Part shown: piece by piece, positions 1 to 35,751 of the stretch
How the letters are laid out: the number at the start of each line of letters is the position of its first letter
Position numbering within the stretch: the first letter of the stretch is position 1
IMG/VR virus record: IMGVR_UViG_3300027749_000021
Coordinates: 1-35,751 of that record
Source: a virus
Reading direction: 5' to 3' (one strand)
Length of the DNA stretch: 35,751 bases
Notes under the pieces: generated by a model
What the model was told of the DNA's origin: nothing
The model's input: the letters and a program-made list of their open reading frames with translations, nothing else
Databases searched by the model: none
Translations under genes and position numbers: made by a program

Positions 1-125
1 ATATTAGTAAATGCAGCAGGACACTCCTCATACATTATTCTTGCAAGTTTAGCAGTTGGCATTTCCATTCCATACTTCAATCTAAATTCTTTTGCAATAC
101 TTAATTTTGTTGGACGTGGAGTCAT
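1..125 (-). CDS. Metallophosphoesterase, duplicated N-terminal fragment
   Basis: The first 41 codons or so of the metallophosphoesterase annotated at 34745-35749 appear again here, because the contig ends overlap. The start codon is at 123-125. The fragment is cut by the window edge and is not a second gene. In the circular genome, the DNA upstream of the metallophosphoesterase is 126-249. Confidence 0.9.
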   Translation of the reverse strand, partial: MTPRPTKLSIAKEFRLKYGMEMPTAKLARIMYEECPAAFTN

Positions 126-127
126 TA
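1..127. repeat. Terminal direct repeat, left copy (circle join)
   Basis: These 127 bases are identical to 35625-35751. An exact repeat at both ends of a contig is what a circular or circularly permuted genome gives after assembly, and 127 is a common assembly word length. The repeat lies inside the metallophosphoesterase gene, so it is not a separate element. The unit genome is therefore about 35,624 bp. Confidence 0.95.
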
Positions 128-210
128 TTTAGGTTTTTCTTATTAATATCGTTACATCGGATATATTGATAATGTAAAATTTTTGAGTGATTTTTATTGT
201 TAGGAATTTA

Positions 211-240
211 CGCCCAACATAATGTGGTCTTTTTAATATG
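211..240 (-). promoter_or_regulatory. Intergenic element with attC-core-like and late-motif-like sequence
   Basis: This lies between the spanin candidate and the metallophosphoesterase. On the minus strand it reads ACCACATTAT followed by ATGTTGGGCG. The first ten bases are identical to part of the motif before the 7677 gene. The last ten are identical to the right core of hairpin sites A and B (30918-30927 and 31582-31591). No matching hairpin arms are visible. It may be a weak promoter for the metallophosphoesterase and endolysin, or a solitary core-like site. Its role is unknown. Confidence 0.3.
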
Positions 241-249
241 TATAATTTT

Positions 250-888
250 TTATACAAATAATAATGCTTTAGCCAACCATTCAGCAAGAGGGATATATTT
301 ATTATTGTAAGCCCATTTTAAGCCAAAATAAATTGGTATTAATACCAATAGCAACCAAAGCCAATTACGATGTTTTTCTTTAGTTGTATTAACTATTTTC
401 AACTCTTTTTTTAAGTCGGTGCTGTCAAATGTTTTTTTGTTGGCACTATCGCCTTTTTTTAGTTCAAGTTTAGTTGTAGCTGAACTATTTTGCACATCTT
501 TTTTTGTGGATGAATTTTTAGAAGTTTGATTAACATTTTTTAACGGCTTGTTACTTGTAATTTTAGTAACTCCAGCACTATCACTAATGGTTAATTCTGT
601 TTTTTTATCATTGTATCTGGTAGTGTCAAACTCAATATTGATAGTGTTTTCACCATCCGCAATAGTCGTTTTATCGCTGCTGTTACCTTTTGTTTCTTCA
701 ACCAGGCTATCAATGAAACTGTGAACCGCACTATCTACTTTGTGAACGCTTACACTATCTTCTTTCAAGTGTTCGCTTGATCGTGTTTTGTTTACAGAAC
801 CACAACCCCACAAGCCTAATAACGTCATTGATAAGAATAAAATAATTATCCCTATTGCTACTTTTTTTGCACTTATTTTCTGTAACAT
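250..888 (-). CDS. Candidate unimolecular spanin (lipoprotein with C-terminal membrane segment)
   Basis: The protein has 212 residues from the start at 888, which was chosen because it opens directly on a lipoprotein signal (charged MLQKISAKK, hydrophobic stretch, lipobox LWGC) and lies 10 bases after the preceding holin-like gene. A long hydrophilic Ser/Thr/Lys-rich middle follows. Near the C terminus is one membrane segment (WLWLLLVLIPIYFGL), then a short tail. A lipid anchor for the outer membrane plus a C-terminal inner-membrane anchor is the plan of unimolecular spanins, which fuse the two membranes at the end of lysis in Gram-negative hosts. The position next to two holin-like genes supports this. 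No sequence similarity to a named spanin is claimed, so the call rests on topology and context. It is longer than the phage T1 example as I recall it. Confidence 0.6.
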   Translation of the reverse strand: MLQKISAKKVAIGIIILFLSMTLLGLWGCGSVNKTRSSEHLKEDSVSVHKVDSAVHSFIDSLVEETKGNSSDKTTIADGENTINIEFDTTRYNDKKTELTISDSAGVTKITSNKPLKNVNQTSKNSSTKKDVQNSSATTKLELKKGDSANKKTFDSTDLKKELKIVNTTKEKHRNWLWLLLVLIPIYFGLKWAYNNKYIPLAEWLAKALLFV

Positions 889-898
889 AATTAAATTT

Positions 899-1123
899 TT
901 ATTTAAGCTGTTCTGTTGGTGTTGATTTCTTACTACTACCAAAATAGTAACCTGCAACTCCAGCAACAAATGACCCAAGAACAAAGCCAATAGTAATGTT
1001 TGTTATGTCTTTATTTTCACTTGGAATTTTAATCAATAACAAAGCAAATAGAAATACAAACGAGCATACTGTAATAATTAATGCAAGTAGTTCTGTAATG
1101 TTTTCTTTAATTTTTGATAACAT
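899..1123 (-). CDS. Holin-like small membrane protein
   Basis: The product is 74 residues with two predicted membrane segments (about 12-31, LLALIITVCSFVFLFALLLI, and about 43-62) joined by a short polar loop, and a charged tail ending KKSTPTEQLK. This size and topology fit a class II holin, which makes the hole in the inner membrane that starts lysis. It sits between another two-segment protein and the spanin candidate, so the three probably form a lysis cassette. Which of the two is the holin and which an antiholin or accessory protein cannot be decided from sequence. Confidence 0.6.
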   Translation of the reverse strand: MLSKIKENITELLALIITVCSFVFLFALLLIKIPSENKDITNITIGFVLGSFVAGVAGYYFGSSKKSTPTEQLK

Positions 1124-1124
1124 A

Positions 1125-1331
1125 TTATTTGTTTTTTTTGTGAAATTGTTTATAGTAATAAATCATTGCAAATATTGCAGCACCACAACTTAAAAAACTT
1201 GAAATAGCCGTTAAATAAGGCTGTGCATCATTTACGGTTAGTCTTGCTATAAAAGCAAATACGCCACTAAATATTACTGCTATTTTACCTATAAATGTAT
1301 CTTGTTCGTGCATAAATTCTCTTGTTTGCAT
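1125..1331 (-). CDS. Holin-like small membrane protein
   Basis: The product is 68 residues with two membrane segments (about 14-31 and 39-60) and a basic C terminus (KQFHKKNK). A second possible start is Met7, at 1313. It is separated by one base from the next holin-like gene, so translation is probably coupled. Two adjacent small two-segment proteins suggest a holin and antiholin pair or a two-part holin. Nothing beyond topology supports the function. Confidence 0.55.
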   Translation of the reverse strand: MQTREFMHEQDTFIGKIAVIFSGVFAFIARLTVNDAQPYLTAISSFLSCGAAIFAMIYYYKQFHKKNK

Positions 1332-1383
1332 TGTTTAAAATGGTGTTCACTTTTACTATTGGATTGTTGATTTTAAAAAGGCG

Positions 1384-1608
1384 TTATTTATTGAAGTCGT
1401 TAATAAAATCGTCAATAGCTTGTTTGCGTTGTACATCTACTGCAAAACCTGTCATTGAGTTATTACTAACTACTGTAATATCTTTTGAGAATGGTGGTAT
1501 TTTATCTCTACTATCTTTCAATCCGATAGTTATAGTTATTGAGTAATTACCATCTTTATCTGTTTCGCTTTCTTTGCCGTAATCAACGGCTACTTTTTCA
1601 AAAGTCAT
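1384..1608 (-). CDS. Small conserved-looking phage protein, function unknown
   Basis: The product is 74 residues, soluble, and starts MTFEKVAVDYGKES. The middle looks like short beta strands (NYSITITIGL), and the end is a helix-like stretch (QAIDDFINDFN). There is no signal peptide or membrane segment. It lies between the fibre gene and the lysis genes on the same strand with short gaps, so it is probably co-transcribed with them. It may be a small structural or fibre-associated protein, but I do not recognise it. Confidence 0.6.
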   Translation of the reverse strand: MTFEKVAVDYGKESETDKDGNYSITITIGLKDSRDKIPPFSKDITVVSNNSMTGFAVDVQRKQAIDDFINDFNK

Positions 1609-1626
1609 TTTGTAAAATTTTTATTG

Positions 1627-4146
1627 TTAATACTTAATTACTGAAACTCTGAATGTACCACTTGCAGGGTCTTGACTTCCACTTGAATAGTTGTTAAACC
1701 TTACTGTTACTGTGTTTGCAGCACTTACCCAAGCCGAATAACTGCTGTTTGTTAAAGTAGAACCATTAGGAACTCCAATGTTCACAACATCACCGTCAGT
1801 AGCACCAGTAACGGTTATTGTTAAATCACTACTATTTTGTGCAGATGTGCTTGTAAAATCAAGTGTTGCAGTTGCGGTTAAAGTCTTTGTTAAAATGTAA
1901 GCATAGGTAGCATCACTTATAGTAATATTAGAACCATCATAATTTACTGCTCCTGCTTCTTTTGTTGTTTGAGATGCAACCCCAGAAGTAAATTTAAAAG
2001 GAGCTGAATTTGCCGATGCCGTTCCTGCTGCTGGATGAATTTTAGCTGTTGGGCTTGTGTTATTACCAAAACCAATTTGCCCACTTTCATTTATAAATAT
2101 TCTATTCGTACCTTCTGTAATAAGGTTTATTTGACCTTGGGCTCCACCGCTCGGACGTGTACAAGTTATTTGTGCAACAACGGCTTTTCTATATAAATTT
2201 TCGTAAAAATCAATAGAGCCACTTTGATTTCCTGCACCACCGTTATTTCCTGCCAATCTTATAACTCCACCTCCTGCACCATTATAACTTTCAACTGTTA
2301 TTGTCTTTGTTGTAGGGTTATATTTTAGTGAACTATCGCTTGTGACAGAATGTAGCCCATTCCAATAAGTAATAAATGAATTAGATGCAGAATAATAAAC
2401 AGAAGTAGCCACATTAGCTGATGTTCTTGCACCTGCTGCATAGAAACTATCATAATAATTTTTACTGTGCAAAATTGGGATTTTAGTGCTATCAATAGAC
2501 CCTGCTAACATTGAATTTGTAACCTTAGAAGTCCCAATTGTAGAAGTACCATTGTTAAATGTTACATCGCCTGTATAGGTGTTTAATTGCTTATTCACAG
2601 TATCTAAAAAACTACCCCAAGTTTTGTAACCAGTCATATACTTATTAGCAGTGCCATTTAAAGCAATGGTTGGTTCTTTTGTTGCTAAATCAGCCGTTAA
2701 TCCTGTTACTTGACTTTCTGGAATTTGTATTAATGTATCACTTGCAGCAGTTATTAATCCTTTTGCATTTACAGTTATTTTTGTTGTTTTTGCACCACTA
2801 CCAAAACCTCCAACATTGTTATTGACACTTGCTAATGTTAAAGCTCCTGTATTGTTTAAAGTAGCATCGCCAGACACTTGCTTTTCAACAGCCACAGCAC
2901 TTGAATTACCTATCCAAATATAATTTGCACTTAAACTTTGCGTTTGATATACTGCTGCATTTTCAGCACTGTCTTTTAAAATAACCCTTGCTTTGTTTGG
3001 ATAATACACAGAATCGTCACCATTAAATTGATGCTTATGAATCCTCAAATAACCATTCTCATTTTTGTAAAAGAAATTATTACTTGTATTAAATCCCATT
3101 GTTACAAAACCGCTTGCTGGTGTTGATGGATAAACAATTTTAGGATAGCCAATAGAAGCCCCTGCTGTTAAATTTCCTCCTGTTAATGGATAGTAAGTAG
3201 TAGCTGCTGTTGTAGGTGTTAAATATTTTGTATTATAATAATTTTCTGTATGAAGTGCAGGAACAAATAAACTATCTATTGAAGTTAAGAATGATGGTGT
3301 TCCCGTCCCACTTGCACGACCAAATAAAGTGTAAGCTGATTGATTTGCCAATGTTTGTGTAACGACACCAGTTGTTCCTGACTTACTATATGCAGCAGGA
3401 GTAGTGTGTAGAATGCCACTATTATTAAATCTAATACTATCTATTGCACCTGCTGTATAGGTTGTTGCTGCACGTTGCCTACTCAATACACTTGCATCGC
3501 TTGTATCTACTGCAATAGTAATATTTGGTGTTGTTGTAGGATTTGCTATACTTGCCGAAATACCTAATCCGTTAGTTCTTGCAACACTTGTTACCGTACC
3601 GCTAGCTTTTGTTGCAATAGCAGTAGCTAAAACCAAACTATCATTGTAAACCTTGCCCAATGTTGCAAGCCCTGTCGTTCTTGTTGTAGTATCAACTCTG
3701 ATAGTATTTGATGCAATAAATAAAGGTGCGTTTGCTGTTGTAATTCTATTAGTATAAGCATTATCCCAAAGGCTTTGTGATGCCGTAGTTGGCAATGAAT
3801 AACCACTTGTATATGTTATTCCAAAAGTGCCTGCATTTGTAATTGGCGAACCACTTACTTGTAATCCTGTTGGAGTTGTTAATGCAACACTTGTAACTGT
3901 TCCACTTGAAGTATTAGCAACACCTACCCATTTAGTACCATTTCCTACAAACAAACTATTATTAACATTTGCTAAACCTAATTTATTCCTAATTGTGTCT
4001 TTGGGCAAAATGAAACCAGAATCAATTTTTACCCTTTTGTAACGCCAGCCATAATCTACAGAATTGAAATATTTTGTAGTATCATTTTGAGCAAACGAAT
4101 AACTTGCTATTAATAAAAAAGCAAAACATAAACCCCTTTTTAACAT
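1627..4146 (-). CDS. Large fibre-like protein with an N-terminal signal peptide
   Basis: The protein has 839 residues. Residues 1-19 form a clear type I signal peptide (MLKRGLCFAFLLIASYSFA, cut before Q20) of the kind common in Bacteroidota. The body is rich in Thr, Ser, Asn and Gly, with repeated phage-fibre-like motifs: SGTVTSVAL near 80 and SGTVTSVAR near 183, and paired segments SIDSLFVPALHTENYY and SIDSTKIPILHSKNYY. The C-terminal 150 residues look like a beta-sandwich. Size, composition and position after the neck and tail genes point to a receptor-binding fibre. A signal peptide is unexpected for a virion protein assembled in the cytoplasm, so a surface or secreted role is also possible. 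It overlaps the upstream gene by 7 bases. Confidence 0.7.
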   Translation of the reverse strand: MLKRGLCFAFLLIASYSFAQNDTTKYFNSVDYGWRYKRVKIDSGFILPKDTIRNKLGLANVNNSLFVGNGTKWVGVANTSSGTVTSVALTTPTGLQVSGSPITNAGTFGITYTSGYSLPTTASQSLWDNAYTNRITTANAPLFIASNTIRVDTTTRTTGLATLGKVYNDSLVLATAIATKASGTVTSVARTNGLGISASIANPTTTPNITIAVDTSDASVLSRQRAATTYTAGAIDSIRFNNSGILHTTPAAYSKSGTTGVVTQTLANQSAYTLFGRASGTGTPSFLTSIDSLFVPALHTENYYNTKYLTPTTAATTYYPLTGGNLTAGASIGYPKIVYPSTPASGFVTMGFNTSNNFFYKNENGYLRIHKHQFNGDDSVYYPNKARVILKDSAENAAVYQTQSLSANYIWIGNSSAVAVEKQVSGDATLNNTGALTLASVNNNVGGFGSGAKTTKITVNAKGLITAASDTLIQIPESQVTGLTADLATKEPTIALNGTANKYMTGYKTWGSFLDTVNKQLNTYTGDVTFNNGTSTIGTSKVTNSMLAGSIDSTKIPILHSKNYYDSFYAAGARTSANVATSVYYSASNSFITYWNGLHSVTSDSSLKYNPTTKTITVESYNGAGGGVIRLAGNNGGAGNQSGSIDFYENLYRKAVVAQITCTRPSGGAQGQINLITEGTNRIFINESGQIGFGNNTSPTAKIHPAAGTASANSAPFKFTSGVASQTTKEAGAVNYDGSNITISDATYAYILTKTLTATATLDFTSTSAQNSSDLTITVTGATDGDVVNIGVPNGSTLTNSSYSAWVSAANTVTVRFNNYSSGSQDPASGTFRVSVIKY

Positions 4147-4844
4147 AAATTTCTATTTAAGAATTGTATAATTTGTGCATTTTGAATATCAACACCAAAC
4201 GTAAATAACCCACTATTTGCATCGTATGAATATTGATTTGGTGATGGATTATTACTAATAGGAGTTAATAATTTATCACCCATAAATAACATTAATATTT
4301 GCTTCCCAATTAAACTATTAACTGTAATTTGAGTTCCCTCATTACCACTTCCTGTATATATGTAATTATTAACTATCATATCTTTTGTTGGTTCAAATGT
4401 TACATCATTAGCTGGCACACTACATCTATCACTTAAAAAATCAACACTTATTAAAACATCAATTTTAACAGCCCCAACTAAGTCCTCAAACTTCTCCTCA
4501 TAATACTCGGCATTATATACAGTGCTAATATTCCAATCATCCTGATAGCCTGTATAATTTAGCATTGCTAAATAATCTTGTGCTATACTGAATAAATCAC
4601 TTTCAACATCATTTTTATTTTCCCTGCCTACACTTACTAAATCACAAAACCATATTGAGAATTTATGAAATGTTTGTTTGTCATCACGACTTATTGTTGT
4701 TCCTGTACGCTCAACAAAACAAGCAACATATTTTGCCTCACCATTTGCCAACCATTCAACTATGTTGTCATAGTAAAAATGATTAATTTGCTTGTGGCTT
4801 AGTGCTAATGTTTCCAGCCTTTTTACTATCTGATTTAATGTCAT
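4140..4844 (-). CDS. Probable tail completion or adaptor protein
   Basis: The product is 234 residues with no signal or membrane segment. The first half has helix and strand blocks (MTLNQIVKRLETLALSHKQI, then WFCDLVSV and VESDLFSIAQDYLAML), resembling small tail-terminator or neck proteins in layout. The second half has a short beta-rich appended domain (VNNYIYTGSGNEGTQITVNS). It follows the neck-like gene at 4915-5502 and precedes the fibre. The context suggests a head-tail joining or tail-tip role, but no motif is diagnostic. Confidence 0.5.
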   Translation of the reverse strand: MTLNQIVKRLETLALSHKQINHFYYDNIVEWLANGEAKYVACFVERTGTTISRDDKQTFHKFSIWFCDLVSVGRENKNDVESDLFSIAQDYLAMLNYTGYQDDWNISTVYNAEYYEEKFEDLVGAVKIDVLISVDFLSDRCSVPANDVTFEPTKDMIVNNYIYTGSGNEGTQITVNSLIGKQILMLFMGDKLLTPISNNPSPNQYSYDANSGLFTFGVDIQNAQIIQFLNRNLC

Positions 4845-4905
4845 TTTGCTTTGCTAAAAATACTTTTAATTTTTCCTCATTTTTTTTTGTTATGTTCTTA
4901 CTCAT
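4783..4905 (-). CDS. Possible 40-residue basic peptide gene
   Basis: An open frame starts at 4905, nine bases after the neck-like gene, and ends inside the next gene (62-base overlap). The product starts MSKNITKKNEEKLKVFLAKQ and is very rich in Lys and Asn. The position fills the only gap between two tightly packed genes, which supports it. The low-complexity composition and long overlap argue against it. Confidence 0.3.
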   Translation of the reverse strand: MSKNITKKNEEKLKVFLAKQNDIKSDSKKAGNISTKPQAN

Positions 4906-4914
4906 AGATATAAT

Positions 4915-5502
4915 TTAATCACAAGTAGGTCTGTTTCCTTGATACTTTTCTGCATATGTTCTTTTTATACCTGTACCACAATCTTCGCCTAAATAAATAG
5001 GTGAAGTATATGCAACCCTATCAGGTATTATAGTATCTATTCCACTACCAGGATTAAGATACTCTGGGAATAAACCTTGTGAAGCTGATTGCTTTAAATA
5101 ATACATCGCTTTTTTAGCATAAGCCTCTGCTCTGTTCTTATATTTATCAGCAATAGAAAATAACTCACTCATTGATGGATTATTACTATTATCTGTAGTT
5201 TTACTTGCTACACCTTTATTCCAAAATTGATAATTCAATCCAATAGGCAACTCTGCTAAAACATAATTCGCTAATGTGTCAATCAAATAATTATCAACTA
5301 ATATTTTATAATTTCCAGCAAGTGCATTATTTGAAATATCTGTTAGCAACTTGTTATATAATGCAGTGCCTAACATTGGTAAAATGAATAAATCTTGTGC
5401 AGCCTTTATTTCAGGATATACCAATTTTTCCTCCACATTATCGTGTAATCCTGTTACCTTTTTAAGAGTAACTACATCTATCATTAAAATATTTAAACTC
5501 AT
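4915..5502 (-). CDS. Head-tail connector (neck) protein, DUF6712-like
   Basis: The product is 195 residues, mainly helical. It begins with a short strand and a helix (DVVTLKKVTGLHDNV), followed by EIKAAQDLFILPMLGTALYN and a Tyr/Lys-rich helix near 120-140. The AAQDLFILPMLG region resembles a Bacteroidota phage family I remember as DUF6712, placed just after the portal. It starts on a TAATG junction with the portal stop, so translation is coupled. The position fits a head-completion or neck ring protein. The family name is from memory and is moderately certain. Confidence 0.55.
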   Translation of the reverse strand: MSLNILMIDVVTLKKVTGLHDNVEEKLVYPEIKAAQDLFILPMLGTALYNKLLTDISNNALAGNYKILVDNYLIDTLANYVLAELPIGLNYQFWNKGVASKTTDNSNNPSMSELFSIADKYKNRAEAYAKKAMYYLKQSASQGLFPEYLNPGSGIDTIIPDRVAYTSPIYLGEDCGTGIKRTYAEKYQGNRPTCD

Positions 5503-7316
5503 TATTTATTTATTACAATGTGAGCATTCCAAATATGTCTGCAACTTGGGCTATGTTCTCCATTAGGCATAGTCCAAAAACCGCCTCTCCTATCCCAAAC
5601 AGAATAACCTACAGCAGTTGATATGGATTGTATTTGTTGTCTTGTAAATACCTTACCACTTTCTACTAATTTTTTACAGAATAATCTTGTTCTTCCATTT
5701 GGTAATACTGCAGGTCCTGTTGCTTCAGGTGCTTTGTCATATGAATACATAATTTTAATAGATGGCAATGCAATTTTTTTTGCTACATTCCATAAATCAA
5801 AACTTGCAGCTATGATTTCTTGTGGTTCAAATTCGTCCTCAATAAATCTTGCTTTTTTAGTTTTTATTATTTCATAATTATTTCTAAATGTTCCTACTTC
5901 AATAAGCATATCAGCAACTTCTTCCTCAGTATATTCTTTTTCAAATTGAGCATCATCTTCAATGCCTAACAAACTTGCCACATCAGTATCATTTAAACCT
6001 AATCCTGTTTTTAATAATGCTGTTGCTGCTTGCTTTGTTAATTGCCCTTTTGAAAATTGTCTGATAATTCTCATTAATTGCTGGTGCTGCTTTGCCGATA
6101 AATTTTTAATATTATCGTTTACCATTTCTTGCTGTGCTGCTGGAGCAGTAGTAGCATTTACTGCCTTTGGATCTGATGGGGTAGATGTTATAGGATATTT
6201 TTCTGTATCTATTCCTAATTTATCATATAACCACGCTTTTGGGGCTATGGCAGTTATTGTTGCTGCATCCAATTGTAAACTAATTGGCTCTACATCTTGT
6301 AGTTTGAATTCCATTCCAAACAAATAACCAAGAACATTTTCAATTTGCTTTTGCTTAAAATTTACATAAGTGTTTTTGAAAATATCATAAGCATATTTCA
6401 ATTCATTACCACTTCCTAATTTGCCTGATTCCATTATCCCAAACAACATTGGAGATGTTATTTGATGACCAGCAAATATGTTTGATGTAATTAAATTATC
6501 AACAGCAGTAAAATCTTCCTTGCTTAAATCACTACTTCCTAAATCTTCTACAGTAGGTGCTTTTGTAGGATCATTATTAAAAGTAATAATAGTTTTTTTA
6601 CCATCACTTCCCCCAAATTTTACATTAAATCTTCGTTCAATTTTTTTCTTATCATCTTCACTCGGTTCCCCATTAAAGAAAGAAATCATTTTGCTTGCAC
6701 TAAATCCAGTCTTTGCATTACTAAGGGTTTGTTTGCTCACTTCAAAATCACTCTCTATATAGTTAATAGCAGGAATGTAATTAGGTAAAGGATATGTAAA
6801 ATCTCCTTGTCTATATTCTTTGAAAAAAAACACACCACTAACATTATTGCCTTTCACATATTTAGGCATTACTTTAACTTCTTCACGCCTATTTCTCCAA
6901 TCTTTTTTGTAATAGAATTGATCTTGGGCCATATTAACTCTTATGCTATTAAAGTCAATATGATATATTTCTGCAATTCTGCCAAGTGCATCAGGTATAA
7001 TTTGTAAATAATATCCACCAAATACTTCACAGTCTTTAATCATCTTAACTGCAATATCATCTATCCCCTCGCCTGCTCCATTACATTTGTTAATTAATAA
7101 ATCATTAACACCATTTGCTTTAAATCCATTCCCAAAAATGTAATTTACTTTCCCATTTATAATAGCATTATGCTTTGCACTTTTATTTGAAAGTAATAGT
7201 AAATAGTTAGGGTATAAATCATCCTCTCCAAATTGAACCCAAGGCTTACCTTTTACCTCTTTAAACTCAGGCAACTTACTATCTTCAAAATTTAATACTA
7301 TGAAATTATCTTGCAT
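5502..7316 (-). CDS. Portal protein with C-terminal MuF-like domain
   Basis: The protein has 604 residues. Residues 1-380 match a phage portal: N-terminal region with WVQFGEDDLYPNYL, central wing with KMIKDCEVFGGYYLQI, and clip/stem with ITSPMLFGIMESGKLGSGNE. An Ala/Gln-rich linker follows. The last 80 residues (about 525-604) carry RTRLFCKKL, a DRRGGFW turn and SCRHIWNAH. This Cys...CRH pattern is like the C-terminal part of MuF-type minor capsid proteins, so portal and MuF-like functions appear fused. The portal forms the 12-part ring through which DNA enters and leaves. It overlaps the upstream gene by 11 bases. It lies about 11 kb from the large terminase, which is unusual. Confidence 0.85.
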   Translation of the reverse strand: MQDNFIVLNFEDSKLPEFKEVKGKPWVQFGEDDLYPNYLLLLSNKSAKHNAIINGKVNYIFGNGFKANGVNDLLINKCNGAGEGIDDIAVKMIKDCEVFGGYYLQIIPDALGRIAEIYHIDFNSIRVNMAQDQFYYKKDWRNRREEVKVMPKYVKGNNVSGVFFFKEYRQGDFTYPLPNYIPAINYIESDFEVSKQTLSNAKTGFSASKMISFFNGEPSEDDKKKIERRFNVKFGGSDGKKTIITFNNDPTKAPTVEDLGSSDLSKEDFTAVDNLITSNIFAGHQITSPMLFGIMESGKLGSGNELKYAYDIFKNTYVNFKQKQIENVLGYLFGMEFKLQDVEPISLQLDAATITAIAPKAWLYDKLGIDTEKYPITSTPSDPKAVNATTAPAAQQEMVNDNIKNLSAKQHQQLMRIIRQFSKGQLTKQAATALLKTGLGLNDTDVASLLGIEDDAQFEKEYTEEEVADMLIEVGTFRNNYEIIKTKKARFIEDEFEPQEIIAASFDLWNVAKKIALPSIKIMYSYDKAPEATGPAVLPNGRTRLFCKKLVESGKVFTRQQIQSISTAVGYSVWDRRGGFWTMPNGEHSPSCRHIWNAHIVINK

Positions 7317-7677
7317 AAGTTATATATTCAATGTCAGGAGCATTTGTTTGATATAATGGTGTTACAGTTTCTTTTAACTCCATACGACCCACTTCAACTA
7401 TATTCAATCCTGTTGGATCCGTATTTGTATCATTATCTTGCTCATAAATGGTATAAGAATATTGTCCAACTTTAGTAATATAATTTGATGTATTTATTAA
7501 AAACTCATTATATCTTAAAGGGTATGGACTTAAATCACCTGGTGCAATAAAAGCAACTTGAACTTTAGTTGTTAAATGTTCAAATATGAATAAGTAGTAA
7601 GCGTTTGTTATAGTAGTCTTTTCAGTTACTGTAACTACCATTTTTTCCCCTGTACTATCTTTATGCAACAACAACAT
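7306..7677 (-). CDS. Conserved structural-region protein, beta-rich
   Basis: The product is 123 residues with alternating strands: VVTVTEKTTITNAYYLFIFE, then VGQYSYTIYEQ and VGRMELKE. I have seen similar short proteins with the pattern TEKTT-TNPYYLF next to portal genes of Bacteroidota phages, but no function is known to me. It opens the portal-neck-fibre block, directly after a strong terminator and 26 bases after a copy of the repeated late motif (7685-7711). It may be a decoration or connector protein. Confidence 0.6.
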   Translation of the reverse strand: MLLLHKDSTGEKMVVTVTEKTTITNAYYLFIFEHLTTKVQVAFIAPGDLSPYPLRYNEFLINTSNYITKVGQYSYTIYEQDNDTNTDPTGLNIVEVGRMELKETVTPLYQTNAPDIEYITYAR

Positions 7678-7684
7678 ATTTATA

Positions 7685-7711
7685 ATGTGGTGCTATGTTA
7701 ATATTTGCCAA
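7685..7711 (-). promoter_or_regulatory. Late-block motif, copy 1 (TGGCAAA-N13-CCACAT)
   Basis: On the minus strand, TGGCAAA (7710-7704) is followed by 13 bases, then CCACAT (7690-7685). The start codon of the next gene is 26 bases after TGGCAAA. Two further copies with the same spacing precede the genes at 10731 and 18179. It follows a terminator, so a promoter is needed here. It does not match the host-type TAnnTTTG box, so it may be phage specific. Confidence 0.5.
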
Positions 7712-7713
7712 AT

Positions 7714-7745
7714 AAAAAAGCAACACTGTTAAATGTTGCTTTTTT
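7714..7745 (-). terminator. Rho-independent terminator after tail tube gene
   Basis: A 12-bp perfect stem (AAAAAAGCAACA at 7714-7725 with TGTTGCTTTTTT at 7734-7745) has an 8-base loop and a T run on the minus strand. It lies 24 bases past the stop of the tail tube gene. Flanking A and T runs could let it work in both directions. Confidence 0.85.
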
Positions 7746-7769
7746 TGTAAAATGTATTTTATTTTAATA

Positions 7770-8291
7770 CTATGTTCCTGCTGTTTGTAATGCTGAAATT
7801 GTAGCACTATCAACTTCATAAGCTGGTACTAATTCCTCTCCTTTTAAATCAATTTCAAAACCATTTCTATCTCCTAATTTTGTTCCAGTCATAGCTTTAA
7901 CAGTTGAAACAACAAGGCTATTATTTAAACCATACAACCAACCTTTTCCATTTTGATCTACTACTACTGCAATCAATCTATTTGCACTCAATAAAAGCAA
8001 TTCATTTCTAACACTTGCTTGAAGTTTGTTAGCATAGAATTTTATAATTTGAGAAACAAACGAAGTTCCATTTTCTTCATTTACTGTAATAGTTTCTTCA
8101 GCCATTGCAGTTTGTTTAACTACATTATATTTTCTAAAAGCCTTACCTGTTGCTTTAGTGATTGAAGTGATGACACCAGCAGTTGGAGTAGGTGTAGTAA
8201 TGTTTGCAGCTTCAATTAAATAAACTGCTTTTACACCACCTTTGCTATCTATACAATCTAAATTAAGATCTTGTGTTAATGCACACGCCAT
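7770..8291 (-). CDS. Probable major tail tube protein
   Basis: The product is 173 residues and begins MACALTQDLNLDCIDSKGGV. Bacteroidota phages carry a family with this opening (Met-x-Cys-x-Leu...Asp-Cys-x-Asp-Ser-x-Gly-Gly) as an abundant structural protein, taken to be the tail tube. The rest alternates strands with a conserved-looking SVRNELLLLSANRLIAVVVD block and an Asn-Gly turn (NGKGWLYG). The gene stands alone between two strong terminators directly after the major capsid gene. Such isolation suits a protein needed in many copies. The tail tube role is inferred from family memory and context. Confidence 0.6.
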   Translation of the reverse strand: MACALTQDLNLDCIDSKGGVKAVYLIEAANITTPTPTAGVITSITKATGKAFRKYNVVKQTAMAEETITVNEENGTSFVSQIIKFYANKLQASVRNELLLLSANRLIAVVVDQNGKGWLYGLNNSLVVSTVKAMTGTKLGDRNGFEIDLKGEELVPAYEVDSATISALQTAGT

Positions 8292-8304
8292 TTTATTTCG
8301 TTTT

Positions 8305-8331
8305 AAAAAAGGGTGCTATTAAACACCCTTT
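8305..8331 (-). terminator. Rho-independent terminator after major capsid gene
   Basis: The stem AAAGGGTG (8308-8315) pairs with CACCCTTT (8324-8331) around an 8-base loop. A six-T run follows on the minus strand (8305-8310 read in reverse). It lies 13 bases after the capsid stop. The minus-strand loop, TTTAATAG, differs by one base from TTTAACAG in the next terminator (7714-7745). Confidence 0.85.
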
Positions 8332-8344
8332 CAGTTAATTAATT

Positions 8345-9541
8345 TTAAGCTAATTTGAAACTCACAACCTCATTAGGAAATGCTACTTGAACACCTAATT
8401 TGAACTCTGTAACAAAACGAACTTCATCAGCTTCTTTTGCATAAAATATTTCCCATTTATCTTCTTCACCCATTACATCACAACCCAAATACATATTGCT
8501 AATTCTCATTGCAAATAGTCTGTTTGTGCCATCTAATCCGTGAACTGCTGTAAGTGTATATTGAGTACCAGGGATTTTAATTTCTCCGCTTTTTTGTGCA
8601 TCATTTGTTGCTGTGTAAGCATAAAGATTTGCTTCAATTAATGAACCAATATATGCCTCATACACTTCCCATCCACAAAAAACAGTAATATCATCTTTAC
8701 CTTTTGTTTTTGCTGGTAATGCTTTCCAAATGCTTTTAACAATACCTCTTACATTGCTCTCGGTAATACCTGTTGCAACTAAAATAGGGTTTGCACTTCC
8801 TGAAGCAGTTTGAGCAGTTAAAGGGAAATTTTGATATGCAGCAGCCGTAATTGCAACTGCACCATTTGAAGCTAAAACAATTGTAGTATCATTTGTAATA
8901 CTTGCAACTGTTCCAATTAAAACACCAGCACTTGTATAAATTTTATCACCTACTGCAAACTCAGTTGTAAAATACGAACCTGAACCTGTAAATGTTGTTG
9001 AACTTGTAGTGCTTGTTGCTGTTCCACTTGCAACAAATGTATTAGCTACAGGCATTGTTTTAACAGCATCTAAAATTTTGTTTAATCCATCAAAACGTGC
9101 AAGATTTGCAGTACCACTTGCAGTGTCTCCTTGCCATAATGCAGTTTCTAATTGTTGAGCTATAACGCCAGCTTTTAAATTTGCATACACTTCTTCAAAT
9201 GGGATGCTATCAGGACGGCTTCCTGCTTGCATTTTCAATTGCAAATATTTACTTTCAAGAGTCTTAGGACAAAGACTTTCATTCACTTTTACTTTTCCTA
9301 TTGTTAAGGCTCTGCGAGTGAATGTAGTAGTTCCACTTGAACTGAAACCACAAGTACCTCCTGCTTGAAAAACTGCATCAGTATCAACAACGTTGATTTG
9401 CTCTGCACTTTTCACTTCGGTCATTACATTACCCTTACTTTGAATAAGGGATTGGGTTTTTGCATCAAACAAAGATTTTACAACCAAACTGTCTTGGTTA
9501 TCTTTGGTATAATTGGCTAATGCTGAAACATCAAAACTCAT
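8345..9541 (-). CDS. Major capsid protein with an inserted beta domain
   Basis: The protein has 398 residues and builds the head shell. The N-terminal half resembles capsid proteins of Bacteroidota long-tailed phages (GFSSSGTTTFTRRALTIGKV, KVNESLCPKTLESKYL, ETALWQGDT, RFDGLNKILDAV), expected to take the HK97 fold. Residues about 165-245 interrupt this with a Thr/Ser-rich stretch (TFTGSGSYFTTEFAVGDKIY, ITNDTTIVLAS). That pattern is typical of small surface beta domains found in phage proteins. The HK97-like core resumes near 260 (ESNVRGIVKSIWKALP). It follows the scaffold gene by 27 bases and is followed by its own terminator. Confidence 0.88.
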   Translation of the reverse strand: MSFDVSALANYTKDNQDSLVVKSLFDAKTQSLIQSKGNVMTEVKSAEQINVVDTDAVFQAGGTCGFSSSGTTTFTRRALTIGKVKVNESLCPKTLESKYLQLKMQAGSRPDSIPFEEVYANLKAGVIAQQLETALWQGDTASGTANLARFDGLNKILDAVKTMPVANTFVASGTATSTTSSTTFTGSGSYFTTEFAVGDKIYTSAGVLIGTVASITNDTTIVLASNGAVAITAAAYQNFPLTAQTASGSANPILVATGITESNVRGIVKSIWKALPAKTKGKDDITVFCGWEVYEAYIGSLIEANLYAYTATNDAQKSGEIKIPGTQYTLTAVHGLDGTNRLFAMRISNMYLGCDVMGEEDKWEIFYAKEADEVRFVTEFKLGVQVAFPNEVVSFKLA

Positions 9542-9568
9542 TTTATTTTAATTTAGATTGTTTAAAAA

Positions 9569-10120
9569 TTATTTTCTTAATTCCTTTACTGCTTTTGTAA
9601 TAGCTTCCATTCTTTCAGCTCTGCTTGCAGATTTATCACTTCTAAAAGATTGTGCTGGAGCTGCTGGAGCTGCTGTTGGTATTTTAGCAAGTTGTTCTAC
9701 AACACTTAATAATCCCTTAATTACTTCATCTTGCTTGCTAATTGTTTCTTGTGCAACTGCAAAAGATTGTTTATGTGCTGTAAAATCACTTTGCAATTTT
9801 TCAACAGCTCTCATATACTTTTGCATTTCTGCCTGTGGCTCTGATGCTTCTGCTGGTCCTGATTCAATTTCTGTAATTATTCCACCAACAGTAGTAATGT
9901 TTGTTCCATCACTCAATACATATTCTGCATCAGGAGCAGGTACACCACCAATTAAAACTTTTCCACCCACTTCCATTTTATCAACTGTAATAGCCGTTCC
10001 ATCTTGTAATGTAGCATCTACCATTTTAGCAGGTGCAGATGGAGCTACTGGTACTTCAGGAGTAGCTGGCATATCGTTAAACAACGCTTTAATTTTTAAT
10101 AATGTTTCTGTAACGTTCAT
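9569..10120 (-). CDS. Probable capsid scaffold protein
   Basis: The product is 183 residues. The N-terminal part is rich in Pro, Ala and Val. A small beta region follows (DGTAITVDKMEVGGKVLIGG, then EYVLSDGTNITTVGG). Residues about 95-150 form a helix or coiled coil (MRAVEKLQSDFTAHKQSF), ending in an Ala-rich linker and a basic tail (RAERMEAITKAVKELRK). A coiled coil with a basic end directly upstream of the capsid gene and after the protease gene fits a scaffold that guides head assembly and is then removed. No single motif proves it. Confidence 0.65.
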   Translation of the reverse strand: MNVTETLLKIKALFNDMPATPEVPVAPSAPAKMVDATLQDGTAITVDKMEVGGKVLIGGVPAPDAEYVLSDGTNITTVGGIITEIESGPAEASEPQAEMQKYMRAVEKLQSDFTAHKQSFAVAQETISKQDEVIKGLLSVVEQLAKIPTAAPAAPAQSFRSDKSASRAERMEAITKAVKELRK

Positions 10121-10137
10121 AATTTATATGTTTAAGA

Positions 10138-10731
10138 TTAAATATTTATGCCATTTATAATATTCTTTATTTTTTCAAATATCTCAATCTCACTTAGTGC
10201 TGTTTTTTTATAACTAAACAAACCCTCTACGCTAAACCCCTTAACCAATCCTTGCTTTATCATATCCCAAACTTTAGGATTATTTACTTTTGCACTAATA
10301 AACCAACTGCCATTTGCTGCATCCTCAAATCCATCCATTGGTTTTATACCTCTTGAACTATCTACAATAAAACTCTCAAACACACAAACACCATCAGCTT
10401 TCATTTCGGCATCGTGCATCAAATTAAAATTTTGATTAAAACCTTTAGCAAAAAATTTTTCTACTATTTGGAATATTGTAGGAGCATCAAACACAACATA
10501 ATACTCACCTAAATTTGCATCTCGTCTATATATAGGAACATCAGCCAACATTGCAGCACCACTTATAATATGCCTTTCCTCATCAATGGCAAACTGTAAT
10601 TTGTCTTTGAAAGTTAAAAAGTTTTTTTCTATTGCAGGCTTATCTACTAATGCAACATAATCCACCTGTAATTCACTATCAATAGTGGGGTCAATTTGTA
10701 ATTTATAAAGTGGCAGATTATTAAAGTCCAT
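10138..10731 (-). CDS. Prohead serine protease, XkdF-like
   Basis: The product is 197 residues. It has the pattern of the XkdF-type head maturation protease: DYVALVDKPAIEKNFLTF at the start, ISGAAMLADVPIYRR, YVVFDAPTIFQIVEKFF, NLMHD, GVCVFESFIVDSSRGI, NGSWFISAKVNNPKVW and VKGFSVEG. His106 (in NLMHD) and Ser167 (in GFSVEG) are the likely catalytic pair. The enzyme should cut the scaffold and capsid arms during maturation. It starts the head block, 26 bases after a copy of the late motif (10739-10765). Confidence 0.85.
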   Translation of the reverse strand: MDFNNLPLYKLQIDPTIDSELQVDYVALVDKPAIEKNFLTFKDKLQFAIDEERHIISGAAMLADVPIYRRDANLGEYYVVFDAPTIFQIVEKFFAKGFNQNFNLMHDAEMKADGVCVFESFIVDSSRGIKPMDGFEDAANGSWFISAKVNNPKVWDMIKQGLVKGFSVEGLFSYKKTALSEIEIFEKIKNIINGINI

Positions 10732-10738
10732 ACTCAGT

Positions 10739-10765
10739 ATGTATGGTATTGCTAATATTTGCCAT
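10739..10765 (-). promoter_or_regulatory. Late-block motif, copy 2 (TGGCAAA-N13-ATACAT)
   Basis: Minus-strand TGGCAAA (10764-10758) is followed by 13 bases and ATACAT (10744-10739). The protease start is 26 bases downstream of TGGCAAA. It shares TGGCAAATATTA with copy 1. It fills most of the 34-base gap between the tape measure and the head block. Confidence 0.5.
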
Positions 10766-12979
10766 TTATATTCTTGCTGCTCTTGTTATACGCTCTAAAC
10801 GCTCTTTATTGCTTGTTATATCACTGTCTAATACATACGTTTTACCAACTGCTGCATTACCAAATGCATTAATACTATTTTGATTTAATTGAGTTGTTTG
10901 TACTTTTGGTTGCACTGGTGCAGATGGTATAGATGCAGATGGAGAAGAACCACCACCACTTGCTTGACCAGGAACATCAACAGACAATATTTTTTGAACA
11001 TTCGCAATACCAGCAGCAACAGCAAGCCCAGCATTTATTGGGGCTAATACAGGACCAACAACAGGAATACCAACAGTAGCCTCATAAGCTTTTTGTGCAG
11101 ATGTGAATGTTGAAATAGTTGCCGATGCAGCAGACAATATTTTTCCTGCTACAGTAGCTTTTCCTAATAAATTACTTGCATTATCCAATGTTGAAGCAAT
11201 GCTATCAGCTGCATCAATCTTTGCTTTCATTTCAGCTTTTGCTAATTGTTTTCTTGCCTCAGTTTGTGCAGCAATATCTTCAGTATATTTCTGCTCAATA
11301 TCTGCTTTTTTTGCAGCAGTTAATCCAGCTTCACTTATCTCTCTCCTATATTGAGCTTTTATTAGTTCTGTTTTTTGGTCAAGTAGTTTTGCTTGTTGTG
11401 ATAAATTCTTTTTTGCTTGTGATAATTCAAAAGCAATTTTTTTAAAACTTAATGCTTCACTTGATTTTATATCTTCATCATCAAATTTTTTCTCTAATGC
11501 TTTTTTTGCAAGGCGTTGCTGTTCATCAATCTGCTTTTCTATTTGTGCAAGCTGGGCAGCATTGTCTTTATATTTCTCTTTTGCTTGTTTTAATTTAGCC
11601 TCATAAGATACTTCAAGTTGCACACGCTCTCTTTCTCTTGCATCAGTAATGCCAGCTAATCTTGTTTCAAGTGCAACTTGATTAAGTTCTAATTGGAATT
11701 GCTTTTCCTTTGCTTTAGACTCATCATCAAATTTCTTTTGTAATGATTCACGTTTTTGATTTGCTAAAACAAGTGCATTTGTATTTAATAAATCTGCTTG
11801 TTTTTGAGTTAGTTTCTTTTCTTCAACAGCAAGTCTATTTGCTCTTAGTTCATCTTGATAAGCATTCTCAATAACTTTAAATTCTTTTAGTTTAGCATCA
11901 GTTATTGCAGCAAGTTCAATCTCTTGTTTTTGCTTTAAATCTTTTAATTCAAACTCTCTTAGACTTTGTAAATCAGCTTTTCTTTTTTCGGCAGCAGCTT
12001 TTGCTTCTTCGGTTTCTTTTGCCTTTTCCTGCTTATCTAAATTTCTAATTACTTTATTTGTTCTAACTCCCTCAAGTGCATTTTCTTTTTCAGTATTATT
12101 TATTTCAATTTGCAATTCTGCAATTTCATCAGCGTGCTTTTTCTCCCCCTCTCTCTCCATTTTAAACTGCTCAATTTTTAAAGCAGCCTTTTCTTTAGTC
12201 CGTGCTAAATCTTCAGCAGCATTTTTCATTTGATCATCACGCAATTCTTTGGCTATTTTCTTGCGTTCAGCAATACTTACTGATTCATCGTTCAATTGCT
12301 CACGCAATAAAGCAAGCCTTTTTTCACGTTCACTTTTATCTACTTTATCTTCACGTTCAGCTTTCTTAATTTCTTGAAGCCTCTTAGTGATGGCAGCTGT
12401 TCTGTTATATACTTTTTCTATTTCATCACCAACGCCACTAACAGCAGCTTTGGCATCTGCAATTGCTCCTTTAAAATCGCCACTAAAGAATTTTATTACT
12501 GCATTGCCTAATGCGAAAACTCTATCAATAACAACCTGAACAGCTGCTTTAATTCCGCTAAATACTTGTTCAAATTTCTTTGCTCCAGCACTAGTAGATG
12601 TAAATGCTTCATAAAGGAATGTAAGCACTAAAACAATTCCTGTAAGTATTAAAATTAATGGGTTTGCTGCCAATGCTTTTAACTGTGTGCCAAAAGATAT
12701 TGCCCCACTTTCTGCTGTTTTTAATCCTGGTACTAAACCTTGGATTTTATCTTTTAATATCCCAAACCCTGTATTACTATCCTTGTTTGTATTATTCAAC
12801 TCGTTTTGTGCAGCAGTCAATTTTTTATATGCTGCAACTTGCTCATCACTACCAGCTTTTGCTTGCTTAAATTCAGTAGATAGGTTTTTAATATTATCTT
12901 TGAGTAATAGTGTTTGTTTAATTGCTGCATCACTATCAACTGTAATCTTGGCTCCTATATTTACATTTGTTTCTGCCAT
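10766..12979 (-). CDS. Tail tape measure protein
   Basis: The protein has 737 residues. A long coiled-coil body (about 190-600) is rich in Lys, Glu, Ala and Gln. A hydrophobic stretch at 105-126 (ANPLILILTGIVLVLTFLYE) may help DNA cross the membrane. Near the C terminus is a Gly/Ala-rich hydrophobic region (TVGIPVVGPVLAPINAGLAV), followed by a Ser/Pro linker. These are standard marks of tape measure proteins, which fix tail length and are ejected with DNA. At roughly 1.5 angstrom per residue the tail would be near 110 nm, which is an inference. It comes after the baseplate genes, not before them as in most phages. Confidence 0.85.
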   Translation of the reverse strand: MAETNVNIGAKITVDSDAAIKQTLLLKDNIKNLSTEFKQAKAGSDEQVAAYKKLTAAQNELNNTNKDSNTGFGILKDKIQGLVPGLKTAESGAISFGTQLKALAANPLILILTGIVLVLTFLYEAFTSTSAGAKKFEQVFSGIKAAVQVVIDRVFALGNAVIKFFSGDFKGAIADAKAAVSGVGDEIEKVYNRTAAITKRLQEIKKAEREDKVDKSEREKRLALLREQLNDESVSIAERKKIAKELRDDQMKNAAEDLARTKEKAALKIEQFKMEREGEKKHADEIAELQIEINNTEKENALEGVRTNKVIRNLDKQEKAKETEEAKAAAEKRKADLQSLREFELKDLKQKQEIELAAITDAKLKEFKVIENAYQDELRANRLAVEEKKLTQKQADLLNTNALVLANQKRESLQKKFDDESKAKEKQFQLELNQVALETRLAGITDARERERVQLEVSYEAKLKQAKEKYKDNAAQLAQIEKQIDEQQRLAKKALEKKFDDEDIKSSEALSFKKIAFELSQAKKNLSQQAKLLDQKTELIKAQYRREISEAGLTAAKKADIEQKYTEDIAAQTEARKQLAKAEMKAKIDAADSIASTLDNASNLLGKATVAGKILSAASATISTFTSAQKAYEATVGIPVVGPVLAPINAGLAVAAGIANVQKILSVDVPGQASGGGSSPSASIPSAPVQPKVQTTQLNQNSINAFGNAAVGKTYVLDSDITSNKERLERITRAARI

Positions 12980-12981
12980 AA

Positions 12982-15363
12982 CTAATAATTTGTGTTAATC
13001 ACTTTTAATAAAATTGCCTTACAAGTATCTTCATTGGTTACATTGTAATCCTCAATCTTGTTAAGCCTAAATAGAGAACCATTTATATTAATAAACTTGC
13101 TAAAATCTAAGTTGAAAATATCTTTTGTGTTTAATCTAACAGTAACAGTAAGCATCTTGCTATCCTTATCTACTATTTCTGCCATATATGGACTCCAATA
13201 AACATTGAATTGATTAACATTTAAAGCTCCTGCTGTTAATACAAAAAACAATTCTTTAGGAGTTCCAAAGTTCAAATCATTTGTAGGTACATCAGGATCA
13301 TCAAAATGACCTGCATATGGATAATCTGTATATGAACCTAAAACTGTTGTTCCATTAGAATCAAGTATATCCCAACTTGTTACTCCTGTTACTTTCTTTG
13401 CTTGTAATATTCTAATATTGCTATCCGTGGTTTCTTCTACTGGAGATGCATCTGAACCAGTTCTTTTAAAAATACTACTATATATTTTTTCTTCTCCTTG
13501 ATAACCTATTAGGGGTGTGGGACTAAATATTAATTCAATCTTTTTTGTTTCATTTGCGAACTCAAATTGACTATCATATATATATGAACCATAAGTTTGG
13601 AAATATCTTTTTTCATACAAGTCATTCCAGAAATCACTGTCTTTTTTAAAATTAAATTCGTAATAACGAGCATTCAATTCACTCATTGGAGTTATTTTAA
13701 TTGACTTGCTTATATCTAATTTTTGGGTCCAATCAATTGCATTCAAATAACTAGTATCAAAAAAATCTACATATGGTTTTATAATAACGTGATTGTCTTT
13801 AAATCTATCCTCATAAACATATAAATTAAACAGTTTTAATATACTGCTAATAAAGTTTTTTTGCAATATATTTTGAGGAAGTATATCATTTGCTTTTACA
13901 TTTTGTCCTAAAACTACTGATGCATATATCTGTCCTGTTCCGCTTAATGTTAAACTTTGAGAATTGATAGTGAAATAACATCCAGCACTTGCACCACCAA
14001 TTTGACCATAAACGGCAACAACATCGCTTGGATTAATAGTAATACTTGTAAGTACAATTGTTCCGCTAATTATTCCTGTAGTAGTTGCTGTAATAATTGA
14101 AGCTGTTATAGGCACTCCATTTATTGCTACATAAAATCTAACACCATATGGTGAACCACCTAAAGTTGATACATTGATATTATATGCCCAAGTAAATGTT
14201 CCAGTTATTGCAGATGTTCCTCCATAAGTAAATAAAGCATTTGGAATGGTTCCATAAGAACTTGCAGCAAATGAACCAAGTAGTGTTAGTGTGTTGAATC
14301 TTATTGCTGATATAGGGTGTCTTGTTCCACCTGCTCCACCTACTATTTCTAAATGATAAGTTAATCCACCTGTATCACTAACATTTAATTGATAAGCACT
14401 TTTAACTGCTAATTCTTTAAATGTATGAGGGATGATTAGCTTTTTAAATCTTGTAGTATTAAACAAATCGCAATCATATGTATATCCACTTAATGCAAAT
14501 ATTTTGTCTATAAATTCTTTAACAAAGAATGCAGGTCTAAATGTTCCATATTTCCAACTATGTTTTCCTGCAACTGTATGGCTTGAATTACGACCATATG
14601 TTCCATAATCAATTAATGGATAATAGTAACCATATTTATATTTGTCTTTAGCTGTAATTACACCACTACAGTTTTCCCCATAAAAAGTAATGTTATTAAA
14701 TAGTATTGTTGTTTCACCACTTCCACTATCATAACTACTACTACTAACGACATAAGTTCCATTATTATGTGGGGTCCCAGTAATTACAATTACATCATTT
14801 AATTTTAATATTGAGAAATCATATGAGTAAACAATGATAACGTTATTCAAAAATGTCAATTCTCCTACTCCAGCTGTGTGAACTATGTCTTGTAAAATAT
14901 CTTTGCTATTAACAATATTGGCAAGATTGTATGTGTGGTCAAATTCGCTAAAATCCAAATCTTCTAATTTCAAGTTTCCCATTTTTGCGACCATACCACC
15001 TAATTCACCAAAAACACAAACCTCATATTCTACTATTCCATTATTAATAATTATTTCAAGCAATCTCAATGTACCTTTAAATATCTGTATGTTGTCTTGT
15101 AAGATGATAGCCTTTGCACCCCTTGCTGCATTAAAATCATATTTTACATTTGGGTTAGCTGGGTCTGCATTATTAGCTATATTGAAATCGAATATTGAAC
15201 CAAATAAAATATTATTATTAGCAGTACCAGGCATTACAATAGTTTTGCTAAAAGTTGTATTTCTTGCAGCAAAATCCTTGATGTCATCGATAGTAAAAGT
15301 TAGCATTGTTGATATGCTATCTACAATATCTGCTCTGTAATTTTCAATATACAACTCTATCAT
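12982..15363 (-). CDS. Tail hub or baseplate protein (tail-associated)
   Basis: The protein has 793 residues. The start (MIELYIENYRADIVDSISTM, then TTFSKTIVMPGTANNNILFG and GSIFDFNIA) matches a large family in Bacteroidota phages taken to be tail hub or tail-tip proteins. A Gly/Ser/Thr-rich beta region at about 330-490 looks like an inserted lectin or jelly-roll type domain that could touch the host surface. The C-terminal part returns to the hub-like pattern (KDIFNLDFSKFININGSLFR). It is coupled by TAATG to the gene before it and is 2 bases from the tape measure gene. Confidence 0.65.
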   Translation of the reverse strand: MIELYIENYRADIVDSISTMLTFTIDDIKDFAARNTTFSKTIVMPGTANNNILFGSIFDFNIANNADPANPNVKYDFNAARGAKAIILQDNIQIFKGTLRLLEIIINNGIVEYEVCVFGELGGMVAKMGNLKLEDLDFSEFDHTYNLANIVNSKDILQDIVHTAGVGELTFLNNVIIVYSYDFSILKLNDVIVITGTPHNNGTYVVSSSSYDSGSGETTILFNNITFYGENCSGVITAKDKYKYGYYYPLIDYGTYGRNSSHTVAGKHSWKYGTFRPAFFVKEFIDKIFALSGYTYDCDLFNTTRFKKLIIPHTFKELAVKSAYQLNVSDTGGLTYHLEIVGGAGGTRHPISAIRFNTLTLLGSFAASSYGTIPNALFTYGGTSAITGTFTWAYNINVSTLGGSPYGVRFYVAINGVPITASIITATTTGIISGTIVLTSITINPSDVVAVYGQIGGASAGCYFTINSQSLTLSGTGQIYASVVLGQNVKANDILPQNILQKNFISSILKLFNLYVYEDRFKDNHVIIKPYVDFFDTSYLNAIDWTQKLDISKSIKITPMSELNARYYEFNFKKDSDFWNDLYEKRYFQTYGSYIYDSQFEFANETKKIELIFSPTPLIGYQGEEKIYSSIFKRTGSDASPVEETTDSNIRILQAKKVTGVTSWDILDSNGTTVLGSYTDYPYAGHFDDPDVPTNDLNFGTPKELFFVLTAGALNVNQFNVYWSPYMAEIVDKDSKMLTVTVRLNTKDIFNLDFSKFININGSLFRLNKIEDYNVTNEDTCKAILLKVINTNY

Positions 15364-16541
15364 TATCTGTATTGTGTGTTTAACTTAGGAGAAAATTCAA
15401 ACTCAATAGAAAGATTAGAAACTTTATTGCTATTGCTTAAATAATTATTTACTTCATAATCTGTTGTAGTTATTGTAATTGGCACTAAATACCCTGCATC
15501 ATCAAAATAAATAATTGGAGATAGTATTAAATCTTTCAACCATATATGTTCTTCATCTGTTAAGTTTTCGGTATTTATTTTTATCTTTTCAGCATAGCTT
15601 ACTGCAAATGTTGTTGCCCCATCATACATTACATTATTTGAATTGCATAAAGACATCATACCACTGCTATCAATTCTATATTGTTGTTGTTGGTATTGCT
15701 TACGCTCAAATGTTAAACTTTTTCTCGAAACCTTTCTAAAATCAAAACTTTCAAAACCTCCATATTGGTTCATAAAATGCAAGCAGTAAGGAGTATATTT
15801 AGCTTCACAAACTACATTCATCCTATATACATAACCATTAATTGAAATAGTGTAATAATAAACACTGCTATTAATTTGATATGTAAAAAATGAATTGCAT
15901 CCAATAGGCGAAATATCTAAAATCAATAATTTGTTTGCAGGTATTGTTAAACTCTTTGTTTCTGTAGTTATTAATGTATTGGATGAATTATATGAATTAA
16001 TAATTATTGATGTTGTTGTTGATGATGAATTGTTGAAATAATTAATAAAACTTCTATAACCACCAAACAAAACACTATTAATATAAGGTCTATTCGTTAA
16101 TACTTTGGATGTTGAATTTAATATTGTTTCAGAAGATGTTAGCCTGCCATTATAATGATTGTAGTAAGCAACTTCACTTGAATCTGTATGTGCAGTATAT
16201 TCTACCCCTCCATATTCTTCTCTAAATTTACATTGAACTTTTAAGAACCATTCATTTTCACCAAATGATTGTGCTAAAAACATATTATTTACAGGGGAAA
16301 ATTCAAAGGATATATAGTTTCTTACACTTCGTGAAATATTAAATATTCCCCTACTATTTGCAGGATTTGGAAATGTTTTTAATACAGCAATTTTAACACC
16401 ACCAACATAAATATCACAAATGTATTTATAGTTTGGATATGTTACAGGGTCAGTTGCTTTAACACTTTCATAAGCTGTGTAAATTAAATCTCCATTTAAA
16501 CTACTATAAGCTGCTGGAGTATCATTTATTGTCATTGCCAT
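15363..16541 (-). CDS. Probable distal tail or baseplate protein
   Basis: The product is 392 residues and mainly beta. It opens with a domain like those in other Bacteroidota phage tail genes (YKYICDIYVGGVKIAVLKTF, then RGIFNISRSVRNYISFEF). A Ser/Thr/Tyr-rich middle follows (IIINSYNSSNTLITTETKSL), and it ends with DEEHIWLKDLILSPIIYFDD and an EFEFSPKLN tail. The gene lies between tail completion genes and the hub protein. A second possible start is Met3, at 16535. It overlaps the upstream gene by 20 bases. The role is inferred from position and family memory. Confidence 0.55.
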   Translation of the reverse strand: MAMTINDTPAAYSSLNGDLIYTAYESVKATDPVTYPNYKYICDIYVGGVKIAVLKTFPNPANSRGIFNISRSVRNYISFEFSPVNNMFLAQSFGENEWFLKVQCKFREEYGGVEYTAHTDSSEVAYYNHYNGRLTSSETILNSTSKVLTNRPYINSVLFGGYRSFINYFNNSSSTTTSIIINSYNSSNTLITTETKSLTIPANKLLILDISPIGCNSFFTYQINSSVYYYTISINGYVYRMNVVCEAKYTPYCLHFMNQYGGFESFDFRKVSRKSLTFERKQYQQQQYRIDSSGMMSLCNSNNVMYDGATTFAVSYAEKIKINTENLTDEEHIWLKDLILSPIIYFDDAGYLVPITITTTDYEVNNYLSNSNKVSNLSIEFEFSPKLNTQYR

Positions 16542-16824
16542 ATAATTTCATTGCTTTATCCATCACGTTATTATAATAAGTTTCTACACCCTCTATTCCT
16601 TTATTTTTATATGCATCTTTTAACTGTTGATGATGTTCAACAGCTCTCAATGCTGGCATTGGATATTCATAAACTTTATCCTTTTCAAACTTTCCAAATT
16701 TTTCCTTTAGTGGTGTTAGGTTTAATTCCCATCCATAAAACTTTTCAGGGTAAGTGGTCCACTCAAAAATTAATGGTAAACTTTTGGCTACTTCTTCTAA
16801 CCTTGATGAAATATGTTTTTTCAT
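16522..16824 (-). CDS. Small tail-region protein, function unknown
   Basis: The product is 100 residues, charged, with aromatic clusters (FEWTTYPEKFYGWELN) and helical parts (ALRAVEHHQQLKDAYKNK). There is no signal or membrane segment. It lies one base after the gp10-like gene and overlaps the next gene by 20 bases, so it is part of the tail operon. I do not recognise a family. Confidence 0.6.
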   Translation of the reverse strand: MKKHISSRLEEVAKSLPLIFEWTTYPEKFYGWELNLTPLKEKFGKFEKDKVYEYPMPALRAVEHHQQLKDAYKNKGIEGVETYYNNVMDKAMKLYGNDNK

Positions 16825-16825
16825 A

Positions 16826-17482
16826 TTAGTTGCTTAAATAATTTACAATATCTATTTTTAATGATTTACTTAATTTATCAAGTGCTAAATCTTTTACTTG
16901 CGTTTCTGCATCAGTCCAAAAATGTGTAGCTTTCAATCCTTTTTTTCTTACACTTCGTGAAATAGCTATTGCAGTTGAAAGTGAAGCATCTGTTATTCTT
17001 GATTGTTTATGTTCTCTTTTGCTTATTTGATGTCCGCTTTTCTTGCTTGTGTTTCTGCTTTGCAAGTGTTGTTGTATAACCCATTTACGAATAGCATCAA
17101 CCATTTTACTTTCTTTCTTCCCACTTTTACCTGAGTAGTTTTGAAACTTATATGGGCTACCTTGAGAATTTTGCCAACCATTTACACCTTTATCAATGAA
17201 CTTATAATAATCTGCAACATTTATTTCAAGCGTATATAAAGAACCCAACACTTTTATTTCAAGTGGTTTTATACTATCTCCTAAAAACCCACTTGCAACC
17301 CTATCTGAATTATTTAAGTTCTCATTTGCTTTTTTAACAAATTCGGCACCTATGTATGTAAGTGCATCCACAATATTGTCAAGTTTGAGTACAGGTATTT
17401 TATTTTGAGCATTATAGATTAGTAAATCCAAAAACCCACCATCACCTGTAACTGATGATTGACCCTCGCTAATTGTTGGCAT
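16826..17482 (-). CDS. Tail completion protein, HK97 gp10-like
   Basis: The product is 218 residues. The central part has the pattern of gp10-like minor tail or head-tail joining proteins: a helix with AEFVKKANENLNNSDRVASG, a strand block SLYTLEINVADYYKFIDKGV, a Gly/Ser loop, and MVDAIRKWVIQQHL. The C-terminal half is basic (KKSGHQISKREHKQ). Such proteins close the tail end that joins the head. It overlaps the gene before it by 14 bases. Confidence 0.6.
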   Translation of the reverse strand: MPTISEGQSSVTGDGGFLDLLIYNAQNKIPVLKLDNIVDALTYIGAEFVKKANENLNNSDRVASGFLGDSIKPLEIKVLGSLYTLEINVADYYKFIDKGVNGWQNSQGSPYKFQNYSGKSGKKESKMVDAIRKWVIQQHLQSRNTSKKSGHQISKREHKQSRITDASLSTAIAISRSVRKKGLKATHFWTDAETQVKDLALDKLSKSLKIDIVNYLSN

Positions 17483-18179
17483 ACTGTTTTTTTAATTGTT
17501 CTTCTTCATATAACCCTTTACTTTTTAAATATGCTAAAGCATTTAGAGCTTGTCTTACTGGCAAGTTAAATGCTTGTTCTAATGTTATTCCCTCATGTTC
17601 CTTTATCAACGTTGCACTATATATCCAGCCATAATATTTATTAAATGGATGAATGCTATCAACATTATCATCTACGATACCACTGTCAAATAAACCTTTG
17701 TAATTTTCATTGAATGATTGTAATGCATCAAGTAATGTTTTAATTGAACCTAAAACATTTGTTATTGGCTGCTTTAAAAAGTAGTTACTAATCTTAGAAT
17801 GATTCTTGCTATCATTTTTAAAGAATAAAGGAGCTGCAATTGATGCAAGGATATTGTGTGCTTTTTGTGTGCTGTCTTGCTGAATAAAATAGGATAATTC
17901 AACATATTGCCCAAATCTTATTGAAGCAATATCATAGTTAAGTTTATATATTCCAAACCTATTTTTTTGTTTTATATTTATTTCAGAAGTAAATATGTTA
18001 TTTACACTATTTATCAACCTTTTAAGTTTTGTAGTGCTTATTCTGCCAAGTTGATAATCTGTTTTATCATATAGAATTGAAATAATGAATAGTAGTTTAT
18101 CAGCCTCATCAAGTTCTTCATCAGCATTAATTATACTGATTTGCTGAAACTGTTGTAATGTAATGTTCTTCCAATTCAT
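17469..18179 (-). CDS. Tail-region protein, possible tail assembly chaperone
   Basis: The product is 236 residues, helical, with no membrane segment. The end (FNKYYGWIYSATLIKEHEGI, then VRQALNALAYLKSKGLYEEE) resembles tail assembly chaperones of other long-tailed phages. Chaperones often use a ribosomal frameshift near their end. Here seven A bases lie close to the 3' end, but joining the next frame would need a +1 or -2 shift and an in-frame stop is near, so I do not claim one. It opens the tail block, 27 bases after a late-motif copy (18188-18214). Confidence 0.45.
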   Translation of the reverse strand: MNWKNITLQQFQQISIINADEELDEADKLLFIISILYDKTDYQLGRISTTKLKRLINSVNNIFTSEINIKQKNRFGIYKLNYDIASIRFGQYVELSYFIQQDSTQKAHNILASIAAPLFFKNDSKNHSKISNYFLKQPITNVLGSIKTLLDALQSFNENYKGLFDSGIVDDNVDSIHPFNKYYGWIYSATLIKEHEGITLEQAFNLPVRQALNALAYLKSKGLYEEEQLKKQYANN

Positions 18180-18187
18180 TACATTAT

Positions 18188-18214
18188 ATGTGGCAGTAGT
18201 TTATATTTTGCCAA
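18188..18214 (-). promoter_or_regulatory. Late-block motif, copy 3 (TGGCAAA-N13-CCACAT)
   Basis: Minus-strand TGGCAAA (18213-18207) is followed by 13 bases and CCACAT (18193-18188). The start codon of the tail-block gene is 27 bases after TGGCAAA. It occupies the 38-base gap after the large terminase. The first half reads TTGGCAAA, as in copy 1. Confidence 0.5.
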
Positions 18215-18217
18215 CCA

Positions 18218-19423
18218 TTAAATTATAGAGTAAACACCTGTGCCTGCATTTTTATATTTATGCACCGCTAAGGCTAATGCACAAACACAGTCATCGTGCA
18301 ATCCGTTAGGTGCAGAATATCTAACACCACTTCTAGTATATTCAAACTCAAAGTTTTCTAATTCATCCGTAATAATACCACTTGGAAATGTTATCTCTCG
18401 TTTTTGTATTTTTAGAGCTAACCCCTCCATCATTTGCTGCTTTGATGTTGAAGTAAATCTCATCAACTCAACATCTTTAAACCTTGCAACTTCTTCGCCT
18501 ATTGGATCACCAACGCCTGTACTATCAATACAAATAGGTTTATTTTCTAAATCTTTTAATTTTTGTATTGTTTGCCTCCAATCTCCCTGCCACCTATCGA
18601 AATAGCAAACATTGCAATTCTTATCTAATCCAATAACAACAGTATAATCAAATGACTTTGCCAAATCCACACCATAACATTGTACTGGCATCTGCGACAT
18701 AGGAAATGTACATTGTGAAATGTGAGCAAGTCCAAATGGATTTGCACCATCATCACTTGGCTCTGCTAAATATAATTCTCTAAAAACATTCTCAGGTAAA
18801 TCTTTTTTAGCATCTTCAATTTCTTCTATAAAATCTCGGCCATCCTTTGTTTTCATTCCAGCAGCAGCAGCATCATAAGCTGTTATCTTAAAGTATGCAT
18901 AATCATCTAACCCTTGCTTTGCCTTTTGTCCTAATAAATAACCCCAATTTTTTTTCCCTCGAACATTACCAATAAATTTTATTTTACCACGTGTAGATGT
19001 GATAGTAGAACGTAAAGCAAACCAAGCTCCCTCTCTTGCTCTGGTGAACTCGTCAAACACAGCAGCATAGACATCATCTCCATATAAACTATCAGGGTTC
19101 TCACCTGTTTTAAATTCTATCTTTCCTCCAGTAATTAATGTGATTGTTCTATTGGTATCATTAGACTTAAATAAGTCTTTATTTGTTATTTGCACTTTCA
19201 TTCTATCATAGGCTATCTTGGCTTGTCCTATTGATGGAGCAATCCACCACACACTTTGATTTGCCTTGCATTGCAAAGCCTGTTCAAATAACCATATAAT
19301 GTGTGATGCAGTTTTACCTACTTTTGTTGATGCTTCAGTAACAGTATAACGTGCAGGGCAATCAATTATATCTATTTGGTAGCCGTATAAATACGGGCGT
19401 TTATAATTGATTTGTTGCACCAT
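18218..19423 (-). CDS. terL: Terminase large subunit
   Basis: The protein has 401 residues and is the DNA packaging motor. The ATPase half has Walker A STKVGKT (32-38) and Walker B AAVFDEF with Asp124 and Glu125. The linker FIGNVRGKKNWGY follows. The nuclease half has the acidic residues Asp253 and Asp259 (YGVDLAKSFDYTVV), Asp300 (CIDSTGVGD) and Asp377/Asp378 (GLHDDCV), which would bind metal and cut concatemers. The length is slightly short but complete. The small subunit lies upstream with four small genes between, which is uncommon. Confidence 0.95.
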   Translation of the reverse strand: MVQQINYKRPYLYGYQIDIIDCPARYTVTEASTKVGKTASHIIWLFEQALQCKANQSVWWIAPSIGQAKIAYDRMKVQITNKDLFKSNDTNRTITLITGGKIEFKTGENPDSLYGDDVYAAVFDEFTRAREGAWFALRSTITSTRGKIKFIGNVRGKKNWGYLLGQKAKQGLDDYAYFKITAYDAAAAGMKTKDGRDFIEEIEDAKKDLPENVFRELYLAEPSDDGANPFGLAHISQCTFPMSQMPVQCYGVDLAKSFDYTVVIGLDKNCNVCYFDRWQGDWRQTIQKLKDLENKPICIDSTGVGDPIGEEVARFKDVELMRFTSTSKQQMMEGLALKIQKREITFPSGIITDELENFEFEYTRSGVRYSAPNGLHDDCVCALALAVHKYKNAGTGVYSII

Positions 19424-19426
19424 ATA

Positions 19427-19804
19427 TTAATCGTGTATTGAAAAAGATGGACCTTGTGTTATTACTTTAGTGGTACTATCTTTAAAATTGCAATGAAAAG
19501 ACATATAATTTATAAACCCAGTCCAACTATATGCATATTCTGAATATGTGGTGTCTGTAGCATAAGTTCTGGTCTTTCCAGCATCTCCTGTAGTTTCATT
19601 TATTATTTCTACATACTCCTGTGCTTGACAGTTATGCAATACTAAATTATAAGTATGATACGCAAAACCATTAGGAGAATTTACATAGAATTTTAGATTT
19701 GTAATTTCGACAGATGGGCTACTTTGATTTAGGTTTTTTTGTGTTGTTGTCTTTTGACAACTCATCACTGTTAATGCTAACAGCAGGAATAAAATTCGTT
19801 TCAT
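19427..19804 (-). CDS. Small lipoprotein between terminase genes
   Basis: The product is 125 residues from the start at 19804, chosen because it opens on a lipoprotein signal: MKRILFLLLALTVMSCQ, lipobox VMSC, Cys16. The mature part is small and beta-like (EITNLKFYVNSPNGFAYHTY, then YMSFHCNFKDST). The first 86 bases overlap the end of the upstream gene in another frame. A phage lipoprotein placed away from lysis genes may act in superinfection exclusion by blocking receptors, as in some other phages. That role is only a suggestion. It is 3 bases from the large terminase gene. Confidence 0.65.
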   Translation of the reverse strand: MKRILFLLLALTVMSCQKTTTQKNLNQSSPSVEITNLKFYVNSPNGFAYHTYNLVLHNCQAQEYVEIINETTGDAGKTRTYATDTTYSEYAYSWTGFINYMSFHCNFKDSTTKVITQGPSFSIHD

Positions 19805-20024
19805 TTTGTTTAGTTTTTGAATATTGAGTGTAAACATAATCAATTAAATTCATAACACACTCAGTACACCATAAACTTTCGTTATACTGTGGGTCAAATG
19901 TTTTTGCAATCTCAAGAAAAATTGCAGCATCATTATTTGATAAATAGGTAATTACGCCAACTTGTTTAAAGTTGTTATACATACCTTGAAATTTTTCTAA
20001 GTGATCAATTTGTGATTGTGTCAT
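19719..20024 (-). CDS. Small conserved-looking protein with Cys pair, function unknown
   Basis: The product is 101 residues. An N-terminal helix (MTQSQIDHLEKFQGMYNNFK) is followed by a Leu/Phe block and a motif SLWCTECVMNLIDYVYTQY. The tail is Lys/Ser/Asn-rich and is coded in the overlap with the lipoprotein gene. Proteins with a Trp-Cys-x-x-Cys motif of this size sit near terminase genes in other Bacteroidota phages, as far as I recall. The two cysteines could bind metal. The function is unknown. Confidence 0.6.
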   Translation of the reverse strand: MTQSQIDHLEKFQGMYNNFKQVGVITYLSNNDAAIFLEIAKTFDPQYNESLWCTECVMNLIDYVYTQYSKTKQNETNFIPAVSINSDELSKDNNTKKPKSK

Positions 20025-20042
20025 TTTATTTATTTTGTGAAA

Positions 20043-20264
20043 TTATAAATATTTTTTAATTAAAGATGTTAATACTATTGATGTAACCATTGCGAGGCAC
20101 ATCAAAGGGATAGTATATAAATCCAATTTATGATATAATGCGAGGCAACACCATCCACTTAAACAAGTGGCACAATTGAAAGGTTTGCCATTTGGCAATG
20201 GTATAGGCTTAACTTCAACTAATACAAAAGCTACACTAAACGATAGTAAAATTATAAACCACAT
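20043..20264 (-). CDS. Small membrane protein with PFNCATCLSGW motif
   Basis: The product is 73 residues. It has an N-terminal membrane segment (MWFIILLSFSVAFVLVEVK), a conserved-looking KPFNCATCLSGWCC loop and a second membrane segment (IPLMCLAMVTSIVLTSLI). I have seen the PFNC..CL..W pattern in many small Bacteroidota phage proteins, but the function is unknown to me. The loop cysteines may bind metal or form disulphides. It overlaps the sigma-like gene by 13 bases. Confidence 0.65.
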   Translation of the reverse strand: MWFIILLSFSVAFVLVEVKPIPLPNGKPFNCATCLSGWCCLALYHKLDLYTIPLMCLAMVTSIVLTSLIKKYL

Positions 20265-20746
20265 ATTACATTATGCTTTAATTGTTTCTTTGCTTTTTCT
20301 ACAGCATTAGCAACACTTCTGATAGCTATTCCTGTTTTCTCACTTACTGACTTATATGTTCCAAGTTCAACATATAACTCAAGCATATGTTTATTATACC
20401 AATATATGTTTTGCATTTCCATTTCTAATTTTGGCAGCAAATCCACTTCTCTATCATCAGTAATATCTTCATCAAAATCATTTGTCAATATTTCTGTTTG
20501 CCTCCTATTTACTCTATGAAATTTATCTTGTGTAAAGTGAACAAGGTTAAACATAACTTTCACAATGTAGTTTCTTAGTTTATCTTGCTGATGAAGCTCT
20601 ATAATAAAATTCTCATCTTTTTCAAATAATAATAAAAAAACATGCTGCTTCAAGTCATCCCTTATATCGCTGTCAATTTTTAACAAACATTCTGCTATTT
20701 CATTGCTGGTATAGATATTTGTTAAAATTGATTTAGCGTTCATCAT
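20252..20746 (-). CDS. Sigma-70-like small protein (possible late regulator)
   Basis: The product is 164 residues. The first half resembles sigma region 2: DIRDDLKQHVFLLLFEKDE, then LRNYIVKVMFNLVHFTQDK and a basic end RVNRRQ. Residues 129-157 form a helix-turn-helix like sigma region 4: GTYKSVSEKTGIAIRSVANA, then VEKAKKQLK. It starts with two Met codons (20746 and 20743) overlapping the small terminase stop. A small sigma-like protein among late genes could direct RNA polymerase to the repeated late motif, but this is an inference. A DNA-binding packaging accessory role is possible. Confidence 0.6.
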   Translation of the reverse strand: MMNAKSILTNIYTSNEIAECLLKIDSDIRDDLKQHVFLLLFEKDENFIIELHQQDKLRNYIVKVMFNLVHFTQDKFHRVNRRQTEILTNDFDEDITDDREVDLLPKLEMEMQNIYWYNKHMLELYVELGTYKSVSEKTGIAIRSVANAVEKAKKQLKHNVICGL

Positions 20747-21228
20747 AGTTTTAATGTAACTTCAAATACTGTTGATTTTATTTCTAACTTCTCAGCAGCA
20801 TAATCACCCTCCATTTTATTCATCTCAGCAATAGCTTTCATCCTTTCTGTTGGTGTTGGCTTACGCTTAAATATTGTCAATCCAAACTGAGGATTGTCGG
20901 TTGTTTCTTCATATTCCAATTCACCCAATGCAATTTTTGTCAAAAGTTCAAGACGCTCATTTTTGCTCATTACAGCCAATTTAAGAACATCAGTTGCATT
21001 TTCTTGTATCTGTATAGCGTCTGCTTTTTTCCTTAATTCTTGCCATTCCTGTAAAGCGATAGCATACTTTTTATAATACCTTTGCTCTTGCAACTTCCAT
21101 TTACTTCTAACAACTTCTTTACACTTCCCCTTGTCAGTATTACCACTTTCAAATAGTTTCAGTAATTCACTATGTAACTGTGCATCGCTTACTGTTGTTT
21201 TTTGTATGGGTGCTAATTGTTTTGCCAT
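20743..21228 (-). CDS. terS: Terminase small subunit
   Basis: The product is 161 residues. An N-terminal helical region, which may hold the DNA-binding part (ELLKLFESGNTDKGKCKEVV), is followed by a long charged helix (QRYYKKYAIALQEWQELRKK). The C-terminal part has LTKIALGELEYEE and RMKAIAEMNKMEGDYAAEKL, a pattern typical of terminase small subunits. The protein recognises phage DNA and hands it to the large subunit. It starts on a TAATG junction with the VRR-NUC gene. Confidence 0.75.
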   Translation of the reverse strand: MAKQLAPIQKTTVSDAQLHSELLKLFESGNTDKGKCKEVVRSKWKLQEQRYYKKYAIALQEWQELRKKADAIQIQENATDVLKLAVMSKNERLELLTKIALGELEYEETTDNPQFGLTIFKRKPTPTERMKAIAEMNKMEGDYAAEKLEIKSTVFEVTLKL

Positions 21229-21599
21229 TATTCTATATTCATTACATCTTCAATACATCTGCACTCAATTCCAATACCCCCAGCTTTGTTTATATAATCA
21301 AGAAATAATTTTTGTTCAACGCTTAATTTATCTCTGCCCACTTTAACTTCCACAGCAATAAACCTTGCATCCTTTTTATTAAATCCTATGATGTCTGAAA
21401 TACCTTTTATGGTTGAGTTAGCACGAAATATATTTTTTGTTGGGTCATACACAGCTGCGTTATTCTGCCTCCACACTTGCCACCCTTTCATCCAAAGTAT
21501 TTTAATTACTTGTTTAGTCAAAACATTAGCATTGATTTTAGGAACAACTTTTTTTGTTTGTTTACCAATATTATCAATATCGCTTTGCTTCCAACTCAT
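21228..21599 (-). CDS. VRR-NUC type nuclease
   Basis: The product is 123 residues. It has the PD-(D/E)XK layout of VRR-NUC enzymes: KGISDIIGF (Asp69), ARFIAVEVKVGRDKLS (Glu84, Lys86) and EQKLFLDYINKAGGIG (Gln96). VRR-NUC proteins in phages are thought to cut branched DNA or help processing before packaging. It is the first gene of the late block, 10 bases after a TAACTTTG box, so its leader would be very short. Confidence 0.8.
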   Translation of the reverse strand: MSWKQSDIDNIGKQTKKVVPKINANVLTKQVIKILWMKGWQVWRQNNAAVYDPTKNIFRANSTIKGISDIIGFNKKDARFIAVEVKVGRDKLSVEQKLFLDYINKAGGIGIECRCIEDVMNIE

Positions 21600-21708
21600 A
21601 ATTATCCTACAAAGTTATAGGCAATTATAACAAATGTTATTAACAAAATTTAAAAATGAGATTTTATTTGGATAGAATTATCCGTTTTATTATGTACAGT
21701 CAAATTGT
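21600..21708. other. Candidate phage attachment site region (attP)
   Basis: This is the 109-base gap between the integrase end and the late block. Large serine integrases usually have attP beside their gene. The gap contains two inverted repeats: ATAACA-AA-TGTTAT (21627-21640) and GGATA-GAAT-TATCC (21670-21683). The exact crossover cannot be read without the bacterial junctions. The upstream side of the integrase is packed with coupled genes, so this gap is the more likely side. Confidence 0.35.
21610..21640 (-). promoter_or_regulatory. Candidate promoter of the late block with upstream inverted repeat
   Basis: Minus-strand TAACTTTG (21617-21610) matches the Bacteroidota -7 box TAnnTTTG exactly. 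A TTTG lies upstream, but at 13 bases, closer than the usual 19-21. The inverted repeat ATAACA-AA-TGTTAT at 21627-21640 sits where an activator or repressor could bind. The start codon of the first late gene is only 10 bases past the box. Confidence 0.4.
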
Positions 21709-23274
21709 TTATGCTATAAATACGCTAAACAAATCATTAAGTGTTCGTATATCTTCCCACATCGTCCACTTATCAACTTTAAAGCCTCCTTGTGGGGCTT
21801 TTTTATTTTCTTCTAATATCTCAAAACCTTGTATTTGTTGAGTTTTAATTGAAAACATAGGATGCAAAAATTGTGTTCGTACACTCTCACCTGTATAAAC
21901 GATATTCCGTCCGAACACTAATAAACAAAATTTTTGCTTTGTTGCTAAATCAAAGTTTAACCATTGTGTTTTTAGGTCCTGCATCTTGTTTAATACAGTT
22001 TTCATTTTATCAAAATAATCAGTAGCATCAATATTTAGGGCATCTTTTCGGCACTCCAAATCAATTAACAAATTTCGCTTTTCTGAAATTAATTTTTTGA
22101 ATGATTGCTCCCCCACTCCACCTAACAAATAACGTTCTTCTATAGCTGCAATAGTGTCTTTTGTTTTTTGTATGGAAAGATTTAGCTTCATTATTTCTTT
22201 AGTTTTACTGCCTATTGTTTCATTCACTTTTGCAGTTAAACCTTGTGTGATAATTTCAGCATCTTCTTTATTGATACTAAGGGTGTCGATAATATTTTCA
22301 AACAATGAATGTAATTTGTTTGCAGAGTAATTATTTTTTCTGTGTATTTTACAATAGTAATACCAGTAATATTTAAACTTGCCTTTGCTCGGAGCAGCTG
22401 TCATTAACTTGCCACATTCACAACGAATAATGCCACGTAAAGGAACTTCATCACGTTTTACAATTGTGCTATACTTTTCGGCAAATCTTGTTTGAACTTG
22501 CCAATAAACTTCTTCAGTAATAATAGGCTGATGCAAACCTTTAACAACTGTAGCAGCTTTGTCTTTAAATGAGGGGACATTTACAAGACCTGCATAAACT
22601 GGATTAGTTAATATTCTTGTAATAGCTGAGGTGCTTGAATTTTTAAAACCTTTTGGTTTTATCAATCGTTTAATTTCTTCTTGGCTATCACCTAAATAAA
22701 ATCTTTTGAAAATTGTTTTAATGTGTGATACACGTTCTTCATCTATAACAAGCAAAGGTTTATTGTTTTCATCCCTGCTGTTCTTGTAACCATAAGGAGC
22801 CATTGAACAATAACGACCTTGCATTAGGCTGTAAATAATTCCATTCTTAACCCTATCCACTATCCTATTGCGTTCTTCATTGGAAGCAAATGCAGTCATA
22901 AACCTAACCATCAAATATGTTTGATTAGAAGTGTCGAGGTCTGGCGGTTCTGAAATTTGAATAACTTTAATGTTTAGCTTTTCTTTAAAGTAGCGTTCCT
23001 TGACCATTGCATCTACAGGATCAGTTCTACTAAATCTATCGAAGTGAGTAACTATTAAATATTTTACCTCTTTATTTAATTTGCAATAAGATTCTAAATC
23101 TTTGAATGCTGGGCGGTCAAAGGTCCAGCCACTTTTACCATCATCAATAAATGTTTTGGAAAGTGTTAATTTATGATAGTTGCAATATTCTTGTATTCGC
23201 CTAACTTGGTTATTGATGCTATTTGCGGAGCTATCTTTATCTGATAAACGAGCGTATGCAACAGCTTCTCCCAT
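21709..23274 (-). CDS. int: Large serine recombinase (phage integrase)
   Basis: The protein has 521 residues. The catalytic domain has AVAYARLS with Arg9 and nucleophile Ser11, NQVRRIQEYC, DDGKSGWTFDRPAF and DRFSR (Arg80, Arg83). The recombinase domain has MAPYGYKN and ILTNPVYAGLVN. The zinc ribbon has CECG (Cys285, Cys287) with Cys308 and His311, followed by a coiled coil (about 350-400). It integrates and, with a partner factor, excises the phage. It starts on a TAATG junction with the XRE gene. Near its end (21781-21801) the plus strand forms a terminator-like hairpin. Confidence 0.93.
   Translation of the reverse strand: MGEAVAYARLSDKDSSANSINNQVRRIQEYCNYHKLTLSKTFIDDGKSGWTFDRPAFKDLESYCKLNKEVKYLIVTHFDRFSRTDPVDAMVKERYFKEKLNIKVIQISEPPDLDTSNQTYLMVRFMTAFASNEERNRIVDRVKNGIIYSLMQGRYCSMAPYGYKNSRDENNKPLLVIDEERVSHIKTIFKRFYLGDSQEEIKRLIKPKGFKNSSTSAITRILTNPVYAGLVNVPSFKDKAATVVKGLHQPIITEEVYWQVQTRFAEKYSTIVKRDEVPLRGIIRCECGKLMTAAPSKGKFKYYWYYYCKIHRKNNYSANKLHSLFENIIDTLSINKEDAEIITQGLTAKVNETIGSKTKEIMKLNLSIQKTKDTIAAIEERYLLGGVGEQSFKKLISEKRNLLIDLECRKDALNIDATDYFDKMKTVLNKMQDLKTQWLNFDLATKQKFCLLVFGRNIVYTGESVRTQFLHPMFSIKTQQIQGFEILEENKKAPQGGFKVDKWTMWEDIRTLNDLFSVFIA
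21781..21806 (+). terminator. Terminator-like hairpin inside the integrase 3' end, plus strand
   Basis: AAAGCCTC (21781-21788) pairs with GGGGCTTT (21794-21801), one G-U pair, loop CTTGT, followed by a T-rich run on the plus strand. It lies antisense to the integrase, about 70-100 bases inside its end. In a prophage joined at 21600-21708 it would stop host transcription entering from that side. Confidence 0.6.
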
Positions 23275-23615
23275 TATGTTTTTATATTATTATTAAAAGT
23301 ATTAAGTGCTTTTGTATTTTTTTGAATAATGTCTAAAAGAATTTTGTTTTGCCTTTCCAAATAAATAACGTAATCATCTTTTGAAAGACTCGTTTTTATT
23401 GGTTTTTCTTTTATATCATTTATCATTAACAAATCAACTCCTAATTTTTCTTTTACAGCATTAAAGAAGTCAATTTTAGGGTTTCGTTTACCCTGCTCAT
23501 AGTAATTATATCGCACTTGTTGTATGCCAATTTTAGCAGCAATATCAGCTTGAGAAAGTTTAAGTTTTTTTCTTAAAGCCTTTAATTGTTTTCCAAGTTC
23601 AATATTAGCACTCAT
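23274..23615 (-). CDS. XRE-family transcription regulator
   Basis: The product is 113 residues. Residues about 5-62 are a helix-turn-helix of the Cro/CI type: LGKQLKALRKKLKLSQADIA, then AAKIGIQQVRYNYYEQGKRN. The C-terminal part is helical and may pair subunits (DDYVIYLERQNKILLDIIQK). It starts on an ATGA overlap with the small membrane peptide gene and ends on TAATG with the integrase. In this operon it may tune integrase or repressor expression. Confidence 0.8.
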   Translation of the reverse strand: MSANIELGKQLKALRKKLKLSQADIAAKIGIQQVRYNYYEQGKRNPKIDFFNAVKEKLGVDLLMINDIKEKPIKTSLSKDDYVIYLERQNKILLDIIQKNTKALNTFNNNIKT

Positions 23616-23710
23616 TTAACAAATGTTTTAATTGCTGAATAAATTGCTATGCAGATAAGAAATATTACTCCAAATAAAATGTTTAGTTTATGTCTGTCGG
23701 AAATTTTCAT
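23612..23710 (-). CDS. 32-residue membrane peptide in the lysogeny operon
   Basis: The product reads MKISDRHKLN, then a hydrophobic stretch ILFGVIFLICIAIYSAI, then KTFVK. It has one membrane segment with a basic N side. The start codon overlaps the repressor stop (TAATG) and the stop overlaps the XRE start (ATGA). These two tight junctions in the middle of a three-gene operon are strong support for a real gene. It could be an immunity or superinfection exclusion peptide made in lysogens. The function is unknown. Confidence 0.7.
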   Translation of the reverse strand: MKISDRHKLNILFGVIFLICIAIYSAIKTFVK

Positions 23711-24483
23711 TAATTAATAACAGTTAGTTCATTCGATTTATAAATGCCAGTAACCTTAAACAATTTAATAATTGAATCTGATGCAACATAAAATGGTGGA
23801 TATGCTGCTTTACCCTCTCTTGCTCCACTTTCAAATTTCATAGTATTATCACTTATACATTCAACTATTCCATTATCTTGGTCATCACTTTTAAAGAACA
23901 ATCGCTTAATCCATAAATCACTTTCACGTTGTATGACATAAACAGAACCAGGAACAATTTGTTTGTCCGTAATTTCTCTAATGCCAATGATTGCTCCTGG
24001 GGGATAGTTAGGCATCATACTATTGCCTGAGATACGAATTGCATATTGAGAGCCTTTGAATAGGTCGCTAATGTGTAACACGCCCTCATTCTTATTTACT
24101 GGTAATATCTCCCCTCCTAACAAAGTTCCAGCGTTAGCAGAAATATCATAATAGGTTAATGTGTTAGCATCATTTAATTTTTTATCCCTCCTTTGTTTTA
24201 TATAGTCTTTAGAATCTTCATTTATACTATTGCTTTTCCCTTTATTCAAGGGGTAAGTTTTATTATTATTTCTTTCTAAAATGTTAATTTTTACATTAAA
24301 AACCTCTTGAAAACTTTTTAAAAAGTTTTTACTTGCAGCTACTCTTCCTGACAAATAATTTGATATAACGGCTTGAGAAAATCCTGTTTTCAAAGAAATA
24401 TCAACATCTTTTTTAATAATTCTTTTTGCTTTCAAATCTTCTACAACCCTTATCAGTTCTACGTTTATGTCATTTGTTTTCAT
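23710..24483 (-). CDS. CI/LexA-like repressor with S24 peptidase domain
   Basis: The protein has 257 residues. The N-terminal helix-turn-helix is at about 24-56 (VDISLKTGFSQAVISNYLSG). The C-terminal S24 domain has a likely cleavage site Ala118-Gly119 (SANAGTLLGG), nucleophile Ser155 (ISGNSMMPNYPPGA) and general base Lys193 (LWIKRLFF). RecA-stimulated self-cleavage would lift repression after DNA damage. It is divergent from the Cro-like gene across an operator region and heads the lysogeny operon with coupled downstream genes. Confidence 0.9.
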   Translation of the reverse strand: MKTNDINVELIRVVEDLKAKRIIKKDVDISLKTGFSQAVISNYLSGRVAASKNFLKSFQEVFNVKINILERNNNKTYPLNKGKSNSINEDSKDYIKQRRDKKLNDANTLTYYDISANAGTLLGGEILPVNKNEGVLHISDLFKGSQYAIRISGNSMMPNYPPGAIIGIREITDKQIVPGSVYVIQRESDLWIKRLFFKSDDQDNGIVECISDNTMKFESGAREGKAAYPPFYVASDSIIKLFKVTGIYKSNELTVIN

Positions 24484-24538
24484 TTTTCAAAAATTTATTT
24501 TCAAAAAAACTTTTCAAAATATTTTGTAATTTGAAAAG
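24484..24538. promoter_or_regulatory. Operator region with TTTTCAAA half-sites
   Basis: CTTTTCAAA (24510-24518) and TTTGAAAAG (24530-24538) form a perfect 9-bp inverted repeat with an 11-base spacer. Two more TTTTCAAA half-sites lie towards the repressor gene. The C positions are 24488, 24502 and 24515, so they are 14 and 13 bases apart. The site lies between repressor and Cro-like genes and is the expected repressor/Cro target. Confidence 0.65.
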
Positions 24539-24553
24539 AAACTTTTTACTTTG
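24523..24553 (+). promoter_or_regulatory. Candidate early rightward promoter
   Basis: TTTG (24523-24526) and TTACTTTG (24546-24553) are 19 bases apart. This fits the Bacteroidota -33/-7 pair TTTG and TAnnTTTG with one mismatch. It overlaps the right arm of the operator, so a bound repressor would block it. The Cro-like start is 38 bases downstream of the box. Confidence 0.6.
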
Positions 24554-24591
24554 CAATGTCAAAACAAAAATAAGAAAAAAATAATAAGAAA

Positions 24592-24798
24592 ATGACAGTA
24601 CCAGAAAAGACATTAAAAATTTGGATTGAATTGAGAAGTGAAAAAGATACAAAGAAAATTGCTACTAATGCTGGTGTAAGCACTGTAACAATTCAAACAG
24701 CATTTAATACAGGAGTTTGTAATGATGAAGTATTTGAAGCAATGGCAAAGTTTTATAATGCAAAAGCAAAAAGAGTTAAAAAATTATTATTAGCCTAA
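24592..24798 (+). CDS. Cro-like regulator
   Basis: The product is 68 residues with a helix-turn-helix at about 18-45 (DTKKIATNAGVSTVTIQTAF) and a basic end (NAKAKRVKKLLLA). It is the first gene of the early operon and is divergent from the repressor, the usual place of Cro. It probably binds the same operator and favours lytic growth. The end overlaps the next start (TAATG). Confidence 0.7.
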   Translation: MTVPEKTLKIWIELRSEKDTKKIATNAGVSTVTIQTAFNTGVCNDEVFEAMAKFYNAKAKRVKKLLLA

Positions 24799-24893
24799 TG
24801 AACCAACAGCCACAAATAACAGAGTTGCATCAGTTGTTAATTGAGGCATTGTTTGGACAAATTTTAAAAGAGGCAAACCCTAAAAAAAAATAG
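24798..24893 (+). CDS. 31-residue early peptide
   Basis: The product starts MNQQPQITELHQLLIEALFG and ends in three lysines. It is probably one amphipathic helix. It begins on the TAATG junction with the Cro-like gene and ends one base before the next gene. This spacing supports a real gene despite its size. The function is unknown. Confidence 0.5.
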   Translation: MNQQPQITELHQLLIEALFGQILKEANPKKK

Positions 24894-24894
24894 T

Positions 24895-25188
24895 ATGAAC
24901 CAAGAATTAGAAAAACATTATCAAACATTACTTGAAAGGAAAAGCTGGTTGCAGTCTATGTTAAGTAAGAATGACGATGCTTTAATGAATTACAGACCAT
25001 TTAAAAAAGATGCTCATTTGTTTTCTGATGAGATTGCAAAAAACGAGAAAGAGTATCAAGAAATGTTGATACACCTAAGAGCTTGCCACAATGAACCGAT
25101 TGTAAACAATGCTACACCTATGCCTTACTTTCCTGCTGATATGTTTGATAAATTAGACGAGATAAGTATTATAACAAATAAAAACTAA
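24895..25188 (+). CDS. Small helical early protein, function unknown
   Basis: The product is 97 residues with a coiled-coil-like first half (EKHYQTLLERKSWLQSML, then DEIAKNEKEYQEMLIHLRAC) and a short Pro-rich end (PMPYFPADMFDKL). No membrane segment was seen. It belongs to a run of small early genes. I do not recognise a family. Confidence 0.6.
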   Translation: MNQELEKHYQTLLERKSWLQSMLSKNDDALMNYRPFKKDAHLFSDEIAKNEKEYQEMLIHLRACHNEPIVNNATPMPYFPADMFDKLDEISIITNKN

Positions 25189-25199
25189 ACCCTAACGAT

Positions 25200-25409
25200 A
25201 TGTTACAACAAACCACATCACAAGTTCAAGGAACAATTACTATTCTGCTAACAGATAAACGATTGCCAACAGTAGATAAGTTAAGCAAGTTTCAGTTAGA
25301 ACACTACACAAAAAGACTTGCTGAAGCGACAGCAAAAGAAGTAAAAAATTATGCAGAGATTAGTCATTTACGCAAAGAAGTAAACCAATTTAAAGCACTT
25401 TCAAACTAA
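25200..25409 (+). CDS. Small helical early protein, function unknown
   Basis: The product is 69 residues. A short strand-like start (QGTITILLTDKRLPTVDKL) is followed by a long charged helix (LEHYTKRLAEATAKEVKNYA) that could form a coiled coil. It lies 11 bases after the previous gene. No known function is recognised. Confidence 0.55.
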   Translation: MLQQTTSQVQGTITILLTDKRLPTVDKLSKFQLEHYTKRLAEATAKEVKNYAEISHLRKEVNQFKALSN

Positions 25410-25414
25410 CAATT

Positions 25415-25582
25415 ATGAGAATTGAATACAACACATTAACAGCAATTATTATCTGTATTGGAGTAATAGCAGCAGCAATAATGATTATAATAGATGCAGA
25501 AAGAGCAGATGAACCTATTGCAAATAATGGTGATGACTTTGCTGGATGGGAACTTAATGATCACGATTTTAATGGTAATTAA
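25415..25582 (+). CDS. 55-residue single-pass membrane protein
   Basis: The product starts MRIEYNTLTA, then has one membrane segment (IIICIGVIAAAIMIIIDA, about 11-28), then an acidic tail rich in Asp and Asn (NNGDDFAGWELNDHDFNGN). It is placed 5 bases after the previous gene and 2 bases before the next, in a clear early operon. The function is unknown. A small early membrane protein could act in host takeover. Confidence 0.6.
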   Translation: MRIEYNTLTAIIICIGVIAAAIMIIIDAERADEPIANNGDDFAGWELNDHDFNGN

Positions 25583-25584
25583 TT

Positions 25585-25821
25585 ATGGAACTAATAGCAG
25601 TACATAATAAGATTGACTATGTTATTTCAAGGGTAAAAGTATTGATGCCTGTTGAAGTTCCAGAGTATTACGATTGCAGTTTATTGGAATATAAAGAGGC
25701 TTATTTAATCACAGCTGCAAAAAATTTTACCGAGTATTTAAAAGAGAATAATCAAAAGAATTTTAAAGTTTTTGGAGTTGCACAAAGCAAGATGAATAGC
25801 GAAGATTTTATAATAGAGTGA
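25585..25821 (+). CDS. Small early protein, function unknown
   Basis: The product is 78 residues, soluble and helical: IAVHNKIDYVISRVKVLMPV, then CSLLEYKEAYLITAAKNFTE. It closes the first early block. A 151-base gap with two hairpins follows. I do not recognise it. Confidence 0.6.
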   Translation: MELIAVHNKIDYVISRVKVLMPVEVPEYYDCSLLEYKEAYLITAAKNFTEYLKENNQKNFKVFGVAQSKMNSEDFIIE

Positions 25822-25840
25822 TTTTTTCATAGGGTTAAAT

Positions 25841-25954
25841 GCCTCGTGCTTGTCTAAGTGTCGGAGGCGGTTTTTTACAAAAGTTATTTTAAAGATGGTT
25901 TTCATACAAGCATAACAATCGTTAGTGAAGTCGGCTTGTTTCTACAAGCTGACT
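25841..25954 (+). ncRNA. Gap with two hairpins, possible terminator or leader RNA
   Basis: First hairpin: GCCTC and GAGGC close an 18-base interior, followed by GGTTTTTT (about 25841-25876), which looks like a terminator. Second: AGTCGGCTTGT (25929-25939) pairs with ACAAGCTGACT (25944-25954), one G-U pair, loop TTCT, no T run, 18 bases before the next start codon. The pair may be a terminator or attenuator and a leader structure for the following genes. No promoter box was found between them. Confidence 0.4.
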
Positions 25955-25972
25955 AAATTTTAAACAAGTAAA

Positions 25973-26149
25973 ATGAAAATATTTGAAACATTCCTTAGAT
26001 GCAAATGTGGTAGGCTTAAAAATGCCAACTACACTTCAAAACAAACAGAAGTAATAGCAGACTGTGAATGTGGAATTAAATTAATAAAAAATGTTGATAG
26101 TAGAAGAAAAAATAGCAATGAGAATTTGCAGCAAGTGTGGGGAAGATAA
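25973..26149 (+). CDS. 58-residue zinc-ribbon-like protein
   Basis: The product is MKIFETFLRCKCGRLKNANY and so on, with two Cys-x-Cys-Gly knuckles (CKCG near 10-13 and CECG near 31-34), which could hold one zinc ion. It overlaps the next zinc-ribbon frame. The C-terminal part after residue 40 lies in the overlap and is less typical. The reading frame is open and follows a hairpin. The function is unknown. Confidence 0.5.
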   Translation: MKIFETFLRCKCGRLKNANYTSKQTEVIADCECGIKLIKNVDSRRKNSNENLQQVWGR

Positions 26150-26282
26150 AGAATTAGAAAAAGACTTTACAAGAAAGCCTACCAATCCACAAGGACGAAA
26201 CACTATTTGTAAGGCTTGCACACATAAACAAAGATTAGAACGTGATGCAAGACTTGAGTTTGAACGAAACCAATTTTATTAA
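26091..26282 (+). CDS. Small zinc-ribbon protein
   Basis: The product is 63 residues, or 54 from a second start at 26118 (MRICSKCGEDKE), which looks more natural. Cys-x-x-Cys pairs CSKC and CKAC are spaced as in small phage zinc fingers (KELEKDFTRKPTNPQGRNTI between them). A basic, charged end follows (KQRLERDARLEFERN). Such proteins often bind nucleic acid. It overlaps the preceding zinc-ribbon gene in another frame. Confidence 0.6.
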   Translation: MLIVEEKIAMRICSKCGEDKELEKDFTRKPTNPQGRNTICKACTHKQRLERDARLEFERNQFY

Positions 26283-26283
26283 A

Positions 26284-26364
26284 ATGACAACAGTAAACGA
26301 TTTAATCAATGATGCTTTTTTAAAGGTTGCATTTGCACCAACAGAAGCAGAGGGATTAGAATAA
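26284..26364 (+). CDS. Possible 26-residue peptide
   Basis: The frame reads MTTVNDLINDAFLKVAFAPT, then EAEGLE. It starts two bases after the zinc-ribbon gene and ends just before a hairpin. The size makes it uncertain. No function can be proposed. Confidence 0.3.
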   Translation: MTTVNDLINDAFLKVAFAPTEAEGLE

Positions 26365-26368
26365 AAAA

Positions 26369-26388
26369 AGGGTTGTTGCAGCAACCCT
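26369..26388. terminator. Hairpin with minus-strand T run
   Basis: AGGGTTGT (26369-26376) pairs with GCAACCCT (26381-26388) with one U-G pair and loop TGCA. The A run before it (26363-26369) gives a T run on the minus strand only, so it is a good terminator for antisense transcription and a weak one for the plus strand. It lies before the ERF gene and could act as an attenuator. Confidence 0.5.
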
Positions 26389-26431
26389 ATCAATAAAACA
26401 ATAAATATTTTATCATCAAAAAAACGAAGTT

Positions 26432-27010
26432 ATGGAAAAAAGTCAATCAATTAAAAATTTGGCAGCAGCATTAATACTGTTTCACGTTAAAGTAGAAACT
26501 GTAAAAAAGGATAGTAACAACCCATTTTTTAAAAGCAAGTATGCAAGCCTAAGTAATATCTTAGATGTTATTCACGACCCTTTACAAGAAAGTGGTTTAA
26601 TATTCTCTCAATTACCCACAGATGCAAATGGATTAACAACTATTTTGATGCACGCAGAAAGTGGCGAATTTATTCAAGCTACTTATGAAATGCAGCCAAC
26701 AAAGAATGACCCACAAGGAAGAGGTTCTGCTATCACTTACCAACGCAGATATGCACTTGCTGCAATACTTGGATTGAATATAGATGATGATGATGATGGT
26801 AATGCTGCAAGCCAACCAGCTTCACAGCAAACGACTGATGATAAACCTTGGTTAAACAAAACAGAGAAAGATAAGGTTACTCTTACTAAAGAATGGAAAC
26901 AAGTTGTGGCAGCCTTACAAAAAGGGATAAGAACAATCGAACAAGTTAAAACTGCCTACAAATTGAGCAAAGAAAATGTTATTGAATTATCAAATATAAA
27001 ACCTCAATAA
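26432..27010 (+). CDS. erf: ERF-family single-strand annealing protein
   Basis: The product is 192 residues. It shows the ERF pattern: NPFFKSKYASLSNILDVIHD, SGLIFSQLPTDANGLTTILM, HAESGEFI, and the hallmark NDPQGRGSAITYQRRYALAA followed by GLNIDDDDDG. ERF proteins anneal single strands, circularise phage DNA and help recombination. The C-terminal 60 residues are a less conserved helical region. It is followed closely by genes in the same operon. Confidence 0.92.
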   Translation: MEKSQSIKNLAAALILFHVKVETVKKDSNNPFFKSKYASLSNILDVIHDPLQESGLIFSQLPTDANGLTTILMHAESGEFIQATYEMQPTKNDPQGRGSAITYQRRYALAAILGLNIDDDDDGNAASQPASQQTTDDKPWLNKTEKDKVTLTKEWKQVVAALQKGIRTIEQVKTAYKLSKENVIELSNIKPQ

Positions 27011-27011
27011 T

Positions 27012-27353
27012 ATGTCTAAGAAATTCTCATACTGTGGCAAATGCTACACCGAAGAAAAAAACTTTGAAGATATATCTTTTGAGGATGAAAGCGATGAACA
27101 CCACTCTTGTTGCCCAATATGCAAAACTGATTTATATCTCACAGAAAGCGATGTGTTGCCTGTAAAACAACAGCCAGCACCATTGATTGTAAGTGTTGGC
27201 AAAAAGAAATTTGATTTGAATGAATGGGAAGAAAAAAAGGAGTTGGCACAAGCGATACAAGATGCAAAGCTTGATGATTATATTAAAGACTTTGCTAAGG
27301 ATGGAAAAGAAACGGCTGAAAGAAATTATTTTAAAACTGCTAACAATGCTTAA
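27012..27353 (+). CDS. Small Cys-rich protein, possible zinc binding
   Basis: The product is 113 residues. The N-terminal part has CGKC (8-11) and CCPIC (33-37), which could form a zinc ribbon. A charged helical C-terminal half follows (WEEKKELAQAIQDAKLDDYI). It is one base after the ERF gene and overlaps the next gene by 8 bases. It may be an ERF partner or DNA-binding accessory. The family is not recognised. Confidence 0.55.
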   Translation: MSKKFSYCGKCYTEEKNFEDISFEDESDEHHSCCPICKTDLYLTESDVLPVKQQPAPLIVSVGKKKFDLNEWEEKKELAQAIQDAKLDDYIKDFAKDGKETAERNYFKTANNA

Positions 27354-27657
27354 CGCTTATCACAAAATAAACATTCACAATCAACTTTCAGAAATACTTG
27401 AAAAAGCCTTGAAAGCTAATTTAATGGTGGATGATTATAAGCAAAAGATAGTTGAATATAAAGCGATGCCATCATTTCAAAAGTGGCAATGTTTTTACAC
27501 CGAAACCGAGTTAAATGCAGAGCAAAAAAAGTATGAGAGATACTATCGTTTACTTGTTAGGCAGTATGATAATTTGATGGAACAAATAAATAACAAATCT
27601 GCAGAACAAAGGATAGATAATAATACAGCTATCATTTTAAAACAATTGAAATTTTAA
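27346..27657 (+). CDS. Small helical early protein, function unknown
   Basis: The product is 103 residues from the start at 27346 (MLNAYHKINIHNQLSEILEK). This start was chosen because the frame upstream overlaps the previous gene deeply and reads like noise. It is helical and charged (ELNAEQKKYERYYRLLVRQY). It ends directly before the next start codon. Confidence 0.6.
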   Translation: MLNAYHKINIHNQLSEILEKALKANLMVDDYKQKIVEYKAMPSFQKWQCFYTETELNAEQKKYERYYRLLVRQYDNLMEQINNKSAEQRIDNNTAIILKQLKF

Positions 27658-27900
27658 ATGCTACAAACAGACATTTTACAGCTAATTGAAAAAGAAAGTA
27701 AGAAGCAAAAATTAGAGTTGCCCAACTATCCAATTCATCAAGTTGCACAAGCTGCATTGATTAATGCTGATGCTGGTTATTTAATTGATAAGTGTGTGAG
27801 TAAAAAATATAAAGGTTATACAGATAACGATGCAGAAATTAAAGCTGCTGCAATATCAATAGTAGCACAAACATTAAGATTTATTGAAAGTTTAGATTAA
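27658..27900 (+). CDS. Small early protein, function unknown
   Basis: The product is 80 residues, helical: LQLIEKESKKQKLELPNYPI, HQVAQAALINADAGYLIDKC, ISIVAQTLRFIESLD. The layout resembles short conserved early proteins of other phages, but I cannot name it. The stop overlaps the next start (TAATG). Confidence 0.6.
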   Translation: MLQTDILQLIEKESKKQKLELPNYPIHQVAQAALINADAGYLIDKCVSKKYKGYTDNDAEIKAAAISIVAQTLRFIESLD

Positions 27901-28247
27901 TGAAAGGAGCAATAGACATATTAAAGTTTTTTCATCATTTGCGAATAGCAATGGAATACGCAATGTCTTTTACTAAAGACTATCCAAATTCTGTTTTTTC
28001 AAAAATGCTAACAAAGTTTTCAAAAGAAATTGCTGGAATGTACGATTACACTATTAAGAGTTACAACGTAAAAAAATTTGCTCCAGATACAATTCCATTG
28101 ATTGAACAAAAATGGAATGCAAGCAATTGGGATGAGTTAGCAGTTGTAGAGAAAATAGGTTTGATGAATGATGAACAAATTGAAGCTATTGAAAAAATAA
28201 TTGATAGTATGTTATTAGGCGAAACAGTTGATCCAATTTTAAATTAA
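27900..28247 (+). CDS. Early protein, function unknown
   Basis: The product is 115 residues with aromatic and helical parts (IDILKFFHHLRIAMEYAMSF, KWNASNWDELAVVEKIGLMN) and an acidic end. It is coupled to the previous gene by TAATG and followed after 5 bases by an HTH gene. No motif is diagnostic. Confidence 0.55.
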   Translation: MKGAIDILKFFHHLRIAMEYAMSFTKDYPNSVFSKMLTKFSKEIAGMYDYTIKSYNVKKFAPDTIPLIEQKWNASNWDELAVVEKIGLMNDEQIEAIEKIIDSMLLGETVDPILN

Positions 28248-28252
28248 GCATT

Positions 28253-28552
28253 ATGAACAAAGTACATTGGACGAAAGAACAACAACAGTTTTTGGAGGAT
28301 AATATTAAAAACAGCGTTGAAGATTTAGCAACTCAACTAGGCGTTAGTACGTTCACTATTCGAAAGCATATTAGGTTATATGAAATACGAAAAGGTATAA
28401 GTATTACTCGACCATATATATATAAAGAACCAAAGGTTGAAATATCACCACCAAAAGTATTCAAGCGACCTAAAGCAGTTTATTCCAATGCTCCAACAGG
28501 AAGTGCTTTAATAGCAAAGATTTTAGAAAATGATAATGTTCCATTATATTAA
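28253..28552 (+). CDS. Helix-turn-helix DNA-binding protein
   Basis: The product is 99 residues. Residues 5-46 carry a helix-turn-helix: WTKEQQQFLEDNIKNSVEDL, then ATQLGVSTFTIRKHIRLYEI. The rest is a basic, Pro-rich tail (PKVEISPPKVFKRPKAVYSN). It may regulate early genes or act in replication. Confidence 0.65.
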   Translation: MNKVHWTKEQQQFLEDNIKNSVEDLATQLGVSTFTIRKHIRLYEIRKGISITRPYIYKEPKVEISPPKVFKRPKAVYSNAPTGSALIAKILENDNVPLY

Positions 28553-28567
28553 TTTAATCCTTTTAAA

Positions 28568-28912
28568 ATGTACCAACAACCAGATTTATTCACAGGACAA
28601 GACCTTGCCTCTAAAGGCTTGCAAATAGCCGTTGATAATGCTAATAACAACATTGACAATTGGAGTAGTAAAGCTATCAATGCAGCGTTTAAATATGTTG
28701 ATATACTACCAAAGGACCACGTTTTTCAAGTTGAGGATATTAGAGAATGGGCATTGCAAGAAAACCTTGTTGATTTACCACCAAGCAACAGAGCCTGGGG
28801 ATGCGTTGTTAGACCTCTATTGACTTCTCAAAAAGTTGTTAAGAATGGTATAATGCCAGTTTCTAATAAGAAAGCTCACGGAGCAAATGCTAACAGTTAT
28901 AAAAGAATTTAA
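28568..28912 (+). CDS. Conserved phage early protein, winged-helix-like
   Basis: The product is 114 residues. The pattern DHVFQVEDIREWALQENLVD, then LPPSNRAWGCVVRPLL and a late His (KKAHGANANSYKR) occurs in many phage and prophage early proteins of this size. The PPSNRAWG block is the most telling. The fold may be a winged helix that binds DNA. The biochemical role is unknown to me. It sits before an HNH gene. Confidence 0.6.
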   Translation: MYQQPDLFTGQDLASKGLQIAVDNANNNIDNWSSKAINAAFKYVDILPKDHVFQVEDIREWALQENLVDLPPSNRAWGCVVRPLLTSQKVVKNGIMPVSNKKAHGANANSYKRI

Positions 28913-28915
28913 GAA

Positions 28916-29239
28916 ATGTGTTTAACTAATTCACAACGAATAAAAATTTTAAATCAGTCAAATTGTAGGTGTTTTTATTGCGGTAAGCCAATTGAAAGAA
29001 AGTTTGAAATTGACCACTTTAACCCATTTTCAAAGTCAAGGGATGGTACTGTTGATAATTTGGTAGCAAGTTGTATCCCTTGCAATAAAACAAAAAGTGA
29101 TTTATCAATAGATGACTTTAGGGCTATTGTTGAAAAGGCGAAAGGCGAGCCAATAATTTTCTTTTTTGAATATTATGGCATAGTAAAAAAAGGTGGAAGT
29201 TGTGTTTATATGAACACATTGAACGAACAAATGTTTTAA
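28916..29239 (+). CDS. HNH endonuclease
   Basis: The product is 107 residues. It has zinc Cys pairs (CFYC near 19-22 and CIPC near 53-56) around the HNH core FEIDHFNPFSKSRDGTVDNL, where the Asp-His is the metal and catalytic centre. The C-terminal part is helical, then hydrophobic (EPIIFFFEYYGIV). It may be a free-standing nuclease of the early block. The family also includes packaging nucleases, but the position argues for an early role. Confidence 0.8.
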   Translation: MCLTNSQRIKILNQSNCRCFYCGKPIERKFEIDHFNPFSKSRDGTVDNLVASCIPCNKTKSDLSIDDFRAIVEKAKGEPIIFFFEYYGIVKKGGSCVYMNTLNEQMF

Positions 29240-29256
29240 TAAATAAATTTAATAAA

Positions 29257-29979
29257 ATGGCAAAAAGGGGAGATAAATGGAAGCAAGATTGGTACTTAAA
29301 ATTAACTCCTCAAGCTAAACTTTATTATACGTATTTCTATGATAATTGTAATCATATTGGAATTATTGAATTAAGTAGAGTGATGATGAGTGCACAGATA
29401 GGGTTTTCTAATAGAGTGAGTGTGGAAGAGTTTTTACCAGAACTGAAAGAGGTTGTGAGTTTGTTTAAAGATGGTAATAAATTGTGGGTTAAAAGTTTTA
29501 TTAATGAAAATTATGGGGTAATTGGTGTGGAGAGTTCTATTCATAAGACCGTGTTGAAAGAGTTGGCTAAATATAAAGATGATGAAAATTGTAGTGATGA
29601 TTTTAGAAGTCTAATACATTCATTATCAGAAAAAATTTATAGGGTACAGGTAGGGTACACATACCCTATAATAAATAAAAAGAAAAATAATATAGAAGAT
29701 AATATTATTAAGATAGATTTTAAAGAAGAAAAACAAAAATTTTTAAATGACAAAATTTGGTTTGAAAATTTTGGTTCATCAAAACATATTCTACCAGATC
29801 CGCTTAACAAAATGATTGATGAGTTTTTAAAAGATTTAGAACTAAAAGAAGAATTTAGAGATTGTCAAGGCTTAAAAAGCTATTTCACAAATTATTTTAA
29901 CAAACAAAAAAATGGAAACAATAGGCGAAGTATTGAAAATACAGAAGTTGGGAAGTCAATTAAACTCGATAGAGCTTAA
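29257..29979 (+). CDS. Replication initiator-like protein
   Basis: The product is 240 residues from the start at 29257 (MAKRGDKWKQDWYLKLTPQA). This was chosen over an earlier in-frame start that overlaps the HNH gene. The N-terminal half looks like a winged-helix replisome organiser (AKLYYTYFYDNCNHIGIIEL). A charged linker follows, and then a C-terminal helical region (IDEFLKDLELKEEFRDCQGL, KSYFTNYFNKQKNG). It overlaps the loader-like gene by 68 bases. An origin could lie nearby, but no clear iterons were seen. Confidence 0.6.
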   Translation: MAKRGDKWKQDWYLKLTPQAKLYYTYFYDNCNHIGIIELSRVMMSAQIGFSNRVSVEEFLPELKEVVSLFKDGNKLWVKSFINENYGVIGVESSIHKTVLKELAKYKDDENCSDDFRSLIHSLSEKIYRVQVGYTYPIINKKKNNIEDNIIKIDFKEEKQKFLNDKIWFENFGSSKHILPDPLNKMIDEFLKDLELKEEFRDCQGLKSYFTNYFNKQKNGNNRRSIENTEVGKSIKLDRA

Positions 29980-30826
29980 TCAAGAATCTTACATTTTAAC
30001 ACTAGAAGAAGAGAACGAAATTTATTTAAACGAGCTGAAAAGGATTAAATTGGATGCTGTACGCTCAATGGCTGCTGTTTACAAGACTAAAAGTGAAATT
30101 GAATATAAAATGTCGCAAATAGATTTTGATGCTAAAATTGATAAGTTAAAATTATTTTCTATATGCAACTCAAACAAACATCAAGCATTGTGGCATAAAA
30201 ACCAGGAGTTAAAAAGAAAAGAAGATGAACGTAGTAGGATTGAAAATATAAAAAAGACTTGTGATGCAAAATATTTTTACAAGCTAATAGCTTACAACAG
30301 TCCACTTATTTGCCCAAAACAAAGCCAACTAATTTATAACTCGCAAACAGAACATTTGATAAAAACTATTTGTTTTTTTATGAGTGATGATGAACGTTTT
30401 GAAACCGAGCTTGGCTATGATTTTAAAAAAGGCTTATGGATTAGGGGAATCAGTGGATTAGGTAAAACACATATTGTAAAGTGCGTGGCAGATAATGAAC
30501 GCAAACCTATAAAAATTCATAGTGTCTTAGATATTAATAGTAAGTTGAAAGATGATGGTAAATACCATATAAACATTTCCGATTACAACTACATTGATGA
30601 TGTGGGAACTGAAGAACTTGAGGTTTGGTTTTATAAAACAAAAATGGGTAGTTGGTTTAAAGAATTTATTGAGAACTATGTAATGAAAAATATGCCATAC
30701 AACAAACTTATAGTTAGTACAAATTTAAGTTTTGATGAAGTTGAAAGTCGCTACTCATATAGGGTAAGAAGTAGGGTCAGAGGTATGTTTAACATAGTTG
30801 ATGTTGTAGGTAGTGATTTAAGGTAA
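29912..30826 (+). CDS. DnaC-like helicase loader ATPase
   Basis: The product is 304 residues. A coiled N-terminal region is followed by an AAA+ domain: Walker A GISGLGKT (179-186), Walker B YIDDVG (227-232), sensor IVSTNLSFDEVESRYSYRVR and an arginine-rich end (SRVRGMFNIVDVVG). It should load the host helicase at phage origins with the upstream protein. The start overlaps the previous gene by 68 bases. A later Met at 30068 would remove part of the N-terminal region. Its stop is 7 bases before the first hairpin site. Confidence 0.8.
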   Translation: METIGEVLKIQKLGSQLNSIELNQESYILTLEEENEIYLNELKRIKLDAVRSMAAVYKTKSEIEYKMSQIDFDAKIDKLKLFSICNSNKHQALWHKNQELKRKEDERSRIENIKKTCDAKYFYKLIAYNSPLICPKQSQLIYNSQTEHLIKTICFFMSDDERFETELGYDFKKGLWIRGISGLGKTHIVKCVADNERKPIKIHSVLDINSKLKDDGKYHINISDYNYIDDVGTEELEVWFYKTKMGSWFKEFIENYVMKNMPYNKLIVSTNLSFDEVESRYSYRVRSRVRGMFNIVDVVGSDLR

Positions 30827-30833
30827 TACTTGC

Positions 30834-30926
30834 TACCAACGAAAAAGTGTTGAAGTTGTTGGGCAAAAAAAGACACTTCAACACGCAGACGCAGTCTGCC
30901 CAATAACTGCAACACAAATGTTGGGC
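30834..30926 (+). repeat. attC-like site A
   Basis: Left core TACCAAC (30834-30840), gap GAAAAA, arm GTGTTGAAGTTGTTGGGC (30847-30864), partner arm GCCCAATAACTGCAACAC (30898-30915), gap AAAT, right core GTTGGGC (30920-30926). Arms match at 16 of 18. The middle also contains ACTTCAACAC (30875-30884), a perfect partner for the first ten bases of the left arm, so two folds compete. No upstream module start matches this left core. Confidence 0.8.
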
Positions 30927-30972
30927 GAAGAATGGGCTATTAATTAGGGTGTGCCAAACTAAAAAATAATAT

Positions 30973-31224
30973 ATGGAAGCAAGTTTAAGAGCAAAAGAAT
31001 TATTGATGCAACACTATGAAAAAGTTAGTGGTGTGCCAATGACTGTAATTTCTAAAATGGTTCAATTTTTTAATACTGATAGCCATTATAAAACGGCTAA
31101 AGAATGCTCAATGATAACAGTTGCATATTTAAAAAATGAAAATTCAGAATTTTTTGGAATGGTAGGGCAAACTTTTAATAACGACTATTGGGATGATGTA
31201 GAAAATGAATTAAATAAATTATAA
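30973..31224 (+). CDS. Module 1 gene, 83-residue protein, function unknown
   Basis: The product is MEASLRAKELLMQHYEKVSG and so on, a small helical protein with no signal or membrane segment. It begins 46 bases after the right core of site A. A second gene of the same module starts 4 bases after it. I do not recognise a family. Confidence 0.6.
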   Translation: MEASLRAKELLMQHYEKVSGVPMTVISKMVQFFNTDSHYKTAKECSMITVAYLKNENSEFFGMVGQTFNNDYWDDVENELNKL

Positions 31225-31228
31225 AACT

Positions 31229-31438
31229 ATGGCAATAAGTTTAAACACTTTAGCAAAATGGCTAAACAAAAGAATTGAACTAACTAATACTTGTCATTTT
31301 ACTGGTCAAAAAGGGAAAGTAATAAGTATTGAGGATAGTAATGATAAAGATGCTTTTTTTGGGTATGAGATTAAGATAAAATTAGATATTGGCAATATAG
31401 TAACAGCATATAAATTTGAAGGTCTAACCTTAATTTAA
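31229..31438 (+). CDS. Module 1 second gene, small beta-rich protein
   Basis: The product is 69 residues: MAISLNTLAKWLNKRIELTN, then GQKGKVISIEDSNDK and FFGYEIKIKLDIGNIVTAYK. It looks like a small beta barrel. It ends 16 bases before the left core of site B. The function is unknown. Confidence 0.55.
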   Translation: MAISLNTLAKWLNKRIELTNTCHFTGQKGKVISIEDSNDKDAFFGYEIKIKLDIGNIVTAYKFEGLTLI

Positions 31439-31454
31439 ACGCTGATAATTTTTA

Positions 31455-31590
31455 GCCCAACGAACAGGGCTTGGCGTTTGGCCCTTGAATTTGAAATACT
31501 AATGCTCAAAATTTAAACTAAAGATGAATATAATTAATGAAGTTCAGCCAATTTCCGTCTGCAAGGGTAACGCCAAGCCTAATGTTGGGC
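31455..31590 (+). repeat. attC-like site B
   Basis: Left core GCCCAAC (31455-31461), gap GAACAG, arm GGCTTGGCGTTTGGCCCTTG (31468-31487), partner CAAGGGTAACGCCAAGCC (31562-31579), gap TAAT, right core GTTGGGC (31584-31590). The left arm has two extra bases near position 12, which would bulge out. The 74-base middle contains the start codon of the module 2 gene. Confidence 0.85.
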
Positions 31591-31808
31591 GAAGTTTTTA
31601 TGTCATTAAAATTCATAAAGAATTGCAAGATAAAATAAACATTTATTTGTTTAAACCTACTATTTACAGATTTGCAGATAGAAGTGTAGTTTCAGATTAT
31701 CTAGGCTACTGTACTGATTGGACTACTTGGTATTTGCCAAAAAGACTACATAATAAAAATTTAAAAATAGTGTCTTACGATAAAACTCAAATAACTGTTG
31801 GTTGGTAA
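31524..31808 (+). CDS. Module 2 gene, starts inside site B, function unknown
   Basis: The product is 94 residues. The first 21 or so residues (MNIINEVQPISVCKGNAKPN) are read through the middle and right arm of site B, and the rest is module sequence (RSFYVIKIHKELQDKINIYL, DYLGYCTDWTTWYLPKRLHN). No in-frame ATG exists after the right core, so a start in the hairpin is the best choice, unless a rarer codon is used. The stop lies 6 bases before the left core of site C. Confidence 0.5.
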   Translation: MNIINEVQPISVCKGNAKPNVGRSFYVIKIHKELQDKINIYLFKPTIYRFADRSVVSDYLGYCTDWTTWYLPKRLHNKNLKIVSYDKTQITVGW

Positions 31809-31814
31809 AATTTC

Positions 31815-31952
31815 GCCCAACGATAGGGCTTGCTGCTGTTGGGGAAATCAAGGCTCGTCCGCCCAATAGCTTATTAACTAAAAGTACAATAATGAACAAA
31901 AAGATGATAGCGGTTCCGTCCTGCCCCAATAGCAGTAAACCCAATGTTAACC
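31815..31952 (+). repeat. attC-like site C
   Basis: Left core GCCCAAC (31815-31821), gap GATA, arm GGGCTTGCTGCTGTTGGGG (31826-31844), partner CCCCAATAGCAGTAAACCC (31924-31942), gap AAT, right core GTTAACC (31946-31952). Arms match at 16 of 19. A second partial partner, GCCCAATAGC, lies at 31861-31870. The middle carries two in-frame ATG codons (31892 and 31904) of the HNH gene. Confidence 0.85.
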
Positions 31953-32572
31953 GCCGTTTATGGTCGGAGCAGGAACGTCAAATTATGATTAGTATGTTTT
32001 CAAATAATTATACTGATGATGTTTGTAAAATACTCAACCGTAGTTATCATTCTGTTTGCTCACAGTCTAATTTGATGGGTTTAAAAAAGTCGGATAGTTT
32101 CAGAAAAATGGAACTTCAAAGACAGGCTGATAGGCTGAAAGTTGCAGGGGAAAAATTCAGATACAAAAAAGGTAGAGAGCCTGAAAATAAAGGTAAGCCA
32201 ATGAGCAATCAATTATACAATAAGTGCAAAGGCACAATGTTTAAAAAAGGAAATGAGCCACACAATACTAATTACGATGGTCACGAAAGAATAAGCAAAG
32301 ATGGCTACACCAAAATAAGAATAAGCAAAGGGAAATATGTTTTAAAACATAGGCTTATTTGGGAGCAAACAAACGGCAAAATTCCAAAAGGTTTTATTGT
32401 TGTTTTTAAAGACCGAAATCAACAAAATATAACTATTGAAAATTTAGAGTTGATAAGTAGAGAGGAAAATATGCAACGCAATACAATACATCGTTTTCCT
32501 GCTGAATTAAAAAGTACAATAAGATTAGTTAATAAATTAAAACGAAATATAAATGCCAAAGAACAAAATTGA
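31892..32572 (+). CDS. Module 3 HNH endonuclease, starts inside site C
   Basis: The product is 226 residues from 31892. After 20 residues coded by the hairpin (ending SSKPNVN), a Myb-like or HTH part begins at once (RRLWSEQERQIMISMF, DVCKILNRSYHSVCSQSNLM). The HNH part follows: YDGHERISKDGYTKIRISKG, KYVLKHRLIWEQTNG, KGFIVVFKDRNQQNITIENL. The conserved opening Trp sits just after the right core, so translation must start in or before the hairpin. It resembles free-standing phage HNH nucleases. It overlaps the next gene by 20 bases. Confidence 0.75.
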   Translation: MNKKMIAVPSCPNSSKPNVNRRLWSEQERQIMISMFSNNYTDDVCKILNRSYHSVCSQSNLMGLKKSDSFRKMELQRQADRLKVAGEKFRYKKGREPENKGKPMSNQLYNKCKGTMFKKGNEPHNTNYDGHERISKDGYTKIRISKGKYVLKHRLIWEQTNGKIPKGFIVVFKDRNQQNITIENLELISREENMQRNTIHRFPAELKSTIRLVNKLKRNINAKEQN

Positions 32573-32777
32573 AGATTTAAGAAATCACTTGTTTGCAACC
32601 TTAGAAGCCTTACAAGATGAAGACAAGCCTATGGAAGTTGACAGGGCTAAAACTATTGCAGATGTTGCACAGGTAATTGTTAATAGTGCAAAAATTGAGG
32701 TTGATTTTATCCGTGCTACTGGTAGAAGTCAAGGCACAGGGTTTATACCTGAGGAACGTCTGTTAAATGGCGGTTAA
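32553..32777 (+). CDS. Module 3 second gene, DLRNHLF phage protein
   Basis: The product is 74 residues: EDLRNHLFATLEALQDED, then RAKTIADVAQVIVNSAKIEV and a short end. This pattern is common in small phage and prophage early proteins, often beside an HNH gene as here. The function is unknown to me. Its stop codon TAA lies inside the left core of site D (GGTTAAC), as is frequent for integron cassette genes. Confidence 0.75.
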   Translation: MPKNKIEDLRNHLFATLEALQDEDKPMEVDRAKTIADVAQVIVNSAKIEVDFIRATGRSQGTGFIPEERLLNGG

Positions 32778-32874
32778 CGAAAAAGGCTTGGCGAAGAAAT
32801 GGAATTTGGAAAACAAAAGCTGAATAGCGATAGCGGAACGTCAAGCCATTTTTTTGCCAAACCATATGTTAGCT
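32772..32874 (+). repeat. attC-like site D
   Basis: Left core GGTTAAC (32772-32778), gap GAAAAA, arm GGCTTGGCGAAGAAATGG (32785-32802), partner CCATTTTTTTGCCAAACC (32846-32863), gap ATAT, right core GTTAGCT (32868-32874). Arms match at 15 of 18. CAAGCC at 32842-32847 gives a second partner for the start of the left arm. No useful start codon lies in the middle. Confidence 0.8.
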
Positions 32875-32930
32875 GTTGCTTTTTGTCTGCAAGACAATGG
32901 ACACAATTATTAAAAATTAAATTATAAATA

Positions 32931-33347
32931 ATGAATCAGTTTTTACAAATTAAACATTTAGCTGCATACTTACCTTATGGGCTACCAATTACAAATGGTT
33001 ATAGAGATGACTTAATAATGTTTGGCATAAAAAGCCATTATATTTGTTCATATTGGTTTGTCAATGGTGCAGAAAAAAATACAGTAAGTAATTTTTTAGA
33101 AAGTTACCCATTTTTAAAGCCGTTGTCTGATTTAAAAGATGTTGTAAGTACATCAATGAGTGAAATAAACACAGACACTTTAATAGCTATTGAGATAAGC
33201 GAGTTTGCGAATAAAAAAATATCATTACATAATTTGTCTTATGCAGCTTATGAAGAACTTTTAAGAAACCATTATGATGTATTTGGTTTGTTAGAAAAAA
33301 ACATTGCTATTGATTACAGTAAGCGTTGTGTCCAAAGTAACAGCTAA
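32931..33347 (+). CDS. Module 4 gene, phage early protein, function unknown
   Basis: The product is 138 residues: KHLAAYLPYGLPITNGYRDD, then SYPFLKPLSDLKDVVST and LRNHYDVFGLLEKNIAID. The pattern 'LAAYLPYGL...PLSDL...DVFGLL...AID' is known to me from short phage proteins of Bacteroidota, without a function. It starts 56 bases after site D. The stop TAA is inside the left core of site E (AGCTAAC), and the last residues may therefore be specific to this junction. Confidence 0.65.
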   Translation: MNQFLQIKHLAAYLPYGLPITNGYRDDLIMFGIKSHYICSYWFVNGAEKNTVSNFLESYPFLKPLSDLKDVVSTSMSEINTDTLIAIEISEFANKKISLHNLSYAAYEELLRNHYDVFGLLEKNIAIDYSKRCVQSNS

Positions 33348-33471
33348 CGAAAAAGGCTTGAAGCAGGTGGGGAATTTATAGATGAAGACGAGCCTTTGCA
33401 GTTGGTTGAATAGAGAACTAATGATGAGCCGAGTTTCGTCTGCCCCACTTGCTGCAAACCTAATGTTAAAT
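33342..33471 (+). repeat. attC-like site E
   Basis: Left core AGCTAAC (33342-33348), gap GAAAAA, arm GGCTTGAAGCAGGTGGGG (33355-33372), partner CCCCACTTGCTGCAAACC (33443-33460), gap TAAT, right core GTTAAAT (33465-33471). Arms match at 15 of 18. ATG codons in the middle and at the right core are in frame with the module 5 gene. Confidence 0.85.
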
Positions 33472-33516
33472 GCCGTTTTTGTCGAGCCGACAAGACACAA
33501 AATAAAATTTAAAACA

Positions 33517-33852
33517 ATGATAAAGTCAGCAAAAGAAATTTTAGAAAACTATTTTCCAAACCCTGATGATTTGGTTGATGGTAAAGTAAAAAATGTTATT
33601 ATTTCTGCTATGCAGAAGTATGGGCAACAATTTAAAAAATGGGTAAAAGTTACAGATGATATGCCTAAGATTGGCGTTGATAAAAACTTCCCCAATTGTA
33701 GCGAATTTGTTTTAACAACAGATTGCAATACTGTTAATTACTCATATTTTGAAGAAGGCGAATGGTGTTGTGCAAAAACAGATGAACCTTATAGAAACTC
33801 GTTCAAACCTAAATATTGGATGTCAATTTCTGATACGCTGCCTGTGTCGTAA
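33517..33852 (+). CDS. Module 5 gene, DUF551-like protein
   Basis: The product is 111 residues from 33517 (MIKSAKEILENYFPNPDDLV), chosen as the first start clear of the hairpin. The frame is open back through site E, so longer forms starting at 33382 or 33463 are possible. The C-terminal half fits the DUF551 pattern of phage early proteins: KKWVKVTDDMPK, a strand with EFVLTTDCNTVNYSYFEEGE, and KPKYWMSISDTLP at the end. The function is unknown. The stop is 3 bases before the truncated core F. Confidence 0.75.
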   Translation: MIKSAKEILENYFPNPDDLVDGKVKNVIISAMQKYGQQFKKWVKVTDDMPKIGVDKNFPNCSEFVLTTDCNTVNYSYFEEGEWCCAKTDEPYRNSFKPKYWMSISDTLPVS

Positions 33853-33855
33853 AAT

Positions 33856-33865
33856 GGCATTTAAC
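33856..33865 (+). repeat. Truncated core F (right end of the array)
   Basis: GGCATTTAAC is the exact complement of the module 5 start (GTTAAATGCC at 33465-33474). In sites A-E the AAC is followed by GA and a hairpin. Here it is followed by TCTCTGC with no hairpin, so the array ends exactly after AAC. Confidence 0.75.
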
Positions 33866-33910
33866 TCTCTGCTTTACGAAAGTTTATCATACAAAGTATA
33901 TTACTAATCA

Positions 33911-34141
33911 ATGCAAATAAGTATTAACTATATAGCCAAGTGGCAAGTAAAAAACAATCCAAAATATAAATGGACTACTTGCAAAAAATTAGTTAATACT
34001 AATACAGGGAAAGAGATTATTAAAACAACGTTTGGCAATGGAAAAGAACCTGGTTATTACATTGATGGAACATTTATTAAATGCAAAGATTTGAAAGACT
34101 TTATTGAGTTGATTCCTAAAAAAGAATACTGCCCATTTTGA
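33911..34141 (+). CDS. Small protein after the array, function unknown
   Basis: The product is 76 residues: ISINYIAKWQVKNNPKYKWT, then TGKEIIKTTFGNGKEPGYYI and FIELIPKKEYCPF. It is beta-rich and basic. It is the last plus-strand gene before the convergent endolysin and appears to be backbone sequence. I do not recognise it. Confidence 0.6.
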   Translation: MQISINYIAKWQVKNNPKYKWTTCKKLVNTNTGKEIIKTTFGNGKEPGYYIDGTFIKCKDLKDFIELIPKKEYCPF

Positions 34142-34157
34142 ATTGTACTTTATAAAA

Positions 34158-34188
34158 TAAGCCCTCATAGTAGAAACTAAAGGGCTTA
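34158..34188. terminator. Hairpin between convergent gene blocks
   Basis: TAAGCCCT (34158-34165) pairs with AGGGCTTA (34181-34188). An inner stem TAGT with ACTA closes loop AGAA. It lies between the end of the early block and the end of the endolysin gene. T runs are weak on both sides, so termination may be partial or depend on Rho. Confidence 0.6.
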
Positions 34189-34215
34189 CTAAAACTAACC
34201 ATTATGAGAGAAATT

Positions 34216-34725
34216 TTATGCTATATTTTTTATACTTGAATTGTATAGACTTTTAAAATCAGCTTTTGCTGATAAAGTATCTTCTTTTGGATTTGCTACC
34301 CATTTCTTTTGATAGATATTATAAAGATCGTTTGAATCAACAACTCCTGCAGAACCTATAAACATCCCACGTTGCTGCACTTTATAACATAAAAACTCAA
34401 AACAAGTTTGATAGCCATTTTCATTGAAGCAAATAAATCTGCGAACATCACCAGCTCCGTCTTTCAATATTGATGTGCCAATAACATTACTCAAATCTAA
34501 ACCCTCCCATTTAGCGTTATCCGCTTGAATACCTCCATAGTTGTTATTTACTCCGCTGTTCCCATTAGCACTTTCATTTCGGAATATACAATAAGCCATA
34601 CGCACAACCTCTTTAGAATATTTGCCTATTAAAGTTTTTGCAAATGCAACAACAGTAGGCATATCAATAGAAGTTTTGCGATATGGGATTTCGTTAAATT
34701 GTGGATAGAAATTTTTTACACTCAT
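34216..34725 (-). CDS. Endolysin, lysozyme-like
   Basis: The product is 169 residues with no signal peptide, so it would cross the membrane by the holin hole. The pattern MAYCIFRNESANGNSGVNNN, YGGIQADNAKWEG, RRFICFNENGYQTCFEFLCY and VQQRGMFIG fits peptidoglycan hydrolases of Bacteroidota phages. Glu51 (RNESANG) is the likely acid. It follows the metallophosphoesterase on the same strand and belongs to the late block across the circle join, close in position to the holin-like genes. Confidence 0.65.
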   Translation of the reverse strand: MSVKNFYPQFNEIPYRKTSIDMPTVVAFAKTLIGKYSKEVVRMAYCIFRNESANGNSGVNNNYGGIQADNAKWEGLDLSNVIGTSILKDGAGDVRRFICFNENGYQTCFEFLCYKVQQRGMFIGSAGVVDSNDLYNIYQKKWVANPKEDTLSAKADFKSLYNSSIKNIA

Positions 34726-34744
34726 TTTATTTTGAATTTAAAGT

Positions 34745-35749
34745 TTACATTACTTCGCCATTATATATGCGATAATTTCTTAATTTATATTTATTTCGCT
34801 CAGATACATCAATCATTCCAAATCCGTGATTCCACTTGTTAATAGGCAACCATTTCGGAGTTAAACCACATAGACAACCAATTGAGTAAGTTGTCATAAT
34901 TTTACCAAAAATATTTGGCTCTGTATGTTCACTTGTTGTATGGCAATCTCCTTTTACTGCAGAATGTTTTGTTTGTAAAAACAACCCTCTGGCAGCATTT
35001 ACAGGATTGAATACACCTCTCCCCATTTCGTGTCCGTGAACAAATGGCAAACCATTCATAACCACAATTCTCTTATCTCTAATTATTGTAACATTTGGGC
35101 ATCTTTTTTGAATTATTGCCTCAAGTTCAAACTCCTCAACTCCTTTTAATTCGTGGGCTTTTTTATATAAAAAACTATCGTATCTTTCTTCGTGATTGCC
35201 AAACTTGTAATAAATTTTAGAACCTTTAAAAATTTTGTGCAACTCTGCAATAAAATCTTGCAATACTTTTAATTCTTCGCTTATCCTTGCTTTTCGTGGG
35301 TCTTTTTGAAAAAACGATACAGCGTGAAAGTCCACTATATCACCATTTAAAAATATAAAATCAGGTTTTTCTTTTCTTGCAAAATCAATAGCAGCAGTTA
35401 GTGCAGGTATAGAATGATAAGGCAAGTGAACATCATTAATTATAAATCCTTTTTTATGTCCTTTAATGTGGAATAATTCAAAACTTTCCTCATCCGATTT
35501 AGGTAAACTGTAAGGTTGAGTAGGTCTATTTTTATTTGTAAAAAAAGATTTATCTTTTACGCTTTTTGCTGCCCTTTCTCCGCTTTTCCCCTCAATTTTC
35601 CTTAATGTAGTTCTTGCGTGTTCGATATTAGTAAATGCAGCAGGACACTCCTCATACATTATTCTTGCAAGTTTAGCAGTTGGCATTTCCATTCCATACT
35701 TCAATCTAAATTCTTTTGCAATACTTAATTTTGTTGGACGTGGAGTCAT
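34745..35749 (-). CDS. Calcineurin-like metallophosphoesterase
   Basis: The protein has 334 residues. A helical N-terminal part (about 1-60) may bind DNA or a partner. The catalytic part has the metal motifs Asp106-x-His108 (NDVHLPYHS), Gly136-Asp137 (LNGDIVDFH), Gly184-Asn185-His186-Glu187, His238-Gly-His240 (VHGHEMG) and Gly267-Asp-Cys-His270. It cuts phosphate esters; the substrate could be nucleic acid or a small nucleotide. Phage enzymes of this kind have been proposed in DNA processing and in removing defence signals, but neither is shown here. The start lies in the end repeat. Confidence 0.85.
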   Translation of the reverse strand: MTPRPTKLSIAKEFRLKYGMEMPTAKLARIMYEECPAAFTNIEHARTTLRKIEGKSGERAAKSVKDKSFFTNKNRPTQPYSLPKSDEESFELFHIKGHKKGFIINDVHLPYHSIPALTAAIDFARKEKPDFIFLNGDIVDFHAVSFFQKDPRKARISEELKVLQDFIAELHKIFKGSKIYYKFGNHEERYDSFLYKKAHELKGVEEFELEAIIQKRCPNVTIIRDKRIVVMNGLPFVHGHEMGRGVFNPVNAARGLFLQTKHSAVKGDCHTTSEHTEPNIFGKIMTTYSIGCLCGLTPKWLPINKWNHGFGMIDVSERNKYKLRNYRIYNGEVM

Positions 35750-35751
35750 TA
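35625..35751. repeat. Terminal direct repeat, right copy (circle join)
   Basis: These bases are identical to 1-127 and mark the overlap of a circular genome. They cover the start of the metallophosphoesterase gene. Confidence 0.95.

Follow-up and report, generated by a model that had tools for sequence, protein, structure and literature searches.

Probable late promoters in a Bacteroidota phage of temperate type, with a phage-encoded ECF-like sigma factor as their candidate reader

A two-box element stands directly before the late gene blocks of a temperate-type Bacteroidota phage. It is probably a set of late promoters read by a phage ECF-like sigma factor, with transcription starting at or near the start codon. 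The phage is an IMG/VR virus record (IMGVR_UViG_3300027749_000021), and the whole stretch analysed, 35,751 nucleotides long, is called "the window" here. PHROG matches near the element are to terL, tape measure, protease and portal, and farther along the window to an integrase/invertase-like recombinase and a CI-like repressor, the presence of which makes the phage temperate in type. The motif, its architecture, its recurrence, its sharing within genomes and the sigma-like gene can all be read in the sequences themselves.

The following mechanism is proposed. The phage sigma factor (encoded at 20746-20252) would act on host RNA polymerase and bind box A, at about -33, and box B, at about -11. 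Its gene sits in a cluster upstream of terL, and this cluster opens with a gene that may have a host-type -7 box. Transcription would then begin at the start codon of each block's first gene, or about 2 nt from it, giving leaderless late mRNAs, although one gene of the four would carry a leader of 7-19 nt in many of the relatives. The spelling of box A would be particular to each phage lineage and would track its own sigma factor. In this scheme we infer the binding of the sigma factor to the boxes, the late timing and the exact start site.

Four copies of the element in one phage

The window holds three exact copies of TGGCAAA-N15-ACAT, all of them on the minus strand, against 0.14 copies expected, and none of 100 dinucleotide shuffles contains three or more. 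Taken alone, this shuffle figure flatters the motif, since the pattern was picked post hoc; independent support comes from the relatives. TGGCAAA by itself is not enriched (17 seen, 12.8 expected). Copy 1 (7685-7710, with box A TGGCAAA at 7710-7704) precedes the pre-portal/portal block, whose first gene (7306-7677, minus strand, 123 aa) begins at ATG 7677, a start codon kept in the relatives L001 and L002. Copy 2 (10739-10764) precedes the head maturation protease gene (10138-10731, minus strand; ATG 10731). Copy 3 (18188-18213) lies between the stop codon of the terminase large subunit gene, terL (18218-19423, minus strand), and the first tail-side gene (17469-18179, minus strand; ATG 18179), which encodes 236 aa and has no PHROG match. 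The initial annotation had listed these three copies, and they were indeed found exactly, although each of its upper coordinates was one too high. Its list was also incomplete, as a scan allowing up to two mismatches yielded a fourth copy, TGGCATA-N15-ACAT, with one mismatch, at 10153-10128 on the minus strand. This copy 4 precedes a gene (9569-10120, minus strand) that adjoins the protease gene in the capsid region, between protease and major capsid. The distance from the first base of TGGCAAA to the ATG is 33 nt at 7677, 33 nt at 10731 and 34 nt at 18179, and TGGCATA at 10153 likewise lies 33 nt upstream of ATG 10120. The claim that each of the three copies opens a block holds: the tail-side genes follow terL, the protease and capsid genes follow the tape measure, and a small gene plus portal follow a terminator. 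A degenerate pattern of the window allowing three mismatches gave nothing useful, and Rfam and tRNA scans of the sequence had no match. A further one-mismatch site lies at 20190-20165 on the minus strand, between the sigma gene and terL; the ATG 36 nt downstream of it opens no listed ORF.

The host promoter is outlined in published work as a -33/-7 pair of boxes, TTTG and TAnnTTTG (PMC7366714, PMC6847099). The motif had been described as unlike these boxes, and this is borne out: TAnnTTTG is absent from the 45 nt upstream of all four late ATGs, so that none of them has the mark of a primary-sigma promoter. The same box is under-represented in the window as a whole (46 matches against 71.5 expected, with no fewer than 46 in any of 100 shuffles). 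One match, TAACTTTG, is intergenic at 21617-21610 on the minus strand, just before ATG 21599 of the first gene in the cluster that holds the sigma gene. It may be a chance match. The order that it suggests, host sigma first and phage sigma second, is a lead only, because matches to TAnnTTTG arise by chance.

The element at orthologous genes

The relatives are loci L001-L124, collected by protease and capsid searches, a few contigs occurring twice; one of the loci is a prophage contig of Chitinophaga polysaccharea. Since the exact pattern TGGCAAA-N15-ACAT was not found in the first two relatives, they were compared by position and not by letters. Orthologs were excluded if their start lay more than five codons from that of the window homologue or if fewer than 60 nt were available upstream. 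This kept, with the window included, 94 of 118 protease, 92 of 92 pre-portal, 53 of 62 gene 9569 and 13 of 47 first-tail-gene orthologs, and after dereplication 51, 46, 34 and 13, respectively. When the orthologous starts are aligned, a two-box element is seen in the same place in other letters, for example TGACACAAA-N10-TGATATTTAT right before the ATG. Absence from close relatives had been named beforehand as a result that would speak against the motif; with this check run, the element is present at the orthologous genes, and it is the literal TGGCAAA letters that change. The element thus stands before virion gene blocks and at conserved orthologous positions in relatives, as is expected of a phage late promoter.

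A two-box model fitted to the 144 dereplicated upstreams of the four genes has box A TGACACAAA, a spacer of 10 or 11 and box B TGCTATTTAT. Scores of at least 8 are reached by 63 of the 144 (pre-portal gene 29/46, protease 14/51, first tail gene 5/13, gene 9569 15/34) against 0 of 432 shuffled training sequences, counts which describe rather than prove because the model was fitted on the sequences that it scores. Upstreams of nine other late genes, the major capsid gene among them, never score this high (0/279). No recognisable element (score below 8) precedes the protease in 37 of 51 upstreams or the first tail gene in 8 of 13. The window's own boxes have diverged, and its four copies therefore score only 4.8, 0.6, 7.4 and 4.5 on this general model; a window-wide scan at 10 or more returns none of them and one unrelated site. 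A scan of both strands of 75 loci, with near-identical loci kept in the counts, gives 78 hits of at least 10 versus 9 in a block shuffle, and 73 of the 78 are on the late strand. An ATG opening an ORF of at least 50 codons lies 28-59 nt downstream of 62 of these hits, as compared with 2753 of 30000 random positions, and 50 of those 62 ATGs are 32-35 nt downstream. In the collection of phage records, a near-DNA search had no match, nor did the major capsid protein or the sigma protein of a relative, so that no cultured relative was found there; matches to terL were all below 60% identity.

Promoter or translation leader

The initial annotation had offered two options, a phage-specific late promoter and a conserved translation leader. 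In the latter, an RNA element before the start codon would recruit ribosomes in hosts without Shine-Dalgarno sites. The hosts of this phylum are indeed described as lacking Shine-Dalgarno sequences (PMC6847099), and the distance to the ATG is nearly fixed at three of the four genes. At gene 9569, however, this distance varies from 33 to 53 nt, reaching 41-53 nt with an unchanged box-to-box spacing of 10-11, and L002 has an extended element at 4144 with no ATG in the usual position. The element is also missing before the nine other late genes. A further argument comes from the intrinsic terminator directly upstream of copy 1 (7714-7745, minus strand; -14 kcal/mol, z -5.4), which a simple terminator scan missed and folding detected. 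Upstreams of the pre-portal gene, the window's included, have a terminator-like stem in 32 of 46 cases versus 1 of 46 when shuffled, and 30 of these 32 stems end 36-45 nt upstream of the ATG. A promoter located before such a terminator would be cut off, so the start would be confined to the few tens of bases occupied by the element, and no space is left for another promoter. The fixed spacing of the boxes with a floating ATG, the element at 4144 and the adjoining terminator together favour a promoter, and we consider a translation leader very improbable. Of the two options, the phage-specific late promoter is thus the one favoured, also by the genome-specific spellings and the sigma-like protein described below.

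Two further readings make the element either coding or meaningless. Three window copies contain TTG/ATG-GCA-AAN, which starts a short frame (MANI.., MANI.. and MAKY..), as leader peptides would. These frames are broken in relatives, by an in-frame stop after four codons in L001 and by the want of a start codon there in most, and this reading, whose probability is negligible, was dropped. Chance resemblance, or a duplicated sequence without function, might be argued from an AT-rich genome and a pattern defined post hoc, but the orthologous sites are conserved and the copies have spellings in common, which makes it highly improbable. Apart from the late promoters themselves, the major capsid gene is separated from the gene after it by a terminator-like hairpin followed by a T run (8305-8331, minus strand), and a similar hairpin is found in 27 of 64 upstreams of the gene that follows major capsid. 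Judging by this placement, expression beyond the capsid gene may be throttled.

Box A spellings and the candidate sigma factor

Since the motif that seeded the general model came from the same data, the sharing of spellings across genes is the cleaner test. Box A varies across phages and is common to the copies inside one phage: it is TGACCA at three genes of L037, TGGGAC at three of L075, TGGAAC/CGGAAC at three of L064, and TCGGAC/CCGGAC/GCGGAC in L092. The agreement has exceptions: in L009, L015 and L051, the tail-gene copy is AGAAAC and the other copies are TGGCA or AGGCA. Between different genes of one genome, box A identity averages 6.22 of 9 (86 pairs, 38 genomes), versus 4.80 expected with permuted labels, and none of 2000 permutations reaches the former value. 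Among representatives less than 62% identical (8 genomes, 24 pairs), the within-genome figure is 6.58 versus 4.49 permuted, and box A identity for the same gene across these different genomes is only 4.37. Sites scoring below 0 were excluded from this test; the window's protease copy, whose best site at spacer 10-11 scored below 0, was dropped only from the spacer 7 list. A box A shared within a phage and different between phages is what is expected from a common reader that itself differs between phages.

The proposed reader is a divergent ECF-like sigma factor of 164 aa, encoded upstream of terL (20252-20746, minus strand). By sequence, its assignment is weak: it matches NCBIfam SigZ with an E-value of 9e-5, colinear over 25-160, at 22.5 bits against a cut-off of 212, and the ECF superfamily model at E 0.011, colinear and far under the curated cut-off. 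It reaches no curated family cut-off, and TIGR02937 is above its cut-off in none of 38 records. With such scores the protein is termed ECF-like and is not filed as an ECF member. The predicted fold is that of sigma2 plus sigma4. The AF2 model (mean pLDDT 79.8, pTM 0.42) combines an N-terminal domain of helices with a helix-turn-helix at the C terminus, with helices at 4-81 and 103-162 and a low-confidence linker at 74-100. In length and content, it agrees with the ECF architecture, which has regions 2 and 4 only in about 160-200 aa. Foldseek against the PDB ranks ECF sigma factors on top (best E 3.5e-3, probability 1.00), with no E-value below 0.001 and whole-chain TM-scores of about 0.3-0.4; region 4 alone superposes on 5fgm at 1.9 Å and on 2o8x at 1.3 Å. 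Homologues are present in 34 of the 38 records, window included, and the four without one are contigs of 11-19 kb. The window protein by itself (P0001) had no phmmer match among the ORFs of the first 124 loci, which mostly end before the sigma gene; it retrieved no related locus when used alone, and had unrelated weak matches only among PDB sequences.

Across 17 genomes, box A similarity follows the identity of the recognition helix (r 0.70). With region 2 partialled out, the correlation is 0.34 (p 0.006), and since the reverse partial is 0.28, it is not separable from shared descent, which explains part of it. L050, L069, L070 and L074, which have no called pre-portal box, and L056, which is absent from the alignment, were left out. 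Among close relatives, a Y at the S[IV]xN position of the recognition helix accompanies a TGA-type box A, and an H or A there accompanies a TGG-type one, in few independent cases. The weak sequence assignment of the sigma factor and this confounding by descent lend something to another explanation, according to which the late promoters are read by the RNA polymerase of the host, aided by an activator or antiterminator from the phage, and the sigma-like gene does something else. Box B of the relatives (TATTTAT) also resembles part of the host TAnnTTTG. Yet TAnnTTTG itself is found at none of the four window sites, box A depends on the lineage as a dedicated reader would require, and the sigma-like protein recurs in nearly all records with a predicted sigma2 plus sigma4 fold. 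We therefore hold a reading by host polymerase without the phage sigma factor to be unlikely.

Predicted start sites

The host -7 box has its first T at -12 (PMC6847099). When the +1 of the phage sites is taken from this geometry, sites scoring at least 8 in dereplicated genomes have predicted leaders of -2 to +2 nt at the pre-portal gene (26 of 26), of -1 to +2 nt at the protease gene (13 of 13) and of -1 to 0 nt at the first tail gene (5 of 5). At gene 9569, the prediction is -1 in 2 of 16 sites and 7-19 nt in 14 of 16. The small negative values mean that the host rule errs by one or two bases in these phages. A point against the model is that, with box A at -33, the nominal start lands 1 nt inside the ATG. 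Host geometry thus predicts that at three of the four genes transcription starts no more than 2 nt from the ATG, close enough for the late mRNAs to count as leaderless. In the L196 clade (L196, L181, L193, L192, L182 and L179), an early ATG after terL, apparently the one that the first tail gene uses, is inside box B (GAAACAAA...ATGATATTTAT). This counts against a leaderless start, as a transcript starting downstream would exclude that ATG; in this clade, either a downstream start is used or the element is not a leaderless promoter. Leaderless messages are uncommon in this phylum: about 3.7% of 5' UTRs are below 10 nt in B. thetaiotaomicron (PMC7366714), and the figure for F. psychrophilum is 5.5% (PMC9723704). 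If the prediction is true, leaderless capsid and tail mRNAs would show how such messages are translated efficiently without Shine-Dalgarno sites, and would let the phage favour its own messages.

Relation to known systems

Phage sigma factors that read late promoters have long been known, among them T4 gp55 and SPO1 gp28. There, as here, a phage encodes a sigma-like protein and has dedicated promoters before structural genes; the present case differs by an ECF-like protein, a two-box promoter, a box A that diverges by phage, a predicted leaderless start and a Bacteroidota host. ECF (group 4) sigma factors share the plan of region 2 plus region 4 and provide the nearest solved structures to the 164-aa protein, but the latter falls below every curated cut-off. 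The ECF motif outlined for F. psychrophilum has a CGT-type -10 box (PMC9723704), which the phage promoters lack. The late promoters of AR9 and phiKZ likewise have a short phage-specific consensus unlike that of the host but are read by phage multisubunit RNA polymerases, and AR9 leaders measure 26-491 nt (PMC5312081). The host -33/-7 promoter has a similar geometry to the -33/-11 of the phage, whose four sites are without TAnnTTTG. Among the papers searched, judged from titles and abstract openings, no description of such a system was found. What sets the present case apart is the candidate ECF-like reader, the lineage-specific box A and the predicted leaderless start; phage sigma factors and late promoters themselves are known.

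A broader proposition, to which we give an even chance, is that leaderless late mRNAs are made with private ECF-like sigma factors throughout a large group of uncultured Bacteroidota phages, from promoters whose effective end is the start codon. Box A and the sigma factor would have co-diverged into some ten spellings, a natural set of sigma-promoter pairs that are orthogonal to one another, along with a late switch from leadered host translation to leaderless phage translation. The box A spellings and their sigma factors are material for deciphering how the -33 box is recognised and for building orthogonal expression tools for Bacteroidota.

Prophages in the Chitinophaga family

In the genome of Chitinophaga polysaccharea strain 1209, the sigma profile has a single match in 7.6 Mb (E 1.5e-25), just upstream of the prophage locus L046. 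This prophage carries a variant of its own, AACAGAAC...GATATATAC, in three copies, and two of these lie 32 nt upstream of the ATGs of ORFs of 729 and 114 codons. A prophage search of 294 Chitinophaga-family genomes gave five with a capsid match, and the sigma profile was run on two capsid-matching genomes and eight others. It matches on the capsid contig in G066 (E 2.9e-8) and has no match in G134; three genomes without a capsid match have weak matches to single host-type genes (E 5e-5 to 1e-3). Two copies in the Chitinophaga prophage (L218, G038:C6:65422 and 73323) have one and the same sequence from box A as far as the opening codons of two different genes, an arrangement that suggests recent promoter copying or conversion.

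Follow-up and report, generated by a model that had tools for sequence, protein, structure and literature searches.

Small genes separated by long hairpins close the early operon of a temperate phage that codes for no integron integrase, and the question is whether such a locus is a working integron and, in that case, which enzyme moves its genes. The window, meaning the whole stretch of DNA that we analysed, is an IMG/VR virus record of 35,751 bases (a fragment or the whole, of 35.8 kb). It encodes a terminase, a portal, a tape measure, a serine integrase and a CI-like repressor, from which it is a temperate tailed phage, and it belongs to the viruses of Bacteroidota bacteria. Early genes lie on the plus strand, from 24592 to 34141, while the late genes and a metallophosphoesterase gene lie on the minus strand. 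The array makes up the final part of the early operon; the gene of a DnaC-like helicase loader precedes it and a small gene at 33911 follows (Table 1). The initial annotation of this DNA described an integrase-free array carried by a temperate phage and, in agreement, we found no integron integrase coded in the window.

Hairpin sites and the modules between them

Table 1. Features of the window: position, strand and supporting data
Feature	Position	Strand	Content or support
Serine integrase	21709-23274
CI-like repressor	23710-24483
DnaC-like helicase loader	29912-30826		5' neighbour of the array
S1, attC-like hairpin (AAC to GTT)	30838-30922	+	Scan rank 2; R1 52 bits; covarying stem
Module C1 (GTTGGGC...GCCCAAC)	30920-31461	+	ORFs 30973-31224 and 31229-31438 (phrog_19552); end match 12/15
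S2, attC-like hairpin	31459-31586	+	Scan; R1; R2 E 9e-11
Module C2	31584-31821	+	ORF ending at 31808; end match 14/15
S3, attC-like hairpin	31819-31948	+	Scan; R1; R2 E 2.7e-8
Module C3	31946-32778	+	HNH endonuclease ORF (PF13392, E 4e-18; phrog_1891) and ORF 32553-32777 (phrog_2044); end match 14/15
S4, attC-like hairpin	32776-32870	+	Scan; R1; R2 E 8e-10
Module C4	32868-33348	+	ORF 32931-33347 (phrog_10841); end match 14/15
S5, attC-like hairpin	33346-33467	+	Scan; R1; R2 E 4.5e-8
Module C5	33465-33865	+	ORF ending at 33852; right-end AAC without a following hairpin; end match 14/15
Putative attI-like docking site	33863-33885	-	AAACTTTCGTAAAGCAGAGA/GTT on the minus strand; fixed end shared with L001-L005; similarity to host attI

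We scanned the whole window naively for AAC, a gap of 4-7 nt, a stem, a gap of 3-6 nt and GTT, with the second gap no longer than the first. Sites S1-S5 were exactly ranks 1 to 5 on the plus strand, with scores of 29.5-40. In 400 Markov-shuffled strands the best single score had a mean of 23.2 and a maximum of 33.0, and 9 of the 400 reached 29.5; the fifth-best score never exceeded 22.0 (29.5 in the window). The five AAC-stem-GTT hairpins that had been proposed are thus where they were placed, and the covariance-model check suggested along with them was run with two models. R1 was trained on sites of the window and of other viral sequences, S1 among them, and since it had window sites in training, the second model, R2, was limited to 21 sites from bacteria and plasmids. 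R2 recovered S2, S4, S3 and S5 (E-values from 9e-11 to 5e-8, all on the plus strand), while S1 was detected only by R1, in whose training it took part. R1 gave no match at E 0.01 in eight control genomes (~40 Mb), and an Rfam search gave no match.

An alignment of 22 sites (A2; the five of the window and 17 from other viral contigs) has invariant AAC and GTT cores, and compensatory changes on both sides occur in 12 of its 15 stem pairs. Stem cells are paired in 95.7% of cases, against 69.6% in shuffles, and both sides are altered in 90 cells, against 27; the covariation score dropped from 0.64 to at most 0.16 once the stem partners were slid. Primary sequence is poorly conserved among the window sites (58% mean column identity), and the attC criterion of a conserved structure rather than a conserved sequence is satisfied. 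The attC boxes GTTRRRY and RYYYAAC are also present, with the exception of the left box of S1, TACCAAC, which departs from RYYYAAC. S1 is the most divergent site and also the most distant from the attI-like site described below. We take the TACCAAC of its left core to belong to the phage itself, as the second half of the docking site. The hairpins have no bulge, although extrahelical bases are what sets strand choice in attC sites; their gaps are unequal and one G.T position is invariant in 22/22 sites, so that the hairpin has polarity even without a bulge. When single strands were folded, the plus strand was the more stable in four of the five sites, the strands of S3 were about equal and the minus strand was not favoured, as expected if plus is the working strand. 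By sequence and structure these sites are of the attC type; their recombination by an integrase is inferred, without an assay.

The modules begin with GTTRRRY and end with RYYYAAC, and about 15 bases at one end are complementary to those at the other (12 to 14 of 15 matched in the window). On average, 11.9 of 15 bases match in 32 phage modules (7.3 with partners swapped) and 11.8 in 32 bacterial modules (7.4), a complementarity not reached in any of 10,000 permutations of either set. Such ends are a prediction of circular cassettes, in which closure brings them together as a paired R box. The cassette ORFs come partly from phage families (the phrog entries in Table 1). The HNH ORF was listed as 31802-32572 and its true start is probably inside C3. 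As was also pointed out in the initial annotation, two genes stop inside a left core, the TAA of ORF 32553-32777 overlapping the AAC at 32776 and that of ORF 32931-33347 the AAC at 33346. The layout given there was right for the five sites and overlooked the fifth module, C5, whose right end abuts the attI-like site.

The fixed right end and the exchange of modules

A DNA similarity search of the array against the phage collection gave no matches, and a peptide-pattern search of the viral collection found no relatives for the gene upstream of the array, the C4 protein or the C1 protein. Relatives found through the metallophosphoesterase, L001-L005, have the right end of the array at the same place and base, behind different modules. 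In the window C5 is followed, without a hairpin, by AAC/TCTCTGCTTTACGAAAGTTT; the right end is AAC/TCTCTTATATACGCAAGTTT in L005 and AAC/TCTCTAATATAAGCAC in L002 and L003. On the minus strand it is AACTTTCGTAAAGCAGAGA/GTT in the window, AACTTGCGTATATAAGAGA/GTT in L005 and AACTTTCGTATATTCAGAT/GTT in L057. The window, L001-L005, L057, L011 and six Flavobacterium psychrophilum phages all have this end, without a hairpin and at one and the same base; L006-L009 have neither array nor attI at the corresponding place.

In bacterial arrays, the site between the stop codon of an adjoining recombinase gene and the first cassette is AACTTTCGTATATTTATGA/GTT in one host locus (L225) and GGTGCGTATATTTATGA/GTT in another (L216). 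Eight host and eight phage sites compared over 24 bases have a mean identity of 10.3; GTT positions drawn at random from these loci gave 6.5, and none of 5,000 draws reached the observed mean. The ends of L011 and of the F. psychrophilum phages are the least alike to the host sites, with only a weak resemblance. We therefore regard the phage right end, read on the minus strand, as a putative attI-like docking site, by similarity and position only. A completely empty attI was not found in any locus examined; the joint predicted for an empty site in the window phage would be TACTTGCTACCAAC/TCTCTGCTTTACG.

The same end might belong to an ordinary gene-forward array that lost its last attC, with no attI involved, as its ORFs end at AAC like those of classical cassettes and its last module has no hairpin. 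That reading has very little to recommend it: the same loss would be needed many times, in every phage where the end recurs, and no complete attC was seen between the last module and the fixed end in phages of the group. Moreover, the right-end sequence resembles host attI sites, an extra cassette in phage FPSV-D35 (see below) sits at the hairpin-less end, and a minus-strand reading of the array gives a complete set of one attI, five attC and five cassettes. With at least two tandem attC-type sites at short spacing (five) and no integron integrase nearby, the phage array is by definition a CALIN. As for a complete integron, the attI criterion is satisfied by the attI-like end, within the limits just given, while an integrase gene in cis is absent and the cassette genes are not directed away from attI; the array functions like an integron and is not classed as a complete one.

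We found that L002 and L003 are 93-94% identical on both sides of a cassette that differs up to the same base; a further difference of ~40 bp lies on their far flank. By tblastn, 12 F. psychrophilum phage records (Unahavirus) contain relatives of the second C1 gene at 64% identity. Phages 6H, 2A, 1H, FPSV-D15, FPSV-D35 and FPSV-F7 have about five to eight sites each, all on the gene strand, and in 6H the C1-gene relative sits between two of them. In phage 23T cmsearch gave no match despite sites letter-for-letter identical to those of 6H, in a stretch with 29 N, which is taken as a tool artefact. Five different modules are joined to one same end base in the six phages. FPSV-D15 and FPSV-D35 are identical over 12,681 + 5,142 bases, interrupted by one extra 390-bp unit of FPSV-D35 that consists of a site and a gene, shares 6 bases (TAACGT) at the join and adjoins the fixed right end AAC/GTATAGATTTCACTC. 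The comparison was limited to the ~18 kb fetched (17.8 kb identical) and not to whole genomes, and no other result of ours comes as near to an observed event as this single-unit difference.

To judge from these alignments, modules are gained, lost or replaced among relatives, and the joins fall exactly at the core. The comparison of related phages had been suggested in the initial annotation, and the outcome that would have refuted it, modules kept as fixed syntenic genes with drifting, non-hairpin spacers, was not met. Its further idea that modules could move between phage and host holds only in part: exchange is documented between phages, and between phage and host it is not, the gene polarity described below arguing that the two stocks are largely apart.

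A different account would take the hairpins, which lie between genes and fold as the RNA strand, for transcript structures (terminators, processing or regulatory elements), and the swaps for homologous recombination through repeats. Several near-identical repeats are indeed common to the FPSV phages, and homologous exchange could therefore play a part. As a full explanation, however, this is scarcely credible, given the low primary identity among the window sites, the outer boxes of each module, which match each other and not a common repeat, the joins at one base with only 6 bp shared between FPSV-D15 and FPSV-D35, and the arrays that the same sites form beside a recombinase in hosts.

Host arrays, their recombinase and gene polarity

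A search of genome contigs with a site-derived pattern gave matches mostly in Bacteroidota, and R1 found 8 to 68 sites per genome in seven of the matched genomes. A tyrosine recombinase adjoins the arrays in eight genomes (alignment A3), an arrangement that is repeated in a plasmid of Chryseobacterium sp. SNU WT5 (recombinase WP_143853951) and in several further Flavobacterium-group genomes. Its catalytic R, K, HxLRH, H and Y are invariant columns, and at its end is the SPLD.L motif known from integron integrases. The additional IntI-specific domain, which corresponds to VchIntIA 186-243, is missing, an N-terminal extension is present, and the array usually lies 3' of the gene. The A3 recombinases score below the TIGR02249 cut-off and slightly below that of NF040815 (203-214 bits, cut-off 220), and in a 20-sequence FastTree they form their own clade apart from IntI1 and Xer, with weak outgroup support. 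Their nearest protein relatives are NF040815 ("site-specific tyrosine recombinase/integron integrase") and IS91-associated tyrosine recombinases, from which they differ as a clade of their own that is tied to attC-type arrays.

Among 61 Flavobacterium-group genomes, 51 have sites and 31 the recombinase, and site number is higher where the recombinase is present (median 11 vs 2, P 5e-4). Nine of the 61 have at least seven sites and no recombinase match, perhaps due to draft gaps. In one genome (G087) a 32-site array of about 35 kb reaches up to the recombinase. No A3-class recombinase was found in the 18 phage records or in the window, which codes for no relative of it either. The phage's own integrase was considered as the agent and rejected, as that of the window is a serine integrase and that of FPSV-D15 has 48 bits with A3, whose class members have 312-466.

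Gene direction separates the two kinds of array. In host arrays the longest ORF between two sites is opposite to the model strand in 32/36 intervals (same strand in 4/36), and in G087, which is in no model's training set, in 29/30 (same strand in 1/30). In phage arrays the ORF is on the model strand in 33/34 intervals from 14 contigs, and the genes are directed towards attI. Counted by contig, the split is 14/14 vs 1/9 (P 2e-5). One IMG/VR contig (L052/L066) with many sites and host polarity, probably a host array, was left out of the phage set, a judgement made after the result was seen; had it been kept, one discordant contig would have joined the phage set. Phage and host hairpins have the same polarity with respect to attI, so the gene is what is turned within the phage cassette. 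As a circle has one fixed orientation of gene and hairpin, the split cannot come from the use of the other strand at insertion; phages must hold a cassette stock different from that of hosts, and the split argues that both stocks are largely separate. Its simplest cause, which we infer, is selection, the phage operon being read towards attI and host arrays away from it. The strand on which the initial annotation had drawn the array turned out to be reversed with respect to the gene and hairpin polarity of bacterial sites of the same family. The attI-like site, the inverted gene polarity and the host recombinase were all absent from that first reading.

This polarity already strains another possibility, that the phage captured by chance a piece of a chromosomal integron array, now inert, an ordinary CALIN as in other phages. 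CALINs in phages are known (PMC9892861) and the phage carries no recombinase, which would fit, but the genes run opposite to those of chromosomal arrays, the phage's own attI-like end stays in one place while the modules change, the cassettes contain phage gene families, and otherwise identical phages (over the ~18 kb compared) differ by a single cassette. We consider such a capture improbable.

In our opinion the locus is quite probably a phage integron that has an attI of its own but no integrase, that is served in trans by a recombinase of the host and that carries inverted cassettes transcribed with the early operon. The sites, the module ends, the fixed right end, the gain, loss and exchange of modules and the polarity split are read from the sequence, as are the absence of the recombinase from these phages and its link to host arrays; the role of the A3 recombinase in the reaction, its action on phage DNA in trans and the selection of inverted genes by transcription direction are inferred. 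The phage would supply the attI-like site at the 3' end of its early operon, together with five cassettes, each a 0.2-0.8 kb module with complementary ends and a foldable attC-type hairpin. A host tyrosine recombinase, of the class adjoining chromosomal arrays of the same sites, would work the phage sites in trans: the cassette circle would be cut at the core (G/TT, minus strand) and inserted at the docking site, and the newest cassette would adjoin attI. Phage cassette genes, which face attI, could then be read by the phage operon entering from the far end, while host cassettes are read away from attI. The action of the recombinase is deduced from synteny and not demonstrated, the host enzyme in trans being the natural candidate. 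Against this proposal, no reaction has been observed. Also, the IntI-specific domain is held necessary for attC recombination (PMC9668308, citing Messier and Roy), and A3 recombinases, which lack it, perhaps rely on some other feature or are not the agent at all. Other points that weigh against it are the nine site-rich genomes without a recombinase match, the weak resemblance of the right ends of L011 and the F. psychrophilum phages to host sites, the far-flank difference between L002 and L003 and the lack of an empty attI among the loci.

Relation to known integrons and significance in Bacteroidota

CALINs have been described in Polaribacter phage P12002L, Pseudoalteromonas phage PH101 and Tetrasphaera phage TJE1, and IntI1 was shown to use attC sites of other phages (Qi et al. 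2023, PMC9892861). Those elements resemble the window in their attC-type clusters, small cassettes and lack of an integrase in the phage, and differ from it in that, as far as the accessible text of that report goes, neither attI nor a polarity difference is reported. R1 gave only two weak matches in P12002L, so its site family differs from that of the window. Vibrio-type chromosomal integrons and superintegrons have GTTRRRY...RYYYAAC modules and folded hairpins, as here, and chromosomal integrons also share with the Bacteroidota hosts an attI-like site beside a tyrosine recombinase and long arrays (32 sites in G087). Unlike the Vibrio type, the Bacteroidota recombinase has no IntI domain, has the extra N-terminal stretch and usually has its array on the 3' side, and the phage array genes are turned towards attI. 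In the reversed integrons of Spirochaetota, mentioned in PMC9668308, one component is oddly oriented, as in these phages; there it is the integrase gene that is turned, and here the genes of the cassettes, with respect to both attI and attC.

The attC clusters in phages are thus already known, but apparently not an attI in a phage, a split in gene polarity or a recombinase as unusual as this one. A literature search, which left most subscription journals and preprints uncovered, found no description of inverted phage cassettes, of a phage attI of this type or of a domain-less Bacteroidota recombinase beside attC arrays. Bacteroidota are listed among the phyla with integrons (PMC8618304), at first with In0 elements only and then with one complete Bacteroidetes integron, in Salinibacter ruber, from IntegronFinder 2.0 (PMC9024848). 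IntI is defined by its extra domain (PMC9668308, PMC2426708). The sites in 51/61 Flavobacterium-group genomes suggest that integrons are common in Bacteroidota, and the low count of IntegronFinder 2.0 is probably due to a recombinase without the IntI-defining domain.

Phage accessory regions change fast, usually by an unknown enzyme; here the joins are base-exact and a candidate recombinase class can be named. The question is directly testable, as cultured phages that differ by one cassette exist. We lean, with only modest confidence, towards a broader picture in which Bacteroidota run a widespread integron system with a non-IntI recombinase and phages exploit it, with their own attI reversed and separate, inverted cassettes, such that one enzyme would serve both stocks, yet a phage cassette in a host array, or the reverse, would be antisense and probably not expressed. 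In this sense, the polarity split would show how two cassette stocks with one machinery stay apart, and phages appear to keep a separate exchangeable gene stock that is worked by a host enzyme.

Arrays in other phages and a weak match in the window

In one phage (L011), two arrays lie in tandem. Their left boundaries are alike (ATCGTTTTGTTG...ACGATAACG) and the right end, AAC|TCGCTGCTACCCGCTA, is identical in both, giving the appearance of a duplicated docking unit. In a phage relative (L005), two cassettes resemble DNA methyltransferases, judged by eye alone; cassettes of other phages offer a parallel. In the window itself, the covariance model trained with the window sites included (R1) gave an additional weak match at the CI-like repressor (18 bits, E 0.02 to 0.3), which is probably due to chance.

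Positions of the arrays, cassettes and extra match
Feature	Locus	Position	Strand
Two tandem arrays	L011	8990-10350	
Methyltransferase-like cassettes	L005	11825-13405	minus
Additional R1 match	window	24363-24462	minus
Plasmid array	L231	8974-19014	

A probable bacterial array, a plasmid array and recombinases

The contig IMGVR_UViG_3300028826_000141 (L052 and L066) is filed as viral and carries at least 11 sites in host polarity; going by these alone, it is probably a bacterial integron array. The Chryseobacterium sp. SNU WT5 plasmid (NZ_CP041688.1) bears an array with four sites and the patch-less recombinase; Crp/Fnr, RidA and metallophosphoesterase are among the genes that its cassettes carry. 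Nearby there is also a reverse transcriptase of a group II intron.

Recombinases of this class have long open frames in L220, L228, G058:C69, G065:C156 and G089:C46 (~580-610 aa vs 350-400), and by eye these long forms show apparent N-terminal WS..K.W..P repeat units. The closest relatives outside the recombinase clade are tyrosine recombinases adjoining IS91-family transposases (L229, L233).

Cultured Flavobacterium psychrophilum phages

Loci L242-L248 are the cultured and published Flavobacterium psychrophilum phages 6H, 23T, 2A, 1H, FPSV-D15, FPSV-D35 and FPSV-F7. In these phages the attC-type cassette array constitutes the variable region from the toprim gene to the endolysin, where FPSV-D15 and FPSV-D35 differ by exactly one cassette.

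Follow-up and report, generated by a model that had tools for sequence, protein, structure and literature searches.

The locus raises the question of where translation begins in a gene cassette whose reading frame continues, without an internal start codon, into the recombination site upstream of it. The window, meaning the whole stretch of 35,751 nucleotides analysed here, is a 35.75-kb record of a temperate phage in which portal, terminase, serine recombinase and CI-like repressor genes are present. Polaribacter, Cellulophaga and Chryseobacterium phages contain relatives of proteins encoded in or near the array, so a host among the Bacteroidota is likely. Between about 30833 and 33865, five attC-like hairpins (A to E) were found, with five cassettes between and after them. 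Since no tyrosine recombinase or IntI is encoded in cis in the 35,751-nt window, the array is at most a cluster of attC sites lacking integrases (CALIN). Integrase-less attC clusters are known in phages, including Polaribacter phage P12002L, and recombination by an integron integrase was shown for one P12002L attC, which may or may not be among the sites described here (Qi et al. 2023, PMC9892861).

Each cassette begins with bases that match, in reverse complement, those at its own end. For four of the five window cassettes this match is 15 nt long, with 10 exact positions, a G opposite A at position 11 and 4 further exact positions; in the first cassette it covers only 7 nt. The end sequence differs from cassette to cassette within the window, and the last cassette is closed by a terminal R'' (GGCATTTAAC) at 33856-33865 on the plus strand. 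In the circular form of integron cassettes R' and R'' join up, and the end complementarity is the geometry expected of such cassettes. Written for orientation, the rule is 10 exactly complementary positions, a G on the 5' side facing T at position 11 and 4 exact positions; it was seen in the window (31584-33865), L067, L070, L071, L072 and L010, and stretches beyond the 7-nt R box. By eye, a Vibrio p16 cassette shows 10 exact positions plus G/A.

All five sites lie on the plus strand and carry an imperfect L''/L' hairpin with a variable loop between the R'' and R' boxes (RYYYAAC and GTTRRRY). GTT and AAC are present in all of them, the full consensus in B; R' of C (GTTAACC) and D (GTTAGCT) and R'' of A, D and E deviate by one or two positions. 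Site A (30833-30929) is of medium size, with 79 nt from the R'' end to the core GTT at 30920, and its loop holds no start. Site B (31455-31598) is long (122 nt), with R'' GCCCAAC, core GTTGGGC at 31584 and a stem formed by the two arms GGCTTGGCGTT and AACGCCAAGCC; its loop contains an ATG at 31524. Site C (31815-31960) is likewise long (124 nt), with core GTTAACC at 31946 and loop ATGs at 31892 and 31904. Site D (32772-32882) is medium (89 nt, core at 32868), and site E (33342-33479) is long, with its core at 33465 and frame 1 open from 33382. Stem scores were 34 for C, 31 for D, 28 for E and 21 for B, compared with a 99th percentile of 20 in shuffled sequences; A scored 30 in a later scan. 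A stem scan with strict R boxes was dropped after missing real sites, and the cassette-end test was used instead. Mismatches occupy fixed places, and in the long sites no clear extrahelical bases were found on the bottom strand; a mini site in L042 has one candidate extrahelical base by eye.

The start codons of module 2 and the HNH gene had been placed within hairpins B and C by the preliminary description, and 31524 as well as 31892 and 31904 are indeed in-frame ATGs 5' of the respective core. At site B, frame 0 (the frame with the core GTT as a codon) is open from 31503 to 31808 and contains a sole ATG, at 31524, 60 nt before the GTT at 31584. The resulting ORF of 94 amino acids (31524-31808, plus strand) begins inside the hairpin with the leader MNIINEVQPISVCKGNAKPN, followed by the cassette-coded VGRSFYVIK... 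Cassette 2 spans 31584-31821 on the same strand, with the ends GTTGGGCGAAGTTTT and AAAATTTCGCCCAAC, which agree at 10 positions, show G/A at position 11 and agree at 4 more. The next in-frame start past the core is a TTG at 31623 (+39). Searches of viral collections yielded no relatives of module 2, the helicase loader or the DUF551-like protein; because relatives of module 2 were not found, the coding status of its N terminus rests on ORF structure.

For the HNH endonuclease (226 amino acids, 31892-32572, plus strand; PF13392, phrog_1891), homologues were available. The gene shares cassette 3 (31946-32778, plus strand) with a phrog_2044 gene (32553-32777). Frame 0 of site C is open from 31784 to 32572, and from the upstream stop to where conservation sets in, the frame contains no start codons other than TTG 31802, ATG 31892 (-54) and ATG 31904 (-42). 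The next one past the core, ATG 31985 (+39), would cut into the conserved domain, as homology begins about 33 nt 5' of it. Hairpin C encodes residues 1-18 plus the G of codon 19. The relatives in L001-L004 (71-47% identity), which lack attC, align only from R21, the residue right after the core, and their own N termini differ: MSKIINKRKTST-RRIW (M-S-K-I-I-N-K-R-K-T-S-T-RRIW) and MP-RRL. The native N terminus is thus missing from the HNH cassette; on these alignments the native start has evidently been lost and hairpin sequence has taken over. The same alignments place the cassette edge within a normal phage gene, a few codons from its start, which bears on the origin of cassettes. HNH and phrog_2044 genes also stand side by side, without attC, in L001-L004 and form one cassette in the window; an ordinary phage gene pair was turned into a cassette here, possibly a trace of cassette formation.

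Behind sites A, D and E the genes have starts of their own, located 53, 63 and 52 nt beyond the core. Of these, the module 4 gene (32931-33347, plus strand), behind D, has relatives in Cellulophaga phages that align from residue 1, an internal contrast to HNH. Behind E, the DUF551-like gene has an ordinary ATG at 33517 and a hairpin start is not needed. The open frame with ATGs at 33382 and 33463 described earlier for site E is present; it is not the frame shared by B and C but frame 1, reading ...N-L-M-L-N-A-V, and KPNV had never been claimed for E. Hairpin D contains a frame-0 leader ORF from ATG 32799 to a stop at 32925-32927, 3 nt before the gene start at 32931, a geometry that is that of translational coupling. 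Conserved coupling leaders in frame 0 at D and E were considered and discarded as not significant, E having no ATG in that frame.

The reading frame at the core was compared over all sites. In the core sequence, AARCCYAATGTTRRRY, K-P-N-V is encoded in one frame, a second frame holds an ATG belonging to the core itself (ATG-TT), and the third is always shut by TAA or TAG (CC-TAA or TGT-TAA/TAG). Both B and C read ...A/S-K-P-N-V in one frame, as originally noted, but because the third frame is closed and two are open, this agreement amounts to about a coin toss. Of the 12 loop-started ORFs identified below, eight are in frame 0, four in frame 1 and none in frame 2. With frames 0 and 1 both in use, KPNV was ruled out as a conserved coding motif, and a constant frame relative to the core, proposed as a check on other modules, was not borne out (8:4).

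To search for further cases, the cassette-end rule alone was applied, with ORFs ignored and hence blind to starts, on records of pattern matches. Cassettes of the same type were found in five more phage records, L067, L070, L071, L072 and P12002L. Fifteen perfect 10+4 end pairs were counted in the window, L067, L070, L071 and L072, compared with 0.1 expected in shuffled sequences. Twelve ORFs in six phages have an ATG within the hairpin or immediately 5' of it and run on across the core. On the ORF maps these are B and C of the window, L067- 16205, 16537 and 17984, L070- 7493 and 8218, L071 6176, and L072 18666 and 19265; the remaining two, at 7926 and 17570 on the minus strand of P12002L, are annotated as gp60 and gp37, with cores at about 40764 (gp60) and 31120 (gp37) of the record. 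For P12002L gp37, no start whatever exists downstream of the core. Close to the core, roughly half of the 12 offer a possible alternative start (ATG at +3 twice; ATG, GTG or TTG at -2; GTG at +10), so only about six are forced. L070- 7493 is a border case because its left arm is lost and its start follows the promoter-like repeat of L070. In other cassettes the ATG follows the core by 22-63 nt, and by more in L071; in a canonical Vibrio integron phage seven of seven measured coding sequences start 30-97 nt past it. Loops that carry a start are homologous between L070, L067 and L072 (71-72% over 101-122 nt), yet they precede unrelated genes and differ in frame.

The pattern searches produced many chance matches. 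A loose arm pattern gave one true relative (L042) among 33 matches, the other 32 being chance by stem pairing; a second arm pattern gave three further relatives (L052, L054 and L055), and by the same measure seven of its eleven matches were discarded. The first attC patterns had matched by chance, in the coding frame of a thioesterase (L005 and L006) and in a portal gene (L007). A plasmid search with site E returned no match.

Loop starts were confined to one size class of hairpin. Over the six phages, hairpins of approximately 111-124, 78-89 and 41 nt occur, and the long hairpins of P12002L measure about 150-190 nt by eye. Loop starts were present in 11 of 16 long sites and in none of eight short ones (Fisher p=0.0018). 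All 11 loop-started ORFs with a measured hairpin sit behind long sites; the 12th is L070- 7493, without a left arm. Behind medium and mini hairpins, seven of eight showed no frame-matched loop start (exception, L067- 17654), and the genes have their own start past the core. The sequence context was scored with a model trained on 76 annotated starts of P12002L, from which gp37 and gp60 were left out. Loop ATGs resembled downstream starts (p=0.59) and scored above other ATGs (p=1.3e-6), with weak contexts at site B of the window (69th percentile) and L067- 16537 (43rd percentile). In shuffled loops, an open in-frame ATG arose with a probability of 0.08-0.16 per long site, a figure that is optimistic because the 12 cases were partly chosen by their open frame; the observed value was 11/16. 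For nine window and IMG/VR sites, the predicted transcripts fold as long hairpins that hold the ATG between their arms.

In 12 of 12 cases the loop ATG shares its frame with the gene that now lies downstream. The 3' hairpin belonging to a start-less cassette itself is in frame in three of seven readable cases (B to C, C to D, and L071 6176 to 6597). In the preliminary description the hairpin could supply a start and leader to whichever gene follows. Its first part was supported: integron-attC-like hairpins with a start signal and leader for the following gene recur in the five further phage records. The extension to any following gene was not, since each loop fits its present neighbour and only three of the seven 3' hairpins would be in frame.

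Taken from the sequences, the most probable account is that start-less cassettes are translated from the ATG in the attC loop, yielding a fusion with a leader encoded by the site; we regard this with considerable confidence. Some cassettes (module 2, the HNH pair) would begin inside their own gene's reading frame and would carry no start codon. Initiation would occur in the A/T-rich apical loop of the upstream attC hairpin, at ATG 31524 for module 2 and at ATG 31892, less likely 31904, for HNH, and the ribosome would leave the loop, read the right arm and the crossover core (KPN-V) and go on into the ORF of the cassette. The module 2 and HNH proteins would gain a leader of 18-20 residues written by the recombination site; its length would be about 14-25 residues in the window and the IMG/VR records and about 45 in P12002L. 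The apical loop, the one part of the hairpin without pairing constraint, would give room for the unstructured, A-rich start region used by these phages. The stable stem 3' of the start may hinder elongation. Actual initiation, cassette mobility and any advantage of the arrangement are what we infer from these observations. If the account is true, a DNA-shuffling site would double as the translation start of a gene, attC would be able to serve as coding sequence in nature, cassette proteins would carry site-written N termini, and gene callers that cut starts back to the cassette edge would mis-annotate such genes. It would also bear on how promoterless cassettes get translated.

The frame match would be trivial if the hairpin were owned by the downstream gene, with a polarity opposite to that of classical integrons, so that start, leader and gene move as one and the site is the 5' end of a single gene. 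Cassette-end complementarity fits either polarity, and the agreement of the loop ATG with the downstream frame in every case, together with own 3' hairpins that are often out of frame, favours such ownership. The pair L067- 17047-17196 and L070- 7653-7801 points the same way: hairpin and 5' UTR up to the ATG are shared (90%), the upstream gene differs, and the similarity extends across G|TT but ends at the left R''. However, the downstream genes of this pair, the only one of its kind, differ too, and one gene shared by L067- (15587) and L070- (9706) has unlike 5' hairpins. Known integron integrases cut on the R' side, which also speaks against ownership by the downstream gene, and we consider it possible but doubtful. 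On this evidence the hairpins move on the 5' side of their genes, which would differ from classical integrons, or else the arrays seldom move. Another alternative is a functionless fusion in place, in which immobile arrays lose starts by decay and genes survive only where the upstream hairpin is by accident open in the right frame. Shuffling produces a chance leader frame in 8-16% of loops, the L070 and L072 arrays hold half-sites without a right or left arm, and the loops fit the present neighbour only. Against decay of this kind stand the strong link to the long hairpin class and to a start-like, A-rich context, and the homologous start-bearing loops in three phages, and we judge it rather unlikely.

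Two further explanations deny that the proteins start in the loop. The hairpin ORF might be a mere coupling leader like ORF-11 of attI1, with the proteins starting further down. ORF-11 and ORF-18 in attI1 and short ORFs in attC work by reinitiation (PMC8876359), and the leader ORF of site D, ending just short of its gene, has the corresponding form. A leader that stops at or before the gene start was found only at D; at B and C the ORF is open into the gene, there is neither a stop nor, for 39 nt past the core, a start, and HNH conservation spans that stretch, which makes the coupling leader improbable. That all starts simply lie downstream of the core, the open frames being accidental, holds at sites A, D and E; the HNH homology preceding ATG 31985 and the absence of any downstream start in P12002L gp37 leave this a very improbable explanation for the others. 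Going beyond translation from the attC loop itself, we suggest only tentatively that an attC lineage of Bacteroidota phages may constitute a portable initiation module, with an A-rich start and ATG in the loop, arms and ends free of stops in two frames, start-less genes expressed as leader fusions, and a hairpin travelling 5' of its gene.

The arrangement resembles several known systems. As in the phage CALINs of PMC9892861, attC-like hairpins stand between cassettes in a phage without IntI, and P12002L obeys the same end rule; hairpin start codons and start-less cassettes are not reported in the available text of that study. In ORF-11, ORF-17 and ORF-18 of attI1 (Hanau-Bercot; reviewed in PMC8876359), the recombination site likewise holds a start that is used for the following cassette and reaches across the crossover point, but those ORFs lie in attI, stop in or after the core and act by coupling, whereas here the site is attC and the ORF runs into the cassette protein. 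The short attC ORFs of Jacquier et al. 2009, as related in PMC8876359, also have start and ORF inside attC, opening the mRNA hairpin; they act by termination-reinitiation, in contrast to the N-terminal fusion to a start-less cassette proposed here. In the gcuF1-blaOXA-28 and aacA4 fusions (PMC8876359, PMC4670013) a cassette gene is translated from the start of an upstream element; these are rare single events, several via loss of attC, whereas the present arrangement recurs and leaves attC intact. The open-access literature yielded no description of start-less cassettes that are recurrently translated from attC loops.

Several minor observations were made on the related arrays. In L067, a 270-residue XerA/XerC/D-like tyrosine recombinase (184-996, minus strand) adjoins the cassette array; it scored 186 bits against NF040815, below the integron cut-off, and is a possible candidate for the cassette integrase. 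L072 18847-19484 (L042) is a decaying array in which left half-sites without a right arm stand beside complete mini attC sites. L067- 15587-15761 and L070- 9706-9880 hold one gene, 85% identical, with unlike hairpins and cassette ends, the homology setting in at the start codon. In L070-, a promoter/5'-UTR-like repeat (AACTAGTTTGGC...TATCTTTAGGTAAATAAAAAATAAA), at 4662, 5786, 7177, 7366, 9941, 10237, 10529, 10850 and 11406, stands in front of many genes, among them that at the left border of the array. Hairpin lengths in L067-, L070-, L071, L072 and the window cluster near 41, 80 and 119 nt, in steps of about 39, and a CGTCTGC(CCC)-like motif is common to window sites A, B, C and E, just 5' of the right stem arm.
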